A stretch of 64,000 nucleotides of DNA from Methylobacterium bullatum (GTDB lineage Bacteria; Pseudomonadota; Alphaproteobacteria; Rhizobiales; Beijerinckiaceae): the NCBI GenBank assembly GCA_902712845.1, contig LR743504.1:3694001-3758000 (forward strand), written 5' to 3'. The notes beneath the pieces were generated by a model that was not told where the DNA came from, did no database searches, and worked only from the letters and a program-made list of their open reading frames with translations. Made by a program: the position numbers and the translations under genes. Below are positions 1 through 64,000 of the stretch, piece by piece. Each line of letters starts with the position of its first letter. The first letter of the stretch is position 1.

Positions 1-195
1 AACGGCCTGTTCAAGGCCGAAGTCATCCATCGCCGTGGGCCAAGGCGATCCTTCGAGGCCGTCGAGTTCGCTACCCTCGAATGGGTCCATTGGTACAAAA
101 CACGCCGCCTGCTCGAACCGATCGGCAACCTGCCTGCCGCTGAGGCCGAGGCGTGCTACTTTGCTCACGCCGAGGTGCAAGCCTGGGCCGCCTGA
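1..195 (+). CDS. IS3-family transposase orfB, C-terminal end
   Basis: The reading frame is open from the left edge and stops at 193–195. The 64 visible residues contain W-x-W-Y-K-x-x-R-L-L-E-P-I-G, the typical C-terminal signature of IS3-family OrfB integrases (DDE transposases), followed by an alanine-rich tail. Only the last part of the protein lies in the window, so whether the element is intact cannot be judged. It abuts the 3' end of the convergent MFS gene by less than 40 bases, so the end of an insertion sequence sits directly beside this operon. Confidence 0.8.
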   Translation, partial: NGLFKAEVIHRRGPRRSFEAVEFATLEWVHWYKTRRLLEPIGNLPAAEAEACYFAHAEVQAWAA

Positions 196-232
196 ACCCA
201 AACCAACCGGCCTCCGGACAACCCGGGGCGGT

Positions 233-1366
233 TCACAGCGCTGACCCAGCAGCGCCGACAAGCAGGGCGATACCAGCCCACGACAATCCGCCTGCTCCCG
301 CGATTTCGAGAATGACACCACCCATGACGGCTCCGCCGAAAATGGCGATGTTCCATGCCGTGACGATCATTGCCTGGGCCACGTCGGCCGCAGGGCCGGC
401 AGCACGCGCCGATGCGGTCTGAAAGAGCGTCGCCGACCCGCCAAAAGCCAGTCCCCAGATAAGTGCGGCCCCGTAGATCGCCAACGGTGCTTCGGTCGTC
501 ACCGCGAGGATCAAGACGGCCACAAGAAACAGGCCTATGCCGGTGAAGGTCAATGGTCGCAGCCACTTGTCGATCAACACGCCCGTCAGACCGATACTGA
601 CAAGTGCGCCCCCCCCGAAAACCAGAAGGACACTGTCGATCTGGCCCGCCATGCGATGGCCGGCCAGAAGGGGCGCGATGTAGGTGTAGAGGAGGTTATG
701 GGCCAGGACGAAGCAGAGCGTCACCGCCAGCACCGGTCGCACCCCCGGAACCGCAAAGACTTGGGCCAGGGAAGGCCGCTCTGTTTCGGGCTCGCCGGCG
801 AAATCCGGCACCTTCGTGATGATCCAGCCGACCAGCAGCAACGCGATCCCGCTGAGCAATCCGAAGGTCAGTCGCCAACCGGCGAGGTTGCCGATCAATG
901 TGCCGGCCGGGATGCCGATGGAGAGCGCCAACGGCGTCCCCGCCATCGCAACGGCCATGGCACGCCCTGCAAGATGAGCAGGCGCCATGCGAACCGCATA
1001 ACCGGCCAGCAATGCCCAGAGCAGGCCGGCCGATACACCGCCGACGAAACGCGCCGCCATCGCGACGATGAAGCTCGTCGTCAGGGCTGTAATCAGATTG
1101 GCGATCGCGAAACCGATGATGGCGCCGAGCAGGAGCGGTCGCCTGCGCCAGCTTCGCGTTGCTGCCGTCAGCGGGATCGCTGCGAGCAGCGATCCCAGCG
1201 CATAGATACTGATCCATTGTCCCGCCATGGCCTCGCTCACCCCTAGCGAACCCCCAATCTGCGGAAGCAGACCGGCCGGGAGGGCCTCCGTCAGGATGGT
1301 GACGAAACCGGCGACCGCCAGTGCGCATAGCCCGGCTACCGGCAGCCGTTCGACCTGCGTCGTCAT
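233..1366 (-). CDS. MFS drug/sugar efflux transporter (DHA1 type)
   Basis: A 377-residue integral membrane protein with about twelve hydrophobic segments. It is a major facilitator of the DHA1/AraJ-like type, probably a proton-driven exporter in the inner membrane. Visible signatures are a loop 2–3 motif rich in arginine near residues 71–80 (RSWRRRPLLLG) and a glycine/proline-rich motif C-like segment near 143–160 in the fifth helix, a hallmark of antiporters. The ATG at 1366 was chosen because it overlaps the stop of the upstream monooxygenase gene by ATGA, which implies translational coupling. The substrate is unknown; the divergent LysR gene is the likely regulator. Confidence 0.85.
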   Translation of the reverse strand: MTTQVERLPVAGLCALAVAGFVTILTEALPAGLLPQIGGSLGVSEAMAGQWISIYALGSLLAAIPLTAATRSWRRRPLLLGAIIGFAIANLITALTTSFIVAMAARFVGGVSAGLLWALLAGYAVRMAPAHLAGRAMAVAMAGTPLALSIGIPAGTLIGNLAGWRLTFGLLSGIALLLVGWIITKVPDFAGEPETERPSLAQVFAVPGVRPVLAVTLCFVLAHNLLYTYIAPLLAGHRMAGQIDSVLLVFGGGALVSIGLTGVLIDKWLRPLTFTGIGLFLVAVLILAVTTEAPLAIYGAALIWGLAFGGSATLFQTASARAAGPAADVAQAMIVTAWNIAIFGGAVMGGVILEIAGAGGLSWAGIALLVGAAGSAL

Positions 1367-1701
1367 GCTGCGGCCTTCGACAGCACCAAGTCGCCGACAG
1401 TATAGGTGTGAAATTCGCTCGAGGAGACGGTGTCGAGCTTGCGGAACTTGTCGAGGAAGACCGGATCGGAAAAGAAGGTCTCGACGTCGCCGGGGTCGGA
1501 GATCGCCTCGATATTCACGACCGTCAGCCCATCGGTGCTCTTTGCGAGGTTGCTCCACAGAAAGCCCGGCTTCCGCTCGGCGACATAGTGGACGACATCC
1601 TGGATCAACCGGAACGCTTCCTCCTGCTTGCCCAGATGAACGTGAATCACGTTGACGGTGAAGGTCGTCGGAGTGGGCTGGGTCGCGAAGGCGGGGATCA
1701 T
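1363..1701 (-). CDS. Antibiotic-biosynthesis-monooxygenase (ABM) domain protein
   Basis: A 112-residue single-domain protein resembling ABM/quinol-monooxygenase dimeric alpha-beta barrel proteins. It has an N-terminal beta strand (FTVNVIHVH), a helix with Q-E-E-A-F, the K-P-G-F-L-W-S-N-L strand and a D-P-V-F-L-D-K-F helix. These proteins oxidise small phenolics or serve as stress enzymes without cofactors. It is the first gene of a two-gene operon with the MFS exporter (ATGA overlap) and is divergent from a LysR regulator. An enzyme-plus-exporter pair suggests detoxification of a small organic compound; the substrate is an inference. Confidence 0.7.
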   Translation of the reverse strand: MIPAFATQPTPTTFTVNVIHVHLGKQEEAFRLIQDVVHYVAERKPGFLWSNLAKSTDGLTVVNIEAISDPGDVETFFSDPVFLDKFRKLDTVSSSEFHTYTVGDLVLSKAAA

Positions 1702-1783
1702 GTTCGTTTCCTTGGTTTCACAAGGCCAAGGGATAGCGGTCGACTTGTCCCGGAAAAATGGGCCATTGTTCCGATGACTGCGG

Positions 1784-1800
1784 ATTAATATTCCCGTAAT
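1784..1800 (+). promoter_or_regulatory. Putative LysR operator, ATTA-N9-TAAT
   Basis: The divergent gap between the ABM and LysR genes holds the palindrome ATTA-N9-TAAT, which fits the T-N11-A rule for LysR-family recognition sites. It ends 10 bases before the LysR start codon, a position suited to autorepression, and within about 100 bases of the ABM start codon. Confidence 0.5.
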
Positions 1801-1809
1801 TGTCGGTGC

Positions 1810-2697
1810 ATGGACAAACTCACGGCGTTCGACGCCTTCGTGCAATCGGCTGAAACCGGCAGCTTCGTGGCGGCTGGCCGCAAGCTCGGCCTTTCCGCCT
1901 CCGCGGTCGGCAAGGCGGTCGTCCGACTGGAACAGCGGCTGGACGTACGCCTGTTCCATCGCAATACGCGCAACATGACGCTCACCGAAGAAGGGCGGCT
2001 GTTCCTCGAACGCTGCCGCCGCATCTTCGAGGAGATCGAGGCGGCGGAAGCCGAGCTTGCCCGATCCAATCGGACGCCGAGAGGGCGGCTGCGGGTCAGC
2101 CTGCCGCTGGTCGGCATGCTGCTGACGCCGGTGATGGCCAAGTTCATGCGGGCCTGGCCGGAGGTGCAGCTCGACCTGGATTTCAGCGATCGGCTGGTGG
2201 ACGTCGTAGAGGACGGGTTCGATGCCGTCATTCGCACCGGGCAACCCTCGGACAGCCGGTTGATGAGCCGCAATGTCGGCCGGTTCAAACTCAAGATCGT
2301 CGCCTCACCCGACTATCTGGCGCGATACGGAGCGCCGGAAGCCCCTCACGATCTGGTGCAGCATCACTGTCTTCACCAACGGTCGCCCAGCACCGGCAAG
2401 ATCCGACCCTGGCCGTTTGCCCGCGGGGAACGGCAGGCGAAGATCGTCCTGCCCAAACGGATCAGCGCGACGGCGGTCGACCCTCTGATCGCGTTGGCGA
2501 TCGAGGGGCTGGGCATTGCCTGTCTGCCGCCCTTTGCGATCCGTGGCGAGATCGCTGACGGCCGTCTCGTGTCGATCTTGGACGAGTGGGTGGAAGAGAC
2601 CGATCAGTTCAACGTGCTCTGGCCGGCCAGCCGCCAGATCACACCCAAACTGAGGGCGTTCGTCGACTTCATGGCCGAGCATCTGCAGCCGCAATAG
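1810..2697 (+). CDS. LysR-family transcriptional regulator
   Basis: A 295-residue protein of standard LysR length. The N-terminal winged helix-turn-helix spans about residues 1–60 (…AFDAFVQSAETGSFVAAGRKLGLSAS…, followed by R-L-F-H-R-N-T-R). A periplasmic-binding-protein-like effector domain fills about 88–290. It resembles the CrgA/DsdC-type group often placed next to MFS exporters. It is divergently transcribed from the ABM–MFS pair, with a candidate T-N11-A site in the shared promoter, and so probably controls that pair in response to a small ligand. Confidence 0.9.
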   Translation: MDKLTAFDAFVQSAETGSFVAAGRKLGLSASAVGKAVVRLEQRLDVRLFHRNTRNMTLTEEGRLFLERCRRIFEEIEAAEAELARSNRTPRGRLRVSLPLVGMLLTPVMAKFMRAWPEVQLDLDFSDRLVDVVEDGFDAVIRTGQPSDSRLMSRNVGRFKLKIVASPDYLARYGAPEAPHDLVQHHCLHQRSPSTGKIRPWPFARGERQAKIVLPKRISATAVDPLIALAIEGLGIACLPPFAIRGEIADGRLVSILDEWVEETDQFNVLWPASRQITPKLRAFVDFMAEHLQPQ

Positions 2698-2784
2698 GTG
2701 TCGCTTGTCGCGCCGGTTCGGATATTGCCGTTGTGGGGGGCAATCCGGTAGTGCCTTACTTCGATCTCCGAATTGCCAGTAGAG

Positions 2785-2822
2785 GAAACCAGACAGCGCC
2801 GTAGAAACCAGACGGCGCCGTT
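2785..2822. repeat. Tandem 19-bp direct repeat (two copies)
   Basis: Two adjacent copies of a 19-base unit (GAAACCAGACRGCGCCGTW) lie in the 165-base gap between the LysR gene and the convergent SDR gene. They differ at two positions. There is no coding support; it may be a slippage product. Confidence 0.7.
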
Positions 2823-2862
2823 CTCGTCTCGACGAACGCCCCTCCGCTTCGAAAGAGGCGGG

Positions 2863-3624
2863 TCAGAGCTCCCCACCCGCTACCGTGACGACCTGACCGG
2901 TCATGGCACCCGCGGCGGCTCCGCAGAGCCAGGCAACGGCGTCGGCGATCTCGTCGGGGTGGATGAGGCGACCCTGTGGGTTGTGGCGCACGAGGGAGGC
3001 GAGCGCCGCGTCCCGGTCCCGGCCGGTCACAGCCATGATCCGCTCCAGGCTGTCGCCGACGAGGTCGGTATCGGTGAAGCCGGGGCAGACCGCGTTGACG
3101 GTGACACCACTGCGGGCAGTCTCCTGGGCGAGCGCCCGGACGAGGCCGACGACCGCGTGCTTGGCCGCGCAATAGGCGGAGACGTAGGGGTAGCCCTTCT
3201 GTCCGGCGGTGGACGCGATGGCGACGATCCGGCCGAACCCCCTGCGCGTCATGCCCGGCAGCACCGCCTGCGCGGCATGGACTACGCCAAAGAGATTCAC
3301 ATCCAGCATTCGTTGGAAGAGCGCGGCGTCGCTGCGTTCGAAGGGGCTGGATTCGGCCGCCCCCGCATTGGCCACCAGGAGGTCCACGGGGGCGCGCGCC
3401 GCGATGTCCGCGAAGATGCGGACGACCGCCGGCCCGTCCGTCACGTCGACGGGGACGGCGTGATGCGCGACGCCCTCTCTAATAGCCTGCTCCAGCGCTG
3501 CGGCATTGCGGCCGAGGATCGTCACCGTGGCGCCATCCCGGACCAGCCGCGCCGCGATCGCGCGGCCGATACCGCGTGCGCCGCCGGTGACGACGGCGTG
3601 GCGGAGAGGACCGGATCCGCTCAC
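2863..3624 (-). CDS. Short-chain dehydrogenase/reductase (SDR)
   Basis: A 253-residue classical SDR using NAD(P). Visible are the cofactor motif T-G-G-A-R-G-I-G (residues 13–20), N-A-G (86–88), catalytic S138 and the Y151-x3-K155 pair. The GTG at 3624 was chosen because it lies two bases after the stop of the cupin gene and places the glycine motif at the normal distance from the N-terminus. It is the last gene of a five-gene operon (lactonase-like, FAH hydrolase, SDR, cupin, SDR). It most resembles 3-hydroxyacyl-CoA or 3-oxoacyl dehydrogenases, so it may act on a CoA-bound ring or beta-hydroxy intermediate; the substrate is inferred only. Confidence 0.85.
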   Translation of the reverse strand: MSGSGPLRHAVVTGGARGIGRAIAARLVRDGATVTILGRNAAALEQAIREGVAHHAVPVDVTDGPAVVRIFADIAARAPVDLLVANAGAAESSPFERSDAALFQRMLDVNLFGVVHAAQAVLPGMTRRGFGRIVAIASTAGQKGYPYVSAYCAAKHAVVGLVRALAQETARSGVTVNAVCPGFTDTDLVGDSLERIMAVTGRDRDAALASLVRHNPQGRLIHPDEIADAVAWLCGAAAGAMTGQVVTVAGGEL

Positions 3625-3626
3625 GG

Positions 3627-4058
3627 TCAGGCTCCGGGCCGGACGTAGCCGGGCAGGCTCGCATCCGGCACGTCGTCGAGATTGACCACGATGTTCTCTG
3701 GTGTGCGGGCAGTGAGCCAGACGAGATCGTCGGTGGGGCTCATGTTCGCCTCGACATGGGGCATGAACGGCGGCACGAACACGAAATCGCCCTCGCGCAT
3801 GTCGATGGACTCGGCATAATCCGGGCCGAAGTAAATCCGCGCCGTGCCGCACAGCACGTAGCCGCCGGTCTCGGCCTCGCCGTGGTGATGCGGCAGGGAT
3901 CTGTAGCCCGGCGCGTTGCTGACCTTGCCGTACCAGATCCGCGTTGCGGGTGTGAGCTGCGGGCTGACGCCCGAGATGCGCACCGCGCCGCCGGACTGGC
4001 TGGTGCGGGTATCCTCCTCGCCGGCACGGGTGACGACGGGCTTCAGGGGCTCGGACAT
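3627..4058 (-). CDS. Small cupin-domain protein
   Basis: A 143-residue single-cupin protein. Metal ligands appear as H57/H59 and E63 (PHHHGEAETG) with the second-motif histidine H101 (PPFMPHVEAN), so all four ligands are present. At this size it is far shorter than gentisate or homogentisate dioxygenase, so a ring-cleavage role is not supported. Isomerase, sugar-binding or accessory roles are possible. It lies between two SDR genes in a tight operon, with 20 and 2 bases of spacing. Confidence 0.75.
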   Translation of the reverse strand: MSEPLKPVVTRAGEEDTRTSQSGGAVRISGVSPQLTPATRIWYGKVSNAPGYRSLPHHHGEAETGGYVLCGTARIYFGPDYAESIDMREGDFVFVPPFMPHVEANMSPTDDLVWLTARTPENIVVNLDDVPDASLPGYVRPGA

Positions 4059-4078
4059 GGGTGTTTCCCTCGCAATGC

Positions 4079-4864
4079 TCACAGAAGACCGGTCTCCACG
4101 GCGACACGCCGATAGGCGGCTCCGGCGGTGAAGCCGCCGTCGATCACGAAATCCTCGCCGGTGATGAAGCTCGCCTCGTCGCTGGCGAGGAACCGGACGA
4201 GACGGGCGACCTCGTCGGGCTCGCCCGGACGACCCATGGGCGTCAGGCCGATCATCGGGGCGAGATGCGGGGAGCCGGCGTTCAGTCCCGTCACCACAAG
4301 GCCCGGGCAGACCGCATTGACACGGATCCGGTCGCCGACGAGTTCCATCGCCGCAGTCTTGGTCAGCCCGCGCAGGCCCCATTTGCTGGCGGTATAGGCA
4401 GGGTCGGCATGACCCGAGAAGGCCGAGTTCGAGGCGATGTTGACGATGCTGCCGCCCTTGAACGCCCGCATGGCGGGCGCGACCGCGCGGATGCCCAGGA
4501 AGGCGCCGGTGAGATTGACCGCGAGCACCCGATTCCAGGCGTCGAAGTCGGTCGCCGACACGCCGGTGCGGTTGATGATGCCGGCATTGTTGACGAGGAT
4601 GTCGAGGCGACCCCGCCAGGCCAGGGCCTGCACGACGAGGCGTTCCCAATCCTCCGGCCGGGTGATGTCTGCGGCCTGGAAGCGCGCCTCGAGACCCTCG
4701 GCCCGCAACTCCGCGGCATAGGCCTCGCCCACATCGGCCAGCACATCGCAGATCGTGACGGCGACACCGGATTGTGCCAGGAGGCGTGCCTGCGCCGCGC
4801 CCTGGCCGCGGCTGCCGCCGGTGACGAGGGCGGCCTTGCCCATCAGATCCGAGAAGGCGTCCAT
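4079..4864 (-). CDS. Short-chain dehydrogenase/reductase (SDR)
   Basis: A 261-residue classical SDR: T-G-G-S-R-G-Q-G at 15–22, N-N-A-G at 92–95, catalytic serine near 145–147, Y157 and K161, and the C-terminal D-G-G-F-T-A-G that closes the substrate pocket. It resembles cyclopentanol/glucose-type dehydrogenases and 3-alpha-hydroxysteroid dehydrogenases. It is only distantly similar to the other SDR of the same operon, so two different oxidation steps are likely. It starts one base after the FAH gene stops, showing tight translational coupling. The substrate is unknown. Confidence 0.85.
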   Translation of the reverse strand: MDAFSDLMGKAALVTGGSRGQGAAQARLLAQSGVAVTICDVLADVGEAYAAELRAEGLEARFQAADITRPEDWERLVVQALAWRGRLDILVNNAGIINRTGVSATDFDAWNRVLAVNLTGAFLGIRAVAPAMRAFKGGSIVNIASNSAFSGHADPAYTASKWGLRGLTKTAAMELVGDRIRVNAVCPGLVVTGLNAGSPHLAPMIGLTPMGRPGEPDEVARLVRFLASDEASFITGEDFVIDGGFTAGAAYRRVAVETGLL

Positions 4865-4865
4865 C

Positions 4866-5711
4866 TCAGGCTCCCTGGACCACGGCTTGGCGCTGCTCGC
4901 CGAGCCCGTCTATGCCCAGATGCATGGTTTGCCCGGCGCGCAGGAACACCGGCGGCTTCTGGCCGAGGCCGACTCCGGGCGGGGTTCCCGTGGCGATGAC
5001 GTCGCCCGGATGGAGCGTCATGAACCCGCTGATGTAGCTGACGAGGTCGGCGACGCCGAAGATCATCCGCGCGGTGCTGCCGGTCTGTCGGCGAACCCCG
5101 TCGACATCGAGCCAGAGGCCGAGCGCCTGAGGGTCCGGCACCTCGTCCCGTGTCACCAGCCAGGGGCCGAGCGGACCGAACGTGTCGGCGCTCTTGCCCT
5201 TGGTCCACTGGCCGCCGCGCTCGGACTGGAAGGCGCGCTCGGAAACGTCGTTGACGACGCAGTAGCCGGCGACGAAATCGAGGGCCTCGGCGCGGGTGAC
5301 GTGCTTCGCGCGTGCCCCGATCACCACGCCGAGTTCCACCTCCCAATCGGTCTTCTCGGAGCCGCGCGGGATCTCGACGGCATCGTTGGGGCCGCAGACG
5401 GCGCTCGTCGCCTTCATGAACAGCACAGGCTCAGTGGGTGGTGCCTTGCCGGTCTCGGCAGCATGGTCGGCGTAGTTCAGGCCGACGCAGACGAACTTGC
5501 CGATGGCGCCGACGCAGGCGCCGATGCGGGGTGTCCCGCCCGCGAGGGGCAGGTTCTCGACATCGAGGGCGCGCAGTCGGTTCAGGCTCTCATCCGACAG
5601 GAACGATCCGGCGATATCGGACAGGTGATCTCCGAGGTCGCGGATGCGGCCTCGATCATCGAGGAGGCCGGGACGCTCGACGCCGGGCTCCCCGTATCGC
5701 AGCAGTTTCAT
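4866..5711 (-). CDS. Fumarylacetoacetate hydrolase (FAH) family protein
   Basis: A 281-residue protein with the FAH C-terminal domain from about residue 70. It shows G-L-N-Y-A-D-H, the metal-binding acidic cluster D122-W-E124-V-E126-L and D155, and the loop G-D-V-I-A-T-G-T-P-P-G-V-G. Family members cleave or hydrate C–C bonds of beta-diketo acids (fumarylpyruvate, 2,4-diketo-3-deoxy sugar acids) or lyse ureidoglycolate. All metal ligands are present. Position between an SDR and a lactonase-like gene suggests cleavage of an oxo-acid made by the SDRs. Exact reaction uncertain. Confidence 0.85.
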   Translation of the reverse strand: MKLLRYGEPGVERPGLLDDRGRIRDLGDHLSDIAGSFLSDESLNRLRALDVENLPLAGGTPRIGACVGAIGKFVCVGLNYADHAAETGKAPPTEPVLFMKATSAVCGPNDAVEIPRGSEKTDWEVELGVVIGARAKHVTRAEALDFVAGYCVVNDVSERAFQSERGGQWTKGKSADTFGPLGPWLVTRDEVPDPQALGLWLDVDGVRRQTGSTARMIFGVADLVSYISGFMTLHPGDVIATGTPPGVGLGQKPPVFLRAGQTMHLGIDGLGEQRQAVVQGA

Positions 5712-5732
5712 GCCGTATCTCCGGAAGGTGGT

Positions 5733-6518
5733 TCAGTAGAAGACCGGGAACTGGGCCAGCGTCGGCCACAGGACGAGGTCGTGCCCCGGCACCACGCGGG
5801 CCTGCGCTCGCTCGGCGACGGCGCGCAGCTTGGCGACGGAACGCACCGCGTCCGTGACCGAGGTGACTGCGCCCGGAAGCGCTCGGTTCTCCCAATGGTC
5901 CATGGTGTCGGCGGCATCGATGGCGAGCAGGGTGGCGCCGCGCGGCGTCCGCACCAGGAAGGATTGGTGCCCCACCGTGTGGCCGGGCGAGCGGATGCAG
6001 GTGATCGCCCCGTCGCCGTAAAGGTCGTGGAAATCGCCCCAGGAATCCTCCAGCAGGCGCCAGTCGAGGTTCGGGCGGTCGAAATCGGCCCGCACGAAGG
6101 CGCCGGCGCAGAACCAGTCCGGGTCGAGGGCGTATTCGAGGGCCGCGCGCTGGACGACGTGCCGGGCGTTCGGGAAGGCGCCGATGGCGCCGGTATGGTC
6201 GAGATGGAGGTGGGACAGGAGCACGGTGCGCACGTCCGCCGGGTCGAAGCCCGCCGCCCGCATCTGCGCGGCGCAGTCCTGCCCCGGCGCGACGCCCGGC
6301 ACGAACACCTCGGCGACGGCGCCCCAATGCCCGCGCGGGTCGGTGGCGCACACGGCCGGAAGGCCACCGTCGATGACGACGTGTCCCCGGGGATGCGTGA
6401 CGAGATACCAGGGCACCGGGATCTCGAACGGCTCGTCGAGGCCGTGGTTCAGGTAGACGTCCTGGTAGCGGCAGCCGAGGGTGCCGGTCTGGAAGAAATG
6501 GAGGCGGATCTCGGACAT
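5733..6518 (-). CDS. MBL-fold hydrolase, N-acyl homoserine lactonase type
   Basis: A 261-residue metallo-beta-lactamase-fold enzyme with the dinuclear zinc motif H103-L-H105-L-D107-H108, a third histidine at H180 (SPGHTVGH), the bridging aspartate D201 and H246. The order and spacing match AiiA/AttM lactonases. First gene of the five-gene operon; its 5' region carries MarR-type operator motifs shared with the aryl-CoA cluster. It could open a lactone or hydrolyse a thioester in the same pathway. Quorum quenching is a side possibility that the operon context does not favour. Confidence 0.8.
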   Translation of the reverse strand: MSEIRLHFFQTGTLGCRYQDVYLNHGLDEPFEIPVPWYLVTHPRGHVVIDGGLPAVCATDPRGHWGAVAEVFVPGVAPGQDCAAQMRAAGFDPADVRTVLLSHLHLDHTGAIGAFPNARHVVQRAALEYALDPDWFCAGAFVRADFDRPNLDWRLLEDSWGDFHDLYGDGAITCIRSPGHTVGHQSFLVRTPRGATLLAIDAADTMDHWENRALPGAVTSVTDAVRSVAKLRAVAERAQARVVPGHDLVLWPTLAQFPVFY

Positions 6519-6550
6519 CGTTCCCCCCTCAATGCATGGCCGAGGCCATT

Positions 6551-6627
6551 TGCTTTAATCTTGAAATTTCTACCATATGGGCGGTACGAAGCCTTCCTGT
6601 CAAGATTAATTTTAAGCTTGAAGCTTG
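6551..6627. promoter_or_regulatory. Divergent promoter with MarR-type operator motifs
   Basis: Between the lactonase-like and thioesterase genes lies an AT-rich stretch holding TGCTTTAATCTTGAAAT (6551–6567), the inverted core TCAAGATTAA (6600–6609) and TTTTAAGCTTGAAGC (6610–6624). The same motif, TGCTTTAAGCCTGAAGC, is repeated in inverted orientation at 14317–14372 in front of the aryl-CoA genes. Common control by the MarR protein encoded at 11.2–11.7 kb is inferred from the shared motif and the gene linkage. Confidence 0.55.
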
Positions 6628-6695
6628 TCTGTCATTCTGCCTGCGCGTACGCTGTTGGGCAGTTGGGGGTGAACCCGCGGCTGAGGAAGCGATCC

Positions 6696-7103
6696 ATGGA
6701 CGAAACATCCGAACAGGCGGCACCGAACCCGCGAGACCCGGAAACGGCCTTGCCGCTCCTGCGCACCCTGACCCTCCCGTCGGACGCCAATCTCAACGGC
6801 GGCGTGTTCGGCGGCTGGATCATGGCCGAGCTCGACAAGGCGGCGGGGCTCCTGGGGATGCGGCGCGCGCAGGGCCCCTGCACGACGGTCGCCGTGGAGA
6901 ACCTGCGCTTCGTCGCGGCTCTTCGGGTCGGGGAAGAGTTTTCGGTCTACGGCGAGGTCGAATCCGTCGGCCGCAGTTCGATGCGGCTCAGACTCGAGGG
7001 CTTCGCGGCCGCGCCCACGGGGGGAGGCCGGCGAAGCGTCGTGGAAGCGCTGTTCGTTTCGGTCGCCCTCGATCTCGCGGGCCGGCCGAAGACGCTCCCG
7101 TAA
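6696..7103 (+). CDS. Acyl-CoA thioesterase, YciA-like hotdog fold
   Basis: A 135-residue hotdog-fold protein with the YciA/BFIT-type signature L-P-S-D-A-N-L-N-G-G-V-F-G-G-W-I-M-A near residues 27–44, including the catalytic-region aspartate. It hydrolyses acyl-CoA thioesters in the cytoplasm and may relieve CoA sequestration. The ATG at 6696 gives the usual family length. It is transcribed away from the lactonase-like operon across a promoter with MarR-type motifs, so it probably belongs to the same aromatic-CoA regulon. Confidence 0.85.
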   Translation: MDETSEQAAPNPRDPETALPLLRTLTLPSDANLNGGVFGGWIMAELDKAAGLLGMRRAQGPCTTVAVENLRFVAALRVGEEFSVYGEVESVGRSSMRLRLEGFAAAPTGGGRRSVVEALFVSVALDLAGRPKTLP

Positions 7104-7107
7104 TATC

Positions 7108-7214
7108 AGTCTCACTGACTCTGCCCCATAGGTCAGGGTCAGTGAGGTCCGGCAGACGACCGCCGCCGCGCAGTCGCGCGGGCAGGCCTCGATGAGTCAG
7201 ACTCATCGAGGCCT
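7108..7214. repeat. Double-hairpin interspersed repeat, copy 1 (107 bp)
   Basis: This stretch matches, in inverted orientation, a second 107-bp copy at 34661–34767. It has two palindromes: an imperfect CTCACTGAC…GTCAGTGAG stem, and a perfect 13-bp stem GGCCTCGATGAGT/ACTCATCGAGGCC with a 3-base loop. A GC-rich spacer of about 37 bases separates them. It starts just after the thioesterase stop codon. Read on the minus strand, an ATG inside it would encode a peptide starting MSLTHRGLPAR, also conserved in copy 2. Confidence 0.85.
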
Positions 7215-7289
7215 AGTATAACCACGCGTCTGAGCGATCGGTAAACCATCGTCGGGGATCAAAATAAGCCGAGACCCGGCGCGACCTTC

Positions 7290-7650
7290 AACTGCGCGCG
7301 GCGTTCAACGGCTTGCGCTGCATCGTGAAGACCAGTGCGCCGTGGCGATTCTGCTGCGCGATCTGCCGCCTCGGGCGGCTGTGTACCAACAGGCGCAGCG
7401 CAGGCTGGTCGGCAACAGCTTCGCAGAGATCGCTGGTGATCGCTGGTGATCGACGTGCAGTGCTGCGGATGGCGGCCGAGCGCGAGCCATAGCCCTCGAC
7501 GGTGATCCTCGACAACGGGACGCTCCGCTCCTCACTTGAGCGCGCCGAGTGGGCGGGCTGCGACGGAGCCAAGCGCAAGCACGGGGCGAAGTCGCATCTG
7601 GCTTGTCTCGCCAGCTTCATAGCCGCCAACGCGCTCAACAATTCAGTATG
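7290..7650 (+). pseudogene. Degraded IS5-family transposase remnant
   Basis: Fragments of an IS5-type transposase can be read in different frames: L-R-A-A-F-N-G-L-R-C-I-V-K-T-S-A-P-W-R, then D-L-P-P-R-A-A-V-Y-Q-Q-A-Q-R-R-L after a frameshift, and finally V-I-L-D-N-G-T-L-R-S followed by C-D-G-A-K-R-K-H-G-A-K-S-H-L-A. A short tandem duplication (GATCGCTGGT repeated near 7430–7452) and missing pieces show it is dead. It separates the thioesterase and repeat from the first AraC/transporter module. No other gene is visible between 7215 and 7723. Confidence 0.75.
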
Positions 7651-7723
7651 AAGCAAATTTTTAGACAGTCTCTCAGAGGGCGAGAATCTCTGGACGACCG
7701 GTGGGGATAGATCGACCAGACGG

Positions 7724-8701
7724 TCAGATACTCCTAGTCTCCTTCAAGGATTCAGATGGAAGCTTGCCATATCGATCCCTGTACAGCTTACTAAATCGAC
7801 CGACATGGTAGAATCTGTATCGCATCGCGACGTCGGTGATACTCGAGAATTTGCCAGACAAGATCTCCTCCCGGGCGAGCGATAATCTTACTTCCGTCAA
7901 GAATGTTTTCGGCGTCGTGCCCAAATGATAACGGAATGCAATCTGCAGCGCACGATAGCTGCATCCTGCTGCGGCGGCTATGCTTTCGGACGAGATCGGA
8001 TCCAAAGCATGATGGACGATGAACTCTTTCGCGCGGCGCAGCTGGGCGGGCTTCGCTGCACGTGCCCCCTCGGATACTTCGGAGAATCGGGCATGCATCG
8101 CTTCGAGAAGCAGATCCATTGCAGCATCCGTCGCGCTTCTCGCGGCGTGGGTGCGAAGCGATTCGCACCCGAGCAACGAATCGACAAAGCCCATGAACAT
8201 GTCCCACAAGCCGGAGAACTTTGCCGGCAAGACATGCGGGGCGAGATTCCAGTCCGACGAAATCGGTCGGCCGGAGAATCTGATCCAAGCCTGTTCGAAG
8301 ACATCCCGATGAAGATAGAGGGTTTTCTGTTTAAAATTTGGACCGAAACAGAAGCTTATCGGTGTATCGGGCGAAAACACGACCGTTTCCCTCATGCGCA
8401 GGGACTGCTCATGGGCGCCTGAGAACGCAGTTCCACCCCCGAGGACAGTCGACGTGATAAGGAAAAAATCTCCGAAATTTTCCGGCTCGACACGAACCGA
8501 ACTGCTGTATGACAGATCAACGATCTTCAGACGGTCGATATTCCTGACCGTCAGGTCACATCTGAAGCGCATGTCGGATCGATTGATCGTCAACCGATGC
8601 GGGCAGAAGACGCCGGAGACGCGCGACACGGCTTCATCCGGATCGTAGGTCGCGGACGTCACGAGTGTGCGAGGATTCGATGGGTCAAGCCTGTTTCGCA
8701 T
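7724..8701 (-). CDS. AraC-family regulator (AraC_binding_2 type)
   Basis: A regulator of about 325 residues. The N-terminal part matches the AraC-binding-like sensor domain of NahR-independent aromatic regulators, and the C-terminal ~100 residues hold two helix-turn-helices (SSESIAAAAGCSYRALQIAF and SITDVAMRYRFYHVGRFSKLY, with the typical G-R-F-S-K-L-Y-R). An ATG at 8701 was preferred over one at 8728; neither has a strong ribosome site. It lies in the same orientation as, and downstream of, a transporter and an alpha/beta hydrolase, which it probably regulates. Confidence 0.85.
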   Translation of the reverse strand: MRNRLDPSNPRTLVTSATYDPDEAVSRVSGVFCPHRLTINRSDMRFRCDLTVRNIDRLKIVDLSYSSSVRVEPENFGDFFLITSTVLGGGTAFSGAHEQSLRMRETVVFSPDTPISFCFGPNFKQKTLYLHRDVFEQAWIRFSGRPISSDWNLAPHVLPAKFSGLWDMFMGFVDSLLGCESLRTHAARSATDAAMDLLLEAMHARFSEVSEGARAAKPAQLRRAKEFIVHHALDPISSESIAAAAGCSYRALQIAFRYHLGTTPKTFLTEVRLSLAREEILSGKFSSITDVAMRYRFYHVGRFSKLYRDRYGKLPSESLKETRSI

Positions 8702-8954
8702 ATGCCGATGGCCATCGCTGCCGCGCACCGCAGCCAGCCGCGCGGTACCTCATGACTGCCTCCGACACGATCAATGTCGAAGGACCGGACACCGCTCGTG
8801 CGGATGTACGGCCGGACTCCGATCTTCTCCCTTCCGGCTTGCTTTGGGAAGAGGATCTCCGAAGGAAACCACGCCGTTTCTGCCACCTGCATTCCGGCAG
8901 TCCCCGCTTCGAAAGAAAAGACTGCGCATTCACGTTCTCAGGGGGGACGCGCAA

Positions 8955-8999
8955 CTGCGTGGAATCGGACTCGTTGTCGATGGCGGGTACTCTAATTGA
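8955..8999 (+). pseudogene. Possible SDR C-terminal scrap
   Basis: One frame ends in G-I-G-L-V-V-D-G-G-Y-S-N before a TGA at 8997, which closely resembles the C-terminus of SDR dehydrogenases. No SDR core can be read upstream, so if real this is only a deletion remnant overlapping the end of the transporter gene. The rest of the 290-base gap between the AraC and transporter genes shows no gene. Confidence 0.3.
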
Positions 9000-9996
9000 A
9001 GTGTCCGACATAGCGCATGACGTAACGGTGACCTTCCGATCTGTTCTGTGCGCCAAACTCGTAATACGTGTTGAAAAAGAGAAAATTGTCTTTGTCGATC
9101 GACCAAAGTGCGCCCGGCCCTAGGCCGAATACGCGTTCGCGGCGTCCGGGAACGGAGACGCCGTTAGCCAAAGTATCAGTGATTTGCTGCAGCCAGTAGC
9201 CGTTCAATCCGACGAAAAAGTCTTTCGTCAACTTGTATTCGGTTGCGAAGTTCGCATGGAGTGCCTGGCCCGCCTGCGTCGTCAGAACGCCAGGGCCGAA
9301 CGTTACGCTCGGCCGGTCGTTCCTGGCGTTCCAGAGGTAATGGAACCGGCCCGATACGCTCCAGTTCGGCGTCAGGAACAGCGTGCCGGCGACATAGGGA
9401 TCAAAGGACAGGTAGTTCGATCCCGCGTTCACGGCGGCGGCAGGATCGTATTGGCCGGTCGGGATGATCACCGAGGCCTCGATGCGGCCCATGAAAATCG
9501 GGCCGTTCGCCCCCATCACGGGATCGCCTTGATAAAATGGGCCGATCAGAAGATCGCCAATACCTTCCCGCGCCTTGAGCACCGCACCGTTCAAGCCGTC
9601 ATTCACGCTGGCATGCGGGACACCGGGCAGGATAAGGTCGAGGCCGAAGGCGCCGGGTCCCACCTTGATAGGGGAGACGTAGATGAGCTGAGTGAGTTCC
9701 GCGATGACCGTCACATCCTCGCGGGGAAGCCCGAGACTGCGCCCACGGTTGTCCGTGAGACGCCCGGCCGAGTAGACCTGAAGGTATTGCGATGGATACC
9801 AGCCCGGCCCGGATGGCGGCGCGCCGTCGAAAAAGCTCGAGAAACCCAGATTGAGGGCCGGCAGGTCGTAGGCACGCGCGAAATCAGTGAAGCCGGCCAG
9901 CGCAGCAAAGGTGGCGCCAACGAGCATCTTTCGACGGACACGCCTGGACCTATGCACGGCCAGCGCCGGTGGCTTATCGGAGTGGAAACGTGGCAT
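8992..9996 (-). CDS. Outer-membrane transporter, phenol MetA-degradation type (copy 1)
   Basis: A 334-residue exported protein with an N-terminal signal (RRKMLVGATFAALAGF…ARA, cleavage before YDLP) followed by alternating beta-strand segments. It ends in F-N, fitting an outer-membrane beta-barrel. It belongs to the Phenol_MetA_deg/SphA-like group of putative uptake channels for aromatic or hydrophobic substrates. The protein at 21769–22785 is a close paralogue: both share Y-D-L-P, S-A-G-R-L-T-D-N-R-G-R-S-L-G-L-P and the C-terminal V-G-H-F-N. It neighbours an AraC gene and an alpha/beta hydrolase on the same strand. Confidence 0.8.
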   Translation of the reverse strand: MPRFHSDKPPALAVHRSRRVRRKMLVGATFAALAGFTDFARAYDLPALNLGFSSFFDGAPPSGPGWYPSQYLQVYSAGRLTDNRGRSLGLPREDVTVIAELTQLIYVSPIKVGPGAFGLDLILPGVPHASVNDGLNGAVLKAREGIGDLLIGPFYQGDPVMGANGPIFMGRIEASVIIPTGQYDPAAAVNAGSNYLSFDPYVAGTLFLTPNWSVSGRFHYLWNARNDRPSVTFGPGVLTTQAGQALHANFATEYKLTKDFFVGLNGYWLQQITDTLANGVSVPGRRERVFGLGPGALWSIDKDNFLFFNTYYEFGAQNRSEGHRYVMRYVGHFN

Positions 9997-10108
9997 CTCT
10001 ATCTTCCCTCTCCATATCGATCCAGCCCGCTCGGGCGAGTGCCATCGACTGTCGAATTGTGTGAATGATCTTATCGTCCGCAGGACATCATCGAGCGGGT
10101 GCTGGAGA

Positions 10109-10846
10109 TCAGTCTCGTCCGGCCCGGATAATGGCGTCGGCGAGCGCACCGGGCGCAGTAAACAGTATCTCGTGGCTGCCGCTGACCTGAATGAGCCGAA
10201 ACAACCCCAGCCGACTCGACATACGCGGGTGCCATCCGAATTCCGGACCTTGCGGCAGTGCGGTGTCTTCCGTGGCGTTGATGTACGAGCAGGGCACTCG
10301 GCCGCTGTGGACGATCTCGTAGAAGCGCTTCAGGTCGAGCTTGTCGGCGAAGGGCTGGAACGGCTCGGAGGAGAGCAGGTCGTAGGTTGCCCGGGCGGTC
10401 TCAAGATCCGCGTCGTTGACAAATGCCTCGCGCCAGACTGGGAACGGCATCGACACGGTGTTGTCCGGCGACGCGTTGGCGAGGTCGGTGAACATCTCGC
10501 GGTAATGCGGCGGAACCGCATCCAGCAAGCTCTCGCCGTCGTTGAGCACGAACGCGTTCCAGAATACGAGCCGCCTGACACGTTCGGCAACTTGTTCCAC
10601 GACTTTGGAGATAATGGTTCCGCCGTAGGAGTGCCCGAGCAGAACGAAGTCGTTGAGATCGTTGTCTTGAATGTATCGAACGATCGAGGCGGTACAGTCG
10701 GCGTGATTGACTGCTTTGCCTACGTCCTTGCCATGACCGGCAATGGTCGGGGTATGCACGTCATGGCCATGGGCGCGCAGTTTGTCGGCGACCGCAGTAA
10801 AAGTCTCGCCATCGTGCCAGGAACCGTGAACAAGTACGAATTTCAT
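10109..10846 (-). CDS. Alpha/beta hydrolase, EstC/hydroxynitrile-lyase-like
   Basis: A 245-residue alpha/beta hydrolase. The N-terminus M-K-F-V-L-V-H-G-S-W-H-D forms the oxyanion-hole loop, and G-H-S-Y-G-G carries the nucleophilic serine (about residue 72). A histidine in the C-terminal G-S-H-E motif completes the triad. The family includes plant-type esterases and hydroxynitrile lyases and many bacterial esterases. It is upstream of, and co-oriented with, the transporter copy 1, so uptake and ester hydrolysis of one substrate is plausible. The ATG at 10846 puts the first beta strand at the N-terminus. Confidence 0.85.
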   Translation of the reverse strand: MKFVLVHGSWHDGETFTAVADKLRAHGHDVHTPTIAGHGKDVGKAVNHADCTASIVRYIQDNDLNDFVLLGHSYGGTIISKVVEQVAERVRRLVFWNAFVLNDGESLLDAVPPHYREMFTDLANASPDNTVSMPFPVWREAFVNDADLETARATYDLLSSEPFQPFADKLDLKRFYEIVHSGRVPCSYINATEDTALPQGPEFGWHPRMSSRLGLFRLIQVSGSHEILFTAPGALADAIIRAGRD

Positions 10847-11229
10847 GACTTTCGCCCGAAAAAACTGAATTACCCCTTCAAAATACCGGGATTGCTGGTC
10901 GCTTAAAGTCAGAAAGCGCATCTATATCCAAAAAGCGAAAAAATCTGAAAGTTCTTCTGCCTATTGTATTGTCGCGATGACTGGTTATTGTGCTGCCTGC
11001 ACATGGAGCGACCGGTCGCGAACAGCCGTTGCGCGGCTCGGGCAGCGCGCGCCGACTGAGAATCTTTGGTGGGGCGGTCAGGTCTTGGTGATGTGAGCGC
11101 TTTCCGTCGAGCTGGACCCCACCGCGGCGTCATGGACCGCGACCTGAAGGAAGGCTGATCGGCGCGCCTGCTCGCGATCGGGAGAGCGCCCGCCCGGGAG
11201 GGCATTCCGTGAGGTCGGCTCCGGGGCCG
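10847..11229. other. Intergenic stretch, no gene seen
   Basis: The left part (10850–10990) is AT-richer than its surroundings and probably holds the promoter of the hydrolase. On the minus strand it contains one GGATA, the core of the AraC-like site described at 18150, but no second copy at the same spacing. The right part (10990–11229) is GC-rich with no convincing protein or RNA gene. Confidence 0.5.
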
Positions 11230-11688
11230 TCAGCCTCTCCCCTTGCGACGGGAGGGCTCGCGGGGCGCGATCCCGTCATGCGCGGAGCGTTTGAGGCGGG
11301 CCAGGCTGTCCGTCAGCGTCGTGAGTTCGGCCTCCGAGAGGCCGGCGAACAGCTCGTCGACCCAGCCGCTATGGGCCTCCGCCATGGTGCGGAAGGCGGC
11401 ACGGCCCGCATGGGTCAGGCGGATGATCTGGACACGACGGTCGGTCGGCGAGGATTGGCGGGTGATGTAGCCGTTGGCCAGCAACTTCTCGACCACGGCC
11501 GTGACGTTACCGGCCGAGACCATCAGGAGCTTCGAGGCTTCGCCGAGCACCAGCCCGTCCTCGGCCTTGTCGAGCTGGGCCAGAAGATCGAAGCGCGGCA
11601 GCGTGAAGTCGAACTGCTCGCGCAGGCGCGAGCGGATCTCGTTCTCGATCAGCGTGGTGCAGGTGAGAAGGCGCAGCCACGCGCGCAC
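11230..11688 (-). CDS. MarR-family transcriptional regulator
   Basis: About 152 residues with the MarR winged helix: helix 1 W-L-R-L-L-T…E-N-E-I, L-P-R-F-D-L-L-A-Q-L-D, the recognition region L-M-V-S-A-G-N-V-T-A-V-V-E-K-L and the wing D-R-R-V-Q-I-I-R-L-T. A GTG at 11688 gives the normal family length. An alternative GTG at 11841 would overlap the upstream gene's stop but adds 51 unrelated residues. Similar MarR proteins near CoA-dependent aromatic pathways usually respond to the aryl-CoA. Likely operators are the palindromes at 6551–6627 and 14317–14372. Confidence 0.85.
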   Translation of the reverse strand: MRAWLRLLTCTTLIENEIRSRLREQFDFTLPRFDLLAQLDKAEDGLVLGEASKLLMVSAGNVTAVVEKLLANGYITRQSSPTDRRVQIIRLTHAGRAAFRTMAEAHSGWVDELFAGLSEAELTTLTDSLARLKRSAHDGIAPREPSRRKGRG

Positions 11689-11837
11689 GGTCGTACGCGC
11701 GTCCCGCCCCTCCGCCCCCGCCGAAACGCCGCCGTCTGCTGTCTCACCCAAAACCAGAACCCCGGCGCGATCACCGCCCCCGAGGGCATCAGCCCGATTT
11801 CGTCGCGCAACGCAAATACGAGCGGACGCACCCCCGC

Positions 11838-14270
11838 TCACGGTGTGTCGGCCGAGGGCCGTACCCGCAATTCGGCTCGGGTCCTGGGACGCCCGCGCAG
11901 CTTGAGATCCTCCAGCTCCGCGCGGTCGCGCCCTGAATTGCGAAAGACCTGATCCTTGCCGGGGGCATACTGGGGTGGGCAGTGAATCTCCTCCGCGCCG
12001 TACCAGGCCGCCGCCCGTAGGGTGAAGCCCGGATCAGCGAGATGCGGACGCCCGAGGGCGACGATGTCCGCCCGGCCCGCCGCCAGGATGGTGTTGATCT
12101 GGTCCGGCGTCGTGATGTTGCCCACGCACATGGTCGCCGTGCCGGCTTCGTTGCGGATCCGCTCCGCGAAGGGTGTCTGGAACATCCGCCCGTAGAGGGG
12201 GCGCGAGGCGGCGACGGTCTGGCCGGTGGAGACGTCGACGAGGTCGACGCCGGCCTCGCGGAAGGCGTTCGCGATCGCCACCGAGTCCTCCGCTGTCAGG
12301 CCGCCCTCGGCCCAGTCGGTGGCCGAGAGGCGCACCGACATGGGCTTGTGGAAGGGCCACGCCGCCCGCATCGCCGCGAACACCGCAAGGGGAAAGCGCA
12401 GCCGGTTCTCGAGGCTGCCGCCATAGGCGTCCGTACGGTGGTTCGTGAGCGGCGAGAGGAAGCTCGCCAGCAGGTAGCCGTGGGCGCAGTGCAGTTCCAG
12501 CATATCGAAGCCGGCCCGCTCGGCGCGGTGCGTGGCGGAGACGAAATCGGCGGTCACCGCCTCCATGTCGGCGCGGTCCATCTCCCGCGGCACGGTGCTG
12601 TCCGGGAAATAGGGAAGGCTCGAGGCCGACATCACCTCCCAGCCGCCCGTGTCGAGGGGGCGGTCGATGCCCTCCCACATGAGCCTGGTCGCACCTTTTC
12701 GCCCGGCATGGCCGAGCTGGAGACAGAATTTCGTCGCCGCGTTCGCGTGGACGAATCCGACGATGCGGCTCCAGGCCGCTTCCTGTTCGTCCGTGTAGAG
12801 CCCGGCGCAGCCCGGCGTGATGCGAGCCTCGCGCGAGACGCAGGTCATCTCGGTGAACATCAGGCCCGGGCCACCCATGGCCCGCGCGCCGTAATGGACG
12901 AGGTGGAAGTCGTTCGGAACGCCGTCCTTCGCCGAGTACAGGCACATGGGCGACATCGCGACCCGGTTGGGGATCACCATCTCGCGCAGGCGGAGGGGCT
13001 GGAACATCGGCGCGGCGGGCCTGTCGAGGGAGACGTCGAAGCCCGCCCGCCGCACGCCTTCGGCGAAGGTGCGATCCATCGTGGCGACGAAGTCGGGCGC
13101 GCGCAGGCGCAGGTTGTCGTAGGTGATCGCCTTCGCGCGCGTCATCGCCCCGAAGGCGAACTGCACCGGCTCGAAATTCAGGTAGCGCGCCACGTGCTCG
13201 AACCAGACGAGAGAGACGTCGGCCGCGTGCTGAATCTTCTCGACCGCCTCGCGCCGCCCGCTCTCGAAGCGGCCGAGGGCCGCGGAAACCTCCGGCTCGG
13301 CCACCAGGGCCTCGTAAAGCGCGATGGCGTCCTCCATGGCGAGCTTGGTGCCGGAGCCGATGGAGAAATGCGCCGTGGCCTTGGCGTCGCCGAGCAGGAC
13401 CCGGTTGCCGCGCACCCAGCGTGCGTTGCGGATCATCGGGAATTGCCGCCAGATCGAGCGGTTGGTGAGCAGCGGATGCTCACCCAGGAAATCGGCGAAG
13501 ACGCGTTTCATGAAGGCGGCCGAGCCGGCCTCGTCGAGTCCGCCGAGCCCGGCGCGCGCGAACGTATCGGGGTCGGTCTCGAACACCCAGGTCGAGCGTC
13601 CGCGCTCATACTGATAGGCATGGGCGATGAACGGTCCCCACTCCGTCTCACGGAACAGGAACGTGAAGGCGTCCAGCGGCTTGGTCGACCCCATCCAGAC
13701 AAAGCGGTTCGGCCGCAGGTCCACCGTGGTGCCGAAATGCTCGGCGTGGCGCTGCCGGTAGACGCTGTTGATGCCGTCGGCCACGACGACGAGGTCATGA
13801 TCGTCGAACGCCTCCGCGTCGGCCTCCGCCTGGAAGACCATCTCGACGCCGAGGGCGAGGGCGCGCTCCTGCAGGATGCTCAGCAGGGTCGATCGCGCGC
13901 AGCCGCAGAAGCCGTTGCCGCCAATCCGGTGGACCTCGTCCTTCACGTGGATGGCGATGTCGTCCCAGTAGGCGAATTCCCGGGTAATCCGGGTGTAGCT
14001 TTCGGGATCGTAGCGCTCGAAAATGTCGAGGGTGGCGTCCGAGAACACCACTCCGAATCCGAAGGTGTCGTCGGGCCGATTGCGCTCGTAGACGGTGATC
14101 CGCGCGGCCGGGAACCGCTTCCGGACCAGGATGGACAAGTAGAGGCCTGCCGGACCCGCGCCCACGACGGCGATGCGCAGGGCCGCGGCCCTGCTCCGGC
14201 TCCCGCCCGCGGGCGCTTCGCCCGGCCGAGCTTCCGGACCGACGGCATTGACCTTGGTGACCGCACCCAT
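11838..14270 (-). CDS. Bifunctional aryl-CoA monooxygenase/reductase (2-aminobenzoyl-CoA or salicylyl-CoA type)
   Basis: An 810-residue two-domain flavoprotein. Residues 1 to ~410 form a salicylate-hydroxylase-like FAD monooxygenase (G-A-G-P-A-G at 37–42, [12 protein letters not shown] in the FAD region). From about 425 to the end is an old-yellow-enzyme domain starting M-F-Q-P-L-R-L-R and containing the L-H-C-A-H-G-Y-L-L loop. This fusion is the known architecture of 2-aminobenzoyl-CoA monooxygenase/reductase and salicylyl-CoA 5-hydroxylase. A GGAGG ribosome site precedes the ATG at 14270. It is divergent from an aryl-CoA ligase. The ligase and RidA neighbours favour an aminobenzoyl-CoA substrate, which remains an inference. 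Confidence 0.9.
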
Positions 14271-14316
14271 CGCATCCTCCCGGATCGTCCGGCCGACTCG
14301 CCGTTGGCCCGCAACA

Positions 14317-14372
14317 TGCTTGAGGCTTAAAGCACCTTGCGCGATCCGGCAAGGTGCTTTAAGCCTGAAGCA
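14317..14372. promoter_or_regulatory. Large palindrome, putative MarR operator pair
   Basis: A near-perfect inverted repeat with 23-base arms (14318–14340 and 14349–14371, one mismatch) and an 8-base centre sits between the divergent bifunctional oxygenase and ligase genes. Each arm contains the motif TGCTTTAAGCCTSAAGC, itself an imperfect palindrome and almost the same as motifs at 6551–6627. The position covers both promoters, fitting repression of both operons by one MarR protein released by an aryl-CoA ligand. Confidence 0.6.
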
Positions 14373-14426
14373 TTCCGGCGGACAACGTGGTCCGTCCGGT
14401 CCGATCCCGAACGCGAGGGCCTCACC

Positions 14427-16094
14427 GTGGATGCGCCGTCCGAACTCGCCAGGGGTATTGCTCCCCCCGTCCTCGATACCTTTCCCCGCGACCATCTTCC
14501 GCCGCGCGACACCTGGCCCGACCTGCTCGTCGCGCTGCCGGACCTGCGCTACCCCCGCCGCCTGAACTGCGTGACGCAGTTCCTGGACCGTTGGATCGCC
14601 GAGGGGCGTGGCCATGCCCTCTGCCTGATCGGCGAGCATGAATCGCTCACCTATCGCCAGCTCTTCGAGCGTGTGAACCGCATCGCAAACGTGCTGGTGA
14701 ACCGGCTCGGCCTCCGGCCCGGTAACCGCGTGCTCCTGCGCTCGGGCAACACGCCGATGATGGTGGCGACCTACCTCGCCGTGCTGAAAGCAGGGGGCAT
14801 CGTCGTCGCCACCATGCCGCTGCTGCGGGCACGGGAGATCGCCTATCCGCTGAACAAGGCGCAGATCGCCATTGCCCTGTGCGATCGTCGCCTCGCGGAT
14901 GACATGGAGGGTGCGCGCGCCCACGCGCCGGGCCTGGAACGGGTGGTCTACTGGGGCGGCGGGCCCAACTCCCTCGAGGCATTGATGAGCGCCGAGAGTC
15001 CGTCCTTCACCGCCGTCGACACCGGGGCAGACGAGGTCTGCCTCATCGCCTTCACATCCGGGACCACGGGGGAACCGAAGGGAGCGATGCACTTTCACCG
15101 CGACATGCTCGCGATCTGTGACACCTACGCCCGGCACGTGGTCCGGGCCGGGCCGGACGATCGCTTCATCGGTTCAGCGCCCTTCGCCTTCACCTTCGGC
15201 CTCGCCATCATCCTGTTCCCGATGCGGGTCGGCGCTTCCGCCGTCGTTCTGGAGAAGGCCGGTCCCGAGGATCTGGCCCTGGCGATCGGACGTGAACGGG
15301 CCACGATCTGCTTCACCGCGCCGACCGCTTATCGGGCCATGCTGGCCAAGCGCACGGCCTACGATCTCTCGTCCCTGCGCCGCTGCATTTCGGCGGGTGA
15401 ATCCCTCAACCGGGCGACCTTCGACGCCTGGAAGACCGCGACCGGCCTGACGCTCCTCGACGGCATCGGCGGCACCGAAATGCTGCACATCTATCTCGCT
15501 TCTCCGGAGGAAGAGGTACGCCCCGGCGCCACCGGCCGGCCGGTGCCAGGCTATGAGGCCCGCGTGGTCGACGACCAGGGTCACGAGGTGGCACCGGGGA
15601 CGATCGGGCGCCTCGCCGTGCGCGGTCCGACCGGCTGCCGCTACCTCGCCGATCCGCGCCAGACCACCTACGTCGTCGACGGCTGGAACTATCCGGGCGA
15701 CAGCTACCTCATGGATGAGGACGGCTACTTCTGGTATCAGGCCCGCTGCGACGACATGATCGTCGCCTCCGGCTACAACATCTCCGGGCCGGAAGTGGAG
15801 GCTGCCCTCCTGCGCCATCCAGACGTGCTCGAATGCGGCGTCGTCGGCGCCCCCGATCCCGAGCGCGGGACCATTGTCAAGGCTTACGTGGTCCTCGCCC
15901 CCGGCGCGACGGTCCACGCAAAGACGCTTCAAGATTTCGTCAAGGCCGAGATCGCGCCCTATAAGTATCCGCGCGCCATCGAGTACGTTGCCTGCCTGCC
16001 CAAGACGGCCTCCGGCAAGATCCAACGTTTCGAGCTGCGCCGGCTCGCCGCCGAGCAGGCCGCCGCCGGGGCGTCGGTCTCGGTGCCGGCATGA
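14427..16094 (+). CDS. Benzoate-CoA-ligase-family aryl-CoA ligase (2-aminobenzoate type)
   Basis: A 555-residue class I adenylate-forming enzyme that activates an aromatic acid to its CoA thioester through an acyl-AMP. The A3 P-loop [11 protein letters not shown] lies near residue 209. G-I-G-G-T-E-M-L follows near 348, and the C-terminal catalytic lysine is in K-T-A-S-G-K-I-Q near 526–533. A GTG start at 14427 matches family N-termini (…[10 protein letters not shown]). It heads a four-gene operon and overlaps the next gene by ATGA. The neighbouring fused oxygenase suggests anthranilate or salicylate as the acid. Confidence 0.9.
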
Positions 16095-16582
16095 ATGCGG
16101 CGGGCCGCGCGCCGGCGCCGGTGCTGGCGCATCAGGACGGTCTCTTCAGCGTGCCCCTGCGCGTGCGCTTCTCCCACTGCGACCCGGCCGGCATCGTGTA
16201 CTTCCCGCGCTGGTTCGACCTGCTGAACGGCGTCGTGGAAGACTGGTTCACGGACGGGCTCGGTCTCGATTACCGGGGCTTCCACGAGGAGCGGGGCATC
16301 GGCCTCGGCTACGGACACGCCGCGGCGGATTTCCTTAGGCCTGGCTTCTGGAACGACCGCCTCGATGTTTATCTCCGCGTCGCACGGATCGGCAGCGCCT
16401 CGCTGGAGCTCGCCCTGACGGCGTTTCGCGACGCGGAGCCCGTGCTCGCCGCCCGCCTCGTCATCGTCACCACCGCTCTCGCGGAGCGCCACGCGATCCC
16501 CCTTCCCACCGATCTGCGCGTGGCGGCCGAGCGCTACCGCGATGCCCAGCCACAGAACCACGCATCCGGAGACAGCCCGTGA
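16091..16582 (+). CDS. 4-hydroxybenzoyl-CoA thioesterase-family hotdog protein
   Basis: A 163-residue hotdog protein with the 4HBT active-site helix H-C-D31-P-A-G-I-V-Y-F-P-R-W-F, where the aspartate is the catalytic residue of the Pseudomonas-type enzyme. It would hydrolyse an aryl- or alicyclic-CoA thioester to free acid and CoA. The start overlaps the ligase stop (ATGA) and its own stop overlaps the RidA start (GTGA), so the three are translationally coupled. It may release a ring-hydroxylated acid or a stalled CoA adduct. Confidence 0.9.
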   Translation: MNAAGRAPAPVLAHQDGLFSVPLRVRFSHCDPAGIVYFPRWFDLLNGVVEDWFTDGLGLDYRGFHEERGIGLGYGHAAADFLRPGFWNDRLDVYLRVARIGSASLELALTAFRDAEPVLAARLVIVTTALAERHAIPLPTDLRVAAERYRDAQPQNHASGDSP

Positions 16583-17001
16583 GCACCATGATCGAGACCC
16601 CGCGCCGGAGCGCCGCCTTCCTGCAGCCCACCGGCTGGCCTGTGCCGCGTGGATACGCCAACGGCATGGCCGCCTCCGGCCGGCTCGTCGTCACCGGCGG
16701 CGTCGTGGGCTGGGACGAGACCGAGCGCTTCCCCGATGGGCTCGTCGCCCAGGTCGATCAGGCCCTCCGAAACATCCGGGCGATCCTGGCGGAGGCCGGC
16801 GCCGAGCCGCACCACCTCGTGCGGCTGACGTGGTACGTCACTGATATGGACGCCTATCTCGAAGCCCGGCGCGACCTTGGCGGGATCTACCGTGACGTGT
16901 TCGGCCAGCATTTCCCCGCCATGGCCCTGGTACAGGTGGTACGCCTCGTCGAGCCGCCGGCCCTGGTCGAGATCGAGGCCACCGCCGTGATTCCGGAGTA
17001 A
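16579..17001 (+). CDS. RidA/YjgF-family protein
   Basis: A 140-residue RidA-superfamily protein with V-T-G-G-V-V-G-W-D near the N-terminus and R-L-T-W-Y-V-T-D-M-D-A-Y in the core. It ends in V-E-I-E-A-T-A-V-I. RidA proteins hydrolyse enamines and imines, releasing ammonia. This suits the known aminobenzoyl-CoA route, where the fused oxygenase yields a 2-amino-5-oxocyclohexene carboxyl-CoA that must lose its amino group. The arginine usual for classical RidA is not in its standard context, so it may belong to a Rid subfamily. Translationally coupled to the thioesterase. Confidence 0.85.
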   Translation: MSTMIETPRRSAAFLQPTGWPVPRGYANGMAASGRLVVTGGVVGWDETERFPDGLVAQVDQALRNIRAILAEAGAEPHHLVRLTWYVTDMDAYLEARRDLGGIYRDVFGQHFPAMALVQVVRLVEPPALVEIEATAVIPE

Positions 17002-17005
17002 GCCG

Positions 17006-17848
17006 ATGACGCCGGCCGAACGCGACAGGCTGGATCGCGAATACAACGCACGACTGAGCGTTCCGAGCTTCGAGGTAGAGTACGCGCGCTACGTTGCGGC
17101 GAGCGCCGAGGCCGTCGGTCGCTTGGAGCGGGTGGCGGGCCTCGTCTACGATCCGGCCTCGGGCGAGACCCTCGATCTCTACCCGGCGGGTCCGGGAAGC
17201 CCGCTCTTCCTATGGATTCACGGCGGGTATTGGCGCGCTTTGTCGAAGGACGACAACGCTTTTCCGGCCCTTGGCCTCGTGCCGAACGGTGTCTCGGTGG
17301 CGGTGATGAATTATTCGCTCGCCCCCGCCGTCGACCTCGACGAGATCGTGCGCCAGACCCGCGCGGCGCTGGCCTGGCTCCACGCCAACGCCGCCACCTA
17401 CGACATCTCGGGCCGCCGCATCCATGTCGGCGGCTCCTCGGCCGGCGGCCATCTCGGCGGCATGCTGCTGGCGGGTGGCTGGCACCACGCCTTCGGCGTT
17501 CCGGAGGATACGATCGCGTCCGCGCTGCTTCTCTCGGGCCTGATGGACCTCGAGCCCCTCATCGACACCCACATCAACGCGTGGATGAAGCTCGACACGG
17601 TGTCCGCCCGCCGCAATAGCCCCCTGCATCGGATCCCCCAGCGGTCGCAGGCGCATCTGCTGGCCTCGGTCGGCGGATTGGAAAGCGACGCCTTCAAGGC
17701 ACAGACCGGGGATTTCGCCCAGGCCTGGACCGAGGCCGGCCATGCCGGACACCAGATCGGGATGCCCGGCTACCATCACTTCGACATCGCCTTGAGCCTG
17801 CGCGAGCCGGCCGGTCCGCTCGCCCGGGCCGTGGCGGCACAGTGCTGA
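17006..17848 (+). CDS. Alpha/beta hydrolase, kynurenine formamidase (arylformamidase)-like
   Basis: A 280-residue alpha/beta hydrolase with H-G-G-Y-W (72–76) and G-G-S-S-A-G-G (nucleophile S145). Both are characteristic of kynurenine-formamidase-like and esterase/lipase hydrolases. The acid lies in L-E-S-D-A-F near residue 228 and the histidine in G-Y-H-H-F-D near 258. Four bases after the RidA gene. Arylformamidases release formate from N-formylkynurenine or N-formylanthranilate, which would supply anthranilate to the neighbouring ligase. This link is an inference from context. Confidence 0.8.
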   Translation: MTPAERDRLDREYNARLSVPSFEVEYARYVAASAEAVGRLERVAGLVYDPASGETLDLYPAGPGSPLFLWIHGGYWRALSKDDNAFPALGLVPNGVSVAVMNYSLAPAVDLDEIVRQTRAALAWLHANAATYDISGRRIHVGGSSAGGHLGGMLLAGGWHHAFGVPEDTIASALLLSGLMDLEPLIDTHINAWMKLDTVSARRNSPLHRIPQRSQAHLLASVGGLESDAFKAQTGDFAQAWTEAGHAGHQIGMPGYHHFDIALSLREPAGPLARAVAAQC

Positions 17849-18254
17849 CACGACCGCCGGCCGATCGCCGCGGCGGCGGCGCGTTCGAATGGTCTTTCCG
17901 GCGCAGCGAACCCACCGTCGTTCGTAACCCATGAAACCAGAAACCCAGCCCGACGAAGGCCGGGTTTCCCGTGTCCGGCCAGGATGGTGGAGAAGTCGAG
18001 TCTGGAAATGGGCAATGCTCAGGGCGTCAGCAAACCGCCCGTTCATTGTGCAGGCTCACAATTTTCTTCTCGGGAACTCCCCCGTCTCGACGGGATTGCT
18101 TCGTCGAACGGACAAATATTGATGCTTGCAAACTATTGCCGCGCGATCTGGATAGGTTGGGCGTGTTCAGGATAGCTCGGCGCACCGTCTGACGTGAGAT
18201 TTTCTCCTTGAAAGCACGCCCCGTCAGGGACGTCCGTGGAGGAAGGTTCAAACC
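17849..18254. other. Intergenic region with hairpin and monooxygenase promoter
   Basis: A hairpin at 17940–17968 (GAAACCC…GGGTTTC) lies about 90 bases after the formamidase-like gene. It has no following T-run, so it is only a weak terminator candidate. The AT-rich part around 18050–18180 should contain the promoter of the FMO gene, with the AraC-like repeat site at 18141–18175. A GAGGAAGG ribosome-binding stretch precedes the start at 18255. No further gene is seen. Confidence 0.5.
18141..18175 (+). promoter_or_regulatory. AraC-type direct-repeat site upstream of FMO gene
   Basis: The sequence GCGCGATCTGGATAGGTTGG begins here and a second GGATAG follows exactly 20 bases after the first GGATA (18150 and 18170). 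The same arrangement occurs at 21058–21092. Two direct half-sites about two helical turns apart is typical of AraC-family operators. The site ends 80 bases before the FMO start codon. Confidence 0.55.
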
Positions 18255-19790
18255 ATGGTCACGCAACGCACCGTCTGCGTCATCGGCTCGGGCATTAGCG
18301 GGCTCGCCGCCGCCAAGGCGTTCCAAGAGCGCGGCCACCGCGTGACGGTGCTGGAGCGCGGCCCCGAACTGGGGGGCGTGTGGGAGCCGTCACGCTCCTA
18401 TCCGGACGTGAAGACCCAGACCCCCAAGGGGATCTACGCCTTCAGCCAGATGTCGATGCCGGCCGATTATCCCGAATGGCCGTCCGGCGGCCAGGTCTTC
18501 GCCTACCTGCGGGCCTATGCCGAACGCTTCGGCCTGCTCTCCCTGATCCGCTTCGGCCAATCGGTGACCGCCCTGACGAAGCGGACGGATCGCGGCTGGG
18601 ACGTGGCGACGACGGGCGCCGACGGCGTGGTGCGGACGGAGCGTTACGACTTCGTCGCCCTCTGTACCGGGCAGTTCAGCCAGAAGAACGCGCCGGTCCA
18701 TCCCGGCGCCGACGCGTTCCGGGCGGCGGGAGGGACGATCCTGCATTCGAGCGAGCACACGGACGCCGAATCGGTGCGAGGCAAGCGGGTCATCGTACTC
18801 GGGTTCTCGAAATCGGCGACCGACGTGGCCGTGAGCGCGGTCAAGCACGGTGCCGAGGCGGTGACGCTCGTCTTCTTGGAGCCGGCCTGGAAGATCCCGT
18901 ACTTCTTCGGCGGCCTCGTGAATTTCAAGAACATCCTCTATTGCCGCGCGGCAGAATCGATGTTCCTGCCCTTCAATGCCGGCCCCGTACGGCGCTTCGT
19001 TCAGAAGCTCGCCACCCCGCTGATCTGGGCGAACTGGCGCGCCCTGGAGGCGCTCCTGAAGGTTCAGTTCAAGCTCGGCAAGAACGGCCTCCTGCCCAGG
19101 ACGCGGATCGAGGACGACATCCATTGCAACCTCGCGGTCGAGACGCCGGGCTTCTACAAGCTCGTCACGGACGGCAAGATCACGGCGATCCGGGGCACCA
19201 TCACCGCCTATGACGGGGCGAACGCCGTGCTCACCGGGGGGCAGCGCGTTCCGGCCGACCTCGTGGTCATGGCCACCGGCTGGCGCCAGGAGATTCCGAT
19301 CCTGAATGACTCCGACCGTGCCAAGCTCGTGGCCGAGGACGGACAGTACAAGCTCTACCGGATGATCGTGAACCCGGATCTGGCGGATCTCGGTTTCGTC
19401 GGCTTCAACTCCAGCTTCGCGACGAACCTCTCGGCCGAACTCGGGGCCAACTGGCTCGTGCGGTTCATGGACGGACAGCTCGCGCGGCAGCCGAGTCGAG
19501 CGCAGATGGAGACGGGGATCGCGCGGTCGCTGGCGTGGCGGCGCACCGAACGTCTTTCCGCCAGGACCTATGGTGGCCTCTGCATCGCCCCTTACCACAA
19601 TCACCACTTCTCCGGGCTGCTCGGCGACATCGGCGTCCGAACTCGCGAGGCGAACCCGATCACCGCCGCGTTCGCGCCCTTGCGGCCTCCCGTCTACGCG
19701 AAGCTGCTCGCGCGGGCTCCGGCCTATCGGGCGACTCCCGCCGCCAAGCCGGTCGACCTCACGGTCGTCGAGGCGTCGCACGCCGCCTGA
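18255..19790 (+). CDS. Flavin-containing monooxygenase (FMO/BVMO-like)
   Basis: A 511-residue flavoprotein. The FAD-binding G-S-G-I-S-G is at 11–16, followed by L-E-R-G-P-E-L-G-G-V-W and V-A-L-C-T-G-Q. The NADPH-binding segment reads V-L-G-F-S-K-S-A-T-D, where the usual second glycine is replaced by serine, and M-A-T-G-W appears near the C-terminal half. Family members oxygenate soft nucleophiles or ketones with NADPH and O2. The convergent AraC gene downstream and the shared direct-repeat site suggest co-regulation with the cupin/transporter unit at 21–23 kb. Confidence 0.85.
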   Translation: MVTQRTVCVIGSGISGLAAAKAFQERGHRVTVLERGPELGGVWEPSRSYPDVKTQTPKGIYAFSQMSMPADYPEWPSGGQVFAYLRAYAERFGLLSLIRFGQSVTALTKRTDRGWDVATTGADGVVRTERYDFVALCTGQFSQKNAPVHPGADAFRAAGGTILHSSEHTDAESVRGKRVIVLGFSKSATDVAVSAVKHGAEAVTLVFLEPAWKIPYFFGGLVNFKNILYCRAAESMFLPFNAGPVRRFVQKLATPLIWANWRALEALLKVQFKLGKNGLLPRTRIEDDIHCNLAVETPGFYKLVTDGKITAIRGTITAYDGANAVLTGGQRVPADLVVMATGWRQEIPILNDSDRAKLVAEDGQYKLYRMIVNPDLADLGFVGFNSSFATNLSAELGANWLVRFMDGQLARQPSRAQMETGIARSLAWRRTERLSARTYGGLCIAPYHNHHFSGLLGDIGVRTREANPITAAFAPLRPPVYAKLLARAPAYRATPAAKPVDLTVVEASHAA

Positions 19791-19818
19791 ACCGGGCTCG
19801 CAAGGGGGCGCAGTCCAG

Positions 19819-19856
19819 CGCTCCCCGCCGACCGCTCTCCGCGTCGGCGGGGAGCG
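19819..19856. terminator. GC-rich hairpin between convergent genes
   Basis: A perfect 14-bp inverted repeat (CGCTCCCCGCCGAC / GTCGGCGGGGAGCG, 10-base loop) lies between the 3' ends of the FMO gene and the convergent AraC gene. There is no T-run, but the position suits a bidirectional transcript end. Confidence 0.45.
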
Positions 19857-19933
19857 GTCGGCGTGGAAGAACGCCCGCCGGTTCGTGTTGCGACACAAGC
19901 CCCAGGGGGACTCCGACCGCGGGTCGGCCGGGA

Positions 19934-20965
19934 TCAGCGATGCCGTTTGCCCAGGGTCCGGGACGGGACTTCGCCGAAGCGGGCCCGGTAGGCGGCGGCG
20001 GCGCGTCCGAGATGATTGAGGCCGACGGAGAGGGCAAGATCACCGACCTTGACCTCCGGGCCGGAGGTGAGGATCAGGGTCCGCCAGCGGTCCAGGCGCT
20101 GCGCCATGATGTAATCCGAGATCGTGCTGTCCCGAAATTGCCGGAACCCCTCCTGCAGTGAACGAATACTGCTCCCGGCCTTATCGGAGAGCTGTGGCAG
20201 AGTCAGGGGGGCGTCGAGATGGGCGCGAATATAGTCTTCGGCCCTGCGCACATGGACGGGCGCCACGGATACGCGCTGCGGTCGCAGGAGGATGCCCCCC
20301 TGCTCGGCGTGCTCCAGCATGTGCCCGACGAGCAGCGTAACGAAGCCTGAGGCCAGTTCACGCTCGAACACGTCGATGCCGGCGGCGGCGCCCTGCACGC
20401 GGCTCTCGGCGAGGTGCAGCAGCAGCTTGGCCTGAGACAGGATCGCCGAACCGCGAGGGAGCCCCAGATCGATGCCCGGATCGAAGCCGAAGAGCTTCGG
20501 AATCCGGTCGAGAACCCGGACCACGTGCTCGTCCAGGAGCTCGCGCGGGACGAGGATGATCAGTTTCTCGCACCCCGCCTCCCATACCATCTGGGTCGGC
20601 ATCACCGGCGAGAGCAGGGTCGCCCGCTCGGTGTTGGCGATGGTGGTGTAGCGTCCGTTCCGGACCAGCGCCGATCCGGCGAGGGGGATCTGCACCAGGA
20701 AGAACCGGTCCAGACAACCGGGATCGATCTCCACCGCGGCGCCGTAGGCGACGTAATTGATGGTCAGCCCCCCGAACGCCACGGTGTGGTGCCGCGCGTC
20801 GAACAGAGCTGCGGCGCCCAGTGGCACCAGACTATGCGGACAGAAGAGACGCCCGATCCGCTCGCGCGCTTCGTCGGCATCACGGGTTTCGACGCGGGCG
20901 TATTGCGCCAGGGGACGGATGTCGTCCGGCCGCTTCGGCGGCGCGTGTGGTCGGTCTTCGTCCAT
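19934..20965 (-). CDS. AraC-family regulator (AraC_binding_2 type)
   Basis: About 343 residues. An N-terminal sensor domain of the AraC_binding_2 kind includes L-F-C-P-H-S-L, shared with F-C-P-H-R-L in the 7.7-kb regulator. The C-terminal two-HTH domain shows L-T-L-P-Q-L-S-D-K-A-G-S-S-I-R-S-L-Q-E-G-F and ends F-G-E-V-P-S. The ATG at 20965 was chosen over an in-frame start at 21049. It is divergent from the cupin gene across a direct-repeat site and convergent with the FMO gene, so it is the obvious candidate activator of both. Confidence 0.85.
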   Translation of the reverse strand: MDEDRPHAPPKRPDDIRPLAQYARVETRDADEARERIGRLFCPHSLVPLGAAALFDARHHTVAFGGLTINYVAYGAAVEIDPGCLDRFFLVQIPLAGSALVRNGRYTTIANTERATLLSPVMPTQMVWEAGCEKLIILVPRELLDEHVVRVLDRIPKLFGFDPGIDLGLPRGSAILSQAKLLLHLAESRVQGAAAGIDVFERELASGFVTLLVGHMLEHAEQGGILLRPQRVSVAPVHVRRAEDYIRAHLDAPLTLPQLSDKAGSSIRSLQEGFRQFRDSTISDYIMAQRLDRWRTLILTSGPEVKVGDLALSVGLNHLGRAAAAYRARFGEVPSRTLGKRHR

Positions 20966-21057
20966 GGCCCCATCGATTTGCTCAGGCCTGTCTACGGACG
21001 GTGCCTGTTGCAGCAAAACTTGCACAAGGGGCGCCAAACCGAAATTCACGCTTTCCT

Positions 21058-21092
21058 GCGCGATCTGGATAAGGTGGACGTCAATCGGATAG
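21058..21092 (+). promoter_or_regulatory. AraC-type direct-repeat site upstream of cupin gene
   Basis: GCGCGATCTGGATAAGGTGG followed by GGATAG, with the GGATA cores at 21067 and 21087, exactly 20 bases apart. It matches the site at 18141–18175 at 17 of the first 20 positions. It lies in the divergent promoter between the AraC gene and the cupin gene, 92 bases before the cupin start. Confidence 0.55.
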
Positions 21093-21183
21093 ATCGATCG
21101 GGGTCGGGATCTCAGTATTCATTGAGAGCCACGGTCAATTTTCGCAATAACTCTGCCGAATTAATCATCACAGTGAGTAGATC

Positions 21184-21648
21184 ATGAGCGATATCGGACC
21201 ACTTCCGGCGGGCATCACGAGATCCGGCGAGGGCGTCGATGGAACCGTGTGGAATATCCTGGGGCACACCTACTGGTTCAAGGCCAATTGCGACAGTGCG
21301 TTCTCATTCGAGACTTACGATCCTCCGGGAACGTTCGTTCCGCCGCACATCCACCCGACCCAGGACGAGTTCATCTACGTCCTGGAGGGAACCTTCGATC
21401 TCTACTTGGATGGACAATGGCTGCAAGCCAAGCCTGGCGACCTCGTCTGCATGCCGAAGGGTAAGCCGCACGCGTATTACAACCGCACCGACACGCCCAA
21501 CCGGGCGATCTTCTGGGTGAGCCCGGGCCGGAAGTTGAAAGAGTTGTTCGGCCTCCTGCACGACCTCACCGATCCGGAAGAGGTCGTGCGCCGCTCCGCC
21601 ACCTGCGAGGTGGACTTCTTGCCGCCGGGATCCGTTCCGGGCGCCTGA
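21184..21648 (+). CDS. Cupin-domain protein
   Basis: A 154-residue single cupin with a full metal-binding set: H55-x-H57-x4-E62 in P-P-H-I-H-P-T-Q-D-E and H96 in G-K-P-H-A. The size suits quercetin-dioxygenase-like or isomerase cupins. First gene after the divergent AraC promoter and about 120 bases upstream of the transporter gene in the same direction, so the two are probably co-transcribed. Its likely role is on the same aromatic or cyclic substrate as the FMO; not proven. Confidence 0.8.
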   Translation: MSDIGPLPAGITRSGEGVDGTVWNILGHTYWFKANCDSAFSFETYDPPGTFVPPHIHPTQDEFIYVLEGTFDLYLDGQWLQAKPGDLVCMPKGKPHAYYNRTDTPNRAIFWVSPGRKLKELFGLLHDLTDPEEVVRRSATCEVDFLPPGSVPGA

Positions 21649-21768
21649 GCCCGAGTCGGTACAGCAGGGCTAAGGCAATCGAAGTCCACACATCGACGAC
21701 ATCGCGTTCGGGCGCCGAGCCCGTCCGCCGAATGACTTGCGACGAATCCGGAACTGACGGGGGCAATC

Positions 21769-22785
21769 ATGACGAAGCAAATGATAGAGTTGCCGAAACG
21801 GATTCGGGCCCGCACGAAGAATCGTGCCGCCGGCCGGGCACGCTTCGTGCGGCACGCGGCACTCTCCCTGGCGACGCTCGCCGGCCTGTCGGGACCGGCG
21901 ACGGCCTACGACCTGCCGAACCTGAATCTCGGCTCCACGAGCTTCCTCGACGGCGCGCCGCCAGCGGGGCCCGGCTGGTACCCGACCCAGTACCTGCAAG
22001 TCTATTCGGCCGGGCGCCTGACCGACAATCGCGGCCGCAGCCTTGGCCTTCCGCGGCAGGACATCAGCGTGTTCGCGAGCCTGACGCAGCTCCTCTACAT
22101 CTCGCCCGTCAAGATCGGCTCCGGCGCCCTCGGCCTCGACATCATCGTCCCGGCGATCATCTCCTCGAGTGCGGATGACGGCCTGGGCGGCGCGGCCCTG
22201 AAGGCTCAGCAGGGGATCGGCGACCTTCTGATCGGACCGTTCATCCAGTTCGATCCGATCATGGGGGAAAAAGGGCCGTTGTTCTTCGGTCGCATCGAGG
22301 CGCAGATGATCCTGCCCACCGGCCGTTACGACGTGACCGCGGCGGTCAATCCCGGATCGAACTTCTTCTCGTTCAATCCCTACGTCGCCGGCACCCTGTT
22401 CCTGACGCCGGACTGGACCGTCTCGGCTCGTTTCCACTACCTTTGGAACGCCAGCAACGACCGCCCGAATGTCGGGTTCGGTCCGGCCGTCCTCTCGACC
22501 CAGGCCGGACAGGCACTGCATGCGAACTTCGCCAGCGAAGTCAGCGTGACGAAGGAGTTGAAAATCGGCGTCAACGGTTATTGGCTGCAGCAGATAAGCG
22601 ACACGCTCGCGAACGGCGTCGCCGTTCCCGGCCGGCGCGAGCGCGTCTTCGCCCTCGGTCCGGGAGCATTGTGGGCGCTGAACAAGGATAACTTCCTGTT
22701 TTTCAATGCTTATCAAGAGTTCGGCGCGCAGAACCGCCCGGAAGGCCAGCGCTATACCATGCGCTGGGTCGGACACTTCAATTAG
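21769..22785 (+). CDS. Outer-membrane transporter, phenol MetA-degradation type (copy 2)
   Basis: A 338-residue exported protein with signal peptide (…AALSLATLAGLSGPATA before YDLP) and a predicted all-beta body ending V-G-H-F-N. It is clearly paralogous to the product at 8992–9996 throughout its length, including N-P-Y-V-A-G-T-L-F-L-T-P and the V-P-G-R-R-E-R-V-F segments. Proposed to let hydrophobic or aromatic substrates across the outer membrane. It follows the cupin gene and an AraC-type promoter. Confidence 0.8.
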   Translation: MTKQMIELPKRIRARTKNRAAGRARFVRHAALSLATLAGLSGPATAYDLPNLNLGSTSFLDGAPPAGPGWYPTQYLQVYSAGRLTDNRGRSLGLPRQDISVFASLTQLLYISPVKIGSGALGLDIIVPAIISSSADDGLGGAALKAQQGIGDLLIGPFIQFDPIMGEKGPLFFGRIEAQMILPTGRYDVTAAVNPGSNFFSFNPYVAGTLFLTPDWTVSARFHYLWNASNDRPNVGFGPAVLSTQAGQALHANFASEVSVTKELKIGVNGYWLQQISDTLANGVAVPGRRERVFALGPGALWALNKDNFLFFNAYQEFGAQNRPEGQRYTMRWVGHFN

Positions 22786-22814
22786 CCGAGTCGCGTCCTG
22801 TCATGAGATCGGCG

Positions 22815-23195
22815 CTCTCAGCGACCGTGGGGCCGTCGCCGAGGTCAAGGCGCTGGCGGACGAGACGGCCGCGACTACAACTCGGATCGAGCGTCTCGAC
22901 CGTGACATTGATGGGGCGGCGCGAGCCACCAGCGGAGGCCTCGATGCCATTCGTGTCACCCTGGGCCTCCTGCATGAAACGTCGCGCTGCCTGTCTGAAG
23001 CCGTGCGGCAACAGACCTGCGACGCCCATAGGATCACGGAATCGGTCGCGACCCGCCGCGCTTACGACGAAGCTGGCGGCCTCGCGCGGGGTCGGCATGG
23101 CCCACGACCTCGCTGCCTGGACGACGAAGCGCAATGCTACGGCGGGGGATCTTCGTGGGAACGTCAACGCCTTTGCCGAACGTCTCAGACGCGCT
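22815..23195 (+). pseudogene. Remnant of a methyl-accepting chemotaxis protein signalling domain
   Basis: The frame reads A-E-V-K-A-L-A-D-E-T-A-A-T-T-T-R-I-E, then G-L-L-H-E-T-S and A-V-R-Q-Q-T-C-D-A-H-R-I-T-E-S-V. This lines up with the C-terminal helix of chemotaxis receptors (EVKxLAxQTAxATxxI … AVxEQxxATxEI). The membrane, HAMP and hairpin-tip parts are missing and the ends degenerate, so it is a decayed fragment. It lies directly after the transporter gene. Confidence 0.65.
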
Positions 23196-23305
23196 TGAAC
23201 ATCTGACGCAAGACTGCCCATTCTGCTCCGCTTAGGCCAGCGCAGAGGAGCTTTCGCCAGAGAGGCTTGAGTCGCTCGCCTGCAACCGATTCGATCGAGG
23301 GACAC

Positions 23306-23545
23306 ATGAAAACTTTTTTCGTTCAAATAAAATGCGAGATCGGAAAGACATACGAAGTTTCTGAAAAGCTTTTGTCTCTCAACATAGCATCAGAAATTTA
23401 TTCGACAGCCGGAAGATTCGATATCATGGCAAAATTTCACGTCGACAACGAAGTCGACATTGGTTCGTTCGTCAACAACTTCCTCGGCAGCCTGCCGGGC
23501 GTGAGAGATTCCGAGACAATCATTGGATTCAAGGCTTTTATCTAA
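23306..23545 (+). CDS. Lrp/AsnC ligand-binding (RAM) domain protein
   Basis: A 79-residue protein made only of the RAM-type alpha-beta sandwich found at the C-terminus of Lrp/AsnC regulators: K-T-F-F-V-Q-I-K-C-E-I-G-K-T-Y-E-V-S, then I-Y-S-T-A-G-R-F-D-I-M-A-K-F, then L-P-G-V-R-D-S-E-T-I-I-G-F. It has no DNA-binding helix. Stand-alone RAM proteins bind amino acids or modulate full-length Lrp partners. Base composition is much lower in GC than the neighbours and the gene sits between a chemotaxis remnant and an IS element, suggesting recent transfer. Confidence 0.8.
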   Translation: MKTFFVQIKCEIGKTYEVSEKLLSLNIASEIYSTAGRFDIMAKFHVDNEVDIGSFVNNFLGSLPGVRDSETIIGFKAFI

Positions 23546-23763
23546 GGCCTTTCCTTGCTTGGGTTCGCAAGGCAAACATCTCCCTGGGGCAGCTCTGCAT
23601 CTGTCTCATGTCCGTGCCCTATTGAGAGTTGCGGGAGAGCCCGCATGTCTAGAGCTGTGTGCCCGACCACGTCGGGTCGGGACACATCTCTAGGTCTTTG
23701 ATTTGCCGCGCTCTTCTTCGCCGAACCGGCATCCACTTCGGCGGAGAGCGCTCTAGTGAATTA

Positions 23764-24603
23764 GGGCCTGTTGTCACTTGAGCCAGTCGAGCGTTGCAGC
23801 GAGGCAGAGGACGCCGGTGAAGCTGACAGCGGTCTTCTCGTCGCGTGTGGCGAGGGCGCGCCACTCTTTGAGGCGCACCCATCGTCGCTCGACGATGTTG
23901 CGGTTGTTGTCGACCCAATCTGGGCAGGCGAGCTGCTCTTCGTTGCGTTTGGTCGGGAGCGCGGGGCGTACGCCGGTGGTCGAGATGTGCTCGCGGAAGC
24001 CGTGGCTGGAACAGCCGCGGTCGCCCACGGCCCACTCGGGCACGGCCCTGCAACGGGGCGAGGAGCGGAATGGCGTGAGGCCGTTCGTGGGCCTGCCCCG
24101 GGGCGATGCGGACGGCGACAGCACGGCCTTTCCCGTCGGCGATCACGCAGGCCTTGGTGCCATAGCTGCCACGAGAGCGACCAAGTGCTTCACGAGCATC
24201 TCGCTCTGCCGCAGATCCCCCCTTTTTGCCGCGCCCGCCGCCTTCTGGTGAGCCCACACGTCGCTGCCGTCGAGGAAGACCATGCCCAGCGCGATGCCGC
24301 GCTCCCACACCCCGGCCCGTGCCCAGCGAATGACCCGAAGGACCGCGTCAGCGAACATCTGTGCCGCCCGCCACCAGGAGCCTGACTCATCAGGGATGGC
24401 GCGCCATTTCGCACCGTTCTGATGTCGCCAGAGGATCGCCGGGATTGTGCGCCGAATCTCCTTGGGCGGTGTCTTCGCCTTCGGGCGACAGGCCTCAATC
24501 AACGATTCCAACTCACCCCACTGTGCGTCCGACAGCATCGCGTCTCTCACTCGAAACCGAGAAAACGCCAAATATCGCAATCCGTTCAGACGACGACAGG
24601 CCC
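23764..24603 (-). mobile_element. IS5-family insertion sequence, about 840 bp
   Basis: Imperfect terminal inverted repeats GGGCCTGTTGTC (23764) and GACGACAGGCCC (ending 24603) match at 11 of 12 bases and enclose a transposase reading frame on the minus strand. The length fits the IS427-type branch of IS5. No clear target duplication was seen. Confidence 0.7.
23774..24538 (-). pseudogene. IS5-family transposase, frameshifted
   Basis: The N-terminal part (24538 to about 24200) starts M-L-S-D-A-Q-W-G-E-L-E and carries R-R-T-I-P-A-I-L-W-R-H-Q-N-G-A-K-W-R and L-G-M-V-F-L-D-G-S. The middle (G-S-Y-G-T-K-A-C-V-I-A-D-G) is in a second frame. The end (V-G-D-R-G-C-S-S-H-G-F … N-N-R-N-I-V-E-R-R-W, with the DDE glutamate) is in a third, stopping at 23774. 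One shift could be the programmed frameshift known in this group. Two shifts plus an apparent short deletion before residue 80 indicate a non-functional gene. Confidence 0.75.
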
Positions 24604-24723
24604 CAGTGGATAGTGCTATGCTCTGCAGGGAGCGCACTCACCTCTTTCGGATTTTTTCCGCCAAGGCAACGCTGCCTGCCAGTACATGCGGTTGACGGAT
24701 TTGCGAAAACCCAACGCCAAGGA

Positions 24724-24755
24724 ACACAATATCGGCGACGTAGCCGATATTGTGT
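24724..24755. repeat. Perfect 13-bp inverted repeat with 6-base loop
   Basis: ACACAATATCGGC and GCCGATATTGTGT flank GACGTA. No T-run follows on either strand, so a simple terminator is unlikely. It lies 106 bases beyond the 3' end of the transporter copy 3 gene and 120 bases outside the IS. It may be an operator or a recombination site. Confidence 0.7.
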
Positions 24756-24861
24756 CGGTCTTGCCGTCGATTAATACTACGGCACGTGCAATCTTTTTCG
24801 CCGAAGTGGCGATTCATTCATAGCTAAGTTAGATGTCCGTTGTCTTGTTATAGCTGATTTT

Positions 24862-25749
24862 CTACGGAAAAATCTTTGCAATCCGCAACTGCAAAAATGT
24901 CGACTGCTTCGTTCCATTTTCGACAATGAAGTCTTGACCAATCATCGCTTGGATTTGAAGGGTCGGTTCGGGAAAGTAGGCGACTGTGAGACGGCCATAT
25001 TGGGTCGCTTGTGAATTTCGCAGCGACGTCTGCTCGAAGGATTGGTTGCCACCGATCTTACCGCCGAGGCCACCGCCTACTTCCAAGGCAGGATTGATCT
25101 TGTATCGCAGATAGGCCTGCAACTCGAATTGAGGGTCCTGTGAGAGCCGACCGATACCGCCGAGGTTGTAGCGTGTGTTGTCCGAGTAAAAGGCGACATC
25201 ACCGATCAGGTCGAGTGACCAAACCGGATTGAAGTGCTTAATGTAAGCGGCTTGAATGACACCCTGCCAGCGATTGGTTCCAAAATTCAGCGCCTTGTTC
25301 TCGTCATACGTCCCCGTTGGGGCGATGAGATAAGGTGTGATGGCGAAGACATCGTTGAACTCGGTATTGAGTTTGAACTTGAAGGCGGTGGCCATGATGA
25401 TATCGCCCACGCCGCCCGGCGATCCAAGGGGCGACAGCACGCCGCCGGTCGAGATCGCCCCAACCGGGAGGAGGAATTGCGGGTCGACGGTCACGCCCGG
25501 GGCGATCTCATAAACATGCAGCAGGCGGATGATACCAACATTCGTCTCGAGCTTCGCATCTGATGTCGTTTTGGCACCCCGTGCGTAGGCTTCGTCTCCA
25601 CGGCCATGCTGATAATACAGCAATCCGATTGTCGCCCCGGAGGGGAATTGTTCGTAATCTCCGGGATTCACTTCAAGCGCTTCGGCACTAAAGCTCATGC
25701 ATGTGGATATAGCAGCCGAAATCAGGCTCAGGCCAAATCTTGATTTCAT
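24862..25749 (-). CDS. Outer-membrane transporter, phenol MetA-degradation type (copy 3)
   Basis: A 295-residue exported protein with signal peptide (SRFGLSLISAAISTCMSFSAEA before LEVNPGDY) and a body of alternating strands ending in an aromatic-proximal K-I-F-P. It has the family's opening P-G-D-Y-E-Q-F-P-S-G-A-T and I-T-P-Y-L-I-A-P-T-G-T-Y-D. It is more distant from copies 1 and 2 than they are from each other and is lower in GC. It sits next to, and on the same strand as, an AraC regulator gene upstream. Confidence 0.75.
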   Translation of the reverse strand: MKSRFGLSLISAAISTCMSFSAEALEVNPGDYEQFPSGATIGLLYYQHGRGDEAYARGAKTTSDAKLETNVGIIRLLHVYEIAPGVTVDPQFLLPVGAISTGGVLSPLGSPGGVGDIIMATAFKFKLNTEFNDVFAITPYLIAPTGTYDENKALNFGTNRWQGVIQAAYIKHFNPVWSLDLIGDVAFYSDNTRYNLGGIGRLSQDPQFELQAYLRYKINPALEVGGGLGGKIGGNQSFEQTSLRNSQATQYGRLTVAYFPEPTLQIQAMIGQDFIVENGTKQSTFLQLRIAKIFP

Positions 25750-26195
25750 GAGAGTCCCCTCGACCCCAGATCAAATGTCGGGGTTTTGCTTCAGGGTCAG
25801 CATCCGGATTTTCCGCCTGCGGTCTTTATCCGCAACCATCTTTCGTTGTTCGATTCCTGCTGAAGCCGGCCACGCGAGGGGGAACAGGCGTTCGCAACGA
25901 TTTGATCGTCTCGCCCCCTCCGAAAATATGGCCAGCCGACGGGAACTCGCCGGGGTTCCGTGTCATGGCCATGGACGCAATTGGGCCCGGCTCTGCACGC
26001 CGCTGGGTTCCGCCTGCGGAACAGCAGGCATCAAGCGCCGAATGAGACCGATACCGCTCCCGAACCAGTGCTCTCGGCCGTTGCATCGGGTCTTGGAGAA
26101 GAGCGCGCTCAATCCATTCTCTGATCTGCAGTCTTCTTTCGGACCACACCCATTCATCGAGCCTGGAGATGTGTCTTCGATCCAAACCGCAGCGT
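25750..26195. other. Intergenic stretch, no gene recognised
   Basis: The 446 bases between the AraC stop and the transporter copy 3 start should hold the transporter promoter on the minus strand. Short open frames exist in several phases but none has a ribosome site or recognisable protein. The local base composition is mixed, as expected for degraded DNA. Confidence 0.45.
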
Positions 26196-27080
26196 CTACT
26201 TCTGAGCAGAGGACCGCATCTGGGCAGGGGTCACGCCCATCGCTTTACGGAAAGCGCGCGTGAAATTCGCCTGTGACGAGAAGCCGATAGCCGCGGCGAT
26301 CTCGGAGATCGGTGTATCCTCGGTCATGAGCCGGTGCTTGGCGCGTTCGAGCCTGCGGCCACTCACATACTCGTATGGGGTCCGGCCCGTCGCCGCGCGG
26401 AAACTGCGGGTAAAATGCGCCACGCTCATGCAGGCGGCCGAGGCCAGATCGGCGACCGCGAAATCCTCAAACAGGTGCGCCGTGATGTAATTCTCGACCC
26501 GTTCCAGGCGTCGTCGATCGAGGGGCTTGTCGCCGCTCTCCGGGATGCGGATGGTCGCGGCCGAATAGCGATGGACGAGATGGGCCGCCAGCGCGACTCC
26601 CAGTGTTTCGATGAGAAGACGCCCGGCTGTGGTCTCGTGCTCCATTTCATCTATGACGCGACAGGTAACGTACTCGATGAAGGGATCCTGCGCGATCACG
26701 TCGTAGCGCAATTCACACCGGGCGGGGTCTAGGTCGAGATCCCGCAGCATCGTCTGCTCGAAGGGGTGAGCCGGCATGAACATATGCAGACAGTCGACCA
26801 TCGGATCGGCGATATTGATATAGTTTTCCTCGATCCCGGCCGGGCAGAGCCAAATCGTGCCGCGATGGCCGTGCGTTTTTTGACGCCGTCCGTCCCCGAC
26901 GCGTTCAACGAAGGTGCGACCGCCCAACTGGACGGCAATTTCGGTATCGCGTGGAGTCAGGGACGGGAGTTCGCCAGGCATGTGGCTCCAGCGCTCGGCG
27001 TGCAGGTTCGACCAGCGCAAATCGTTCGACGTGTCGAGCAGCCGGCCTGTCACGTACTTGTCGACAGAATGGCCCAGCAT
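26196..27080 (-). CDS. AraC-family transcriptional regulator
   Basis: A 294-residue regulator. The C-terminal domain shows two helix-turn-helices, F-A-V-A-D-L-A-S-A-A-C-M-S-V-A-H-F and I-S-E-I-A-A-A-I-G-F-S-S-Q-A-N-F, with the classic R-A-F-R-K-A-M-G-V-T-P tail. The N-terminal half is a sensor domain unlike that of the other two AraC proteins here. It is divergent from the molybdopterin oxidoreductase gene across about 200 bases and precedes transporter copy 3 on its own strand, so it could control either or both. Confidence 0.85.
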   Translation of the reverse strand: MLGHSVDKYVTGRLLDTSNDLRWSNLHAERWSHMPGELPSLTPRDTEIAVQLGGRTFVERVGDGRRQKTHGHRGTIWLCPAGIEENYINIADPMVDCLHMFMPAHPFEQTMLRDLDLDPARCELRYDVIAQDPFIEYVTCRVIDEMEHETTAGRLLIETLGVALAAHLVHRYSAATIRIPESGDKPLDRRRLERVENYITAHLFEDFAVADLASAACMSVAHFTRSFRAATGRTPYEYVSGRRLERAKHRLMTEDTPISEIAAAIGFSSQANFTRAFRKAMGVTPAQMRSSAQK

Positions 27081-27287
27081 GGCCCCCTCTTTCGCGTCAG
27101 CACTTGGAATGACTCCAACCGATGCACATCCTGCGCCATGGGGGCTGAGATCTGGAAAGGCCGCCCGTTCCGGCGGGCCGAGGACCGCAGTCGGGGAATA
27201 CGAAGGCGCAGGTCACGATAAAGCCCGCTGCCTCGTTTGTTGGCAGGTTCTCCTCCTGTTGAAGAATTACGCAACCGGAGAGTGGAT

Positions 27288-29414
27288 ATGGCTCGCGAAG
27301 TCGTCATCGGCGCATGCCCGCACGATTGCCCCGATACCTGCTCGATCCTCACGACGGTGGAGGATGGCAAGGCGATCGCGGTGCGGGGTAACCCGGATCA
27401 CCCCTTCACGAAGGGGCGCCTGTGCGTAAAGGTCAACGATTACCAGAACCGGGTCTACAGCGACCAGCGCGTGCTCTACCCGATGAAGCGCGTCGGCCCG
27501 AAGGGAAGCGGCCAGTTCGCGCGGATCGGCTGGGACGAGGCGCTGGACGAGATCGCCGGCCGCTGGAAGGCCATCATCGCCGAGAGTGGCGCCAAGGCGA
27601 TCCTGCCCTACAGCTATCTGGGCACCCAGGGCATCATCAACGGACTCAACGTCGGCGATCCCCTCTTCAACAAGCTCGGCGCCAGCGTCTGCGAGCGCAC
27701 CTTCTGCGATTCGGGTGCCTGTACCGCCTACATGATGACGATCGGCCATACGCCGGGCGTCGATCCGGAGAGCTTCGTCCATTCGAAGTACATCATCCTG
27801 TGGGCCTGCAACACGCTCAGCACCAACTCGCACCACTGGCCGTTCATCGAGCAGGCCAAGCGGAACGGTGCCAAGCTCGTGGTGATCGATCCCGTCCGCA
27901 CCCGCACGGCGCGGCTGGCCGACTGGCACATCCCGATTCAGCCCGGCACCGATGGCGCCCTGGCGATGGCGATGATGCACATCATCATCAAGGAAGGACT
28001 GACGGACCGCGATTACATCGACAAGCACACTCTGGGTTTCGACGAGCTCGCCGTGCGGTGCGAGGCTTACACGCCGGAATTCGCCTCTGCCGAGACAGGT
28101 ATCCCGGTCGAGGACATCCTGAAGCTCACCCGTGAATACGCCACGACACCGGCAGCGGTGGTGCGGATCGGCGTGGCGGTGGAGCGCCATGCGGGTGGCG
28201 GCCAGACCGTCCGTGCGATCGCTTGTCTTCCGGCGCTGATCGGCGCCTGGAAACATGTCGGCGGCGGCCTGCTCCAATTGCCGATCTGGGCCTTCCCGGT
28301 GAATTGGGCCGGTCTGATGCGGCCGGATCTCCAGCCGGAATCGATGCGGGTCATCAATTCCTGGCGCCTCGGCCCGGCTCTCACCGGGGAGATGCCCCTC
28401 GACCCGCCGATCCGCGCGCTGTTCGTCTACAACGCAAACCCGATGGCGATGGTCTCGCAGCAGCAGACGATCGAACGCGGTCTCGCACGCGAAGACCTGT
28501 TCACGGTGGTGAGCGAGCATTTCCTCACCGACACCGCGCGTTACGCCGACATCGTGCTGCCGGCCACGACCCAGCTCGAACAGGCGGACATCATGTTCTC
28601 CTGGGGGCATCTCTACCTGTCCTACAACAACCCGGCCATCGCCCCCCTCGGCGAGGCGGTGCCGAACACCGAGTTGTTCCGCCGGCTGGCCAAGGCCATG
28701 GACATCGACGATCCGTTCTTCTTCCGCTCGGACGACGCGATGATCGCGGATTCGATGGACTGGTCGAGCCCGGTGCTGGCCGGCATCACCCTCGATGAGT
28801 TGAAACAGAAGGGCTACATGCGCCTGACCATGGACGCGGCCGATTCCTGGGCGCCCCATCGCGACGGCAACTTCCCGACGGCCTCCGGCAAGTGCGAGTT
28901 CAAGTCGAGCCTGGCCGAAGGCGGCAACTTCGTGGTGCCGTTGTTCCGCCAGGGCTACGGCGGCGATCAGGCGGGTGAGCCGGTCGATTCGCTGCCGCAC
29001 TATCTGCCACCGAACGAGAGCCGCCGCACCGCACCGGCGCTGGCCGAGCGCTTCCCCCTCAGCCTGATCTCGCCGAAGAGCCACGCGTTCATGAACTCGA
29101 ACTACGGCAACCTTCCGGCCCAGGTGGCGCAGGCGGGCGAGCAGCAGGCGGTGCTGCTGCACCCGGAGGATGCCGGGCCGCGCGGCATCGTGGCCGGAAC
29201 GCCGATCCGCGTGTTCAACGAAAGGGGCGCCTTCGAGGCCTTCGCCACCCTCTCGGCCGACGTGATGCGCGGAGTCGTCGTCGCCCCGGCGGGCTTCTGG
29301 CAGCGCTCCAACCAGCGCGGCCCCACCGTCCACGCCCTGACACCCCCGGCCTTCGCCGATCTCGGCCGCGCCCCGACCTTCTCGGACATGCTCGTGGACG
29401 TGGCCGCCGCCTGA
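27288..29414 (+). CDS. Molybdopterin oxidoreductase, single-subunit, [4Fe-4S]
   Basis: A 708-residue cytoplasmic enzyme of the DMSO-reductase/formate-dehydrogenase superfamily with bis-molybdopterin cofactor. An N-terminal [4Fe-4S] motif is visible (C10-x3-C14-x3-C18-x27-C46). The molybdopterin domain follows, with C135-E-R-T-F-C140-D-S-G-A-C145 near the metal site, and a C-terminal molydopterin-dinucleotide-binding domain from about 590. There is no Tat signal. GGAG precedes the ATG at 27288. It is followed by ferredoxin, ferredoxin reductase and moaA genes, suggesting electrons reach it from NADPH. The substrate and the Mo ligand residue cannot be read from sequence. Confidence 0.85.
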   Translation: MAREVVIGACPHDCPDTCSILTTVEDGKAIAVRGNPDHPFTKGRLCVKVNDYQNRVYSDQRVLYPMKRVGPKGSGQFARIGWDEALDEIAGRWKAIIAESGAKAILPYSYLGTQGIINGLNVGDPLFNKLGASVCERTFCDSGACTAYMMTIGHTPGVDPESFVHSKYIILWACNTLSTNSHHWPFIEQAKRNGAKLVVIDPVRTRTARLADWHIPIQPGTDGALAMAMMHIIIKEGLTDRDYIDKHTLGFDELAVRCEAYTPEFASAETGIPVEDILKLTREYATTPAAVVRIGVAVERHAGGGQTVRAIACLPALIGAWKHVGGGLLQLPIWAFPVNWAGLMRPDLQPESMRVINSWRLGPALTGEMPLDPPIRALFVYNANPMAMVSQQQTIERGLAREDLFTVVSEHFLTDTARYADIVLPATTQLEQADIMFSWGHLYLSYNNPAIAPLGEAVPNTELFRRLAKAMDIDDPFFFRSDDAMIADSMDWSSPVLAGITLDELKQKGYMRLTMDAADSWAPHRDGNFPTASGKCEFKSSLAEGGNFVVPLFRQGYGGDQAGEPVDSLPHYLPPNESRRTAPALAERFPLSLISPKSHAFMNSNYGNLPAQVAQAGEQQAVLLHPEDAGPRGIVAGTPIRVFNERGAFEAFATLSADVMRGVVVAPAGFWQRSNQRGPTVHALTPPAFADLGRAPTFSDMLVDVAAA

Positions 29415-29464
29415 CGGCCCTCCATACCATACGCGGTCGATCGGTCCGGTCCGGCGCGAGCACG

Positions 29465-29565
29465 GGTCCCCCTCCTCGAAGGAGAGGGACAGGGTGAGGT
29501 GAGTGACCTTTTCGGATGGTCCACGCCCTTCACTCCAACCCTCTCCCAAACGGGAGGGGGTGCCT
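29465..29565. repeat. REP-like inverted repeat
   Basis: Two roughly 38-base blocks rich in CTCTCC/GGAGAGG (about 29465–29505 and 29528–29565) can pair imperfectly across a 22-base centre. A similar kind of GC-rich element lies at 52599–52708. It occupies the gap between the molybdopterin enzyme and ferredoxin genes and could attenuate or stabilise the operon transcript. Confidence 0.5.
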
Positions 29566-29634
29566 GTTGCGACCGTGCCGGCCGAGCCGGGAACGTATCA
29601 CCCTTCCGTTTGCACCAGACTTGTCGAGGCCTGC

Positions 29635-29940
29635 ATGGCTTATGTCGTCACCGATGCGTGTCGCGGGTGTCGCTACACCGAATGCGTCACCGTCTGTCCC
29701 GTCGAATGCTTCCATCTCGACGAGCAGATGACCTACATCGACCCCGAGAACTGCATCGATTGCGGCGGCTGCGCGCCGATCTGCCCGGTCGGCGCGATCC
29801 ACCCGTCCTGGCAGATGCCGGCGGGCAAGGCCGAATGGGTCGAGATCAATCGCCTGCGGGCGGCCGAGACCCCGGTGATCGCCGCCAGGATCCCGCCGCT
29901 GCCCGGCGCCGACGAGCAGGCGAGGCGGCTGGCCTCATGA
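29635..29940 (+). CDS. 7Fe ferredoxin ([3Fe-4S][4Fe-4S])
   Basis: A 101-residue ferredoxin. Its cysteines C9, C12, C17, C21, C25, C40, C43, C46 and C50 have the same spacing as Azotobacter ferredoxin I (C8, C11, C16, C20, C24, C39, C42, C45, C49). There, C8/C16/C49 hold a [3Fe-4S] cluster and C20/C39/C42/C45 a [4Fe-4S] cluster. The ATG at 29635 gives the M-A-Y-V-V-T-D-A-C start typical of this type. The stop overlaps the reductase start (ATGA), so the two products are made together. Proposed electron carrier between the reductase and the molybdopterin enzyme. Confidence 0.9.
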   Translation: MAYVVTDACRGCRYTECVTVCPVECFHLDEQMTYIDPENCIDCGGCAPICPVGAIHPSWQMPAGKAEWVEINRLRAAETPVIAARIPPLPGADEQARRLAS

Positions 29941-31256
29941 GCGCGCTTCCTCGCATCGCGGTCGTCGGGAGCGGTCCGGCCGGGTTCTACGCGACCGAGG
30001 CGCTCCTGCGCTCCGGCGTGCCGGTCGCGGTGGACCTGTTCGAGCGCCTGCCCGCACCGTTCGGCCTCGTCCGGTTCGGCGTCGCGCCGGACCACCCGAA
30101 GTTGAAGCAGGTGACCACGGTGTTCGACCGGATCGCCGGCTTGCCCGGCTTCCGCTTCGTCGGCGGGGTCGAAGTCGGGACCGAGGTGAGCGTCGCCGAA
30201 ATGAGCGCCTGCTATCATGCCGTGATCCTCGCCAACGGCGCCTCCCTCGACCGGCGGATGGGCATTCCGGGCGAGGATCTGGCTGGCAGCCATCAGGCGG
30301 GGGCGTTCATCGGCTGGTACAACGGCCATCCCGACGCGGCCGGCCTGTCCTTCGACCTGTCGATGGAGCGGGCGGTGGTGATCGGGCACGGCAACGTCGC
30401 CCTCGATGTCGCCCGCATCCTCCTCAAGACCCCGGACGAGCTGCGCCATACCGACATCGCCGCCCACGCGCTGGAGGCCCTGGCCGAGAGCCGGATCCGG
30501 GAGGTTCAGATCGTCGGGCGCGGCGGGGTGGAGCGCGCGCGCTTCTCCCCGAAGGAACTCGGCGAGTTCGGCGCGCTCGCCGATTGCGTCACCGGGCTTG
30601 ATCCGGACGACCTGCCGGAGGGCGTTCCGGAACCGCCGATGGACGCCGGCGCGGAGGCACGCGCCAACGCCGCCGTCCTGCGCGGCTTCGCCGAGGCCGA
30701 AGGCGCGACCGCCAAGCGGCGGCGCTGCCTGATCCGCTTCGGCTTGGAGCCCGTCCGCCTGGCGGGGGAGGTCCGGGTGGACGGCCTGCATCTGCGCCGG
30801 ACCGGCTCGGACCGGACCATCGCCATCGCTTGCGGGCTCGTTATCTCCAGCATCGGGCGCCGGACCGCGCCGATGGCGGGAATCCCCTACGACGCTCGGG
30901 CAGGGGTGCACGCCAATCTCGGCGGCCGGATCGTCACGGACGGCGTGCCGGTGCCCGGCCTCTACACCTGTGGCTGGAGTAAGCGCGGCCCCCACGGCAC
31001 GATCGGGACGAACCGTGCCTGCGGCGTGGAGACGGCGGCGGCCGTCCTCGCCGACCTCGCGACCCTCCCGGTTCCTATCGGGAACGCCGACGCCCTGGTG
31101 GCCGGCCTCGCGGAGCGGGCTGGGCACAGCATCGACTACGCCGCCTGGCGCCGGATCGAAGCCGCCGAAACCGCCCGCGGGCAAGCGGCCGGAAAACCCC
31201 GCGAAAAGTTCGTGACGCGCGCCGAGATGCTCGCGGTCGCCAGCGAGGCCGCCTGA
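29937..31256 (+). CDS. Ferredoxin–NADP reductase, adrenodoxin-reductase (FprB) type
   Basis: A 439-residue FAD enzyme: G-S-G-P-A-G at 11–16, [16 protein letters not shown], the NADP-binding [13 protein letters not shown], and the C-terminal [14 protein letters not shown] that caps the flavin. This architecture transfers electrons between NADPH and small iron-sulfur proteins. It is translationally coupled to the 7Fe ferredoxin and ends one base before moaA. It most simply supplies NADPH electrons to the ferredoxin and then the molybdopterin enzyme. Confidence 0.9.
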
Positions 31257-31257
31257 G

Positions 31258-32277
31258 ATGATGGCACAGAATGCGGCCTCGACCTGCGGGCTCATCGACG
31301 GCTTCGGACGGCGCGTGACCTACCTGCGCCTCTCGGTCACCGACCGGTGCGACCTGCGCTGTGTTTACTGCATGTCGGAAGACATGACCTTTCGCTCTCG
31401 ACGGGACATCCTCAGCCTGGACGAATTGGCTCGGCTGGCGCGTCTGTTCATTGCCCGTGGCATCGACAAGCTGCGCATTACCGGGGGGGAGCCGCTGGTG
31501 CGGCCCGGCATCCTCGGCCTGTTCGAGGAACTCTCCCAGCTGCTCCGGGACGGCTCGCTGCGCGAACTGACCCTTACGACGAACGGAACGCAGCTCGCCC
31601 GCTTCGCCGAGGATCTGGCCCGGACGGGGGTGCGCCGGATCAACGTCTCGCTCGACACCCTCGACCCGGAGCGCTTCCGGATGCTGACCCGTGGCGGTTC
31701 CCTCGCCAAGGTGCTGGACGGGATCGCCGCGGCCCGCGCGGCGGGTCTCGCGGTCAAGCTCAACGCGGTCGCATTGCGGGACGGGACGGAGAGCGAGATC
31801 CACGATCTCATCGCCTTCGCCCACGACCGGAGCATGACGCTGAGCCTCATCGAGACCATGCCGCTCGGCGATGTCGGCGTCGACCGCCTCGATCAGTACC
31901 TGCCCCTGGACGCCTTGCGCCGGCGGATCGAGGAGCGCTGGACGCTCATCGACGTCCCCATGCGAAGCGGCGGCCCGGCCCGCTACGCGCGTGTCGCCGA
32001 GACGGGCGGCCTGATCGGCTTCATCACCCCGCACACCCACAATTTCTGCGCGGATTGCAACCGGGTGCGGATCACGGCCTCGGGGACGCTGCACACCTGC
32101 CTGGGCCAGGACGACGCGACGGACCTGCGGACCCTCCTGCGAGCCGGCGGCACGGACGACGATCTCGTGAGAATCATCGACGTGGCCCTCGGCCGGAAGC
32201 CCAAAGGCCACGATTTCGTTCTGAGCCGTGGCGCAGCCACCCAACTCGCGAGAAGGATGTCCGAAACCGGGGGGTGA
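31258..32277 (+). CDS. moaA: GTP 3',8-cyclase (MoaA), molybdenum cofactor synthesis
   Basis: A 339-residue radical-SAM enzyme catalysing the first step of molybdopterin synthesis (GTP to 3',8-cyclo-7,8-dihydro-GTP). The SAM cluster motif is C31-x3-C35-x2-C38 within [13 protein letters not shown]. The second cluster motif is C-A-D-C-N-R-V-R…H-T-C, and the protein ends in the Gly-Gly needed for catalysis. It starts one base after the reductase stop. No other mo cofactor gene is present, so this may be a pathway-dedicated extra copy, though the genome outside cannot be seen. Confidence 0.93.
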
Positions 32278-32375
32278 AGCCAGTAGTAGAAATATCGTCG
32301 CGGAGTGAGCCGTAGAGATATGGATTTTGGAATTTTTCTAGCCAATTCATCGTCTACGAAGCTTATGATTGCTTA

Positions 32376-32822
32376 CTATTCCGAAACTTCGAAGCACGTC
32401 GGTAGCACATCACCCTTCAAGAGATCTGATGGGAACCTCGGTGATGCAGCCAGGCCCCGTTTGCGGAGGCCGGTGGGACATAAGGGGCGCCAGCCCTCCC
32501 AAACGTCGTAATGCGCGCCGGGATAGGTCAGGCTCGCCGAGCACATCACCACAATGTCCTGTTTGATCGCCGTCGTGCCCGCCCGCACGGGATTCGGCTT
32601 GACCATGAAACACAGCCCGGTCGCGGGCCAATGCTTCTGTGTGTCCGGTGCGCCGACCGGCATCAGGGTCAGTGAGTTCACGCGTAGGGCGTAGCCGTAG
32701 GCGTTCTCCATGTCGGGCGTCTGCGCCGTCGTGAAGGCGACGACCATCGTCGCGCCGGTCTTGCCGTCACCGTAACCGGTTACGAACGTGACCTCGCCCT
32801 TGCCGTCATCGACGAGCCCGAG
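32376..32822 (-). pseudogene. Unrecognised gene truncated at 5' end by IS insertion
   Basis: A minus-strand frame, open up to the IS boundary near 32822, reads V-T-F-V-T-G-Y-G-D-G-K-T-G-A-T-M-V-V-A-F and P-V-G-A-P-D-T-Q-K-H-W-P-A-T-G-L-C-F-M. It stops at 32376. No start is available before the IS, so the 5' part is lost. I do not recognise the family. The region 32278–32375 next to moaA holds no gene. Confidence 0.45.
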
Positions 32823-33513
32823 TGAGGGTCCCCCGGATTTTGGTCCGGCCGGAAGGTGAGCTTCCGGGTCTCATTCGGCGGCCTGCATGGCTGCCGCCAA
32901 GGCAAATTCCTGGGGCGGTCGCCACCCCAGGGCTGTGTGAGGACGGCTCTCGTTGTCCTGCCGCCGCCACGTCTCGATCTTGCTCCTCGCGTCGGCCAAC
33001 GACAAGAACCGGTTCGCGTTTAGGCACTCGTCGCGCAGGGGGTCGTTGAACGACTCGACCAGCGCATTGTCGGTCGGCTTGCCAGGGCGCGAGAAGTCCA
33101 ACGTGACCCCGTTCTCGTAGGCCCAGCGGTCGAGCGCTTTCGAGACGAACTCGCTACGCGGTCCTTCGGTTCAGACCCGTTATCGACCTGAATCGCGCTC
33201 GGTACTCCGCGCAGCAGTGCCAAGCGTCCGACGACAGCCACGACCTGCTCGCCTTTGATGCCCTGGTCGACCTCGATCGCCAGAGCCTCGCGCGTGAACG
33301 CATCGACGACCGTCAGGGCCCGCAGCCGGCGGCCATCGAACAGCGCGTCGGAGACGAAGTCCATCGACCACCGCTCGTTCGGCCGGAGCGCGGCAGGCTG
33401 ACGCTCCCGGTGTGCCCCGCTGACGTGCCGGCGCGCCCGCTTGAGCCGCAGGCTCAGCCCCTCGTCCCGGTAGAGACGGTGAACCCTCTTATGGTTCACT
33501 CGCCAACCTTCCC
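32823..33513 (-). pseudogene. IS3-family orfB transposase fragment, frameshifted
   Basis: Minus-strand frames give L-L-R-R-E-G-W-R-V-N-H-K-R-V-H-R-L-Y-R-D-E-G-L-S-L-R and R-W-S-M-D-F-V-S-D-A-L-F-D-G-R-R-L, up to I-Q-V-D-N-G-S-E. A second frame continues D-F-S-R-P-G-K-P-T-D-N-A and ends W-R-P-P-Q-E-F. The break near 33160–33180 looks like an insertion of about 20 bases that shifts the frame. It is an IS3 OrfB lacking its N-terminus. The left end begins TGAGGGTCCCCC at 32823. Confidence 0.75.
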
Positions 33514-33732
33514 GGCGCAGCAGGCCACCTCTTCGGTCGTGAGCACGGTCGAGCGCGGCGTCTTCGGTCCCACCGCCGCGTTGTGCACGAAGGCACGCTT
33601 GCGCCACTTCGCGACCGTCTTGGGGTTCAGTCCATGCTGTGCGGCAAGATCTTCGAGCGAAGCTTTCGATCGCTGTAGCGCTGCTCCGACCGCGTGCCTG
33701 GTCGTGGCGCAGCCGTGAAGAACCTGTCCCAT
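33514..33732 (-). pseudogene. IS481-family transposase N-terminal fragment
   Basis: The frame from 33732 reads M-G-Q-V-L-H-G-C-A-T-T-R-H-A-V, then L-N-P-K-T-V-A-K-W-R-K-R and G-P-K-T-P-R-S-T-V-L, the N-terminal helix-turn-helix of IS481 transposases. After about 72 residues the sequence switches abruptly into IS3 OrfB. The catalytic domain is absent. The IS481 outer end probably lies near 33760–33800, and no gene is visible up to 33912. Confidence 0.75.
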
Positions 33733-33912
33733 AACGCCCCCGGTATGCAGCGACCTCAGCTAAACTGATGTCACCACACTGCGAGACTGCGCACCTAGCG
33801 GATCACCGCTCGTACCCGCGCCTGACCGCCTTGAGTCAGCGATGCCTGAGCGACATCGAAATTTTGTATTCATTTCTGAAACCAGAGTAACGCTTCATCC
33901 GTTTCGGCGCGC

Positions 33913-34152
33913 ATGACGAAAGCGAAAACCCGCCCGAGGCCCGTTCCCTTCTTGTCGGTTACAGCCAGCCGTCTCCACGCCGCTGACGCGGCTTGGGCTG
34001 CAGAGCTTGCGGCATGGTTTGGCGACGAGATGGTCAATGCCGTCTCGAACCAACCAGCGGGCCGTGGGGAAGAGGGAACCAAACTTCGGGCTCTCTACGA
34101 TGCCCGAAGCCGTGAGCTGACCGATTGGCAGCGCATCCGTGGCTTGAGCTAG
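33913..34152 (+). CDS. Small hypothetical protein
   Basis: A 79-residue, moderately basic protein starting M-T-K-A-K-T-R-P-R-P and containing a tryptophan-bearing amphipathic centre (A-W-A-A-E-L-A-A-W-F-G-D-E-M-V). It ends R-E-L-T-D-W-Q-R-I-R-G. The frame follows normal GC-rich codon use. No family is recognised, no signal peptide or membrane segment is seen, and its function is unknown. It stands alone next to IS debris. Confidence 0.5.
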   Translation: MTKAKTRPRPVPFLSVTASRLHAADAAWAAELAAWFGDEMVNAVSNQPAGRGEEGTKLRALYDARSRELTDWQRIRGLS

Positions 34153-34317
34153 CTCCACGAACCCTCTCCTCCGAGATATCTCCCAAGCCGAAAGCCCGGG
34201 CGCCGTGATGGCGCGCCGGACTTTCCTGCGTTCACAGGAACGTTCGAGCAGCCCGCGTCTCGAATGTCATCCCACGTCCCGGTCCCTGGCCGGAAAGTGG
34301 TCGAGTCCGAGGGAGGC

Positions 34318-34506
34318 TCAGCGGCGGCTCTTGCCGGATGGCATATCGGGCCCTTCCTCACGCGGCGTGCCGTCGTAGCCCTCCATCCAGGAGGTCCGAT
34401 CTTCGCTGTCGCGGGGATAGGGGCAGGCATCCTTGGGGTGACCGTGGATCCGCGCCTGGGCGCCCTGTTCGATCGGATCGGAATACGCGTGACGGATGTC
34501 GGCCAT
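34318..34506 (-). CDS. Ribosome modulation factor/CrpP-like small protein
   Basis: A 62-residue protein with the Rmf-like pattern A-Y-S-D-P-I-E-Q-G-A-Q-A-R, D-A-C-P-Y-P-x-D-S-E-D-R-T-S-W-M-E-G-Y-D. In Rmf this fold binds 70S ribosomes in stationary phase; related proteins in alphaproteobacteria are of unclear role. The start at 34506 (ATG) keeps the motif complete. It lies between the 79-residue hypothetical gene and the 107-bp repeat. Confidence 0.65.
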   Translation of the reverse strand: MADIRHAYSDPIEQGAQARIHGHPKDACPYPRDSEDRTSWMEGYDGTPREEGPDMPSGKSRR

Positions 34507-34660
34507 GGGACTGGCTCCGAGATGTGGCTGTCATCGATCAACCCGCCCCCTTGCCCGATGATCCCGCGGCCAAAAGGTTCAGGCAGATTCCAGGAAGGTT
34601 TCGCAGACGTGCCCCCCGGTTCTGCGATAAAAACCTCCGACACATCGAAGAGCGAATACC

Positions 34661-34767
34661 AGACCTCGATGAGCCTGACTCATCGAGGTCTGCCCGCGCG
34701 ACGGCGCGGCGGCGGTCGCCCGCCGGACCTCACTGACCCTGACCTACGGGTCAGGGTCAGTGAGACT
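34661..34767. repeat. Double-hairpin interspersed repeat, copy 2 (107 bp)
   Basis: Inverted relative to copy 1 at 7108–7214. Both palindromes are perfect here: AGACCTCGATGAG/CTCATCGAGGTCT (13-bp arms, 5-base loop, 34661–34691) and CTCACTGACCCTGACC/GGTCAGGGTCAGTGAG (16-bp arms, TACG loop, 34729–34764). The spacer is GC-rich. On the plus strand an ATG in it would encode MSLTHRGLPAR…, the same peptide start as in copy 1. Compensatory differences between copies keep the stem B pairing. Confidence 0.9.
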
Positions 34768-34822
34768 TGGGATAAGGAGCGTGAAGCGTCGGCGTGCCAA
34801 CGCGAACCTGCTTGGCGCTCGC

Positions 34823-35035
34823 TCACTTCGACCGCTTGGTCGGGGGCTTCTCTGCAGCGGCATCCGCGGCATCGCGCTCGAGGCGCTGAGCCTTCAGGCG
34901 AACGATCTGATCGTCACGCGCCGTCTCCCGGACTCTGACCTCTTCCCAGACCTGACCCGCGACGTCGGCGCGCTCTGCGGCCTTGGCCGCCTTGGTGTCC
35001 TTGCGATCCTGATGGCCGGCCTTGTCGTCCGTCAT
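34823..35035 (-). CDS. Small charged hypothetical protein
   Basis: A 70-residue, highly charged, probably helical protein rich in Lys, Asp, Ala and Arg (K-A-A-K-A-A-E-R-A-D-V…R-L-K-A-Q-R-L-E-R-D-A-A-D). GGAGG lies at a good distance before the ATG at 35035, which supports expression. It has no membrane segment and no recognisable family. It may be a coiled-coil or stress-related small protein. Confidence 0.6.
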   Translation of the reverse strand: MTDDKAGHQDRKDTKAAKAAERADVAGQVWEEVRVRETARDDQIVRLKAQRLERDAADAAAEKPPTKRSK

Positions 35036-35136
35036 TTGGATTCCTCCGATTGGTACGGCGCCGCACCGCGCTGCTAGCCTCTACACCACGGCCCCCGATG
35101 GGCGGCCGTGAAAGACATTTTCTCCGTATGGGTGGC

Positions 35137-35913
35137 TCAAGCCCGCGTCGGGAGAAGCATCAGGTCGTCCGACTCCCTATCGAGGGACACCCCGGACATG
35201 AGGGCACGCCGTTGGTGCGCCCTCTCGCCCGCCTCCGTGCTGCATTTCTCCACGTGAACAACGCGGTTGACGACCTGAAGGTTCGGCGCTCCCCAGTAGG
35301 CCAGGAGGGTGGGCCAAGGGGCATCGCGGTGCTCGCGCCAGACGCGATAGAGCGGCGTGCGATGGTCGACCTCGGCGGTTTTCAGCAGGCGCTTCCCGGA
35401 CGCGGCACAGCGATGGCGCTGATGCGCCTTCAGGACCGTCACTTGGTCGCTGGGCGCGGCCCAGAACTTCCAGGCCGTGACGCAGGCCGAATGCCAGCGG
35501 GCGTTCTTGTTCGGCGTGCCGGTGCCCCACAGATCCCTGTGCCAGCCGAAGCGGAAGACCGGCTGTCCGCAGATGCAGCAATGGCCGGGGCCGCGGGCAT
35601 GCGCAGGCTCGCGATAGGGAGAGGGCGGCATCCGGAAGGTGGCGGCGAGGCCCGACCCCTTCTCTGTTCCTAAGCGCCAGGTCCATCCCTCCGGCTGGCC
35701 CGAGCGCGTGGCCAGCGCCCGCGCCAGGCGGTCCGCGCGTAGGACGTGGTTGCGCCAGTAGCTCTCGACGGCGAGGCGCGGCGTCGGTGGCATCAGCGGG
35801 CGGGATAGCGCGTGCCGAAGGACGGGCGCGGGGAAGACGGCCGGGAGCGCCCGTTCGAGCCGGGCGCGGGAGCGTTCATTCCGCTCCGCACGCCACTCCG
35901 ATGCAGCGGTCAC
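35137..35913 (-). CDS. HNH-like nuclease domain protein
   Basis: A 258-residue protein. A zinc-knuckle pair C-C-I-C-G near residue 112 and C-A-A-S-G-K near 170 brackets a beta-beta-alpha-like core T-A-E-V-D-H-R-T-P-L-Y, followed by N-L-Q-V-V-N-R-V-V-H-V-E-K-C. The D-H, N and H residues match the HNH endonuclease pattern. The N-terminal third is helical and basic. Its start overlaps the stop of the upstream 70-residue gene by GTGA, so both are made together. Whether it restricts DNA or acts in repair is unknown. Confidence 0.7.
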   Translation of the reverse strand: MTAASEWRAERNERSRARLERALPAVFPAPVLRHALSRPLMPPTPRLAVESYWRNHVLRADRLARALATRSGQPEGWTWRLGTEKGSGLAATFRMPPSPYREPAHARGPGHCCICGQPVFRFGWHRDLWGTGTPNKNARWHSACVTAWKFWAAPSDQVTVLKAHQRHRCAASGKRLLKTAEVDHRTPLYRVWREHRDAPWPTLLAYWGAPNLQVVNRVVHVEKCSTEAGERAHQRRALMSGVSLDRESDDLMLLPTRA

Positions 35914-36122
35914 GCCGGGTCGAGGACGCGAGCGCGGGAGACCGCAGGCGCGGGTGCCGGTACGCCCGCAATGGCATCGGCGAGTTGGTTCAAGCGTAGC
36001 GCGAGGTCGCTCACCTCGTTCAAGGCGATGGCCTTGTCGCCGCTCTTCACGGCCCGGGTGATATCGCTGATCTGCATCTTCGCCATGCGCGACAGTTCGG
36101 CGGAAAGCTGGTCCCTGGTCAT
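35910..36122 (-). CDS. Small hypothetical helical protein
   Basis: A 70-residue protein, M-T-R-D-Q-L-S-A-E-L-S-R-M-A-K-M…, with two predicted amphipathic helices and a proline/alanine tail. It is translationally coupled to the HNH-like gene downstream. No family is recognised. The pairing with a nuclease-like gene is suggestive of a partner or modulator, but nothing in the sequence shows binding or inhibition. Confidence 0.6.
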   Translation of the reverse strand: MTRDQLSAELSRMAKMQISDITRAVKSGDKAIALNEVSDLALRLNQLADAIAGVPAPAPAVSRARVLDPA

Positions 36123-36237
36123 CGGTATCCGTCTCGGTTCGGCGGTTTCGTGCCTAACGAGGCCTAAAGCCTGAGGGTTACTGGGCGGTTTCAGCCGGCG
36201 GAAAGCGGGCGTGCCGCCGGCGCCCGATCCGCGACTG

Positions 36238-36480
36238 TCACGGCCGAGGTGCGGGAGCAGGGTTCTGCTGCGTCGGCGCTTGCTGAGTGGGGCTCTGCGG
36301 CGCCGGCGACGGCTGTTGAGGAGCCGGGCCGGGGGCGGTCTGGCCGTCCGACAGCGTCTGGTTCGCCTTGGTCTGCAGCTGATCCGCCGTCTGCTGGTTG
36401 ATGAGCCCATAGGACACGGCAGCGGCGAGGGCGACGGCGATGACGGCGCCGATGATCGTCTTCGTGAGCTTGCTCTGCAT
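36238..36480 (-). CDS. Single-pass membrane protein with Pro/Gln-rich tail
   Basis: An 80-residue protein. An N-terminal hydrophobic helix (T-I-I-G-A-V-I-A-V-A-L-A-A-A-V) is followed by N-Q-Q-T-A-D-Q-L-Q and a low-complexity Pro/Gln/Ala tail that would lie outside the inner membrane. ATG 36480 was chosen because AGGAGG sits 7 bases before it; an ATG six bases upstream touches the ribosome site. Function unknown. It is 249 bases downstream of opgH on the same strand. Confidence 0.6.
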   Translation of the reverse strand: MQSKLTKTIIGAVIAVALAAAVSYGLINQQTADQLQTKANQTLSDGQTAPGPAPQQPSPAPQSPTQQAPTQQNPAPAPRP

Positions 36481-36729
36481 GGACATGCCTCCTGCGGTCG
36501 CCTCACGCGAGGCGTCCTCCACAAGAGCAAAGGTGGTGGCTCTCGGGCTGGTTCCGCTCGGGTCCTTCGTCCCCTCGAACGAACGGAGCAGCCACGTCGG
36601 GCGCCTGGCGCCCGCTTCCTCGGCCTCACGGCCGGCCCTTCGCGTTCTGCGCGGGATGACCGGGCCTCGCTGGGGTTGGGACGTCACACCTGCGCCGTCG
36701 CCGGATGGCTGGTCAGCCATCCGGCGGCC

Positions 36730-38880
36730 TCACGCGGGTTCGAGGCGGGTGAGGCGGTCGAGGAGAGCGCGGTCGTGGAGGAGGGCCATGCGCTCCTTGG
36801 GGCTGAGCCACTCGGCGGCCTCGGCGACGGTCTCGGCCTCCACCACCTTGGCCTGGGCGAGGGCGCGGTCGGTGTCGATCACGCCGCGGGGGCGCGATGG
36901 CATCTCGGGCAGCATCAGCGCATGGGCCTCGGCGAAGGCCGCATCGGCGTGGAGGGCACGGATCGCGTCCGAATCGTCGAGGCCGGCCTCGGCGTTGCGG
37001 GCGGCGAGGGCCCCGGCGGTGACGGCGATGGCGGGCGGGTCGCGCTCCTCCGGCGTCATCAGCAGCCCGAGGCGCTTGAGGGCGAGGCCCCAGGAGAGCT
37101 GGCCGCTCGCCCAGGAGATCGGGATCGCCAGGACGAGGCCGAGGATGGTGGGCGACATCCAGAGGAACAGCGAGGTGGCGATGGCGAAGGCGGCGATGCC
37201 GGTCACCAGCCCCAGCACCATGTGCCAGCGGTGGCGGCGGACGATGTCGCGCAAGGGTATCGAGCCGTCGTCGCGCCGCTGCGGGTTCCAGCCGGTATCG
37301 CGCCCGACCAGGATCTCGAACACCGAGCCGGACTGGATCAGCATGGCGATGGGGGCGATGAGCGCCGAGAGGATCGTCTCGATCAGGCTCGACAGGACGA
37401 GGCGGATGGCCCCGCCCGAGGCCCGGCGCACCGGCCCGTCGATGAGGGCGAGGATCAGCCCCAGCAGCTTCGGGGCCAGCAGGATGCCCATGGTGAGCCC
37501 GAACAGCTGGAGCGCGCGCACGGGGTCGAAGCGCGGCCAGACCGGGTAGAGCCCGAACTCCGAGGTGAAATATTCCGGCCGCACATAGGCGGTCTGCAGC
37601 ACCAGGGCGATACCGACCACGAGCTGGCCGAGCCAGAGCGGGGAGGCGACGTAGCCGGCGATGCCGGTGGCGAAATGCTGGCGCGAGGCCAGGGTCAGGC
37701 CCGCCGCCCCGATGACGCGGCTGTGCTGGAGGTTCCCCTGCGCCCAGCGCCGGTCGCGCACCGCGACGTCGATGAGGGAGGGCGGGCTCTCCTCGTAGGA
37801 GCCGGGGAGGGCGGGCAGCATGGTCACGCTCCAGCCGGCCCGCCGGATCAGCGCCGCCTCGACGAAATCGTGGCTGAGGATGTGGCCGCCGAAGGGCGGT
37901 TTGCCCTTGAGGTCGGGCAGGCCGCAGGCTTGCGCGAAGGCGCGGGTGCGGATGATGGCGTTGTGGCCCCAGTAATTGCCGTCGCGGCCCGACCAGACCG
38001 AGAGGCCGGTGGCGATGACCGGGCCGTAGATGCGGGCGGCGAATTGCTGGACGCGGGCGAACAGGGTGTTGCGGTTGATGATGAGCGGCAGCGACTGGAT
38101 GATGCCGGAATCCGGGTCCGCCTCCATGGCGGCGGCCAGATGCACCACGCAAGGACCGGTCATCAGGCTGTCGGCATCGAGCACCAGCATGTGGTCGTAG
38201 GCCCCGCCCCAGCGCGAGACGAAGTCGCCGATATTGCCGGCCTTGCGGTGATGGTTCTTCGCCCGGTGCCGGTAATAGAGCCGCGCATCCTCGCCCCAGC
38301 GCGCGCGGAGCGCCAGGAAGGCGCGCTCCTCGGCGATCCAGGCATCGCCCTGCGTCGAGTCCGACAGGACGAAATAGTCGAACGCCTCGCCGAGGCCCGT
38401 GGCGTCGATCTCGGCCCGCATGGCTTCCACGGCCGCGAAGGTGCGGGCGGTGGCCTCGTTATAGACCGGCATCACGATGGCGGTCTTCGTGGCGAGCCGG
38501 GTCGGCGCAAGCGGGGCCTTCGGGCGGCGCAGGAGCGTGGCGAAGCCCAGGATCGCGCTCATGAAGGAGAGGGCGATCCAGGAAAAGTTCAGGGTGAAGA
38601 GCACGAGCAGCACATATTGCAGCGCCGTCGTCCCGCCCGAGACGGCCACGACCTCGTACATCTCGAACGCCCCGTAGGCGGTGAGCAGCGCCGCCCCGCC
38701 GAAGACGAAGGCGCGGGCGGCCCAGGGCCGCCGCACGGGCTTGGCCGGCCGGTGGCCCGAAGCGGGGTCCCAGCGGTCGAGCGCCTGCACCGGCATGGGC
38801 AGCGGGGCTTCGGGCGGCATCGCGGGCCGAAAGGAAGCCGGGGCGGCGGGGGGAAACGCGTGCGTGTTCAGGGTGTCCAC
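36730..38880 (-). CDS. opgH: Glucans biosynthesis glucosyltransferase OpgH (MdoH)
   Basis: A 716-residue inner-membrane glycosyltransferase (GT2) that builds the linear beta-1,2-glucan backbone of osmoregulated periplasmic glucans from UDP-glucose. Two N-terminal membrane helices (about 50–115) come first. The catalytic loop follows, with M-P-V-Y-N-E, V-L-D-A-D-S, S-H-D-F-V-E and D-R-R-W-A-Q-G-N (the QxxRW-like motif). Several C-terminal membrane helices complete it. It overlaps the end of opgG by 13 bases, confirming an opgG–opgH operon. Confidence 0.95.
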   Translation of the reverse strand: MDTLNTHAFPPAAPASFRPAMPPEAPLPMPVQALDRWDPASGHRPAKPVRRPWAARAFVFGGAALLTAYGAFEMYEVVAVSGGTTALQYVLLVLFTLNFSWIALSFMSAILGFATLLRRPKAPLAPTRLATKTAIVMPVYNEATARTFAAVEAMRAEIDATGLGEAFDYFVLSDSTQGDAWIAEERAFLALRARWGEDARLYYRHRAKNHHRKAGNIGDFVSRWGGAYDHMLVLDADSLMTGPCVVHLAAAMEADPDSGIIQSLPLIINRNTLFARVQQFAARIYGPVIATGLSVWSGRDGNYWGHNAIIRTRAFAQACGLPDLKGKPPFGGHILSHDFVEAALIRRAGWSVTMLPALPGSYEESPPSLIDVAVRDRRWAQGNLQHSRVIGAAGLTLASRQHFATGIAGYVASPLWLGQLVVGIALVLQTAYVRPEYFTSEFGLYPVWPRFDPVRALQLFGLTMGILLAPKLLGLILALIDGPVRRASGGAIRLVLSSLIETILSALIAPIAMLIQSGSVFEILVGRDTGWNPQRRDDGSIPLRDIVRRHRWHMVLGLVTGIAAFAIATSLFLWMSPTILGLVLAIPISWASGQLSWGLALKRLGLLMTPEERDPPAIAVTAGALAARNAEAGLDDSDAIRALHADAAFAEAHALMLPEMPSRPRGVIDTDRALAQAKVVEAETVAEAAEWLSPKERMALLHDRALLDRLTRLEPA

Positions 38881-40478
38881 CGGTAGAGCCAGGTTTCGGT
38901 GACGGGGGCCTCCCCGCGCTTGAGCACGAGGCGCAGTTCGCAGGTCTTCTCGCCGCCCGTGTCGAGCTCGAAGGAGACCCGCACCGTCTTGCGGTCGGGA
39001 TAGCGATAGAGGGTCGGGGCCGCCACCGTTCCGGGGGAGGTCAGCAGCGTCGGCTGCAGGTCGGGATCGGCGAACAGGATGTCGCCGGTGAAATCGACCA
39101 GGAAGAGGCGGCGGTTGCTACCCGTCGCCTTGCCGCTGCGGGTGCCGGAGACGATCGCCACCGGCGGCGCCTCGGGCGGCTGCCAGCACCAATGCTGCCG
39201 ATAGCCGAACGCGTGCTCGGTTCCCGCCGCCAGGGACGCCTTCGGCCGCCAATAGGCCAGGATGTTCTCGTTGAACTCGGAATCGCTCGGGATTTCCAGG
39301 AGCGTCACGGCCCCCGGCCCCCAGGCGCCGAAGGGTTCGAGCCAGAGCGAGGGACGCCATTCCCAATGCTGCACGTCGTCCTCGAAATCCGCGTAGCTGC
39401 GCGCCCGCTGCATCAGGCCGAACCCTTTCGGGTTGTCATCGACGAAGGACGAGACCTGCAGCGTCTCCGGGTTGCGCGCCGGGCGCCAGATCGCCTCGTT
39501 GGCGCCGGTGCGGATCTGCAGGCCGGTGGAGGCATAGGCGCCCGCGCGGGCATCGTCGGCGCCGCGCCGGTCGTAGGGGCCGAAGAAGTAGCTCGTGGTC
39601 ATGCCGCCGAGACCGAGATGGTCGATGGCCGCGCGGGCGAACACCGTGCCCTCGACATCGCAGAGCGAGGCGCCGCCCGGCCGCAGGCTCATCCTGAGCG
39701 CAGCGGTGGCCGAGGGGGAATCGACGAGGCAGTGCAGCACCAGCGGTCCGCCGGGACCGGGACGCTCGACCCAGATGGCGCGGAGTTCCGGAAACTCCTC
39801 GCCGCGCGAATCGGCCGGGCGCAGGGTGAGGGCGCGCGCAGTGACGCCGAAGCCCTGGCCGGTGGCGACGAGGCGGAAGAACGACGCCCCCTGGAAGGTG
39901 GCGAAATCGGTGAGTTCGCCGCCATCGAACCGGGCGCGGATGCGCAGGCCCGAATAGCCGGGATCGTCCTTGAACTCGGGCAGGGCGATGCCCTCCGCCT
40001 CGAAGCGGGAGCGATCGTAGGCCAGCGGCCGCACGGTGCCGTCCTCCACCAGGGCCAGGGCCACGCGGCCGGTGAAGACCGAGCCGCGATGCAGGGGCTC
40101 GATCGTGAATCCGAGGGTCTCGTTCGACCAGACCGCGCTGCCCGGCACGGTCCGGATGGCGTTGTACTGCTCGCGGTTGAGTCCGGTGAGGGCACCGGGC
40201 AGATCGTCGGTGCGCGGGGCGACGAAGGGCCGTTTGGCCAGCGCACGGGCGAGATCGGGCACCGTCTGGCCGAGGAACGGCGCGCCCTCGGCGGGAAGGG
40301 CAGGGGCATCGTCCGCCCGGGCGGTGTCGGCGGCGCCGGGGAGGGAGACGGCCAGCGCGGCGACGCTCGCCTGCCACAGAAGCTCACGGCGGCTCCGGTC
40401 CCGCGGTCCCGTCGCAACGGGATCGTCGGAGGAGGGCTCTGTCACGGCGCGGCGAAGTCCCGGAATCGTCGGCGTCAT
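38868..40478 (-). CDS. opgG: Glucan biosynthesis protein OpgG (MdoG), periplasmic
   Basis: A 536-residue periplasmic protein with a twin-arginine-type signal (R-S-R-R-E-L-L-W-Q-A-S-V-A-A-L-A-V, cleaved after A-R-A). The mature part has the OpgG/OpgD beta-sandwich, with F-G-P-Y-D-R, A-Y-A-S-T-G-L-Q-I, W-E-W-R-P-S-L-W-L-E-P and H-A-F-G-Y motifs. It shapes or branches the glucan made by OpgH. The ATG at 40478 keeps the signal near the N-terminus. Tat export resembles OpgD more than E. coli OpgG. Confidence 0.93.
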   Translation of the reverse strand: MTPTIPGLRRAVTEPSSDDPVATGPRDRSRRELLWQASVAALAVSLPGAADTARADDAPALPAEGAPFLGQTVPDLARALAKRPFVAPRTDDLPGALTGLNREQYNAIRTVPGSAVWSNETLGFTIEPLHRGSVFTGRVALALVEDGTVRPLAYDRSRFEAEGIALPEFKDDPGYSGLRIRARFDGGELTDFATFQGASFFRLVATGQGFGVTARALTLRPADSRGEEFPELRAIWVERPGPGGPLVLHCLVDSPSATAALRMSLRPGGASLCDVEGTVFARAAIDHLGLGGMTTSYFFGPYDRRGADDARAGAYASTGLQIRTGANEAIWRPARNPETLQVSSFVDDNPKGFGLMQRARSYADFEDDVQHWEWRPSLWLEPFGAWGPGAVTLLEIPSDSEFNENILAYWRPKASLAAGTEHAFGYRQHWCWQPPEAPPVAIVSGTRSGKATGSNRRLFLVDFTGDILFADPDLQPTLLTSPGTVAAPTLYRYPDRKTVRVSFELDTGGEKTCELRLVLKRGEAPVTETWLYRWTP

Positions 40479-40723
40479 TGGACCTGGAATGTCGGCGCGG
40501 AAAAGCGCGGAGTGCGATGCGGTATGTCCCGGCTTTACCACGGCACGGCCTGAACCCAACCTTAAGCCGGAAAGGACCGAAACCGTTCACGGGAACGCGG
40601 ATTTTCCGACAGTCGCGCGGTCCGGCCGGGAACGGACGCGGGAGGCGAGAGGGCCCCGGACTGGCCGAATGGCCGCGCTTGTGACAGATTTTGTGGGTCG
40701 TTCACCTCACACGAGGCACCTCA

Positions 40724-40963
40724 TTGGCCCTGATCCCATGCCCTGCCTGCTCGCGACAGGTCTCCGCGCAAGCCTTGGCTTGCCCGGGCTGCGGCCATCC
40801 CGGTGACGCCGCTTCCCCAGGGGGAGGGGGTGTCACGCGCATGCTCGGAACCGTCGCCGGCACCTACATCTCGGCCACCACGCTGGCGAGCCTGGTCCTC
40901 GGGGTCGTCATGTTCGTGTGCGTGGCCGCCGTGCTGATCACCCTCATCCTCAAGAGCCAGTGA
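40724..40963 (+). CDS. Zinc-ribbon membrane protein
   Basis: A 79-residue protein with an N-terminal zinc ribbon (C-P-A-C-x9-C-P-G-C-G) and one C-terminal transmembrane helix ([16 protein letters not shown]). A TTG at 40724, preceded by GAGG, puts the ribbon at the N-terminus like related DUF proteins. Unknown function. It is divergent from opgG and lies 136 bases before glmU. Confidence 0.6.
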
Positions 40964-41099
40964 CCGGGACGGAGCGGACCGGATCTCCGTCCGCGCCGCC
41001 AGCTTGCCGGCCAGGCAGACTTGCTACCCGACAAACCACACAGTAGCGCAGCCGGACAGGACGCGAGCCGGCCCCCGGCCCGACAGCGGCGGAGCGACG

Positions 41100-42503
41100 A
41101 TGACGGCGCAGACCACCCATTCGACCGAGCCCGCCAGGACGGGCGGACGCAGCCTCACGGCCATCGTTCTCGCCGCCGGCAAGGGCACGCGGATGCGCTC
41201 CGACCTGCCCAAGGTGCTGCATGCGGTGGCCGGACGGACCATGCTCGGCCACGTGCTCGCCGCCGCGAGCGAGGCGGGGGCGACCCGCATCGCCGTGGTG
41301 GTGGAGCCGGGCCAGGAGGCGGTCGCCGCCGAGATCGCCCGCGCGGCGCCCGGCGCCTCGGTCCATCCGCAGGTGGAGCGCCTCGGCACCGCCCATGCGG
41401 TTCTGGCCGCCCGCGAGGCCCTGGAGGCGGGTTCCGACGACGTGGTGATCGCGTTCGGCGACACCCCCCTCGTCACGGGTGCCACCCTCACCCGCCTGCG
41501 CGCGCCCCTGGCCGATGGGGCTGCGGTGGCGGTGCTGGCCTTCACGGCAGAGAATCCCACCGGCTACGGTCGGGTGCTGACGGAGGGCGGGCGCGTGCTC
41601 GCCATCCGCGAGGAGAAGGATGCGAGCGCGGAGGAGCGCGCCGTCACCCTGTGCAATGCCGGCCTCATGGCGCTCTCCGGCCCCCATGCCCTCGCCCTGC
41701 TGACGCGGATCGGCAATGCCAACGCGGCGGGCGAGTACTACCTGCCCGACGCGGTCGCCCTCGCCGTGGACGACGGGCTCGACGTGGCGGTGGTGCCCGT
41801 GGACGAGGCCGAGGCGCAGGGCGTCAACGACCGGGTCCAGTTGAGCGTCGCCGAGGCGACGATCCAGGCCCGCCTGCGCCGCGCAGCCCAGATCGGGGGA
41901 GCCACGCTGGTAGCGCCGGAAACAATTTTTCTGAGCGTGGACACGGTGTTGGGCCGGGACGTTCTCGTGGAACCTCATGTGGTTTTCGGCCCCAAAGTGA
42001 CGGTCGGCGACCAATGCGTGATCCATGCCTTCTCGCATCTCGAAGGCGCGACCCTGGCGCAAGGCGTCCATATCGGCCCCTATGCGCGGCTCAGGCCGGG
42101 GGCGGTGCTGGAGACGGGCTCCCGCATCGGCAATTTCGTCGAGATGAAGAACGCGCGCCTCGGCGAGGGCGCCAAGGCCAACCACCTGACCTATCTCGGC
42201 GATGCCGAGATCGGGCCGGGGGCCAATGTCGGGGCCGGCACCATCACGTGCAATTACGACGGGGTGAACAAGCACCGCACCGAGATCGGGGCCGGGGCCT
42301 TCATCGGCTCAAACACCGCCCTGGTGGCGCCGGTGAGCGTGGGCGCAGGGGCCATCGTCGGCGCGGGCTCGGTCATCACCGCCTCGGTGCCGGCCGATGC
42401 CCTCGCCATCGCTCGCAGCCGCCAGCGGATCATCGAGGGCATGGCCAGCGGGATGCGGGCGGCACTGCAGGCGATGAAAGCCGCCCGTTCCAAGAAAGAC
42501 TAG
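41100..42503 (+). CDS. glmU: Bifunctional UDP-GlcNAc pyrophosphorylase/GlcN-1-P acetyltransferase GlmU
   Basis: A 467-residue cytoplasmic enzyme making UDP-N-acetylglucosamine for peptidoglycan and lipid A. The N-terminal uridyltransferase domain has L-A-A-G-K-G-T-R-M and the lysine of L-P-K-V-L-H near residues 24–41. From about 260 on come hexapeptide repeats of the left-handed beta-helix acetyltransferase ([21 protein letters not shown]). GGAG precedes ATG 41100. glmS follows, completing the pathway's first steps. Confidence 0.96.
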
Positions 42504-42737
42504 TTCCGTCAGTATCGTATCGTCGGGTATGAACGTATCCGTTGAGCCGAATTCAGCCTCGGAGACCGTGCAAGAGCAGGAACCCTGGCCGGATCGTGTT
42601 CCGATCCGGTACAAGACCCTCCCAGAAGGCTTGGGCCGCTCCTTGCGTTGGCCACCGCCAAGATCCCGGTCGGAGACGTCGGAGGCCCGTCCTGCTTCCG
42701 CCATTCCAGCTCGGCCCCTCGTGTGAGAGAAGCGTCC

Positions 42738-44564
<1,827 letters not shown>

Positions 44565-44605
44565 GCCGGAACCGCCACCGGAATCCGTCGATTGTCAGGC
44601 GCCCC

Positions 44606-44650
44606 TCGAAACGGGGTCGCGTGGCGGTCGAAACGGGGGTCGCATGGCGG
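44606..44650. repeat. Tandem 22/23-bp repeat
   Basis: Two adjacent copies of TCGAAACGGG(G)GTCGCRTGGCGG, differing by one substitution and one inserted G, followed by a partial third (TCGATCG). They lie between glmS and the phosphodiesterase gene. Confidence 0.75.
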
Positions 44651-44681
44651 TCGATCGAGACGACGCGGCATGGCCCATTGA

Positions 44682-45779
44682 ATGGCCCGGTTGGGCGGCT
44701 CCCTGACGGGCGCACGGCGGCGGAGACCAGGTTTGACGTATCTCACGCTCGCCCTGCAGGGCATCGCCGGTCTGCTCGTGGCAGCGACGGCGCTGCCCCT
44801 GATCGAGACCAACCTCGGCCTCATCCGGAGCCTGGACTTCCCCCGGCTCCAGATCGCGGTGGCGCTGATGGCCTGCCTCACCGGCCTCCTTCTGGTCTCC
44901 AGGGACACGACGTCCCTCATCCTCGCCATCGCCATGGCGGCGGCACTTGTCACGCAGGTCCGCTACATCCTGCCCTTTACGCCGCTCGCCGCCACCCAGG
45001 CGAAGGCGGCCAAAGCCTGCGATCCAGGAGCCCGGCTCAGCCTCGTGGTGCTCAACGTCTTGCAGACGAACAGGAATTACGGCGCGGCCCTCGATCTCGT
45101 CACGCGTCGCTCGCCCGATCTCGTCCTCCTGCTGGAGACCGATTCTGGCTGGCAGGAGGCCATGTCACCATTGCGCGCGCTCTACCCGAACCGGGTCGAG
45201 CAGCCGCAGGACAACACCTACGGCCTGCTGTTCTATTCCCGCCTTCCCCTGCGCGGCCCCGAAATCCGCTTCCTGCTCCAGGACGACGTGCCGTCGCTGC
45301 GCACGCAGGTGGTGCTGCCGGACGGCGAGACGGTGAGGCTCCATGGCCTGCATCCGCGCCCCCCGCATCCCGGCCATAGCAGCGCGCCGCGCGACGCCGA
45401 ACTTGTGATCGTCGCCCGCGAAGTCGCGGAGGCGCCGGGTCCGACCATCGTCGCCGGCGATCTGAACGACGTGGCCTGGTCCCGCACGACCCAATTGTTC
45501 CAGAGTATCAGCGGCTTGCTCGATCCGCGCCGGGGCCGCGGCCTGTTCGCGACCTTCCACGCGCAATGGCCTGTGATGCGCTGGCCCCTCGACCATGTCT
45601 TCTTCAGCGAGCACTTCCTGCTCGGCCACATGGAACGGCTGCCCGGCGTCGGCTCGGACCATTTCCCGATCACGGTCAGCCTCTGCGCCGCGCCGCAGGC
45701 CCCCGCCCGGCAGGAGAAGCCCGAGGCCACCGCGGAGGATCACCGCGATGCCCAGGAGGCCATCGAGGCCGTGCGCTGA
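44682..45779 (+). CDS. Endonuclease/exonuclease/phosphatase (EEP) family membrane protein
   Basis: Three N-terminal hydrophobic helices (about residues 20–100) anchor it in the membrane. An EEP-fold domain from about 115 follows, with [16 protein letters not shown] (metal-binding Glu), G-D-L-N-D-V-A-W and G-S-D-H-F-P-I. The catalytic core faces the periplasm if the usual topology holds. Similar proteins are phosphodiesterases or sphingomyelinase/nuclease-like enzymes of unknown substrate. ATG 44682 is taken as start; TTG 44733, with GGAG before it, is an equally good alternative. Confidence 0.8.
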
Positions 45780-45918
45780 GGCGCTGCGAAGTGGTGTCGA
45801 CACGGTGCCTCTCCGGTATCAAACTGGCCCTTGCACACTGCCCGGCGCGCCCCGTGCTTGCCTGTCTGCGGACCGGACAACCGACGCGAAGACCGCTCCG
45901 GGCACAGGACGAGACGCC

Positions 45919-46560
45919 ATGGCGCACGATCACCATCATCACCACGACCATCCGGATCACGCGCATGGCAGCAGTCTCACCCCCATCGAGGCGCGGGTGA
46001 GGGCGCTGGAATCGCTGCTTCTCGAGAAAGGCTATGTTGAGGCGGACGCCCTCGATGCGCTCGTCGAGATGTACGAGACCCGCATCGGTCCCCATAACGG
46101 CGCCCGTGTCGTCGCCCGCGCCTGGACCGATCCGGCCTATCGCGAGCGGCTCCTCGCCGACGGAACGCCGGCCATCGCGGAACTCGGCATCGGGGGGCGC
46201 GGCGGAGAGCACATGGTGGTGGTCGAGAACACACCCGACAGCCACAACCTCGTCGTCTGCACCCTGTGCTCCTGCTATCCCTGGCCCGTGCTGGGCCTGC
46301 CGCCGGTCTGGTACAAGGCGCCGCCCTACCGCGCCCGCGCCGTCATCGCCCCCCGCGGGGTCCTGGCCGAGTTCGGCCTCACCCTTCCCGAGACGACCCG
46401 CATCACCGTGTGGGATTCCACCGCCGAGACCCGCTTCATGGTCCTGCCCCTGCGGCCCGCCGGCACCGAGTCCCTGAGCGAGGCCGAGCTCGCCGCCCTG
46501 GTCACGCGCGATTCCATGATCGGCACCGGGCTGCCGCTCAGCCCGGAAGCCGGCCGATGA
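45919..46560 (+). CDS. nthA: Nitrile hydratase alpha subunit, cobalt type
   Basis: A 213-residue subunit carrying the metal site V-C114-T-L-C117-S-C119. Thr after the first cysteine is the cobalt-type signature; iron-type enzymes have Ser. The two latter cysteines become oxidised to sulfinic and sulfenic acid. The N-terminus is unusually histidine-rich ([14 protein letters not shown]), possibly a metal-binding leader. The enzyme hydrates nitriles to amides. It overlaps the beta subunit gene by ATGA. Confidence 0.95.
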
Positions 46561-47225
46561 ACGGAGCGCAGGATCTCGGCGGCGCCCATGGATTCGGCAC
46601 CGTCATGCCGGAGGCGAACGAGCCGGTTTTTCATTCGGAATGGGAACGGCGTGTCTTCGCCCTGGCTCTGGCGGTGGGCTATACCGGTACTTGGACCCTG
46701 GACGGCAGCCGCGCCGCGCGGGAATCGCTGCCCCCGGCGGAGTACCTGTCGTCGAGCTATTACGAGATCTGGCTCGCTGCCCTCGAAGCGCAGGTCGTCG
46801 CCCATGGCCTTGCCACGCAAGAAGAAATCGCCGCGGGCGCCAGCGCTGGGCCGCCGAGCCCGGTGAAACGGGTGCTGCGTGCCGAAGAGATCCCGCCTCG
46901 CTTCTCCGTGGGATTTCCCAGCGACCGGCCACCGGATGCACCGGCTCTATATGCGGTACGCGACCCCGTCTTGACCCGCAACGACCACCCCATTGGCCAT
47001 ACCCGCCTACCGCGTTACGTCCGGGGTCGGCGTGGCGTCATCGAGCGGGTCCACGGCGCCTTCGTCCTGCCCGATGCCAGCGCGGAGGGCCGGGATGCCC
47101 CGCCGCAATGGCTCTACACCGTGGGGTTCGAGGCGGCCGAACTGTGGGGGGCGAGCGCCGACCCGGGCGGGCGCGTCACCGTGGCCGCCTTCGAGGGGTA
47201 CCTCATGCCGGGGACGCCGCGATGA
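46557..47225 (+). CDS. nthB: Nitrile hydratase beta subunit
   Basis: A 222-residue subunit starting M-N-G-A-Q-D-L-G-G, typical of beta subunits, with W-E-R-R-V-F-A-L and [11 protein letters not shown] in the N-terminal helical domain. The C-terminal SH3-like barrel has H-G-A-F-V-L-P-D and Y-T-V-G-F-E. Arginines of the beta subunit that contact the oxidised cysteines are plausible near R-L-P-R-Y-V-R. Overlaps alpha and activator genes by ATGA on both sides. Confidence 0.93.
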
Positions 47226-47569
47226 GCGCTGCAATGACCGCCACGTGCCGGCCCAACGATCCGGGGCCGTTCGCGGAACCGTGGGAAGCGCAGGTCTTCG
47301 CCCTGGTGGTCTCCCTGCAGGAGCGGGGCCTGTTCACGCAGGAGGAGTGGGCGAGCGCCCTCGGACGCACCATCCGGCCGAAGGGGAAGCCGGAAGCGGC
47401 GGCCGATTACGGACGCTGGCTCGCAACTCTGGAAGCCCTGCTCGCCGAACGCGGTGTCACCGATTCCGCGAGCGTCCAGGCTCGCAGCGACGCCTTCCTG
47501 CGTGCCGCCGCCGCGACCCCGCATGGCGCACCGATCGTCCTGGCGAACGACCCGCTTTCACCGCCATAA
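47222..47569 (+). CDS. Nitrile hydratase accessory protein (cobalt activator)
   Basis: A 115-residue protein resembling the N-terminal helical part of beta subunits (F-A-E-P-W-E-A-Q-V-F-A-L, L-F-T-Q-E-E-W-A). It matches the small activator (NhlE/P14K type) that delivers cobalt and helps cysteine oxidation by self-subunit swapping. Translationally coupled to nthB by an ATGA overlap. No amidase, nitrilase or cobalt permease gene is adjacent. Confidence 0.88.
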   Translation: MSAAMTATCRPNDPGPFAEPWEAQVFALVVSLQERGLFTQEEWASALGRTIRPKGKPEAAADYGRWLATLEALLAERGVTDSASVQARSDAFLRAAAATPHGAPIVLANDPLSPP

Positions 47570-47665
47570 GGAAACCCCGACCCGCAAACGGTGCCTCGGC
47601 TCTGGCGAACCGGGCGCGAGCGGGGCATCCTGCGAGACGCCCTCCCACCGAGAACGGACACGACC

Positions 47666-47863
47666 ATGGCAACGCCGCGCGACCTCAAGGTCCAGATGGC
47701 CGGCGAGACCCGCGCCCGCGAACGGGCGCAGGCCCTGGCTTCGGCCAGCGCCGTGCGGGCCCAGCGCGCCGAACTCGCCCTCAAGGAGGCCATCGCGGAG
47801 CGGGATGCGTGGAAGGAGAGGGCGCTCGCGGCGGAGGCGGCGCTCGGCGAGACCAGGCCGTGA
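47666..47863 (+). CDS. Small coiled-coil hypothetical protein
   Basis: A 65-residue, alanine/arginine/glutamate-rich protein with a continuous heptad-like helix (A-E-L-A-L-K-E-A-I-A-E-R-D-A-W-K-E-R). It starts M-A-T-P-R-D-L-K. Its position 96 bases after the activator gene allows it to be part of the nitrile hydratase transcript, but nothing in the sequence links it to that enzyme. Confidence 0.5.
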   Translation: MATPRDLKVQMAGETRARERAQALASASAVRAQRAELALKEAIAERDAWKERALAAEAALGETRP

Positions 47864-47981
47864 TCCTCGGCCTCGGATCATCCGGGGCAGGGGGCGCTTC
47901 CTCGCGCTTGAGGTGACACGCCCGACCCGCTAACCCTTGTCATGCAGGCTGACGATCGGCCTCCCACGAGACAGGCCGCCC

Positions 47982-48785
47982 GTGCGCGAAACGCTCACCC
48001 CGTTGCCGGAACCAGACCCCGCCGTCACACGGCCGCCGCCTCGGGTGAGCAAGAAGAGCCGCCTGCGGACCTACTTCCTCACCGGCGTCATCGTCGCCGG
48101 GCCGTTGGCGATCACCATCTACATCACGTGGTGGTTCATCAGCCTCATCGACGGCTGGGTGAAGCCCCTGGTGCCGGCGAGCTACCTGCCGGACCATTAC
48201 CTGCCCTTCTCGCTTCCGGGCATCGGCCTCGTCATCGCCTTCGTCGCGGTGACGCTGCTCGGCTTCCTCACCGCCAACCTCGTCGGCCGCAGCGTGGTCG
48301 AGTTCGGGGAGGTGCTGCTCGCACGCACCCCGGTGATCTCGGGCCTCTACAAGGGCCTGCGGCAGATCTTCGAGACGCTGTTCTCGGCCAACGGCACGTC
48401 GTTCCGCACCGTCGGCCTGGTCGAATTCCCGGTGAAGGGAACGTGGTCGGTGGTGTTCGTCTCGGCGCCGGCCGGACCGGACGTCCAAACCGCTTTGGGC
48501 GAGGAGAACGACCATGTGGGCGTGTTCCTGCCCTGCGCGCCCAACCCCACGACGGGGTTCTTCTTCTACCTGCCGCGTGCGGACATCATCGAAGTGCCCA
48601 TGAGCATCGACGACGCGGCCAAGCTGGTGATGTCGGCGGGAGTGATCCAGCCGGAGGATCCGCAGGTCAGGCTGCAGGCCATGGCGGCGTCGATCCGCTC
48701 GGCTCAGAATGGGCAGACCGTCGGACCGGAGGGGGGACTCGAAGCCTCGTCCCGTCGCCAGGAGAAGCTCGTCAGCTCGGAGTGA
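47982..48785 (+). CDS. DUF502 family membrane protein
   Basis: A 267-residue protein with two transmembrane helices (about 30–52, T-Y-F-L-T-G-V-I-V-A-G-P-L-A-I-T-I-Y-I-T, and about 82–104). It has the DUF502 motifs L-A-R-T-P-V-I-S-G-L-Y-K-G and P-T-T-G-F-F-F-Y-L-P. The cellular role of DUF502 proteins is not known. A GTG at 47982 was taken as start; a TTG at 47937 would add 15 residues. Confidence 0.85.
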   Translation: MRETLTPLPEPDPAVTRPPPRVSKKSRLRTYFLTGVIVAGPLAITIYITWWFISLIDGWVKPLVPASYLPDHYLPFSLPGIGLVIAFVAVTLLGFLTANLVGRSVVEFGEVLLARTPVISGLYKGLRQIFETLFSANGTSFRTVGLVEFPVKGTWSVVFVSAPAGPDVQTALGEENDHVGVFLPCAPNPTTGFFFYLPRADIIEVPMSIDDAAKLVMSAGVIQPEDPQVRLQAMAASIRSAQNGQTVGPEGGLEASSRRQEKLVSSE

Positions 48786-48895
48786 AAAGCTCGCCCATGT
48801 AGGGCTGGCGGGCCACGTCTCTGGGCCGGGACGTCGACCCGACGCACATCTCCCGAAAAACGAACCCGCCTTTCGGGAGCCTTGCTCGAACGCGT

Positions 48896-49228
48896 CTAGT
48901 TATGAACCGTCATCGAGGCCTTCTCGATGGGCAGCGTCGGCGGCGAGGCATCGGCGACATGGCTGTTGGCGCGCGGGGCGACGGTGGAACCACCCCAGCC
49001 CATGGCGATCTGGGCGGTGACGGCCACGAGGAGCAGGACCATCAGGGCATTCGCCGCGATCTGGAAGGGGCGGGCGGATTGACGAACCGCGAGGAGGACA
49101 TCGTCCGTCGTCTTCAGCGCGGGCTCCTTGCCATCCGAGATCGGAAGCAGCCACGGCTCGCTCGGAAGGGCGTGGACGCTTCCCATTTCGTGGGCACCCG
49201 GTAGGTTTTGGAACAGTCCGGCAGACAT
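48896..49228 (-). CDS. Small single-pass membrane protein
   Basis: A 110-residue protein with a C-terminal-half transmembrane helix (I-A-A-N-A-L-M-V-L-L-L-V-A-V-T) and a soluble N-terminal part, so the N-terminus is probably cytoplasmic. AGGAGG lies 6 bases before the ATG at 49228. No family is recognised. It is convergent with the DUF502 gene. Confidence 0.6.
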   Translation of the reverse strand: MSAGLFQNLPGAHEMGSVHALPSEPWLLPISDGKEPALKTTDDVLLAVRQSARPFQIAANALMVLLLVAVTAQIAMGWGGSTVAPRANSHVADASPPTLPIEKASMTVHN

Positions 49229-49528
49229 ATCCATCCTCCTGAATTCTGTGTGGCAGCCCAGTCTGGCGGGCCGTTCGTTCATGTTCAGTTAAGGGGAGAA
49301 TACGTTCATTTCAAGTTCAGGAAGTCCGTGCGGCACCGCACAACGGCTCGTGAAACGAGAACCGGATACCTGACTACCCTTTGGAAAATAAAGGATTTCC
49401 GGTGTCCCGTGGCTGCAGTGCCACGGTTCGTGAAGCTGAACTGCGCAGACGTCATCGGTGGTCGATTCGTCGCTTTTGTGGCGATGCGTTCAGGTCTGAT
49501 GCGGGTTTCGTTCAGCCGGCGAATCGGT
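49229..49528. other. Intergenic region with repeated TGAAC motifs
   Basis: Read on the minus strand, CTGAACTTGAAATGAACG and CTGAACATGAACG lie 40–80 bases before the small membrane protein's start codon; both arrays repeat TGAAC. They could be an operator or simple repeats. The right part lies at the 3' end of recG. No gene seen. Confidence 0.45.
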
Positions 49529-51670
49529 TCACCCGGCCCCGAGCAACCGAATCGCCGCGTCCCGTTCGAACAGGTAGAGCAGCACCCGGAGTGCCCTGCC
49601 ACGCTCGGATCTGAGGCCGGGATCGCGCTCGACGATGAGCCTGGCATCGTCACGGGCGACCTCCAGCAGGCTGGCATCGCTCTCGAGGCTCGCGAGGCGA
49701 AAGGCGGCCGCGCCCGATTGGCGGGTGCCCAGCACCTCGCCCTCGCCGCGCAGGCGCAGATCCTCCTCGGCGATGCGGAAGCCGTCCTCGGTCTCGCGCA
49801 TCATTTCGAGGCGGGCGCGGGAGACCTGTCCCAGCGGCCCCCGATAGAGCAGCAGGCAGGTGGAGGCCTTGGCCCCGCGCCCGACCCGCCCGCGCAGCTG
49901 GTGCAATTGCGCGAGACCGAAGCGCTCGGCATGCTCGATCACCATGATGGTCGCCTCGGGCACGTCGACGCCCACCTCCACCACGGTGGTGGAGACTAGG
50001 ATCCTGGTTTCGCCGGCGGCGAAACGCTCCATGGCGGCATCCTTGTCCGGCCCCGGCATCTTGCCGTGGATCAGCCCCACGGCGTCGCCAAATTCCTGCC
50101 GCAGGTCAGCGAAGCGGTCCTCGGCGGCGGCGAGATCGACATATTCAGATTCCGCCACCAGCGGGCAGATCCAGTAGACCCTGTCCCCGGAGGCAAGCGC
50201 CCGGCCGAGCCCCATCACCACCTCGTCGAGCCGGTCGATGGAGACGAGGCGGGTGGCGATGGCCTGGCGGCCGGCCGGCTTCTCGTCGAGGACCGAGACG
50301 TCCATGTCTCCGAAGCAGGTCAGCGCCAGGGTGCGGGGGATCGGCGTCGCGGTCATCACCAGGATGTCCACCGCCGCCCCCTTGGCGCCGAGCGCGAGTC
50401 GCTGATGGACGCCGAACCGGTGCTGCTCGTCCACCACGGCGACGCCGAGATCCTTGAAGATCACGCTGTCCTGGAACAGGGCATGGGTGCCGACCACGAT
50501 GTCGATATGGCCGTCGGCGAGGTCGGCGAGCGTCGCTCGGCGCTCCGAAACCTTGTCGCGCCCGGTGAGGAGGCGCAGGCGCAAGGGTCCGACGAGCCCC
50601 GTCAGACGCTCGAAATGCTGGCGCGCCAGGATCTCGGTGGGCGCCATCAAAGCCGCTTGCCGGCCGACCTCCACCGCCGAGGCCATGGCCAGCAGCGCCA
50701 CCGCCGTCTTGCCCGAGCCGACATCGCCCTGGAGCAGGCGCAGCATGCGCCGGTCGGAGGCGAGATCGGCGCGGATCTCCTCGACGGCCCGGGCCTGGGC
50801 GCCGGTGAGCGCGAAGGGCAGGGCGGCCTCGATCCGGTCCTTGAGATGACCGTCGCCGGCATTGGCCCGGCCGGGCGCCCTGCGGTTGCGGGCCCGCATC
50901 AGGGCCAGCGCCAGCTGCGAGGCGAGGAGTTCGTCATAGGCGAGGCGGCGGCGCGCCGGGGTGCGGGGCGTGACGCCGTCGCTCGCGGCCGTGGGCGGCG
51001 CCGTCTCGGGCCGGTGCTCGGCCCTGAGCGCATCGGCGAAACACGGCAGCCCCTCCCGCGCGAGCCAGGCTGGATCCTGCCATTCGGGCAGGGTCGGCAG
51101 CCGGTCGAGGGCGGAATGCGCCAGTTTCGAGATCGCCCGCGAGGTCAGCCCCTCGGTGGCGCCGTAGACGAGTTCGACGGCGGGCAGGGCAGCGAGCCCC
51201 GCCTCGTCCACGATCCGCGACGGATGCACCATCTGCCGGTGCCCGTCCCACAGGTCGATCCGGCCGGAAATGTAGCGATGCGCGCCGAGCGGCAGCATCT
51301 TCTCCACGCGGGCCTGCGGCATGCCGAAGAAGACGAGAGTGATGTCGCCGGTGCCGTCCTCCACCAGCACCCGGAAGGGACGCCGCCCCGCCCCGGGCTG
51401 CGGCGGGCGATAGCCGGTCACCGTGACGCCCAGCGTGACGGGCTCGCCCGGCGGTGCCTCGGCGATGGAGCCCATCATCGTGCGCGCCACCCCGCCCTGG
51501 GGCAGGTGGAACAGGAGGTCGACGATCCGCGCAGGCTGTTCGGGCGTGCCGAGGAGCCGCTCGATCAGCGGTGCCATCTTCGGCCCGACGCCGGGGAGGG
51601 TCCGGGCCTGGGCGAAGAGCGGATCGAGGATGCTGGGGCGCAGGTTCGTCGGGCGGGGTTCGTCTGTCAT
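49529..51670 (-). CDS. recG: ATP-dependent DNA helicase RecG
   Basis: A 713-residue superfamily 2 helicase that rewinds stalled forks and processes branched DNA. The N-terminal wedge/OB domain is followed by Walker A G-D-V-G-S-G-K-T-A-V-A-L, the DEQH-type box V-V-D-E-Q-H-R-F-G-V, T-A-T-P-I-P-R-T-L, and motif VI Q-L-R-G-R-V-G-R-G. The length is normal. ATG 51670 was taken; another ATG 15 bases upstream is possible. sdhE and mfd lie divergently, an order common in alphaproteobacteria. Confidence 0.96.
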   Translation of the reverse strand: MTDEPRPTNLRPSILDPLFAQARTLPGVGPKMAPLIERLLGTPEQPARIVDLLFHLPQGGVARTMMGSIAEAPPGEPVTLGVTVTGYRPPQPGAGRRPFRVLVEDGTGDITLVFFGMPQARVEKMLPLGAHRYISGRIDLWDGHRQMVHPSRIVDEAGLAALPAVELVYGATEGLTSRAISKLAHSALDRLPTLPEWQDPAWLAREGLPCFADALRAEHRPETAPPTAASDGVTPRTPARRRLAYDELLASQLALALMRARNRRAPGRANAGDGHLKDRIEAALPFALTGAQARAVEEIRADLASDRRMLRLLQGDVGSGKTAVALLAMASAVEVGRQAALMAPTEILARQHFERLTGLVGPLRLRLLTGRDKVSERRATLADLADGHIDIVVGTHALFQDSVIFKDLGVAVVDEQHRFGVHQRLALGAKGAAVDILVMTATPIPRTLALTCFGDMDVSVLDEKPAGRQAIATRLVSIDRLDEVVMGLGRALASGDRVYWICPLVAESEYVDLAAAEDRFADLRQEFGDAVGLIHGKMPGPDKDAAMERFAAGETRILVSTTVVEVGVDVPEATIMVIEHAERFGLAQLHQLRGRVGRGAKASTCLLLYRGPLGQVSRARLEMMRETEDGFRIAEEDLRLRGEGEVLGTRQSGAAAFRLASLESDASLLEVARDDARLIVERDPGLRSERGRALRVLLYLFERDAAIRLLGAG

Positions 51671-51940
51671 GGGCGAAGCGACCATCCCTCGTCTGGATGC
51701 GGGACGGAAGACACCCGAAGGCAGGATGACAGTGCCGGACCTCGCGTATCCGTCATGCCGGGAGGAGAGAGCATGAGATCGGCATAGAATGCGGGGACCG
51801 AGCCGGGCAACGATCTCTTTGCCGCTGCCGCCGCGCGTGACGATATGGTCCGGCGGCGTTGCAACTCTGTCGGGATCGGCCATATTCGGGAAGCCGGTCC
51901 CGTTGCGGACATTGCGGCATGGAATTCCAGCGCACGCACC

Positions 51941-52204
51941 ATGGCCACGATCGCCCTCGATACTCTCGCCATCGCCCGGAAGCTGAAAGCCGCCGGGTTC
52001 TCGGACGACCAGGCGGAGGCCGTGACCGGCGTCCTTCGTGAGACGCGAGAAACCGATCTGTCGACGCTGGTGACGAAATCCGACCTCAAGACCGAGATCG
52101 CGGAATCGAAATACGACATTCTCAAATGGGTCCTGTCGGCTATCGGCTTCCAGACCATCGTCATCGTGGGCGCAATCGTCACGCTTGCGCGAGGGCTGCG
52201 CTGA
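51941..52204 (+). CDS. CCDC90/DUF1640-like coiled-coil membrane protein
   Basis: An 87-residue protein with an N-terminal D-T-L-A-I-A-R-K-L-K-A-A-G-F-S-D-D-Q-A-E-A helix, a T-K-S-D-L-K-T-E-I-A coiled-coil stretch and a C-terminal transmembrane helix (S-A-I-G-F-Q-T-I-V-I-V-G-A-I-V). This matches small DUF1640 proteins that resemble the mitochondrial MCUR1/CCDC90 family, found in many alphaproteobacteria. Function unknown. It lies between recG and sdhE. Confidence 0.75.
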   Translation: MATIALDTLAIARKLKAAGFSDDQAEAVTGVLRETRETDLSTLVTKSDLKTEIAESKYDILKWVLSAIGFQTIVIVGAIVTLARGLR

Positions 52205-52285
52205 AAAGATCTGTGCTGACCCTCGCGCGATCCGACACTCCACCGATCCGGGGATCCCAGGATCGCAGCATCACAGGCTGACCCC

Positions 52286-52579
52286 ATGTCCGGAACCACA
52301 CGTACCAGCGCCGACCTCGATCCACGCCGCCGCCGCACCCTCTTCCGCGCCTGGCATCGCGGCATGCGCGAGATGGACCTGATTATGGGCCGCTTCGCCG
52401 ATGCGGAGATCGGCACGCTGACGGAGGAGGAGCTGACCATCTTCGAGGCCCTGATCGAGGTGCCCGACCGCGACCTGTTCCGCTGGCTCACCGGCGAGGA
52501 CGAGACGCCGCAGAATTACGACACGCCGGTATACCGCCGCCTCCAAGCGTTCCATAAGCACGACGCGCCGATCCATTAG
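52286..52579 (+). CDS. sdhE: Succinate dehydrogenase flavinylation factor SdhE
   Basis: A 97-residue SdhE/Sdh5 protein (formerly YgfY/CptB) that promotes covalent FAD attachment to succinate dehydrogenase. The diagnostic R-G-M-R-E-M-D (residues 25–31) is present, followed by L-T-E-E-E-L-T-I-F-E-A-L and D-L-F-R-W-L. It sits between recG and mfd, a known conserved neighbourhood. Confidence 0.92.
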   Translation: MSGTTRTSADLDPRRRRTLFRAWHRGMREMDLIMGRFADAEIGTLTEEELTIFEALIEVPDRDLFRWLTGEDETPQNYDTPVYRRLQAFHKHDAPIH

Positions 52580-52598
52580 ATCCTGGCGATGCGGGGCT

Positions 52599-52708
52599 CT
52601 CCTCCCCCTTGTGGGGAGGAGTTGGAGGTGGGGGTAGCGCCGCTCGCCTCCGCAGTTGGAGGGTCACCCAACCACCCCCACCCTCGGTCCCTCCCCACAG
52701 GAGGGAGG
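52599..52708. repeat. REP-like imperfect inverted repeat
   Basis: Blocks at 52599–52635 (CTCCTCCCCCTTGTGGGGAG…) and 52673–52708 (…CCCTCCCCACAGGAGGGAGG) pair imperfectly over about 36 bases with a 37-base centre, and each block also forms its own small hairpin. It lies between sdhE and mfd and resembles the element at 29465–29565 in composition. Confidence 0.55.
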
Positions 52709-52751
52709 CGCGTCGCGTCACACTTTCCCATGAGTTCGAAACCCCGACCCG

Positions 52752-55700
52752 ATGGCCAAACCCCAGCCCAAAGCGCCCGCTCCCGCCCCGAAGCCCCAGA
52801 CGGCGCGGTTCGCCCTGCCGAAATCCGGTGCGCTCGCCCGTGCGCTGGAGGCGCTCAAGCGCGGCGACAGCCCGACGCTTGCCAACGTGCCCGAAGGGTT
52901 CGACGCGGTGGTGGTGGCCGATCTCGCCCGCGCCCTGTCGCGGAGTTTCGAGGGGCCGGCGGTTCTGGTGCATGTGGCCCGCGATTCCGGGCGCTCGAAC
53001 GCCTTTCAGACCGGGCTGAAATTCGTCGCCCCCGAGATCGAGGTGATGAGCATCCCGGCCTGGGATTGCCAGCCCTACGACCGGGTCTCTCCAAACGCCG
53101 CCATCGCCGCCCAGCGGATGACCGCGCTGTCGCGGCTCTCGCGCTCGCGCTCCTCGGAGGAACAGCCGCGCATCCTCTGCACCACCGTCAACGCTTTGAT
53201 CCAGAGGGTGCCTCCCAGAGAGAAGATCGCGGTGGAGACCTTCTCGGCGGCGATCGGCAACGTGGTGCCGATGGACACCGTCACCGCCTGGGTCGAGGCC
53301 AACGGCTTCCTTCGCACGGGGACGGTGCGCGAGACCGGTGAATACGCCGTGCGCGGCGGCATCCTCGACCTGTCGCCGCCGGGCCTGCCGAACCCGATCC
53401 GCCTCGACTTCTTCGGCGATACCCTGGAATCCATCCGCGCCTTCGACCCGGAGACCCAGCGCACGGTGGGCTCGCTCCGTTCCCTCGACCTCGTTCCGAT
53501 GAGCGAGGTGCAACTGACCACGGAAACGATCCGGCGCTTCCGCCAGGGCTACATCTCCACCTTCGGCGCGGCGACCCGCGACGACCGGCTCTACGAAACC
53601 ATCAGCGAGGGGCGGCGCTATGCCGGCCTCGAGCACTGGATGCCGCTGTTCTACGACCGTCTCGACACCTTGTTCGACTACGTGCCGGGCGTGCCACTGG
53701 TCTTCGACGCGCAGGCGGAAGAGGCCGTCGCCGAGCGCCTCACCCTGATCCGCGATTATTACGACGCCCGCGCCGAGGCGATGAAGACGCCCTCCACCGG
53801 CGTCGCGCCCTATAAGCCGCTCAGGCCCTCGGCGCTCTACCTGACGCAGAACGACTGGAAAGAGCGAGTCTCCGCCGCCTCCGTCGCCCGGCTCTCGCCC
53901 TTCGCGGTGCCCGAAAGCCCGGACCGCCTCACCATTGATTGCGAGGGCAAGGCAGGCCGCAGCTTCGCCGCCGAGCGGGCGGACGAGACCGCCAGCGTCT
54001 TCGACGCCGCCGTCGCCCATGTGAAGGAACTCCAGGGATCCGGTCATCACGTGATCCTCGCATCCTGGTCCGACGGCTCGCGCGACCGACTGTGCGGGGT
54101 GCTCACCGATCATGGCCTGAAGAAGCCGGTCTCCATCAACACGCTCACGGCGGTGAACGCCCTGAAGCGCGGCACCGACATGGCGGTGGCGGTATGGGGG
54201 CTCGATTCCGGGTTCATCGTCGACAAGCTCGCGGTCATCTCGGAAGGCGACATCCTCGGCGACCGGCTGGTGCGCCAGAAGCGCAAGTCGAAACGGCCAC
54301 AGGACATCATCCTGGAGGTGCAGGCGCTCCAGGCGGGCGATCTCGTGGTCCATGCCGATCACGGCATCGGCCGGTTCGTCGGCCTCAAGACGGTGACGGC
54401 GGCGGGCGCGCCGCACGATTGCCTGGAGATCCAGTATGCCGGCGGATTGCTGCTGCTACCGGTGGAGAATATCGAGCTTCTGACCCGCTACGGCTCGGAA
54501 GATGCCGAGGTTGCCCTCGATCGTCTCGGCGGCGGTGCCTGGCAGGCCCGCAAGGCCAAGATGAAGAAGCGCATCCTGGAGATGGCCGGCCAGCTCATCA
54601 AGATCGCGGCCGAGCGCTTCGTGCGCCAGGCCCCTCGCCTCCAGGCTCCGGACGGGCTCTACGGCGAGTTCGCCGCCCGCTTCGCCTTCGAGGAGACCGA
54701 GGACCAGGCCACCGCCATCGACGCCGTCCTCTCCGATCTCAATGCCGGCCGTCCCATGGACCGCCTCGTCTGCGGCGATGTCGGCTTCGGCAAGACCGAG
54801 GTGGCGTTGCGCGCCGCCTTCGCGGGGGCCATGGGCGGCAAGCAGGTGGCGGTGGTGGTGCCCACCACCCTGCTGGCGCGCCAGCATTACCGGACCTTCG
54901 CCGAGCGCTTCAAAGGGCTGCCGGTGCAGGTGGCGCAGCTCTCGCGTTTCGTCTCCGCCGCCGAGATGAAGCAGAACCGTGCGGGCCTCGCCGCCGGGAC
55001 CGTCGACATCGTGGTCGGCACCCATGCGCTGCTCGCCAAGAACGTGGCCTTCAAGGATCTCGGCCTCATCATAGTCGACGAGGAGCAGCATTTCGGCGTG
55101 GCCCACAAAGAGCGCCTCAAGGCGCTCCAGGCCGATGTGCACGTGCTGACCCTGTCGGCGACCCCGATTCCGCGCACGCTCCAGCTCGCCATGACCGGGG
55201 TGCGCGAGCTCTCGATCATCGCGACGCCACCGGTGGACCGCCTCGCGGTGCGCACCTTCGTGATCCCGTTCGATGCGCTGATGATCCGCGAGGCTCTGCT
55301 GCGCGAGCGCTATCGCGGCGGCCAGTCCTTCTACGTGGTGCCGCGCATCGAGGATCTGGCGGAGGTGAAGCGCTTCCTCGACACCGAGATGCCCGAGACC
55401 AAGGTGGCGGTGGCCCATGGCCAGATGGCGGCGGGCCAGCTCGAGGACGTGATGACCGCGTTCTACGAGGGCAAGTTCGACGTGCTGCTCTCCACAACCA
55501 TCGTCGAATCCGGCCTCGACATCCCCACCGCCAACACCCTCATCGTGCACCGGGCCGACATGTTCGGCCTCGCCCAGCTCTACCAGTTGCGCGGCCGCGT
55601 CGGGCGCGCCAAGGCCCGCGCCTACGCCCTGTTCACGACCCCGGCCAACAAGCAGCTCACCGTACAGGCGGAGAAGCGCCTCCAGGTGCTCCAGACCCTC

Positions 55701-56351
55701 GACACGCTGGGGGCGGGCTTCCAGCTCGCCTCCCACGATCTCGACATCCGCGGCGCCGGCAACCTCCTCGGCGACGCCCAGTCCGGCCATATCAAGGAGG
55801 TCGGCTACGAACTCTACCAGCAGATGCTGGAGGATGCCGTCACCGCCCTCAAGGCCGGCATCGAGGAGCCGGTGGAGGAGGCGTGGTCGCCCACCATCGC
55901 GCTGGGAGCCCCGGTCACGATCCCGGAGGATTACGTGGAGGACCTCACGGTCCGCCTCGGCCTCTATCGCCGGCTCTCGACCCTGGAGAACGATGCCGAG
56001 ATGGAGAGCTTCGGCGCCGAGCTCATCGACCGGTTCGGGCCGCTGCCGCCGGAAGTGGAACAGCTCCTCAAGATCGTCACGATCAAGATCCTGTGCCGCG
56101 ACACCAACGTGGAGAAGGTCGAGGCCGGGCCGAAGGGCGTCGTCGTTCATTTCCGCGACAAGTCCTTCGCTAATCCGCAGGGACTGGTCGCCTTCGTCGG
56201 CGGTCAGGCCTCCTTCGCCAAGGTCCGCCCGGACATGAGCATCGTGTTCATCCGTGAACTGGATTCCATCCCTGAGCGCCTCAAGATCACGACCTCGATC
56301 CTTCGCGAATTGTCCAAGATCGCCCGCGCCACGAAGAAGAAGGCGGCCTGA
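52752..56351 (+). CDS. mfd: Transcription-repair coupling factor Mfd
   Basis: A 1199-residue ATP-driven translocase that removes stalled RNA polymerase and recruits UvrA. Visible in order are a UvrB-like N-terminal domain (P-A-W-D-C-Q-P-Y-D-R-V-S-P), the RNA-polymerase-interacting region (G-D-L-V-V-H-A-D-H-G-I-G-R-F), Walker A G-D-V-G-F-G-K-T-E-V-A-L, the I-V-D-E-E-Q-H-F-G-V box, Q-L-R-G-R-V-G-R and a TRCF C-terminal domain. The length fits alphaproteobacterial Mfd; the first ~20 residues are Pro/Ala/Lys-rich. Confidence 0.97.
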   Translation: MAKPQPKAPAPAPKPQTARFALPKSGALARALEALKRGDSPTLANVPEGFDAVVVADLARALSRSFEGPAVLVHVARDSGRSNAFQTGLKFVAPEIEVMSIPAWDCQPYDRVSPNAAIAAQRMTALSRLSRSRSSEEQPRILCTTVNALIQRVPPREKIAVETFSAAIGNVVPMDTVTAWVEANGFLRTGTVRETGEYAVRGGILDLSPPGLPNPIRLDFFGDTLESIRAFDPETQRTVGSLRSLDLVPMSEVQLTTETIRRFRQGYISTFGAATRDDRLYETISEGRRYAGLEHWMPLFYDRLDTLFDYVPGVPLVFDAQAEEAVAERLTLIRDYYDARAEAMKTPSTGVAPYKPLRPSALYLTQNDWKERVSAASVARLSPFAVPESPDRLTIDCEGKAGRSFAAERADETASVFDAAVAHVKELQGSGHHVILASWSDGSRDRLCGVLTDHGLKKPVSINTLTAVNALKRGTDMAVAVWGLDSGFIVDKLAVISEGDILGDRLVRQKRKSKRPQDIILEVQALQAGDLVVHADHGIGRFVGLKTVTAAGAPHDCLEIQYAGGLLLLPVENIELLTRYGSEDAEVALDRLGGGAWQARKAKMKKRILEMAGQLIKIAAERFVRQAPRLQAPDGLYGEFAARFAFEETEDQATAIDAVLSDLNAGRPMDRLVCGDVGFGKTEVALRAAFAGAMGGKQVAVVVPTTLLARQHYRTFAERFKGLPVQVAQLSRFVSAAEMKQNRAGLAAGTVDIVVGTHALLAKNVAFKDLGLIIVDEEQHFGVAHKERLKALQADVHVLTLSATPIPRTLQLAMTGVRELSIIATPPVDRLAVRTFVIPFDALMIREALLRERYRGGQSFYVVPRIEDLAEVKRFLDTEMPETKVAVAHGQMAAGQLEDVMTAFYEGKFDVLLSTTIVESGLDIPTANTLIVHRADMFGLAQLYQLRGRVGRAKARAYALFTTPANKQLTVQAEKRLQVLQTLDTLGAGFQLASHDLDIRGAGNLLGDAQSGHIKEVGYELYQQMLEDAVTALKAGIEEPVEEAWSPTIALGAPVTIPEDYVEDLTVRLGLYRRLSTLENDAEMESFGAELIDRFGPLPPEVEQLLKIVTIKILCRDTNVEKVEAGPKGVVVHFRDKSFANPQGLVAFVGGQASFAKVRPDMSIVFIRELDSIPERLKITTSILRELSKIARATKKKAA

Positions 56352-56375
56352 ACGGCAGCATCGCACCGGACCACG

Positions 56376-56401
56376 AAAAAAGGCGGGCCCAACGGCCCGC
56401 C
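56376..56401 (-). terminator. Intrinsic terminator (minus strand)
   Basis: GGCGGGCC/GGCCCGCC with a CAAC loop. Read on the minus strand, the hairpin is followed by six T's. It lies just past the stop codon of the receiver-like gene and terminates that transcript; on the plus strand it also lies at the end of mfd but has no T-run there. Confidence 0.8.
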
Positions 56402-56459
56402 TCGCGTATAAATTCTCGATCTCGATCAGTCGCCTACGACAATCTGCTTATCGTCGGTG

Positions 56460-56804
56460 TCAGAGATCCGGCTGGTTCAGGACGTAAGGCCCGATGCGGC
56501 TCTGCAGGTCGATCGCGGAACCGCCGCCACGCCCCGTCACACCGTCGACGACGATCACGGGGATGCCCGCCTGCTGCATCTGGTCGCGCAGGCGCTCCGA
56601 GAGCATGGCATAGGCCGGGTCGAGGCGGGACGAGGTCTGAAGGAGGATGGCCGCGGGGCGGGCGATGACGGCGAGAACGTCGTCGGCGGCCTCGAGGGAT
56701 GCGGTAACGCTCGCATAACCCAGCTCGGCAAGCTCGGCGGCGAGGGAGTGATCGATGGCGCGGTGACCATCATCGACGACCAACACTTGTTGCAGCGCAC
56801 TCAT
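56460..56804 (-). CDS. Degenerate response-regulator-like protein
   Basis: A 114-residue receiver-like protein: Q-Q-V-L-V-V-D-D-G-H at the N-terminus (acidic pair present), E-L-A-E-L-G-Y-A-S-V-T-A-S helix/strand, and G-I-P-V-I-V-V-D-G near the end. At the position of the phospho-accepting aspartate the strand reads A-A-I-L-L-Q-T-S-S, so the Asp is missing. It therefore probably does not receive a phosphoryl group in the standard way. No output domain or kinase gene is adjacent. Confidence 0.65.
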   Translation of the reverse strand: MSALQQVLVVDDGHRAIDHSLAAELAELGYASVTASLEAADDVLAVIARPAAILLQTSSRLDPAYAMLSERLRDQMQQAGIPVIVVDGVTGRGGGSAIDLQSRIGPYVLNQPDL

Positions 56805-57107
56805 GACTGTCAGGGTTAGCCCATCAATCGCCCCTTGGGAAGGGACCTGTGCGATAACACACGTCAACCCGGATGGTTCGCCGGCTGTGGGGCGAAAATA
56901 CTGCCGCCACCCGGCCGATGGCCCGGGGTTGGACGGCCACGTCGCGCGCTTGCGAACCTTCGCATCTGACATCAGACGATCACTACAAGACACTGATCTG
57001 ACGAGTGTATTTTGTTTTCCTAACACCATGAATCTTGGCCGTTCGCGGTGGCCGCCCACCATTCCTCGAAAGCGGTGGATTTCGGGCAAAACCCGATGCC
57101 GAGACGG
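56805..57107. other. Intergenic stretch, no gene seen
   Basis: Separates two minus-strand genes. The part around 56960–57030 is AT-richer and may hold the promoter of the receiver-like gene. No tRNA fold or coding frame is convincing. Confidence 0.4.
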
Positions 57108-58415
57108 TCAGCAGCGCACGATCTCGGTTGCTCGGCCGGCAAATATTTTTGCTGCGAAGGGCACGGCATTCCAGAGATCGGCGGTTTTTTCCCGCGGAAT
57201 TCCGCGCTGCAATGGGCTGGCCCTGGATGCGCGACCCCGGAAAGCGAATCGCCCGTCCTCGTCCCGAGCGATATCGAGCAGGGCTGGAAACGGCGCCAGC
57301 GGGTGAGCGTCCGCAAGGAAATGAGCGAGATCCCCGTCGGCCCGCGAGGCGGTGAGGAGAGCCGTCTCGTCGAAGGCGAGGACATCGACGACCCGTCGCC
57401 GGGCATGGCCGGAGGCCGGCGCCAGCAGCCGGGCGTGAAGGCGGGTCGGCAACCGGTGGGCCAGGACGATGGATTCGAGTCCGTCCGGGCTGCGGCTCGC
57501 GGCCAGATTGCGTTCGAGGGCGGCCGGCGCGACGAGATGGGTCGGGCCTGGCCGGCCCAGCGCTTCGGCGAAGCGGCCGGCATCGAACGGCCCGACCATT
57601 TCCAGGCCGGCCCCCGCCACGAGGGCGGCACCGAGACCGGTGACGAGCCCCCTCAGGTCGACGGGGGCGAGGAGGGTCAGGATGCGCTCGCGCGGGGCGA
57701 CCCGGGCCGTGGCGAGATGGACGGCGATGGTGGCGATCAGCGCGTCGGCGGGACGATAGACCGGCTGCGCGGGATCGGCGGCGGCGAAGGTGACGAGCCC
57801 GGCGCTCTCCGGTGCGAAGGGGCCGCCGCGTCCGTCGAGGACCATGCCGTCGAGGCTGATGACGCCGTCGGGCACGTCCGGCCCGAAGGCCCCGAGGTAG
57901 CGCAGACCGAAATAGCGCACCGCCACCTGGCGCAGGCATTCGGCCGGAAGCTTTCCCGCGACCCGGGACTGGGTGAGCACGGCCTGGATGCCGGCGGCCT
58001 GGATGCCGGAGACCAAGGCATCCTCGTCCCAGGCCAGGGGCAGGAGGCAGGGAATGTGGCCCGCGGCCTCGATGGCGAGGTAGGACAGCAGGGTCTCGGA
58101 CCCGGCGGCGGCGATGAGGCCGACCCGGCTCGCCGGAGCCAGGCGCCATTGTCGCATTCCGTTGGCGAGGCGCGCGACGATCTCGGCGGCGGCCCCATAG
58201 GTCCAGGTGATGGGGCCGCGCCCGGACCAGCCCGCCTTGTCCTTCGGATCCACGAAGGCGACCCGGCCGGGATCGGCATGGGCGGTCGCCGCCAGCAAGG
58301 TGCTCAGGCCGGGCTTGGCCGTTTCCGCGCGCTGGCTGGGCGCCGCGGGGCTGTCCGCCAGTATGGGGACGGGGAGGGCGTCACGAAAGGACATGATCGC
58401 TGGCTGCGCCGACAC
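57108..58415 (-). CDS. Degenerate AMP-binding (acyl-CoA synthetase-like) protein
   Basis: A 435-residue protein matching the large N-terminal domain of adenylate-forming enzymes (W-T-Y-G-A-A-A-E-I-V-A-R-L-A, then L-L-S-Y-L-A-I-E-A-A-G-H-I-P-C-L-L-P). The expected P-loop (T-S-G-S-T-G-x-P-K-G) is replaced by V-T-F-A-A-A-D-P-A-Q-P-V-Y-R-P. The mobile C-terminal domain with its catalytic lysine is missing. It is thus unlikely to activate acids and may be a decayed or repurposed protein. GTG 58415 was chosen; ATG 58394 is possible. Confidence 0.65.
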   Translation of the reverse strand: MSAQPAIMSFRDALPVPILADSPAAPSQRAETAKPGLSTLLAATAHADPGRVAFVDPKDKAGWSGRGPITWTYGAAAEIVARLANGMRQWRLAPASRVGLIAAAGSETLLSYLAIEAAGHIPCLLPLAWDEDALVSGIQAAGIQAVLTQSRVAGKLPAECLRQVAVRYFGLRYLGAFGPDVPDGVISLDGMVLDGRGGPFAPESAGLVTFAAADPAQPVYRPADALIATIAVHLATARVAPRERILTLLAPVDLRGLVTGLGAALVAGAGLEMVGPFDAGRFAEALGRPGPTHLVAPAALERNLAASRSPDGLESIVLAHRLPTRLHARLLAPASGHARRRVVDVLAFDETALLTASRADGDLAHFLADAHPLAPFPALLDIARDEDGRFAFRGRASRASPLQRGIPREKTADLWNAVPFAAKIFAGRATEIVRC

Positions 58416-58840
58416 CTCCGCTCAACTCCCCGCGCGCATCGACTCCTCGTGCCCTCCGGTCATGAACGATTAGGGTTAAACCTTGTTTAAGGCGATCCGT
58501 ATCGAGGAGGCCGAACGGGGACGATCGCGCCCCTCCGGACGAGACAGGTGTCATGTCTTCGCCGCATTCCGCAGGGAAGCAGGCCGCCCGGTCGTTCGAG
58601 CGGGTTCGAGGCGTTGAGCGCCCCGTCCGGCGCCTTGGCGGGCCAGGTTGGCCATCCAAGCTCCGGGAACGGGCAATTTGCGCGCGCCGAGGGCTTGACC
58701 GCGCGGACCAGGGCGGCGAGGGCTCGACCGAACACCGTCCGCGGGTTTCGATCCGCACCATCGAGTTCAGGAAACGCCTTGCTGGGCTCCATAGCCGCAG
58801 CATTCCTTCGTCATTCGCGATATCCAAGGGGTCAGAGCTG
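58416..58840. other. Divergent intergenic region
   Basis: The 425 bases between the AMP-binding-like and IalB-like genes should contain both promoters. Open frames here have no convincing protein features. AAGGGG precedes the IalB-like start. Confidence 0.45.
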
Positions 58841-59614
58841 ATGTTCTTTGCCAACCGTCCCGCGCGCCCGATGCGCGCCGCCGCGATTCTCGCCCTGGCC
58901 GGCATGATGGGCAATGCGGGCTTGGCGGCACCGGCCTTTGCCCAGGCTCCGAAGGGCAAAGCCCCCGCTCCGGCCGCCCCGGCCCCGGCGGCTCCGGCCA
59001 CCCAGACCCCGGCCGCCCAGCAGCCGGCCGGCCCGCAGATCGTCAACGTGAAGTCCGAGCCGTCCCAGGCCGACTGGACCAAGGTCTGCGGCAAGGACCA
59101 GAACACGAGCACCGACGTCTGCTACACCACCCGCGACTTCGTCTCCGACCAGGGCCAGCCCGTCCTCGCCGTGGCGGTCTACGACATGAAGAACGCCCAG
59201 CAGAGCGTGCGCGTGGTGCGCTACCTGCTGCCGCTCGGCCTGCTCCTCGGCCCCGGCATCCGCTTCACCGTCGATGGCCAGCAGGCGACCCCGGGTAAGT
59301 TCGCCGTGTGCTTCCCCAACGGCTGCTTCGCCGAGGCCGGCAATGTCGGCAACGACCTCGTGAACGCGCTCAAGAAGGGCACCACCCTCAACATCAGCGT
59401 CCAGAACCAGGCCCAGCGCGAAGTGACCTTCGCCGTGCCGCTGGCCGGCTTCGGCAAGGCCTTCGACGGCCCGGCCGTGGACCCGAAGGTGCTGGAAGAG
59501 CAGCAGAAGAAGCTCCAGGCCGAGCTCGAGAAGCGCAGCGAAGACATGCGCAAGAACCTCGAGAAGCAGAACGCTGCCGGTGCCGCTGCCGGAAGTGCCG
59601 CTCCGAAGCCCTGA
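58841..59614 (+). CDS. Invasion-associated locus B (IalB) family secreted protein
   Basis: A 257-residue exported protein: signal peptide about 1–35 (A-I-L-A-L-A-G-M-M-G-N-A-G-L-A-A-P-A-F-A), a Pro/Ala linker (A-P-A-P-A-A-P repeats), then the IalB domain from about 65. That domain has W-T-K-V-C-G, C-Y-T-T-R-D-F and C-F-P-N-G-C-F-A, with four cysteines likely in disulfides. The tail is a charged coiled coil (E-E-Q-Q-K-K-L-Q-A-E-L-E-K-R). In Bartonella the family aids cell invasion; in environmental alphaproteobacteria the role is unknown. Confidence 0.9.
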   Translation: MFFANRPARPMRAAAILALAGMMGNAGLAAPAFAQAPKGKAPAPAAPAPAAPATQTPAAQQPAGPQIVNVKSEPSQADWTKVCGKDQNTSTDVCYTTRDFVSDQGQPVLAVAVYDMKNAQQSVRVVRYLLPLGLLLGPGIRFTVDGQQATPGKFAVCFPNGCFAEAGNVGNDLVNALKKGTTLNISVQNQAQREVTFAVPLAGFGKAFDGPAVDPKVLEEQQKKLQAELEKRSEDMRKNLEKQNAAGAAAGSAAPKP

Positions 59615-59642
59615 GACCGGGCCCCGGCCTCAGTCCAAACAT

Positions 59643-59676
59643 GAAAAAGGCCGGGCTCGTCGCCCGGCCTTTTTCA
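59643..59676. terminator. Bidirectional intrinsic terminator
   Basis: AAAAAGGCCGGGC-TCGTC-GCCCGGCCTTTTT: an 8-bp GC stem flanked by A's and T's. It lies between the 3' ends of the IalB-like gene (plus) and hspQ (minus), and ends both transcripts. Confidence 0.9.
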
Positions 59677-59725
59677 TGTGCACCTTCGACGACGGCGCCC
59701 CACGCCGTGGGGGGCCGTTCGGCAC

Positions 59726-60079
59726 TCAGTTCGCGTGCGCGCTCCGGAGGCGGTAGGCGCCGTCCGAATCCCGCTCGAACACCTCTGGAATCCCGGCATG
59801 GCGCAGGGCCTCGCCGGATGTATCGGGAACGAGGTTCTGTTCGGAGACGTAGGCCACGTACTCACTCTCCGCGTTCTCGGCGAGGAGGTGGTAGAATGGC
59901 TGGTCCTTGCGCGGCCGGACCTCCTCGGGGATCGCCAGCCACCATTCCTCGGTGTTGTCGAAGATCGGGTCCACGTCGAAGACGACGCCGCGAAACGGGT
60001 AGATCCGGTGGCGCACCACGGCGCCGAGGCCGAATTTGGCGGTGCGCGTCCGGGTTCCGGTGGGAGAGAGATCGGTCAT
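59726..60079 (-). CDS. hspQ: Heat shock protein HspQ
   Basis: A 117-residue HspQ/YccV protein: K-F-G-L-G-A-V-V-R-H-R-I-Y-P-F-R-G-V-V-F-D-V-D-P, T-E-E-W-W, and F-Y-H-L-L-A-E-N then Y-V-A-Y-V-S-E-Q-N-L. HspQ binds hemimethylated oriC and acts as a Lon adaptor in enterobacteria. ATG 60079 puts the domain at normal distance. It lies downstream of the CoA-lyase gene on the same strand, separated by a strong hairpin. Confidence 0.92.
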   Translation of the reverse strand: MTDLSPTGTRTRTAKFGLGAVVRHRIYPFRGVVFDVDPIFDNTEEWWLAIPEEVRPRKDQPFYHLLAENAESEYVAYVSEQNLVPDTSGEALRHAGIPEVFERDSDGAYRLRSAHAN

Positions 60080-60194
60080 GACGCCAAAATAGGATGCGTC
60101 GGACAGGTTGTCATCGGCGGCGTTGCCACGTCGCATCGCAAGGAGCCGTCTGGGTCTGCGGATCTCGGACTGCATCCGGCCGATCGCTTTGGGA

Positions 60195-60239
60195 GCGCTG
60201 GCTCCCCTCTCTCCCGCGTGCGGGGAGAGGGGAGCCAGC
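60195..60239 (-). terminator. Strong GC hairpin between CoA-lyase and hspQ genes
   Basis: A 21-bp inverted repeat (CGCTGGCTCCCCTCTC…GAGAGGGGAGCCAGCG) with a 2-base loop and one bulge. No T-run, so it could be a REP-like element or processing site rather than a simple terminator. Confidence 0.5.
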
Positions 60240-60266
60240 GGAAACCGTCTCAGGTCAGGCCGCAGA

Positions 60267-61319
60267 TCACTTCAGGCCGTAGGTCTTGGCGAGCTCCGGG
60301 TCTTTCTCGGCCACCAGCCGGGCGAGGTCGACGATCACCTTGGCCTGCTTCCAGGTGGCATCATCCTGCATTTTGCCGTCGAGCATCACCGCGCCGGTGC
60401 CGTCCGGCATCGCCTCGACGATCCGCACCGCGAAGGCGACCTCCGCCGGATCGGGGGCGAAGACGCGCTTGGCGATGGCGACCTGGTTCGGGTGCAGGGT
60501 CCAGGCGCCGGCGCAGCCCATGAGGAAGGCGTTGCGGAACTGGGCCTCGCAGGCATCCCCGTCCGAGAAGTCGCCGAACGGGCCGTAGAAGGCCTTGAGG
60601 CCGTTGGCCATGCAGGCATCGACCATCTTGGCGATGGTGTAGTGCCAGAGGTCCTGCTGGGCGCTAGCCCGGGCGGCGCCATCGCTCGTCGGGTCGGCGA
60701 TGACGCGGTAATCCGGGTGGCCGCCGCCGACGCGGGTGGTCTTCATGCCGCGCGAGGCGGCGAGATCGGCGGGGCCGAGGCTCATGCCGTGCATGCGCGG
60801 GGAAGCGGAGGCGATGGCGTCCACGTTGGCGACGCCCTCGGCCGTCTCCAGGATGGCGTGGACGAGGATCGGCTTGCCGACGCCGTGTTTCGCTTCGAGC
60901 TGGGCCAGCAGCTGGTCGATGTAGTGGATGTCCCACGGACCCTCGACCTTGGGCACCATCACCACGTCGAGCTTGTCCCCGACCTGGGACACGATCTCGA
61001 ACAGATCGTCGAGAATCCAGGGGCTGTTGAGGGCGTTGATGCGGGTCCACAGGCCGGTGCCGGACGCGGCGAAATCGGTCGCCTGCGCCATGGCGACGAA
61101 GCCCTTGCGGGCCGCCTCCTTCTGGTCGACCGGCACGGCGTCCTCGAGGTTGCCGAGCACCACGTCCACGGTGGCGGCGAGGTCCGGCACACGGGCGCGG
61201 ACCTTGTCGTTGTGGGGCGGCACGAAGTGGATCATCCGCTCGAGCTTCACCGGCAGGTCACGGAACGGGGCCGGGGCGCCAGTGGCGAGGGGCTGGAAGA
61301 AGCGGCGCGGCAATTTCAT
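60267..61319 (-). CDS. HpcH/HpaI aldolase/citrate-lyase family CoA-ester lyase (malyl-CoA-lyase-like)
   Basis: A 350-residue TIM-barrel lyase: [38 protein letters not shown] and L-G-P-A-D-L-A-A carry the CoA and Mg-binding residues (Glu, Asp). It is longer than the classical serine-cycle malyl-CoA lyase and has a different N-terminus ([11 protein letters not shown]). Cleavage of malyl-, methylmalyl- or citramalyl-CoA is likely, with the exact substrate open. Confidence 0.85.
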
Positions 61320-61648
61320 GGGATCTCGGGCTCCGTGTGTCGATCGATCGTCGGACTGGGTCATCGCTCTGGATATCGTATTCAGGACGATGCCGTAGGG
61401 TGTTGAAGGCGCATCATCTTTGCCGAAAACTCGGGTCGGACTTCTCGGGGTGAGGCTCTAGCCTCGAAGCGGTTAGTCAAGGTTACCCCCCACGTAAAGG
61501 CGGGTTTGAGGAGAAGACCACTTTCCCAACGACGTGCGCTGGCGCATGTTCGACGCAAGGGCTCGTGCAGCGGGTAGGAACCGGCAGGTACAGACCGGGT
61601 TCTCGCAACAGAGGCGGGCGTTTCGAGACTCATCAAGGACACTCTCTC
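61320..61648. other. Divergent intergenic region
   Basis: The 329 bases between the lyase and patatin-like genes should hold both promoters. A GGTTACCCCCC-type stretch at 61480–61492 and several short repeats occur, but no gene or RNA structure stands out. AAGGA precedes the patatin-like start. Confidence 0.45.
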
Positions 61649-62929
61649 ATGTCCGGATCATCGACCCGACACGGTCTCCTCTACGCTGCCGGCCTCGTCG
61701 CGATGCTGAGCGTCGCCGCGCCGGGCGAAGCCGCTCCGGCCCATGCGGGCGCCCCGGCGAGAACCGCTTCCCCCAAGGATTCCTTCAAAGCATCGCCCGC
61801 CAGAGCATCCGAGCGCGTGCCGTTCACGGCCGGTGACGCCGCCGAGGCCCGGCCCGACGGCCTGAAGGGCCAGATCCGGATCGCGGCCGACGACACCAAG
61901 GCGTTCCAGGGCCTCGTCGACGGGGCGAGCGCGGCGGCCGATCCGTGGCTTGTCCTGTCGGGCGGCGGCGAGAACGGGGCTTTTGCCGCCGGCCTCCTCA
62001 ACGGCTGGTCGAAGGCCGGCGACCGGCCCGTTTTCGGCATCATCACCGGGGTGAGCACGGGGGCGATGATCGCGCCCTTCGCTTTCCTCGGCTCCAGCGC
62101 CGATGCGACGCTGGCGCGGGCCTATACCGAGATCTCCGCCGCCGACGTGTTCGAGTTCGGCGGCACCAATGAGGCCCTCACCGATACCTGGCCGCTCAAG
62201 CGCCGGATCGACCGGATGGTGACGGGCAAGCTTCTGGCCGACATCGCCGCCGAGCACGCCAAGGGACGGCGCCTGCTGGTGGCAACCACGGCCGTGGACA
62301 GCGAGCGCCCCGTCCTGTGGGACATGGGCGCCATCGCCTCCGAGGGCAGCCCGAAGGCGCTCGACCTGTTTCGCGCGATCATCCTCGCCTCCTCGGCGGT
62401 GCCGGGCGTGTTCCCGCCGGTGATGATCGACGTGGTCGGTACGGACGGGAAGCGCTTCCAGGAAATGCATGCGGATGGCGGCACCACCGCGCCGTTCTAC
62501 CTGGCGCCGGAAGCCGCGATCCTCGGCAAGGCCAAGGTGAGGCTTCCCACGAGCACGATCTGTCTCGTCGTCAATAACACGGTGACGCCGGATTTCCAGA
62601 TGGCCACACGCACGACCCTGAGCGTGCTCGGCCGCGCGATGTCCGCCGCGATCAAGGCGCAGACCCGCGCGGCGCTCGCCCTCACGGAGCGTTTCGCGGA
62701 GCGCAACGGCCTCGATCTCGAGGTGGCCGAGATCGACAACCGGTTCACGCGCACCACCTCGGCGCCGTTCGACCAGGATTACATGAAGGCCCTCTTCGCC
62801 CATGGCGAACGCCTCGGTCACGAGGGCACCGCCTTCAGCCGCGGAACCCCCGCCGCCTCGATCCCCACCGGATCGACCGGTGAGCAGACCGGAGGGACGG
62901 AGATGGCGACGAGCCTCGCCCGGCGCTGA
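61649..62929 (+). CDS. Patatin-like phospholipase, exported
   Basis: A 426-residue lipase with an N-terminal signal (L-L-Y-A-A-G-L-V-A-M-L-S-V-A-A-P-G-E-A). The patatin domain from about 105 has the oxyanion loop S-G-G-G-E-N-G-A-F, the nucleophile elbow G-V-S-T-G (catalytic Ser) and the D-G-G of A-D-G-G-T-T-A-P-F (catalytic Asp). It would hydrolyse lipids in the periplasm or envelope. About 70 low-complexity residues separate signal and domain. Confidence 0.88.
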   Translation: MSGSSTRHGLLYAAGLVAMLSVAAPGEAAPAHAGAPARTASPKDSFKASPARASERVPFTAGDAAEARPDGLKGQIRIAADDTKAFQGLVDGASAAADPWLVLSGGGENGAFAAGLLNGWSKAGDRPVFGIITGVSTGAMIAPFAFLGSSADATLARAYTEISAADVFEFGGTNEALTDTWPLKRRIDRMVTGKLLADIAAEHAKGRRLLVATTAVDSERPVLWDMGAIASEGSPKALDLFRAIILASSAVPGVFPPVMIDVVGTDGKRFQEMHADGGTTAPFYLAPEAAILGKAKVRLPTSTICLVVNNTVTPDFQMATRTTLSVLGRAMSAAIKAQTRAALALTERFAERNGLDLEVAEIDNRFTRTTSAPFDQDYMKALFAHGERLGHEGTAFSRGTPAASIPTGSTGEQTGGTEMATSLARR

Positions 62930-62932
62930 CCG

Positions 62933-64000
62933 TCACCGCATCAGCGACGGTGCGCCGAGGCGCGGCAGCACACCCTCGCGCATGACGACGCGGCGCAGCG
63001 GCCCGATCGTGGTCATCGCCAGCAGGCCGAACCCGCGTAGGGCGTCGACGGGGATCAGGGAGCTGAGCAGGCTGCGGTTGAGGGTGTCCACCGCCGCCGT
63101 GCGCAGGCGGGCATCCAGCGACCGGGACCGGGCGAAGCCGGACAGGGCCTGGCGCGAGCCGGGATCGCGCCCGTCCGAGATCGCGGCCAGGACGCTGTCG
63201 CGCAACGCCGCCGCATCGCGCAGGCCGAGATTGAGCCCCTGCGCTCCGATGGGCGGGAAAGCGTGCGCCGCCTCGCCGACGAGGGCGATGCGCGGCCCGA
63301 CGGGGGAGGCGACAGAGAGGCCGCGCATGGGCACGAGCCCGCGCGGCCCATCGATGCGCATGGCCCCGAGCATGGCCTGGGCCTGGTTCTCGATGGACCG
63401 CGCGAGATTGGCATCTTCCAGTTCGGAGAGGCGCCGCGCCGACCCAGCGCCGGTGACCCAGACGAGGCTGGAACGATGCCCGCCGGGGAGGGGGACCAGG
63501 GTGAACGGCCCCTGCCGGGTATGGAACTCGGTGGAGACGTCCCGGTGCGAGCGCTCGTGGGCGAGCAAGGTGGTGATGGCGGCCTGCGGGTAGGACCAGT
63601 CCCTGGTGGCGATGCCGGCCTGCTCCCGCATGCGCGAGCGGGCTCCGTCGGCACCGACGACGAGGCGCGCCGCGACGGGCCCGCCCTCTTCCAGACCGAT
63701 CCGGGCCTCGTCGGCATCCCGTTCCAGCCCCACCGCGTCGCTCTCGAACAGGGTAAGGCCGGGAGCCGACCGGGCCTGCGCCCGCAGGGTCTCCACGAGG
63801 CGGGCGCTCTCCACGTTCCAGCCGAAGGCGGGAAGGCCGATCTCGGTGGACACGAACCGGGCCGGCGGCGGGCGGAACAGGCTGCCCGTGTCATCGACGA
63901 TGTGGAGCTCGGCCAAGGGTGCGGCATGCGGCGCCACCTCCGCCCAGGCCCCCAGCGCGTCGAGGAAACGCACCGACCCGTCGAGGAGGGCGACCGTGCG
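62933..64000 (-). CDS. UbiH/UbiF-family FAD monooxygenase, 5' truncated by window
   Basis: The frame is open through the right edge, so the N-terminal FAD-binding glycine motif is not visible. The 355 visible residues include G-A-D-G-A-R-S-R-M-R-E (the D-G motif) and A-L-V-G-E-A-A-H-A-F-P-P-I-G-A-Q-G-L-N-L-G (the second FAD motif of ubiquinone hydroxylases). It hydroxylates a ubiquinone precursor or a related phenol. Its 3' end is 3 bases from the patatin-like stop (convergent). Confidence 0.88.
   Translation of the reverse strand, partial: RTVALLDGSVRFLDALGAWAEVAPHAAPLAELHIVDDTGSLFRPPPARFVSTEIGLPAFGWNVESARLVETLRAQARSAPGLTLFESDAVGLERDADEARIGLEEGGPVAARLVVGADGARSRMREQAGIATRDWSYPQAAITTLLAHERSHRDVSTEFHTRQGPFTLVPLPGGHRSSLVWVTGAGSARRLSELEDANLARSIENQAQAMLGAMRIDGPRGLVPMRGLSVASPVGPRIALVGEAAHAFPPIGAQGLNLGLRDAAALRDSVLAAISDGRDPGSRQALSGFARSRSLDARLRTAAVDTLNRSLLSSLIPVDALRGFGLLAMTTIGPLRRVVMREGVLPRLGAPSLMR

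Follow-up and report, generated by a model that had tools for sequence, protein, structure and literature searches.

The window, a 64,000-nt stretch of Methylobacterium bullatum contig LR743504.1, carries a compact five-gene cassette (Table 1). A gene for a one-subunit molybdenum or tungsten enzyme is followed on the same strand by genes for a 7Fe ferredoxin, a reductase and a MoaA, and a gene for an AraC-family regulator is divergent. A preliminary description of the same DNA had named this gene set, and the Pfam domains agree with it; the coordinates agree with the divergent AraC, the ATGA coupling of ferredoxin and reductase and the position of moaA one base later. The module had been taken to start at position 27081. 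The module itself stands, but this position adjoins the end of araC and is not the start of the Mo gene.

Table 1. Genes and putative regulatory sites of the cassette (positions in the window)
Feature	Position	Strand	Remarks
araC-family regulator, 294 aa	26196..27080	-	divergent; Pfam HTH_18
Upstream half-site GCA-N9-CCA (putative)	27124..27138	+	present in 11 of the 12 araC-Mo intergenic regions compared
Tandem AraC-type operator (putative), two GCA-N6-GRNWA units, 21-bp period	27187..27221	+	66 bp 5' of the Mo ATG
One-subunit Mo/W bis-MGD enzyme, 708 aa	ATG 27288 to 29414	+	Pfam Molybdop_Fe4S4, Molybdopterin, Molydop_binding
7Fe FdxA-type ferredoxin, 101 aa	29635..29940	+	Pfam Fer4 types; FdI alignment
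FprA/adrenodoxin-type ferredoxin-NAD(P) reductase, 439 aa	29937..31256	+	Pfam Pyr_redox_2; ATGA overlap with ferredoxin stop
Second moaA (GTP 3',8-cyclase), 339 aa	31258..32277	+	Radical_SAM and Mob_synth_C; starts one base past the reductase stop

The MoaA of the cassette scores 354 bits with TIGR02666 (cut-off 284), and the host genome has one further moaA above the cut-off, at G000:C1:47979. Seven PF00384 matches are found in the host genome, including the window Mo protein. The others are two FDH-like alpha subunits (L002, L004), one NapA/NasA-like protein (L003), two YdeP-like proteins (L006, L007) and L001, which has weak similarity to the references and is assumed to be NuoG-like. The closest relative of the window Mo protein among the best 80 of at least 576 relatives is that of Methylobacterium sp. 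E-045, with 97% identity. An upstream aromatic-type operon and the Phenol_MetA_deg genes were considered as a clue to the substrate and dropped, as they are absent from three annotated plasmid rows.

The Mo protein has the Fe4S4, molybdopterin and dinucleotide-binding Pfam domains over cut-off in one chain, which places it in the DMSO-reductase (MopB) superfamily; fold matches agree. No Tat signal was found by eye at its N-terminus (MAREVVIGACPHDC), as the preliminary description had it. The [4Fe-4S] motif is C10/C14/C18/C46 and the metal ligand is Cys140; across the 56 relatives in the alignment, these residues and K48 never vary. Position 141 holds D, G or E in 47 of them and His is not among the five most common residues, whereas the references have His here in FDHs and Met in NapA and the NasA-like proteins. 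The formate dehydrogenase signature, a Cys or Sec ligand followed by His, is therefore not that of the family across the 56 sequences. The RGxxNVQG loop with the catalytic Arg is absent from the window Mo protein and is present in FdhF, YdeP, L002, L004, L006 and L007. Where DmsA, BisC and TorA have the Ser ligand of S- and N-oxide reductases, the family has Cys. The earlier statement that the ligand region resembles neither formate dehydrogenase nor DMSO reductase is thus borne out. The Nap/Nas Cys-Met at the ligand is not found in the family either, and the NAPA and NasC models score far under cut-off (187 bits for NasC, with a cut-off of 1100). The catalytic Asp that follows the second cluster Cys in acetylene hydratase aligns with Pro15, which is invariant in the 56 sequences. 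Membership in the acetylene hydratases is ruled out on this position, and acetylene hydratase stays as a rival by function, considered below.

Methylotroph relatives first suggested an identity with Fdh4A, which is grouped with FdhF/YdeP proteins in a passage of PMC10308882. This identity is ruled out, as the window Mo protein scores 52.7 bits with the FdhF/YdeP (Fdh4A) family model TIGR01701, whose cut-off is 582. The best NCBIfam match is dmsA_ynfE with 279 bits, far under the cut-off of 778. Profile matches tie between acetylene hydratase (295.3 bits), HDCR FdhF (294.9 bits) and formate dehydrogenase 7bkb (292.8 bits). A structure model of the Mo protein from 56 sequences has a pLDDT of 92.5 and replaces an earlier model from 14 sequences with a pLDDT of 77.2. 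The best Foldseek matches to the model by E-value are Methylorubrum FDH1, MtsZ and DMSO reductase; among the 50 structures listed, acetylene hydratase has the best TM-score (0.82/0.80).

A tree of 41 sequences was made from a small set of 12 references, with L001 left out, and 29 of the 56 aligned relatives. In this tree 25 family sequences form one group (100/99), and with the sequences of 33–39% identity they form a group of 29 (100/99). With midpoint rooting the family adjoins DmsA/BisC/TorA (96/90), and acetylene hydratase lies outside on a long branch. A tight clustering with a known enzyme that uses other partners, which the preliminary description had named as evidence against its proposal, is not seen against the 12 references. 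None of the profile, fold and tree matches names a substrate, and the Mo enzyme is an uncharacterised branch of a well-known superfamily.

Residues 2–94 of the ferredoxin align without gaps with FdI chains and its cysteines have the FdI spacing, exactly as had been described. The NCBIfam model FdxA_Protbact gives 107.7 bits, below its cut-off of 135; the protein is of the 7Fe type but by that model not FdxA proper. The adjacent reductase had been called FprB-type. It is a reductase next to the ferredoxin, but its best PDB matches are 1lqt FprA and 1cjc adrenodoxin reductase (E 1.5e-90 over residues 7–434). The GRRG motif reads GRGG in the window reductase. The two Arg of this motif in FprA-type reductases are presumably for recognition of the 2'-phosphate of NADPH. 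Of the 22 other aligned reductases, 12 have the second Arg and 10, like that of the window, have Gly there, so NADPH rather than NADH as the predicted donor is not secure.

Conservation of the gene order was assessed in a homologue scan in which the best 80 of at least 576 relatives were kept; 69 of these have at least 1.5 kb downstream of the Mo gene, and the downstream-gene counts rest on tblastn. All counts of loci given here refer to this set. A 7Fe-type ferredoxin gene is directly 3' of the Mo gene in 22 of the 69 loci, with a distribution by Mo protein identity of 13/13 at 76–97%, 6/26 at 59–75% and 3/30 at 50–58%. Ferredoxin together with an FprA-type reductase follows in 13/13 loci at 76% or more, 1/26 at 59–75% and 3/30 at 50–58%. 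As the pair follows the Mo gene in every one of the 13 close loci, the gene order of the cassette is not chance. All 12 close loci with upstream sequence have a divergent AraC gene. The moaA gene follows in 5 of the 13; in the other 8 it was not found within the stretch examined. The shared row includes neither a partner subunit for the Mo enzyme nor a transporter. The remaining 47 of the 69 loci, all with 75% identity or less, have no 7Fe-type ferredoxin directly downstream, and, outside this set, locus L078 (genome G377, 77% identity) combines AraC and the Mo gene but lacks the ferredoxin/reductase pair. Absence of the pair beside orthologues had been named beforehand as a point against the module; it is thus seen among the distant homologues and in G377, but the pair is kept in all 13 close loci.

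The reductase in the 22 ferredoxin-bearing loci is FprA-type in 17 and TrxB-like in 5. The TrxB-like loci are all actinobacterial (Streptomyces, Pseudonocardia, Aeromicrobium, Nocardioides and Williamsia) and keep the 7Fe ferredoxin. The four of these five reductases that were inspected all lack CxxC, which sets them apart from ordinary thioredoxin reductases. In locus L145 from Acidimicrobiia the pair consists instead of a Rieske ferredoxin and a reductase whose domains are Pyr_redox_2 and Reductase_C. Three reductase kinds and two ferredoxin kinds therefore occupy one slot beside the Mo gene, and a chance neighbourhood is no explanation for this. Although the Pyr_redox_2 fold is common to all three reductase kinds, pairwise BLAST among them gives an E value of 0.002 at best.

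The Mo gene was found in 18 plasmid records at the limit used, 9 of them 80–90% identical, and four plasmid regions were inspected. Plasmid pAtS4e and one A. tumefaciens plasmid have the whole five-gene row. A Thioclava plasmid has the same row but with glp in place of moaA. The copy in a Bradyrhizobium CB82 plasmid (67%) has no annotated cassette genes in a gene table that is incomplete. The row appears to move as a unit, since the flanks differ among the pAtS4e, A. tumefaciens and Thioclava rows and transposase-type frames flank the cassette on both sides in the window. The proposed self-contained row of Mo enzyme, ferredoxin, reductase and moaA under a local AraC is thus conserved and, it appears, mobile.

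A tandem repeat with a 21-bp period, 60–79 bp ahead of the Mo start, is common to the twelve araC-Mo intergenic regions compared, which come from the window, two plasmids and 9 of the 12 close loci. All twelve regions have 12–14 of the 14 fixed positions, and a relaxed form of the pattern is matched exactly in 7 of the 12. A test with simple base shuffles gave 147 versus a mean of 102.5 (sd 2.6), a result that overstates the strength because the pattern was drawn from the same related sequences. Over 10 genomes the relaxed pattern has 12 matches and a reversed control pattern has 3. Six of the 12 matches are cassettes (the window, L103, L105, L107, L109 and L113), one is before an AraC paralogue (L201), and the remaining five are presumed to be chance matches; L200, the one of these inspected, is inside a flagellin-like frame. 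In L104, L106, L111 and L114 the cassette goes undetected with the exact pattern. The sole other match in E-045 precedes an AraC paralogue 48% identical to the window AraC, in the same orientation and at a similar distance (119 versus 106 bp), and provides a partly independent check on the pattern. Judged from the repeat, AraC may bind here. Among the matches in the 10 genomes there was no additional regulon gene to indicate a substrate, and the regulon was dropped as a substrate clue, as the extra matches are an AraC paralogue or are taken as chance.

The cassette probably, though far from certainly, encodes a soluble, inducible Mo (or W) reductase with its own electron supply, dependent on NAD(P)H and ferredoxin. 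Electrons would pass from NAD(P)H to the FprA-type flavoprotein, the 7Fe ferredoxin and the [4Fe-4S] cluster of the large subunit, and from this cluster to the Cys140-ligated bis-MGD metal and a small substrate, which would not require a dedicated transporter. Ligand-bound AraC would attach to the tandem operator and turn the cassette on, and the extra moaA would raise the supply of molybdenum cofactor. Electron exchange among the Mo enzyme, ferredoxin and reductase is predicted from gene order. Its direction would be towards the Mo enzyme, because ferredoxin/reductase pairs of this kind usually deliver electrons, and the metal is presumed to be Mo rather than W. That one slot takes reductases of different classes favours an NAD(P)H-ferredoxin supply to the Mo enzyme. 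Together with the conserved order, this exchange makes the soluble feed proposed in the preliminary description the best supported of the readings, as far as gene arrangement can indicate. The 47 of 69 loci without ferredoxin (best 80 of at least 576) and G377 without the pair suggest that the enzyme may use other donors, or none.

The chain may also run in reverse, with the Mo/W enzyme oxidising a C1 or other small compound and electrons passing via ferredoxin and reductase to NAD(P)+. This is unlikely but deserves consideration due to a distant clade of 51–57% identity. The Mo protein was searched at E ≤ 1e-200, and the C1 marker Fae was also searched, in 249 genomes of the order and 337 of the class; the genome sets drawn for the two proteins are assumed to be identical, as their numbers and labels match. 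At the level of the order, once the copies of G000, G288 and G377 are set aside, 25 of 32 genomes with the 51–57% protein have Fae, versus 28 of 217 others (8 of 11 versus 17 of 101 by genus); in the class the figures are 8 of 9 versus 10 of 324. The Fisher values of 8e-14 (order), 2e-4 (genus) and 1e-10 (class) ignore relatedness, which weakens them as support for the reversed chain. Five of the seven Fae-negative genomes with the 51–57% protein are of one genus. The clade mostly has no ferredoxin genes and is kept even in assemblies of 0.8–1.5 Mb. In two compact genomes the Mo gene is near fdhD, mobA, moaA and a PBP_like_2 binding protein (L092), or stands divergent to genes for FDH-type beta/gamma subunits and upstream of moaA, mobA and moeA (L175). 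The association with a C1 marker could mean an oxidative role, and with the cofactor and FDH neighbours it keeps C1 oxidation alive as a reading. Against it, the family has neither the FDH His after the ligand Cys nor the RGxxNVQG loop, and the 65% copies in the class are without Fae in all three genomes.

The FdhD evidence bears on both sides of this reading. FdhD is present in 23 of the 24 genomes examined. Judged by frame length, five of seven compact alphaproteobacterial genomes have a 918–931 aa MopB protein and G542 has a fragment, so in most of the seven FdhD may act for other FDHs. Genome G505 (80% complete) has FdhD and, beyond the family protein, one further MopB protein of 701 aa; the lack of a 918–931 aa MopB protein here speaks for a link between FdhD and the family. 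FdhD was not accepted as proof of formate chemistry, as nearly all genomes examined have it and other MopB proteins are present in most of the compact ones.

A non-redox hydratase similar to acetylene hydratase, with the ferredoxin pair just keeping metal and cluster reduced in aerobic cells, is doubtful and less likely still. Acetylene hydratase is the top profile match and has the top TM-score of the 50 structures listed, it must be reduced to be active, and a Bradyrhizobium that grows aerobically on acetylene has been reported. However, HDCR FdhF ties with it in the profile match, its catalytic Asp lines up with an invariant Pro, and the methylotroph distribution does not suggest acetylene. 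That the pair serves MoaA, a radical SAM enzyme which needs a reductant, or general metabolism, with an incidental location beside the Mo gene, is very improbable: most distant homologues do lack the pair (best 80 of at least 576), but service to MoaA is no explanation for the 8 of 13 close loci that retain the pair with no moaA found in the stretch examined, and differing reductase classes are present in the same slot.

An NAD(P)H-ferredoxin-dependent reductase would resemble several known systems in part. The cytosolic FDHs (E. coli FdhF and HDCR FdhF) are alike in bis-MGD fold, [4Fe-4S] motif, Cys (or Sec) ligand and length, but the Mo family is without the His and the loop and is outside the FdhF branch. 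Acetylene hydratase (Pelobacter acetylenicus, 2e7z) is also a single cytosolic subunit with a Cys ligand; it differs in the catalytic Asp and has about 24% identity in the fold alignment. DmsA/BisC/TorA are the nearest reference group in the tree, and dmsA_ynfE is the best NCBIfam match, but their ligand is Ser and the score is far under the cut-off. The NarB/NasA assimilatory nitrate reductases are ferredoxin-dependent and would be alike in working, as soluble Mo enzymes fed by ferredoxin, which is read here from gene order; the NapA and NasA-like references differ in the Met after the ligand, which is D, G or E in the Mo family. Mycobacterium P450-type FdxA/FprA pairs belong to the same two redox protein families, but the cassette pair sits beside a Mo enzyme and not a P450.

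A broader joint reading is tentative, and we hold it with less confidence than the electron supply itself. The family may represent a MopB catalytic class without a characterised member, Cys-ligated and without FDH, Nap, DMSO-reductase or acetylene-hydratase signatures. In aerobic cells its electrons would come from a soluble NAD(P)H-ferredoxin pair, of which three pairings are seen, and it would spread between bacteria in a cassette switched by AraC that includes a cofactor gene; the distant clade would carry out a Mo/W step linked to C1 metabolism. A literature search, mostly of titles and the beginnings of abstracts, gave no recognised description of the cassette.

MopB superfamily enzymes usually rely on dedicated Fe-S, haem or quinone partners. 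A cytosolic Mo/W enzyme that works on a generic, exchangeable ferredoxin pair would, if this reading is true, be a readily transplanted catalyst. Because reductases are exchanged in one slot, three donor pairs are available for direct in vitro tests of the electron route. The link between the distant clade and Fae points to a further Mo/W protein in methylotrophs, which have been studied intensively.

The region from the AraC gene through the Mo gene to moaA is flanked on both sides by IS4/5-type and integrase-core transposase frames. At L201, a locus in Methylobacterium E-045, the operator is retained at an AraC paralogue and an IS4/5-type transposase occupies the expected place of the Mo gene. 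The window has two genes for Phenol_MetA_deg proteins, and the second is inside a stretch that matches, at 84% DNA identity, a stretch adjoining the cassette at L103. A separate operon in the window encodes an AMP-binding CoA ligase, a 4HBT_2 thioesterase, a RidA-like protein, a hydrolase and an FMO-like protein, and includes an Oxidored_FMN domain fused to a monooxygenase-like frame. This operon resembles those for 2-aminobenzoyl-CoA breakdown.

Features in the window and in related loci (L-handles)
Feature	Location	Strand	Remark
Aromatic acyl-CoA type operon	window 11230–19790		domain content
Phenol_MetA_deg outer-membrane-type protein, first	window 21769–22785
Phenol_MetA_deg outer-membrane-type protein, second	window 24862–25749
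Transposase frames, IS4/5-type and integrase-core	window 23774–24637 and 32871–33607
AraC paralogue with operator, and IS4/5-type transposase	L201 1426–2470		Methylobacterium E-045
SBP_bac_11 (ModA-like) protein	L139 3109–4107
Sister-group gene	L078 11996–13972	(-)	33–39% identity group

In a 96% relative (L139), the reductase gene is followed by that of an SBP_bac_11 protein in place of moaA. Pseudonocardia asaccharolytica has two family copies (L120 and L123); one is accompanied by a ferredoxin/TrxB-like pair and moeA, and the other is followed by a luciferase-like monooxygenase. At L116 and L117 a 63% homologue lies between a Rieske ferredoxin, on its upstream side, and a PhyH-type dioxygenase, on its downstream side. 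One of these two records is labelled Chloroflexota but may be mis-binned, since its gene row is nearly identical to that of the alphaproteobacterial MAG.

A sister group at 33–39% identity (L078 and L096–L100) is common across the family of the window's genome. At L078 the 77% copy is next to the sister-group gene, as is a gene for an Oxidored_FMN protein.
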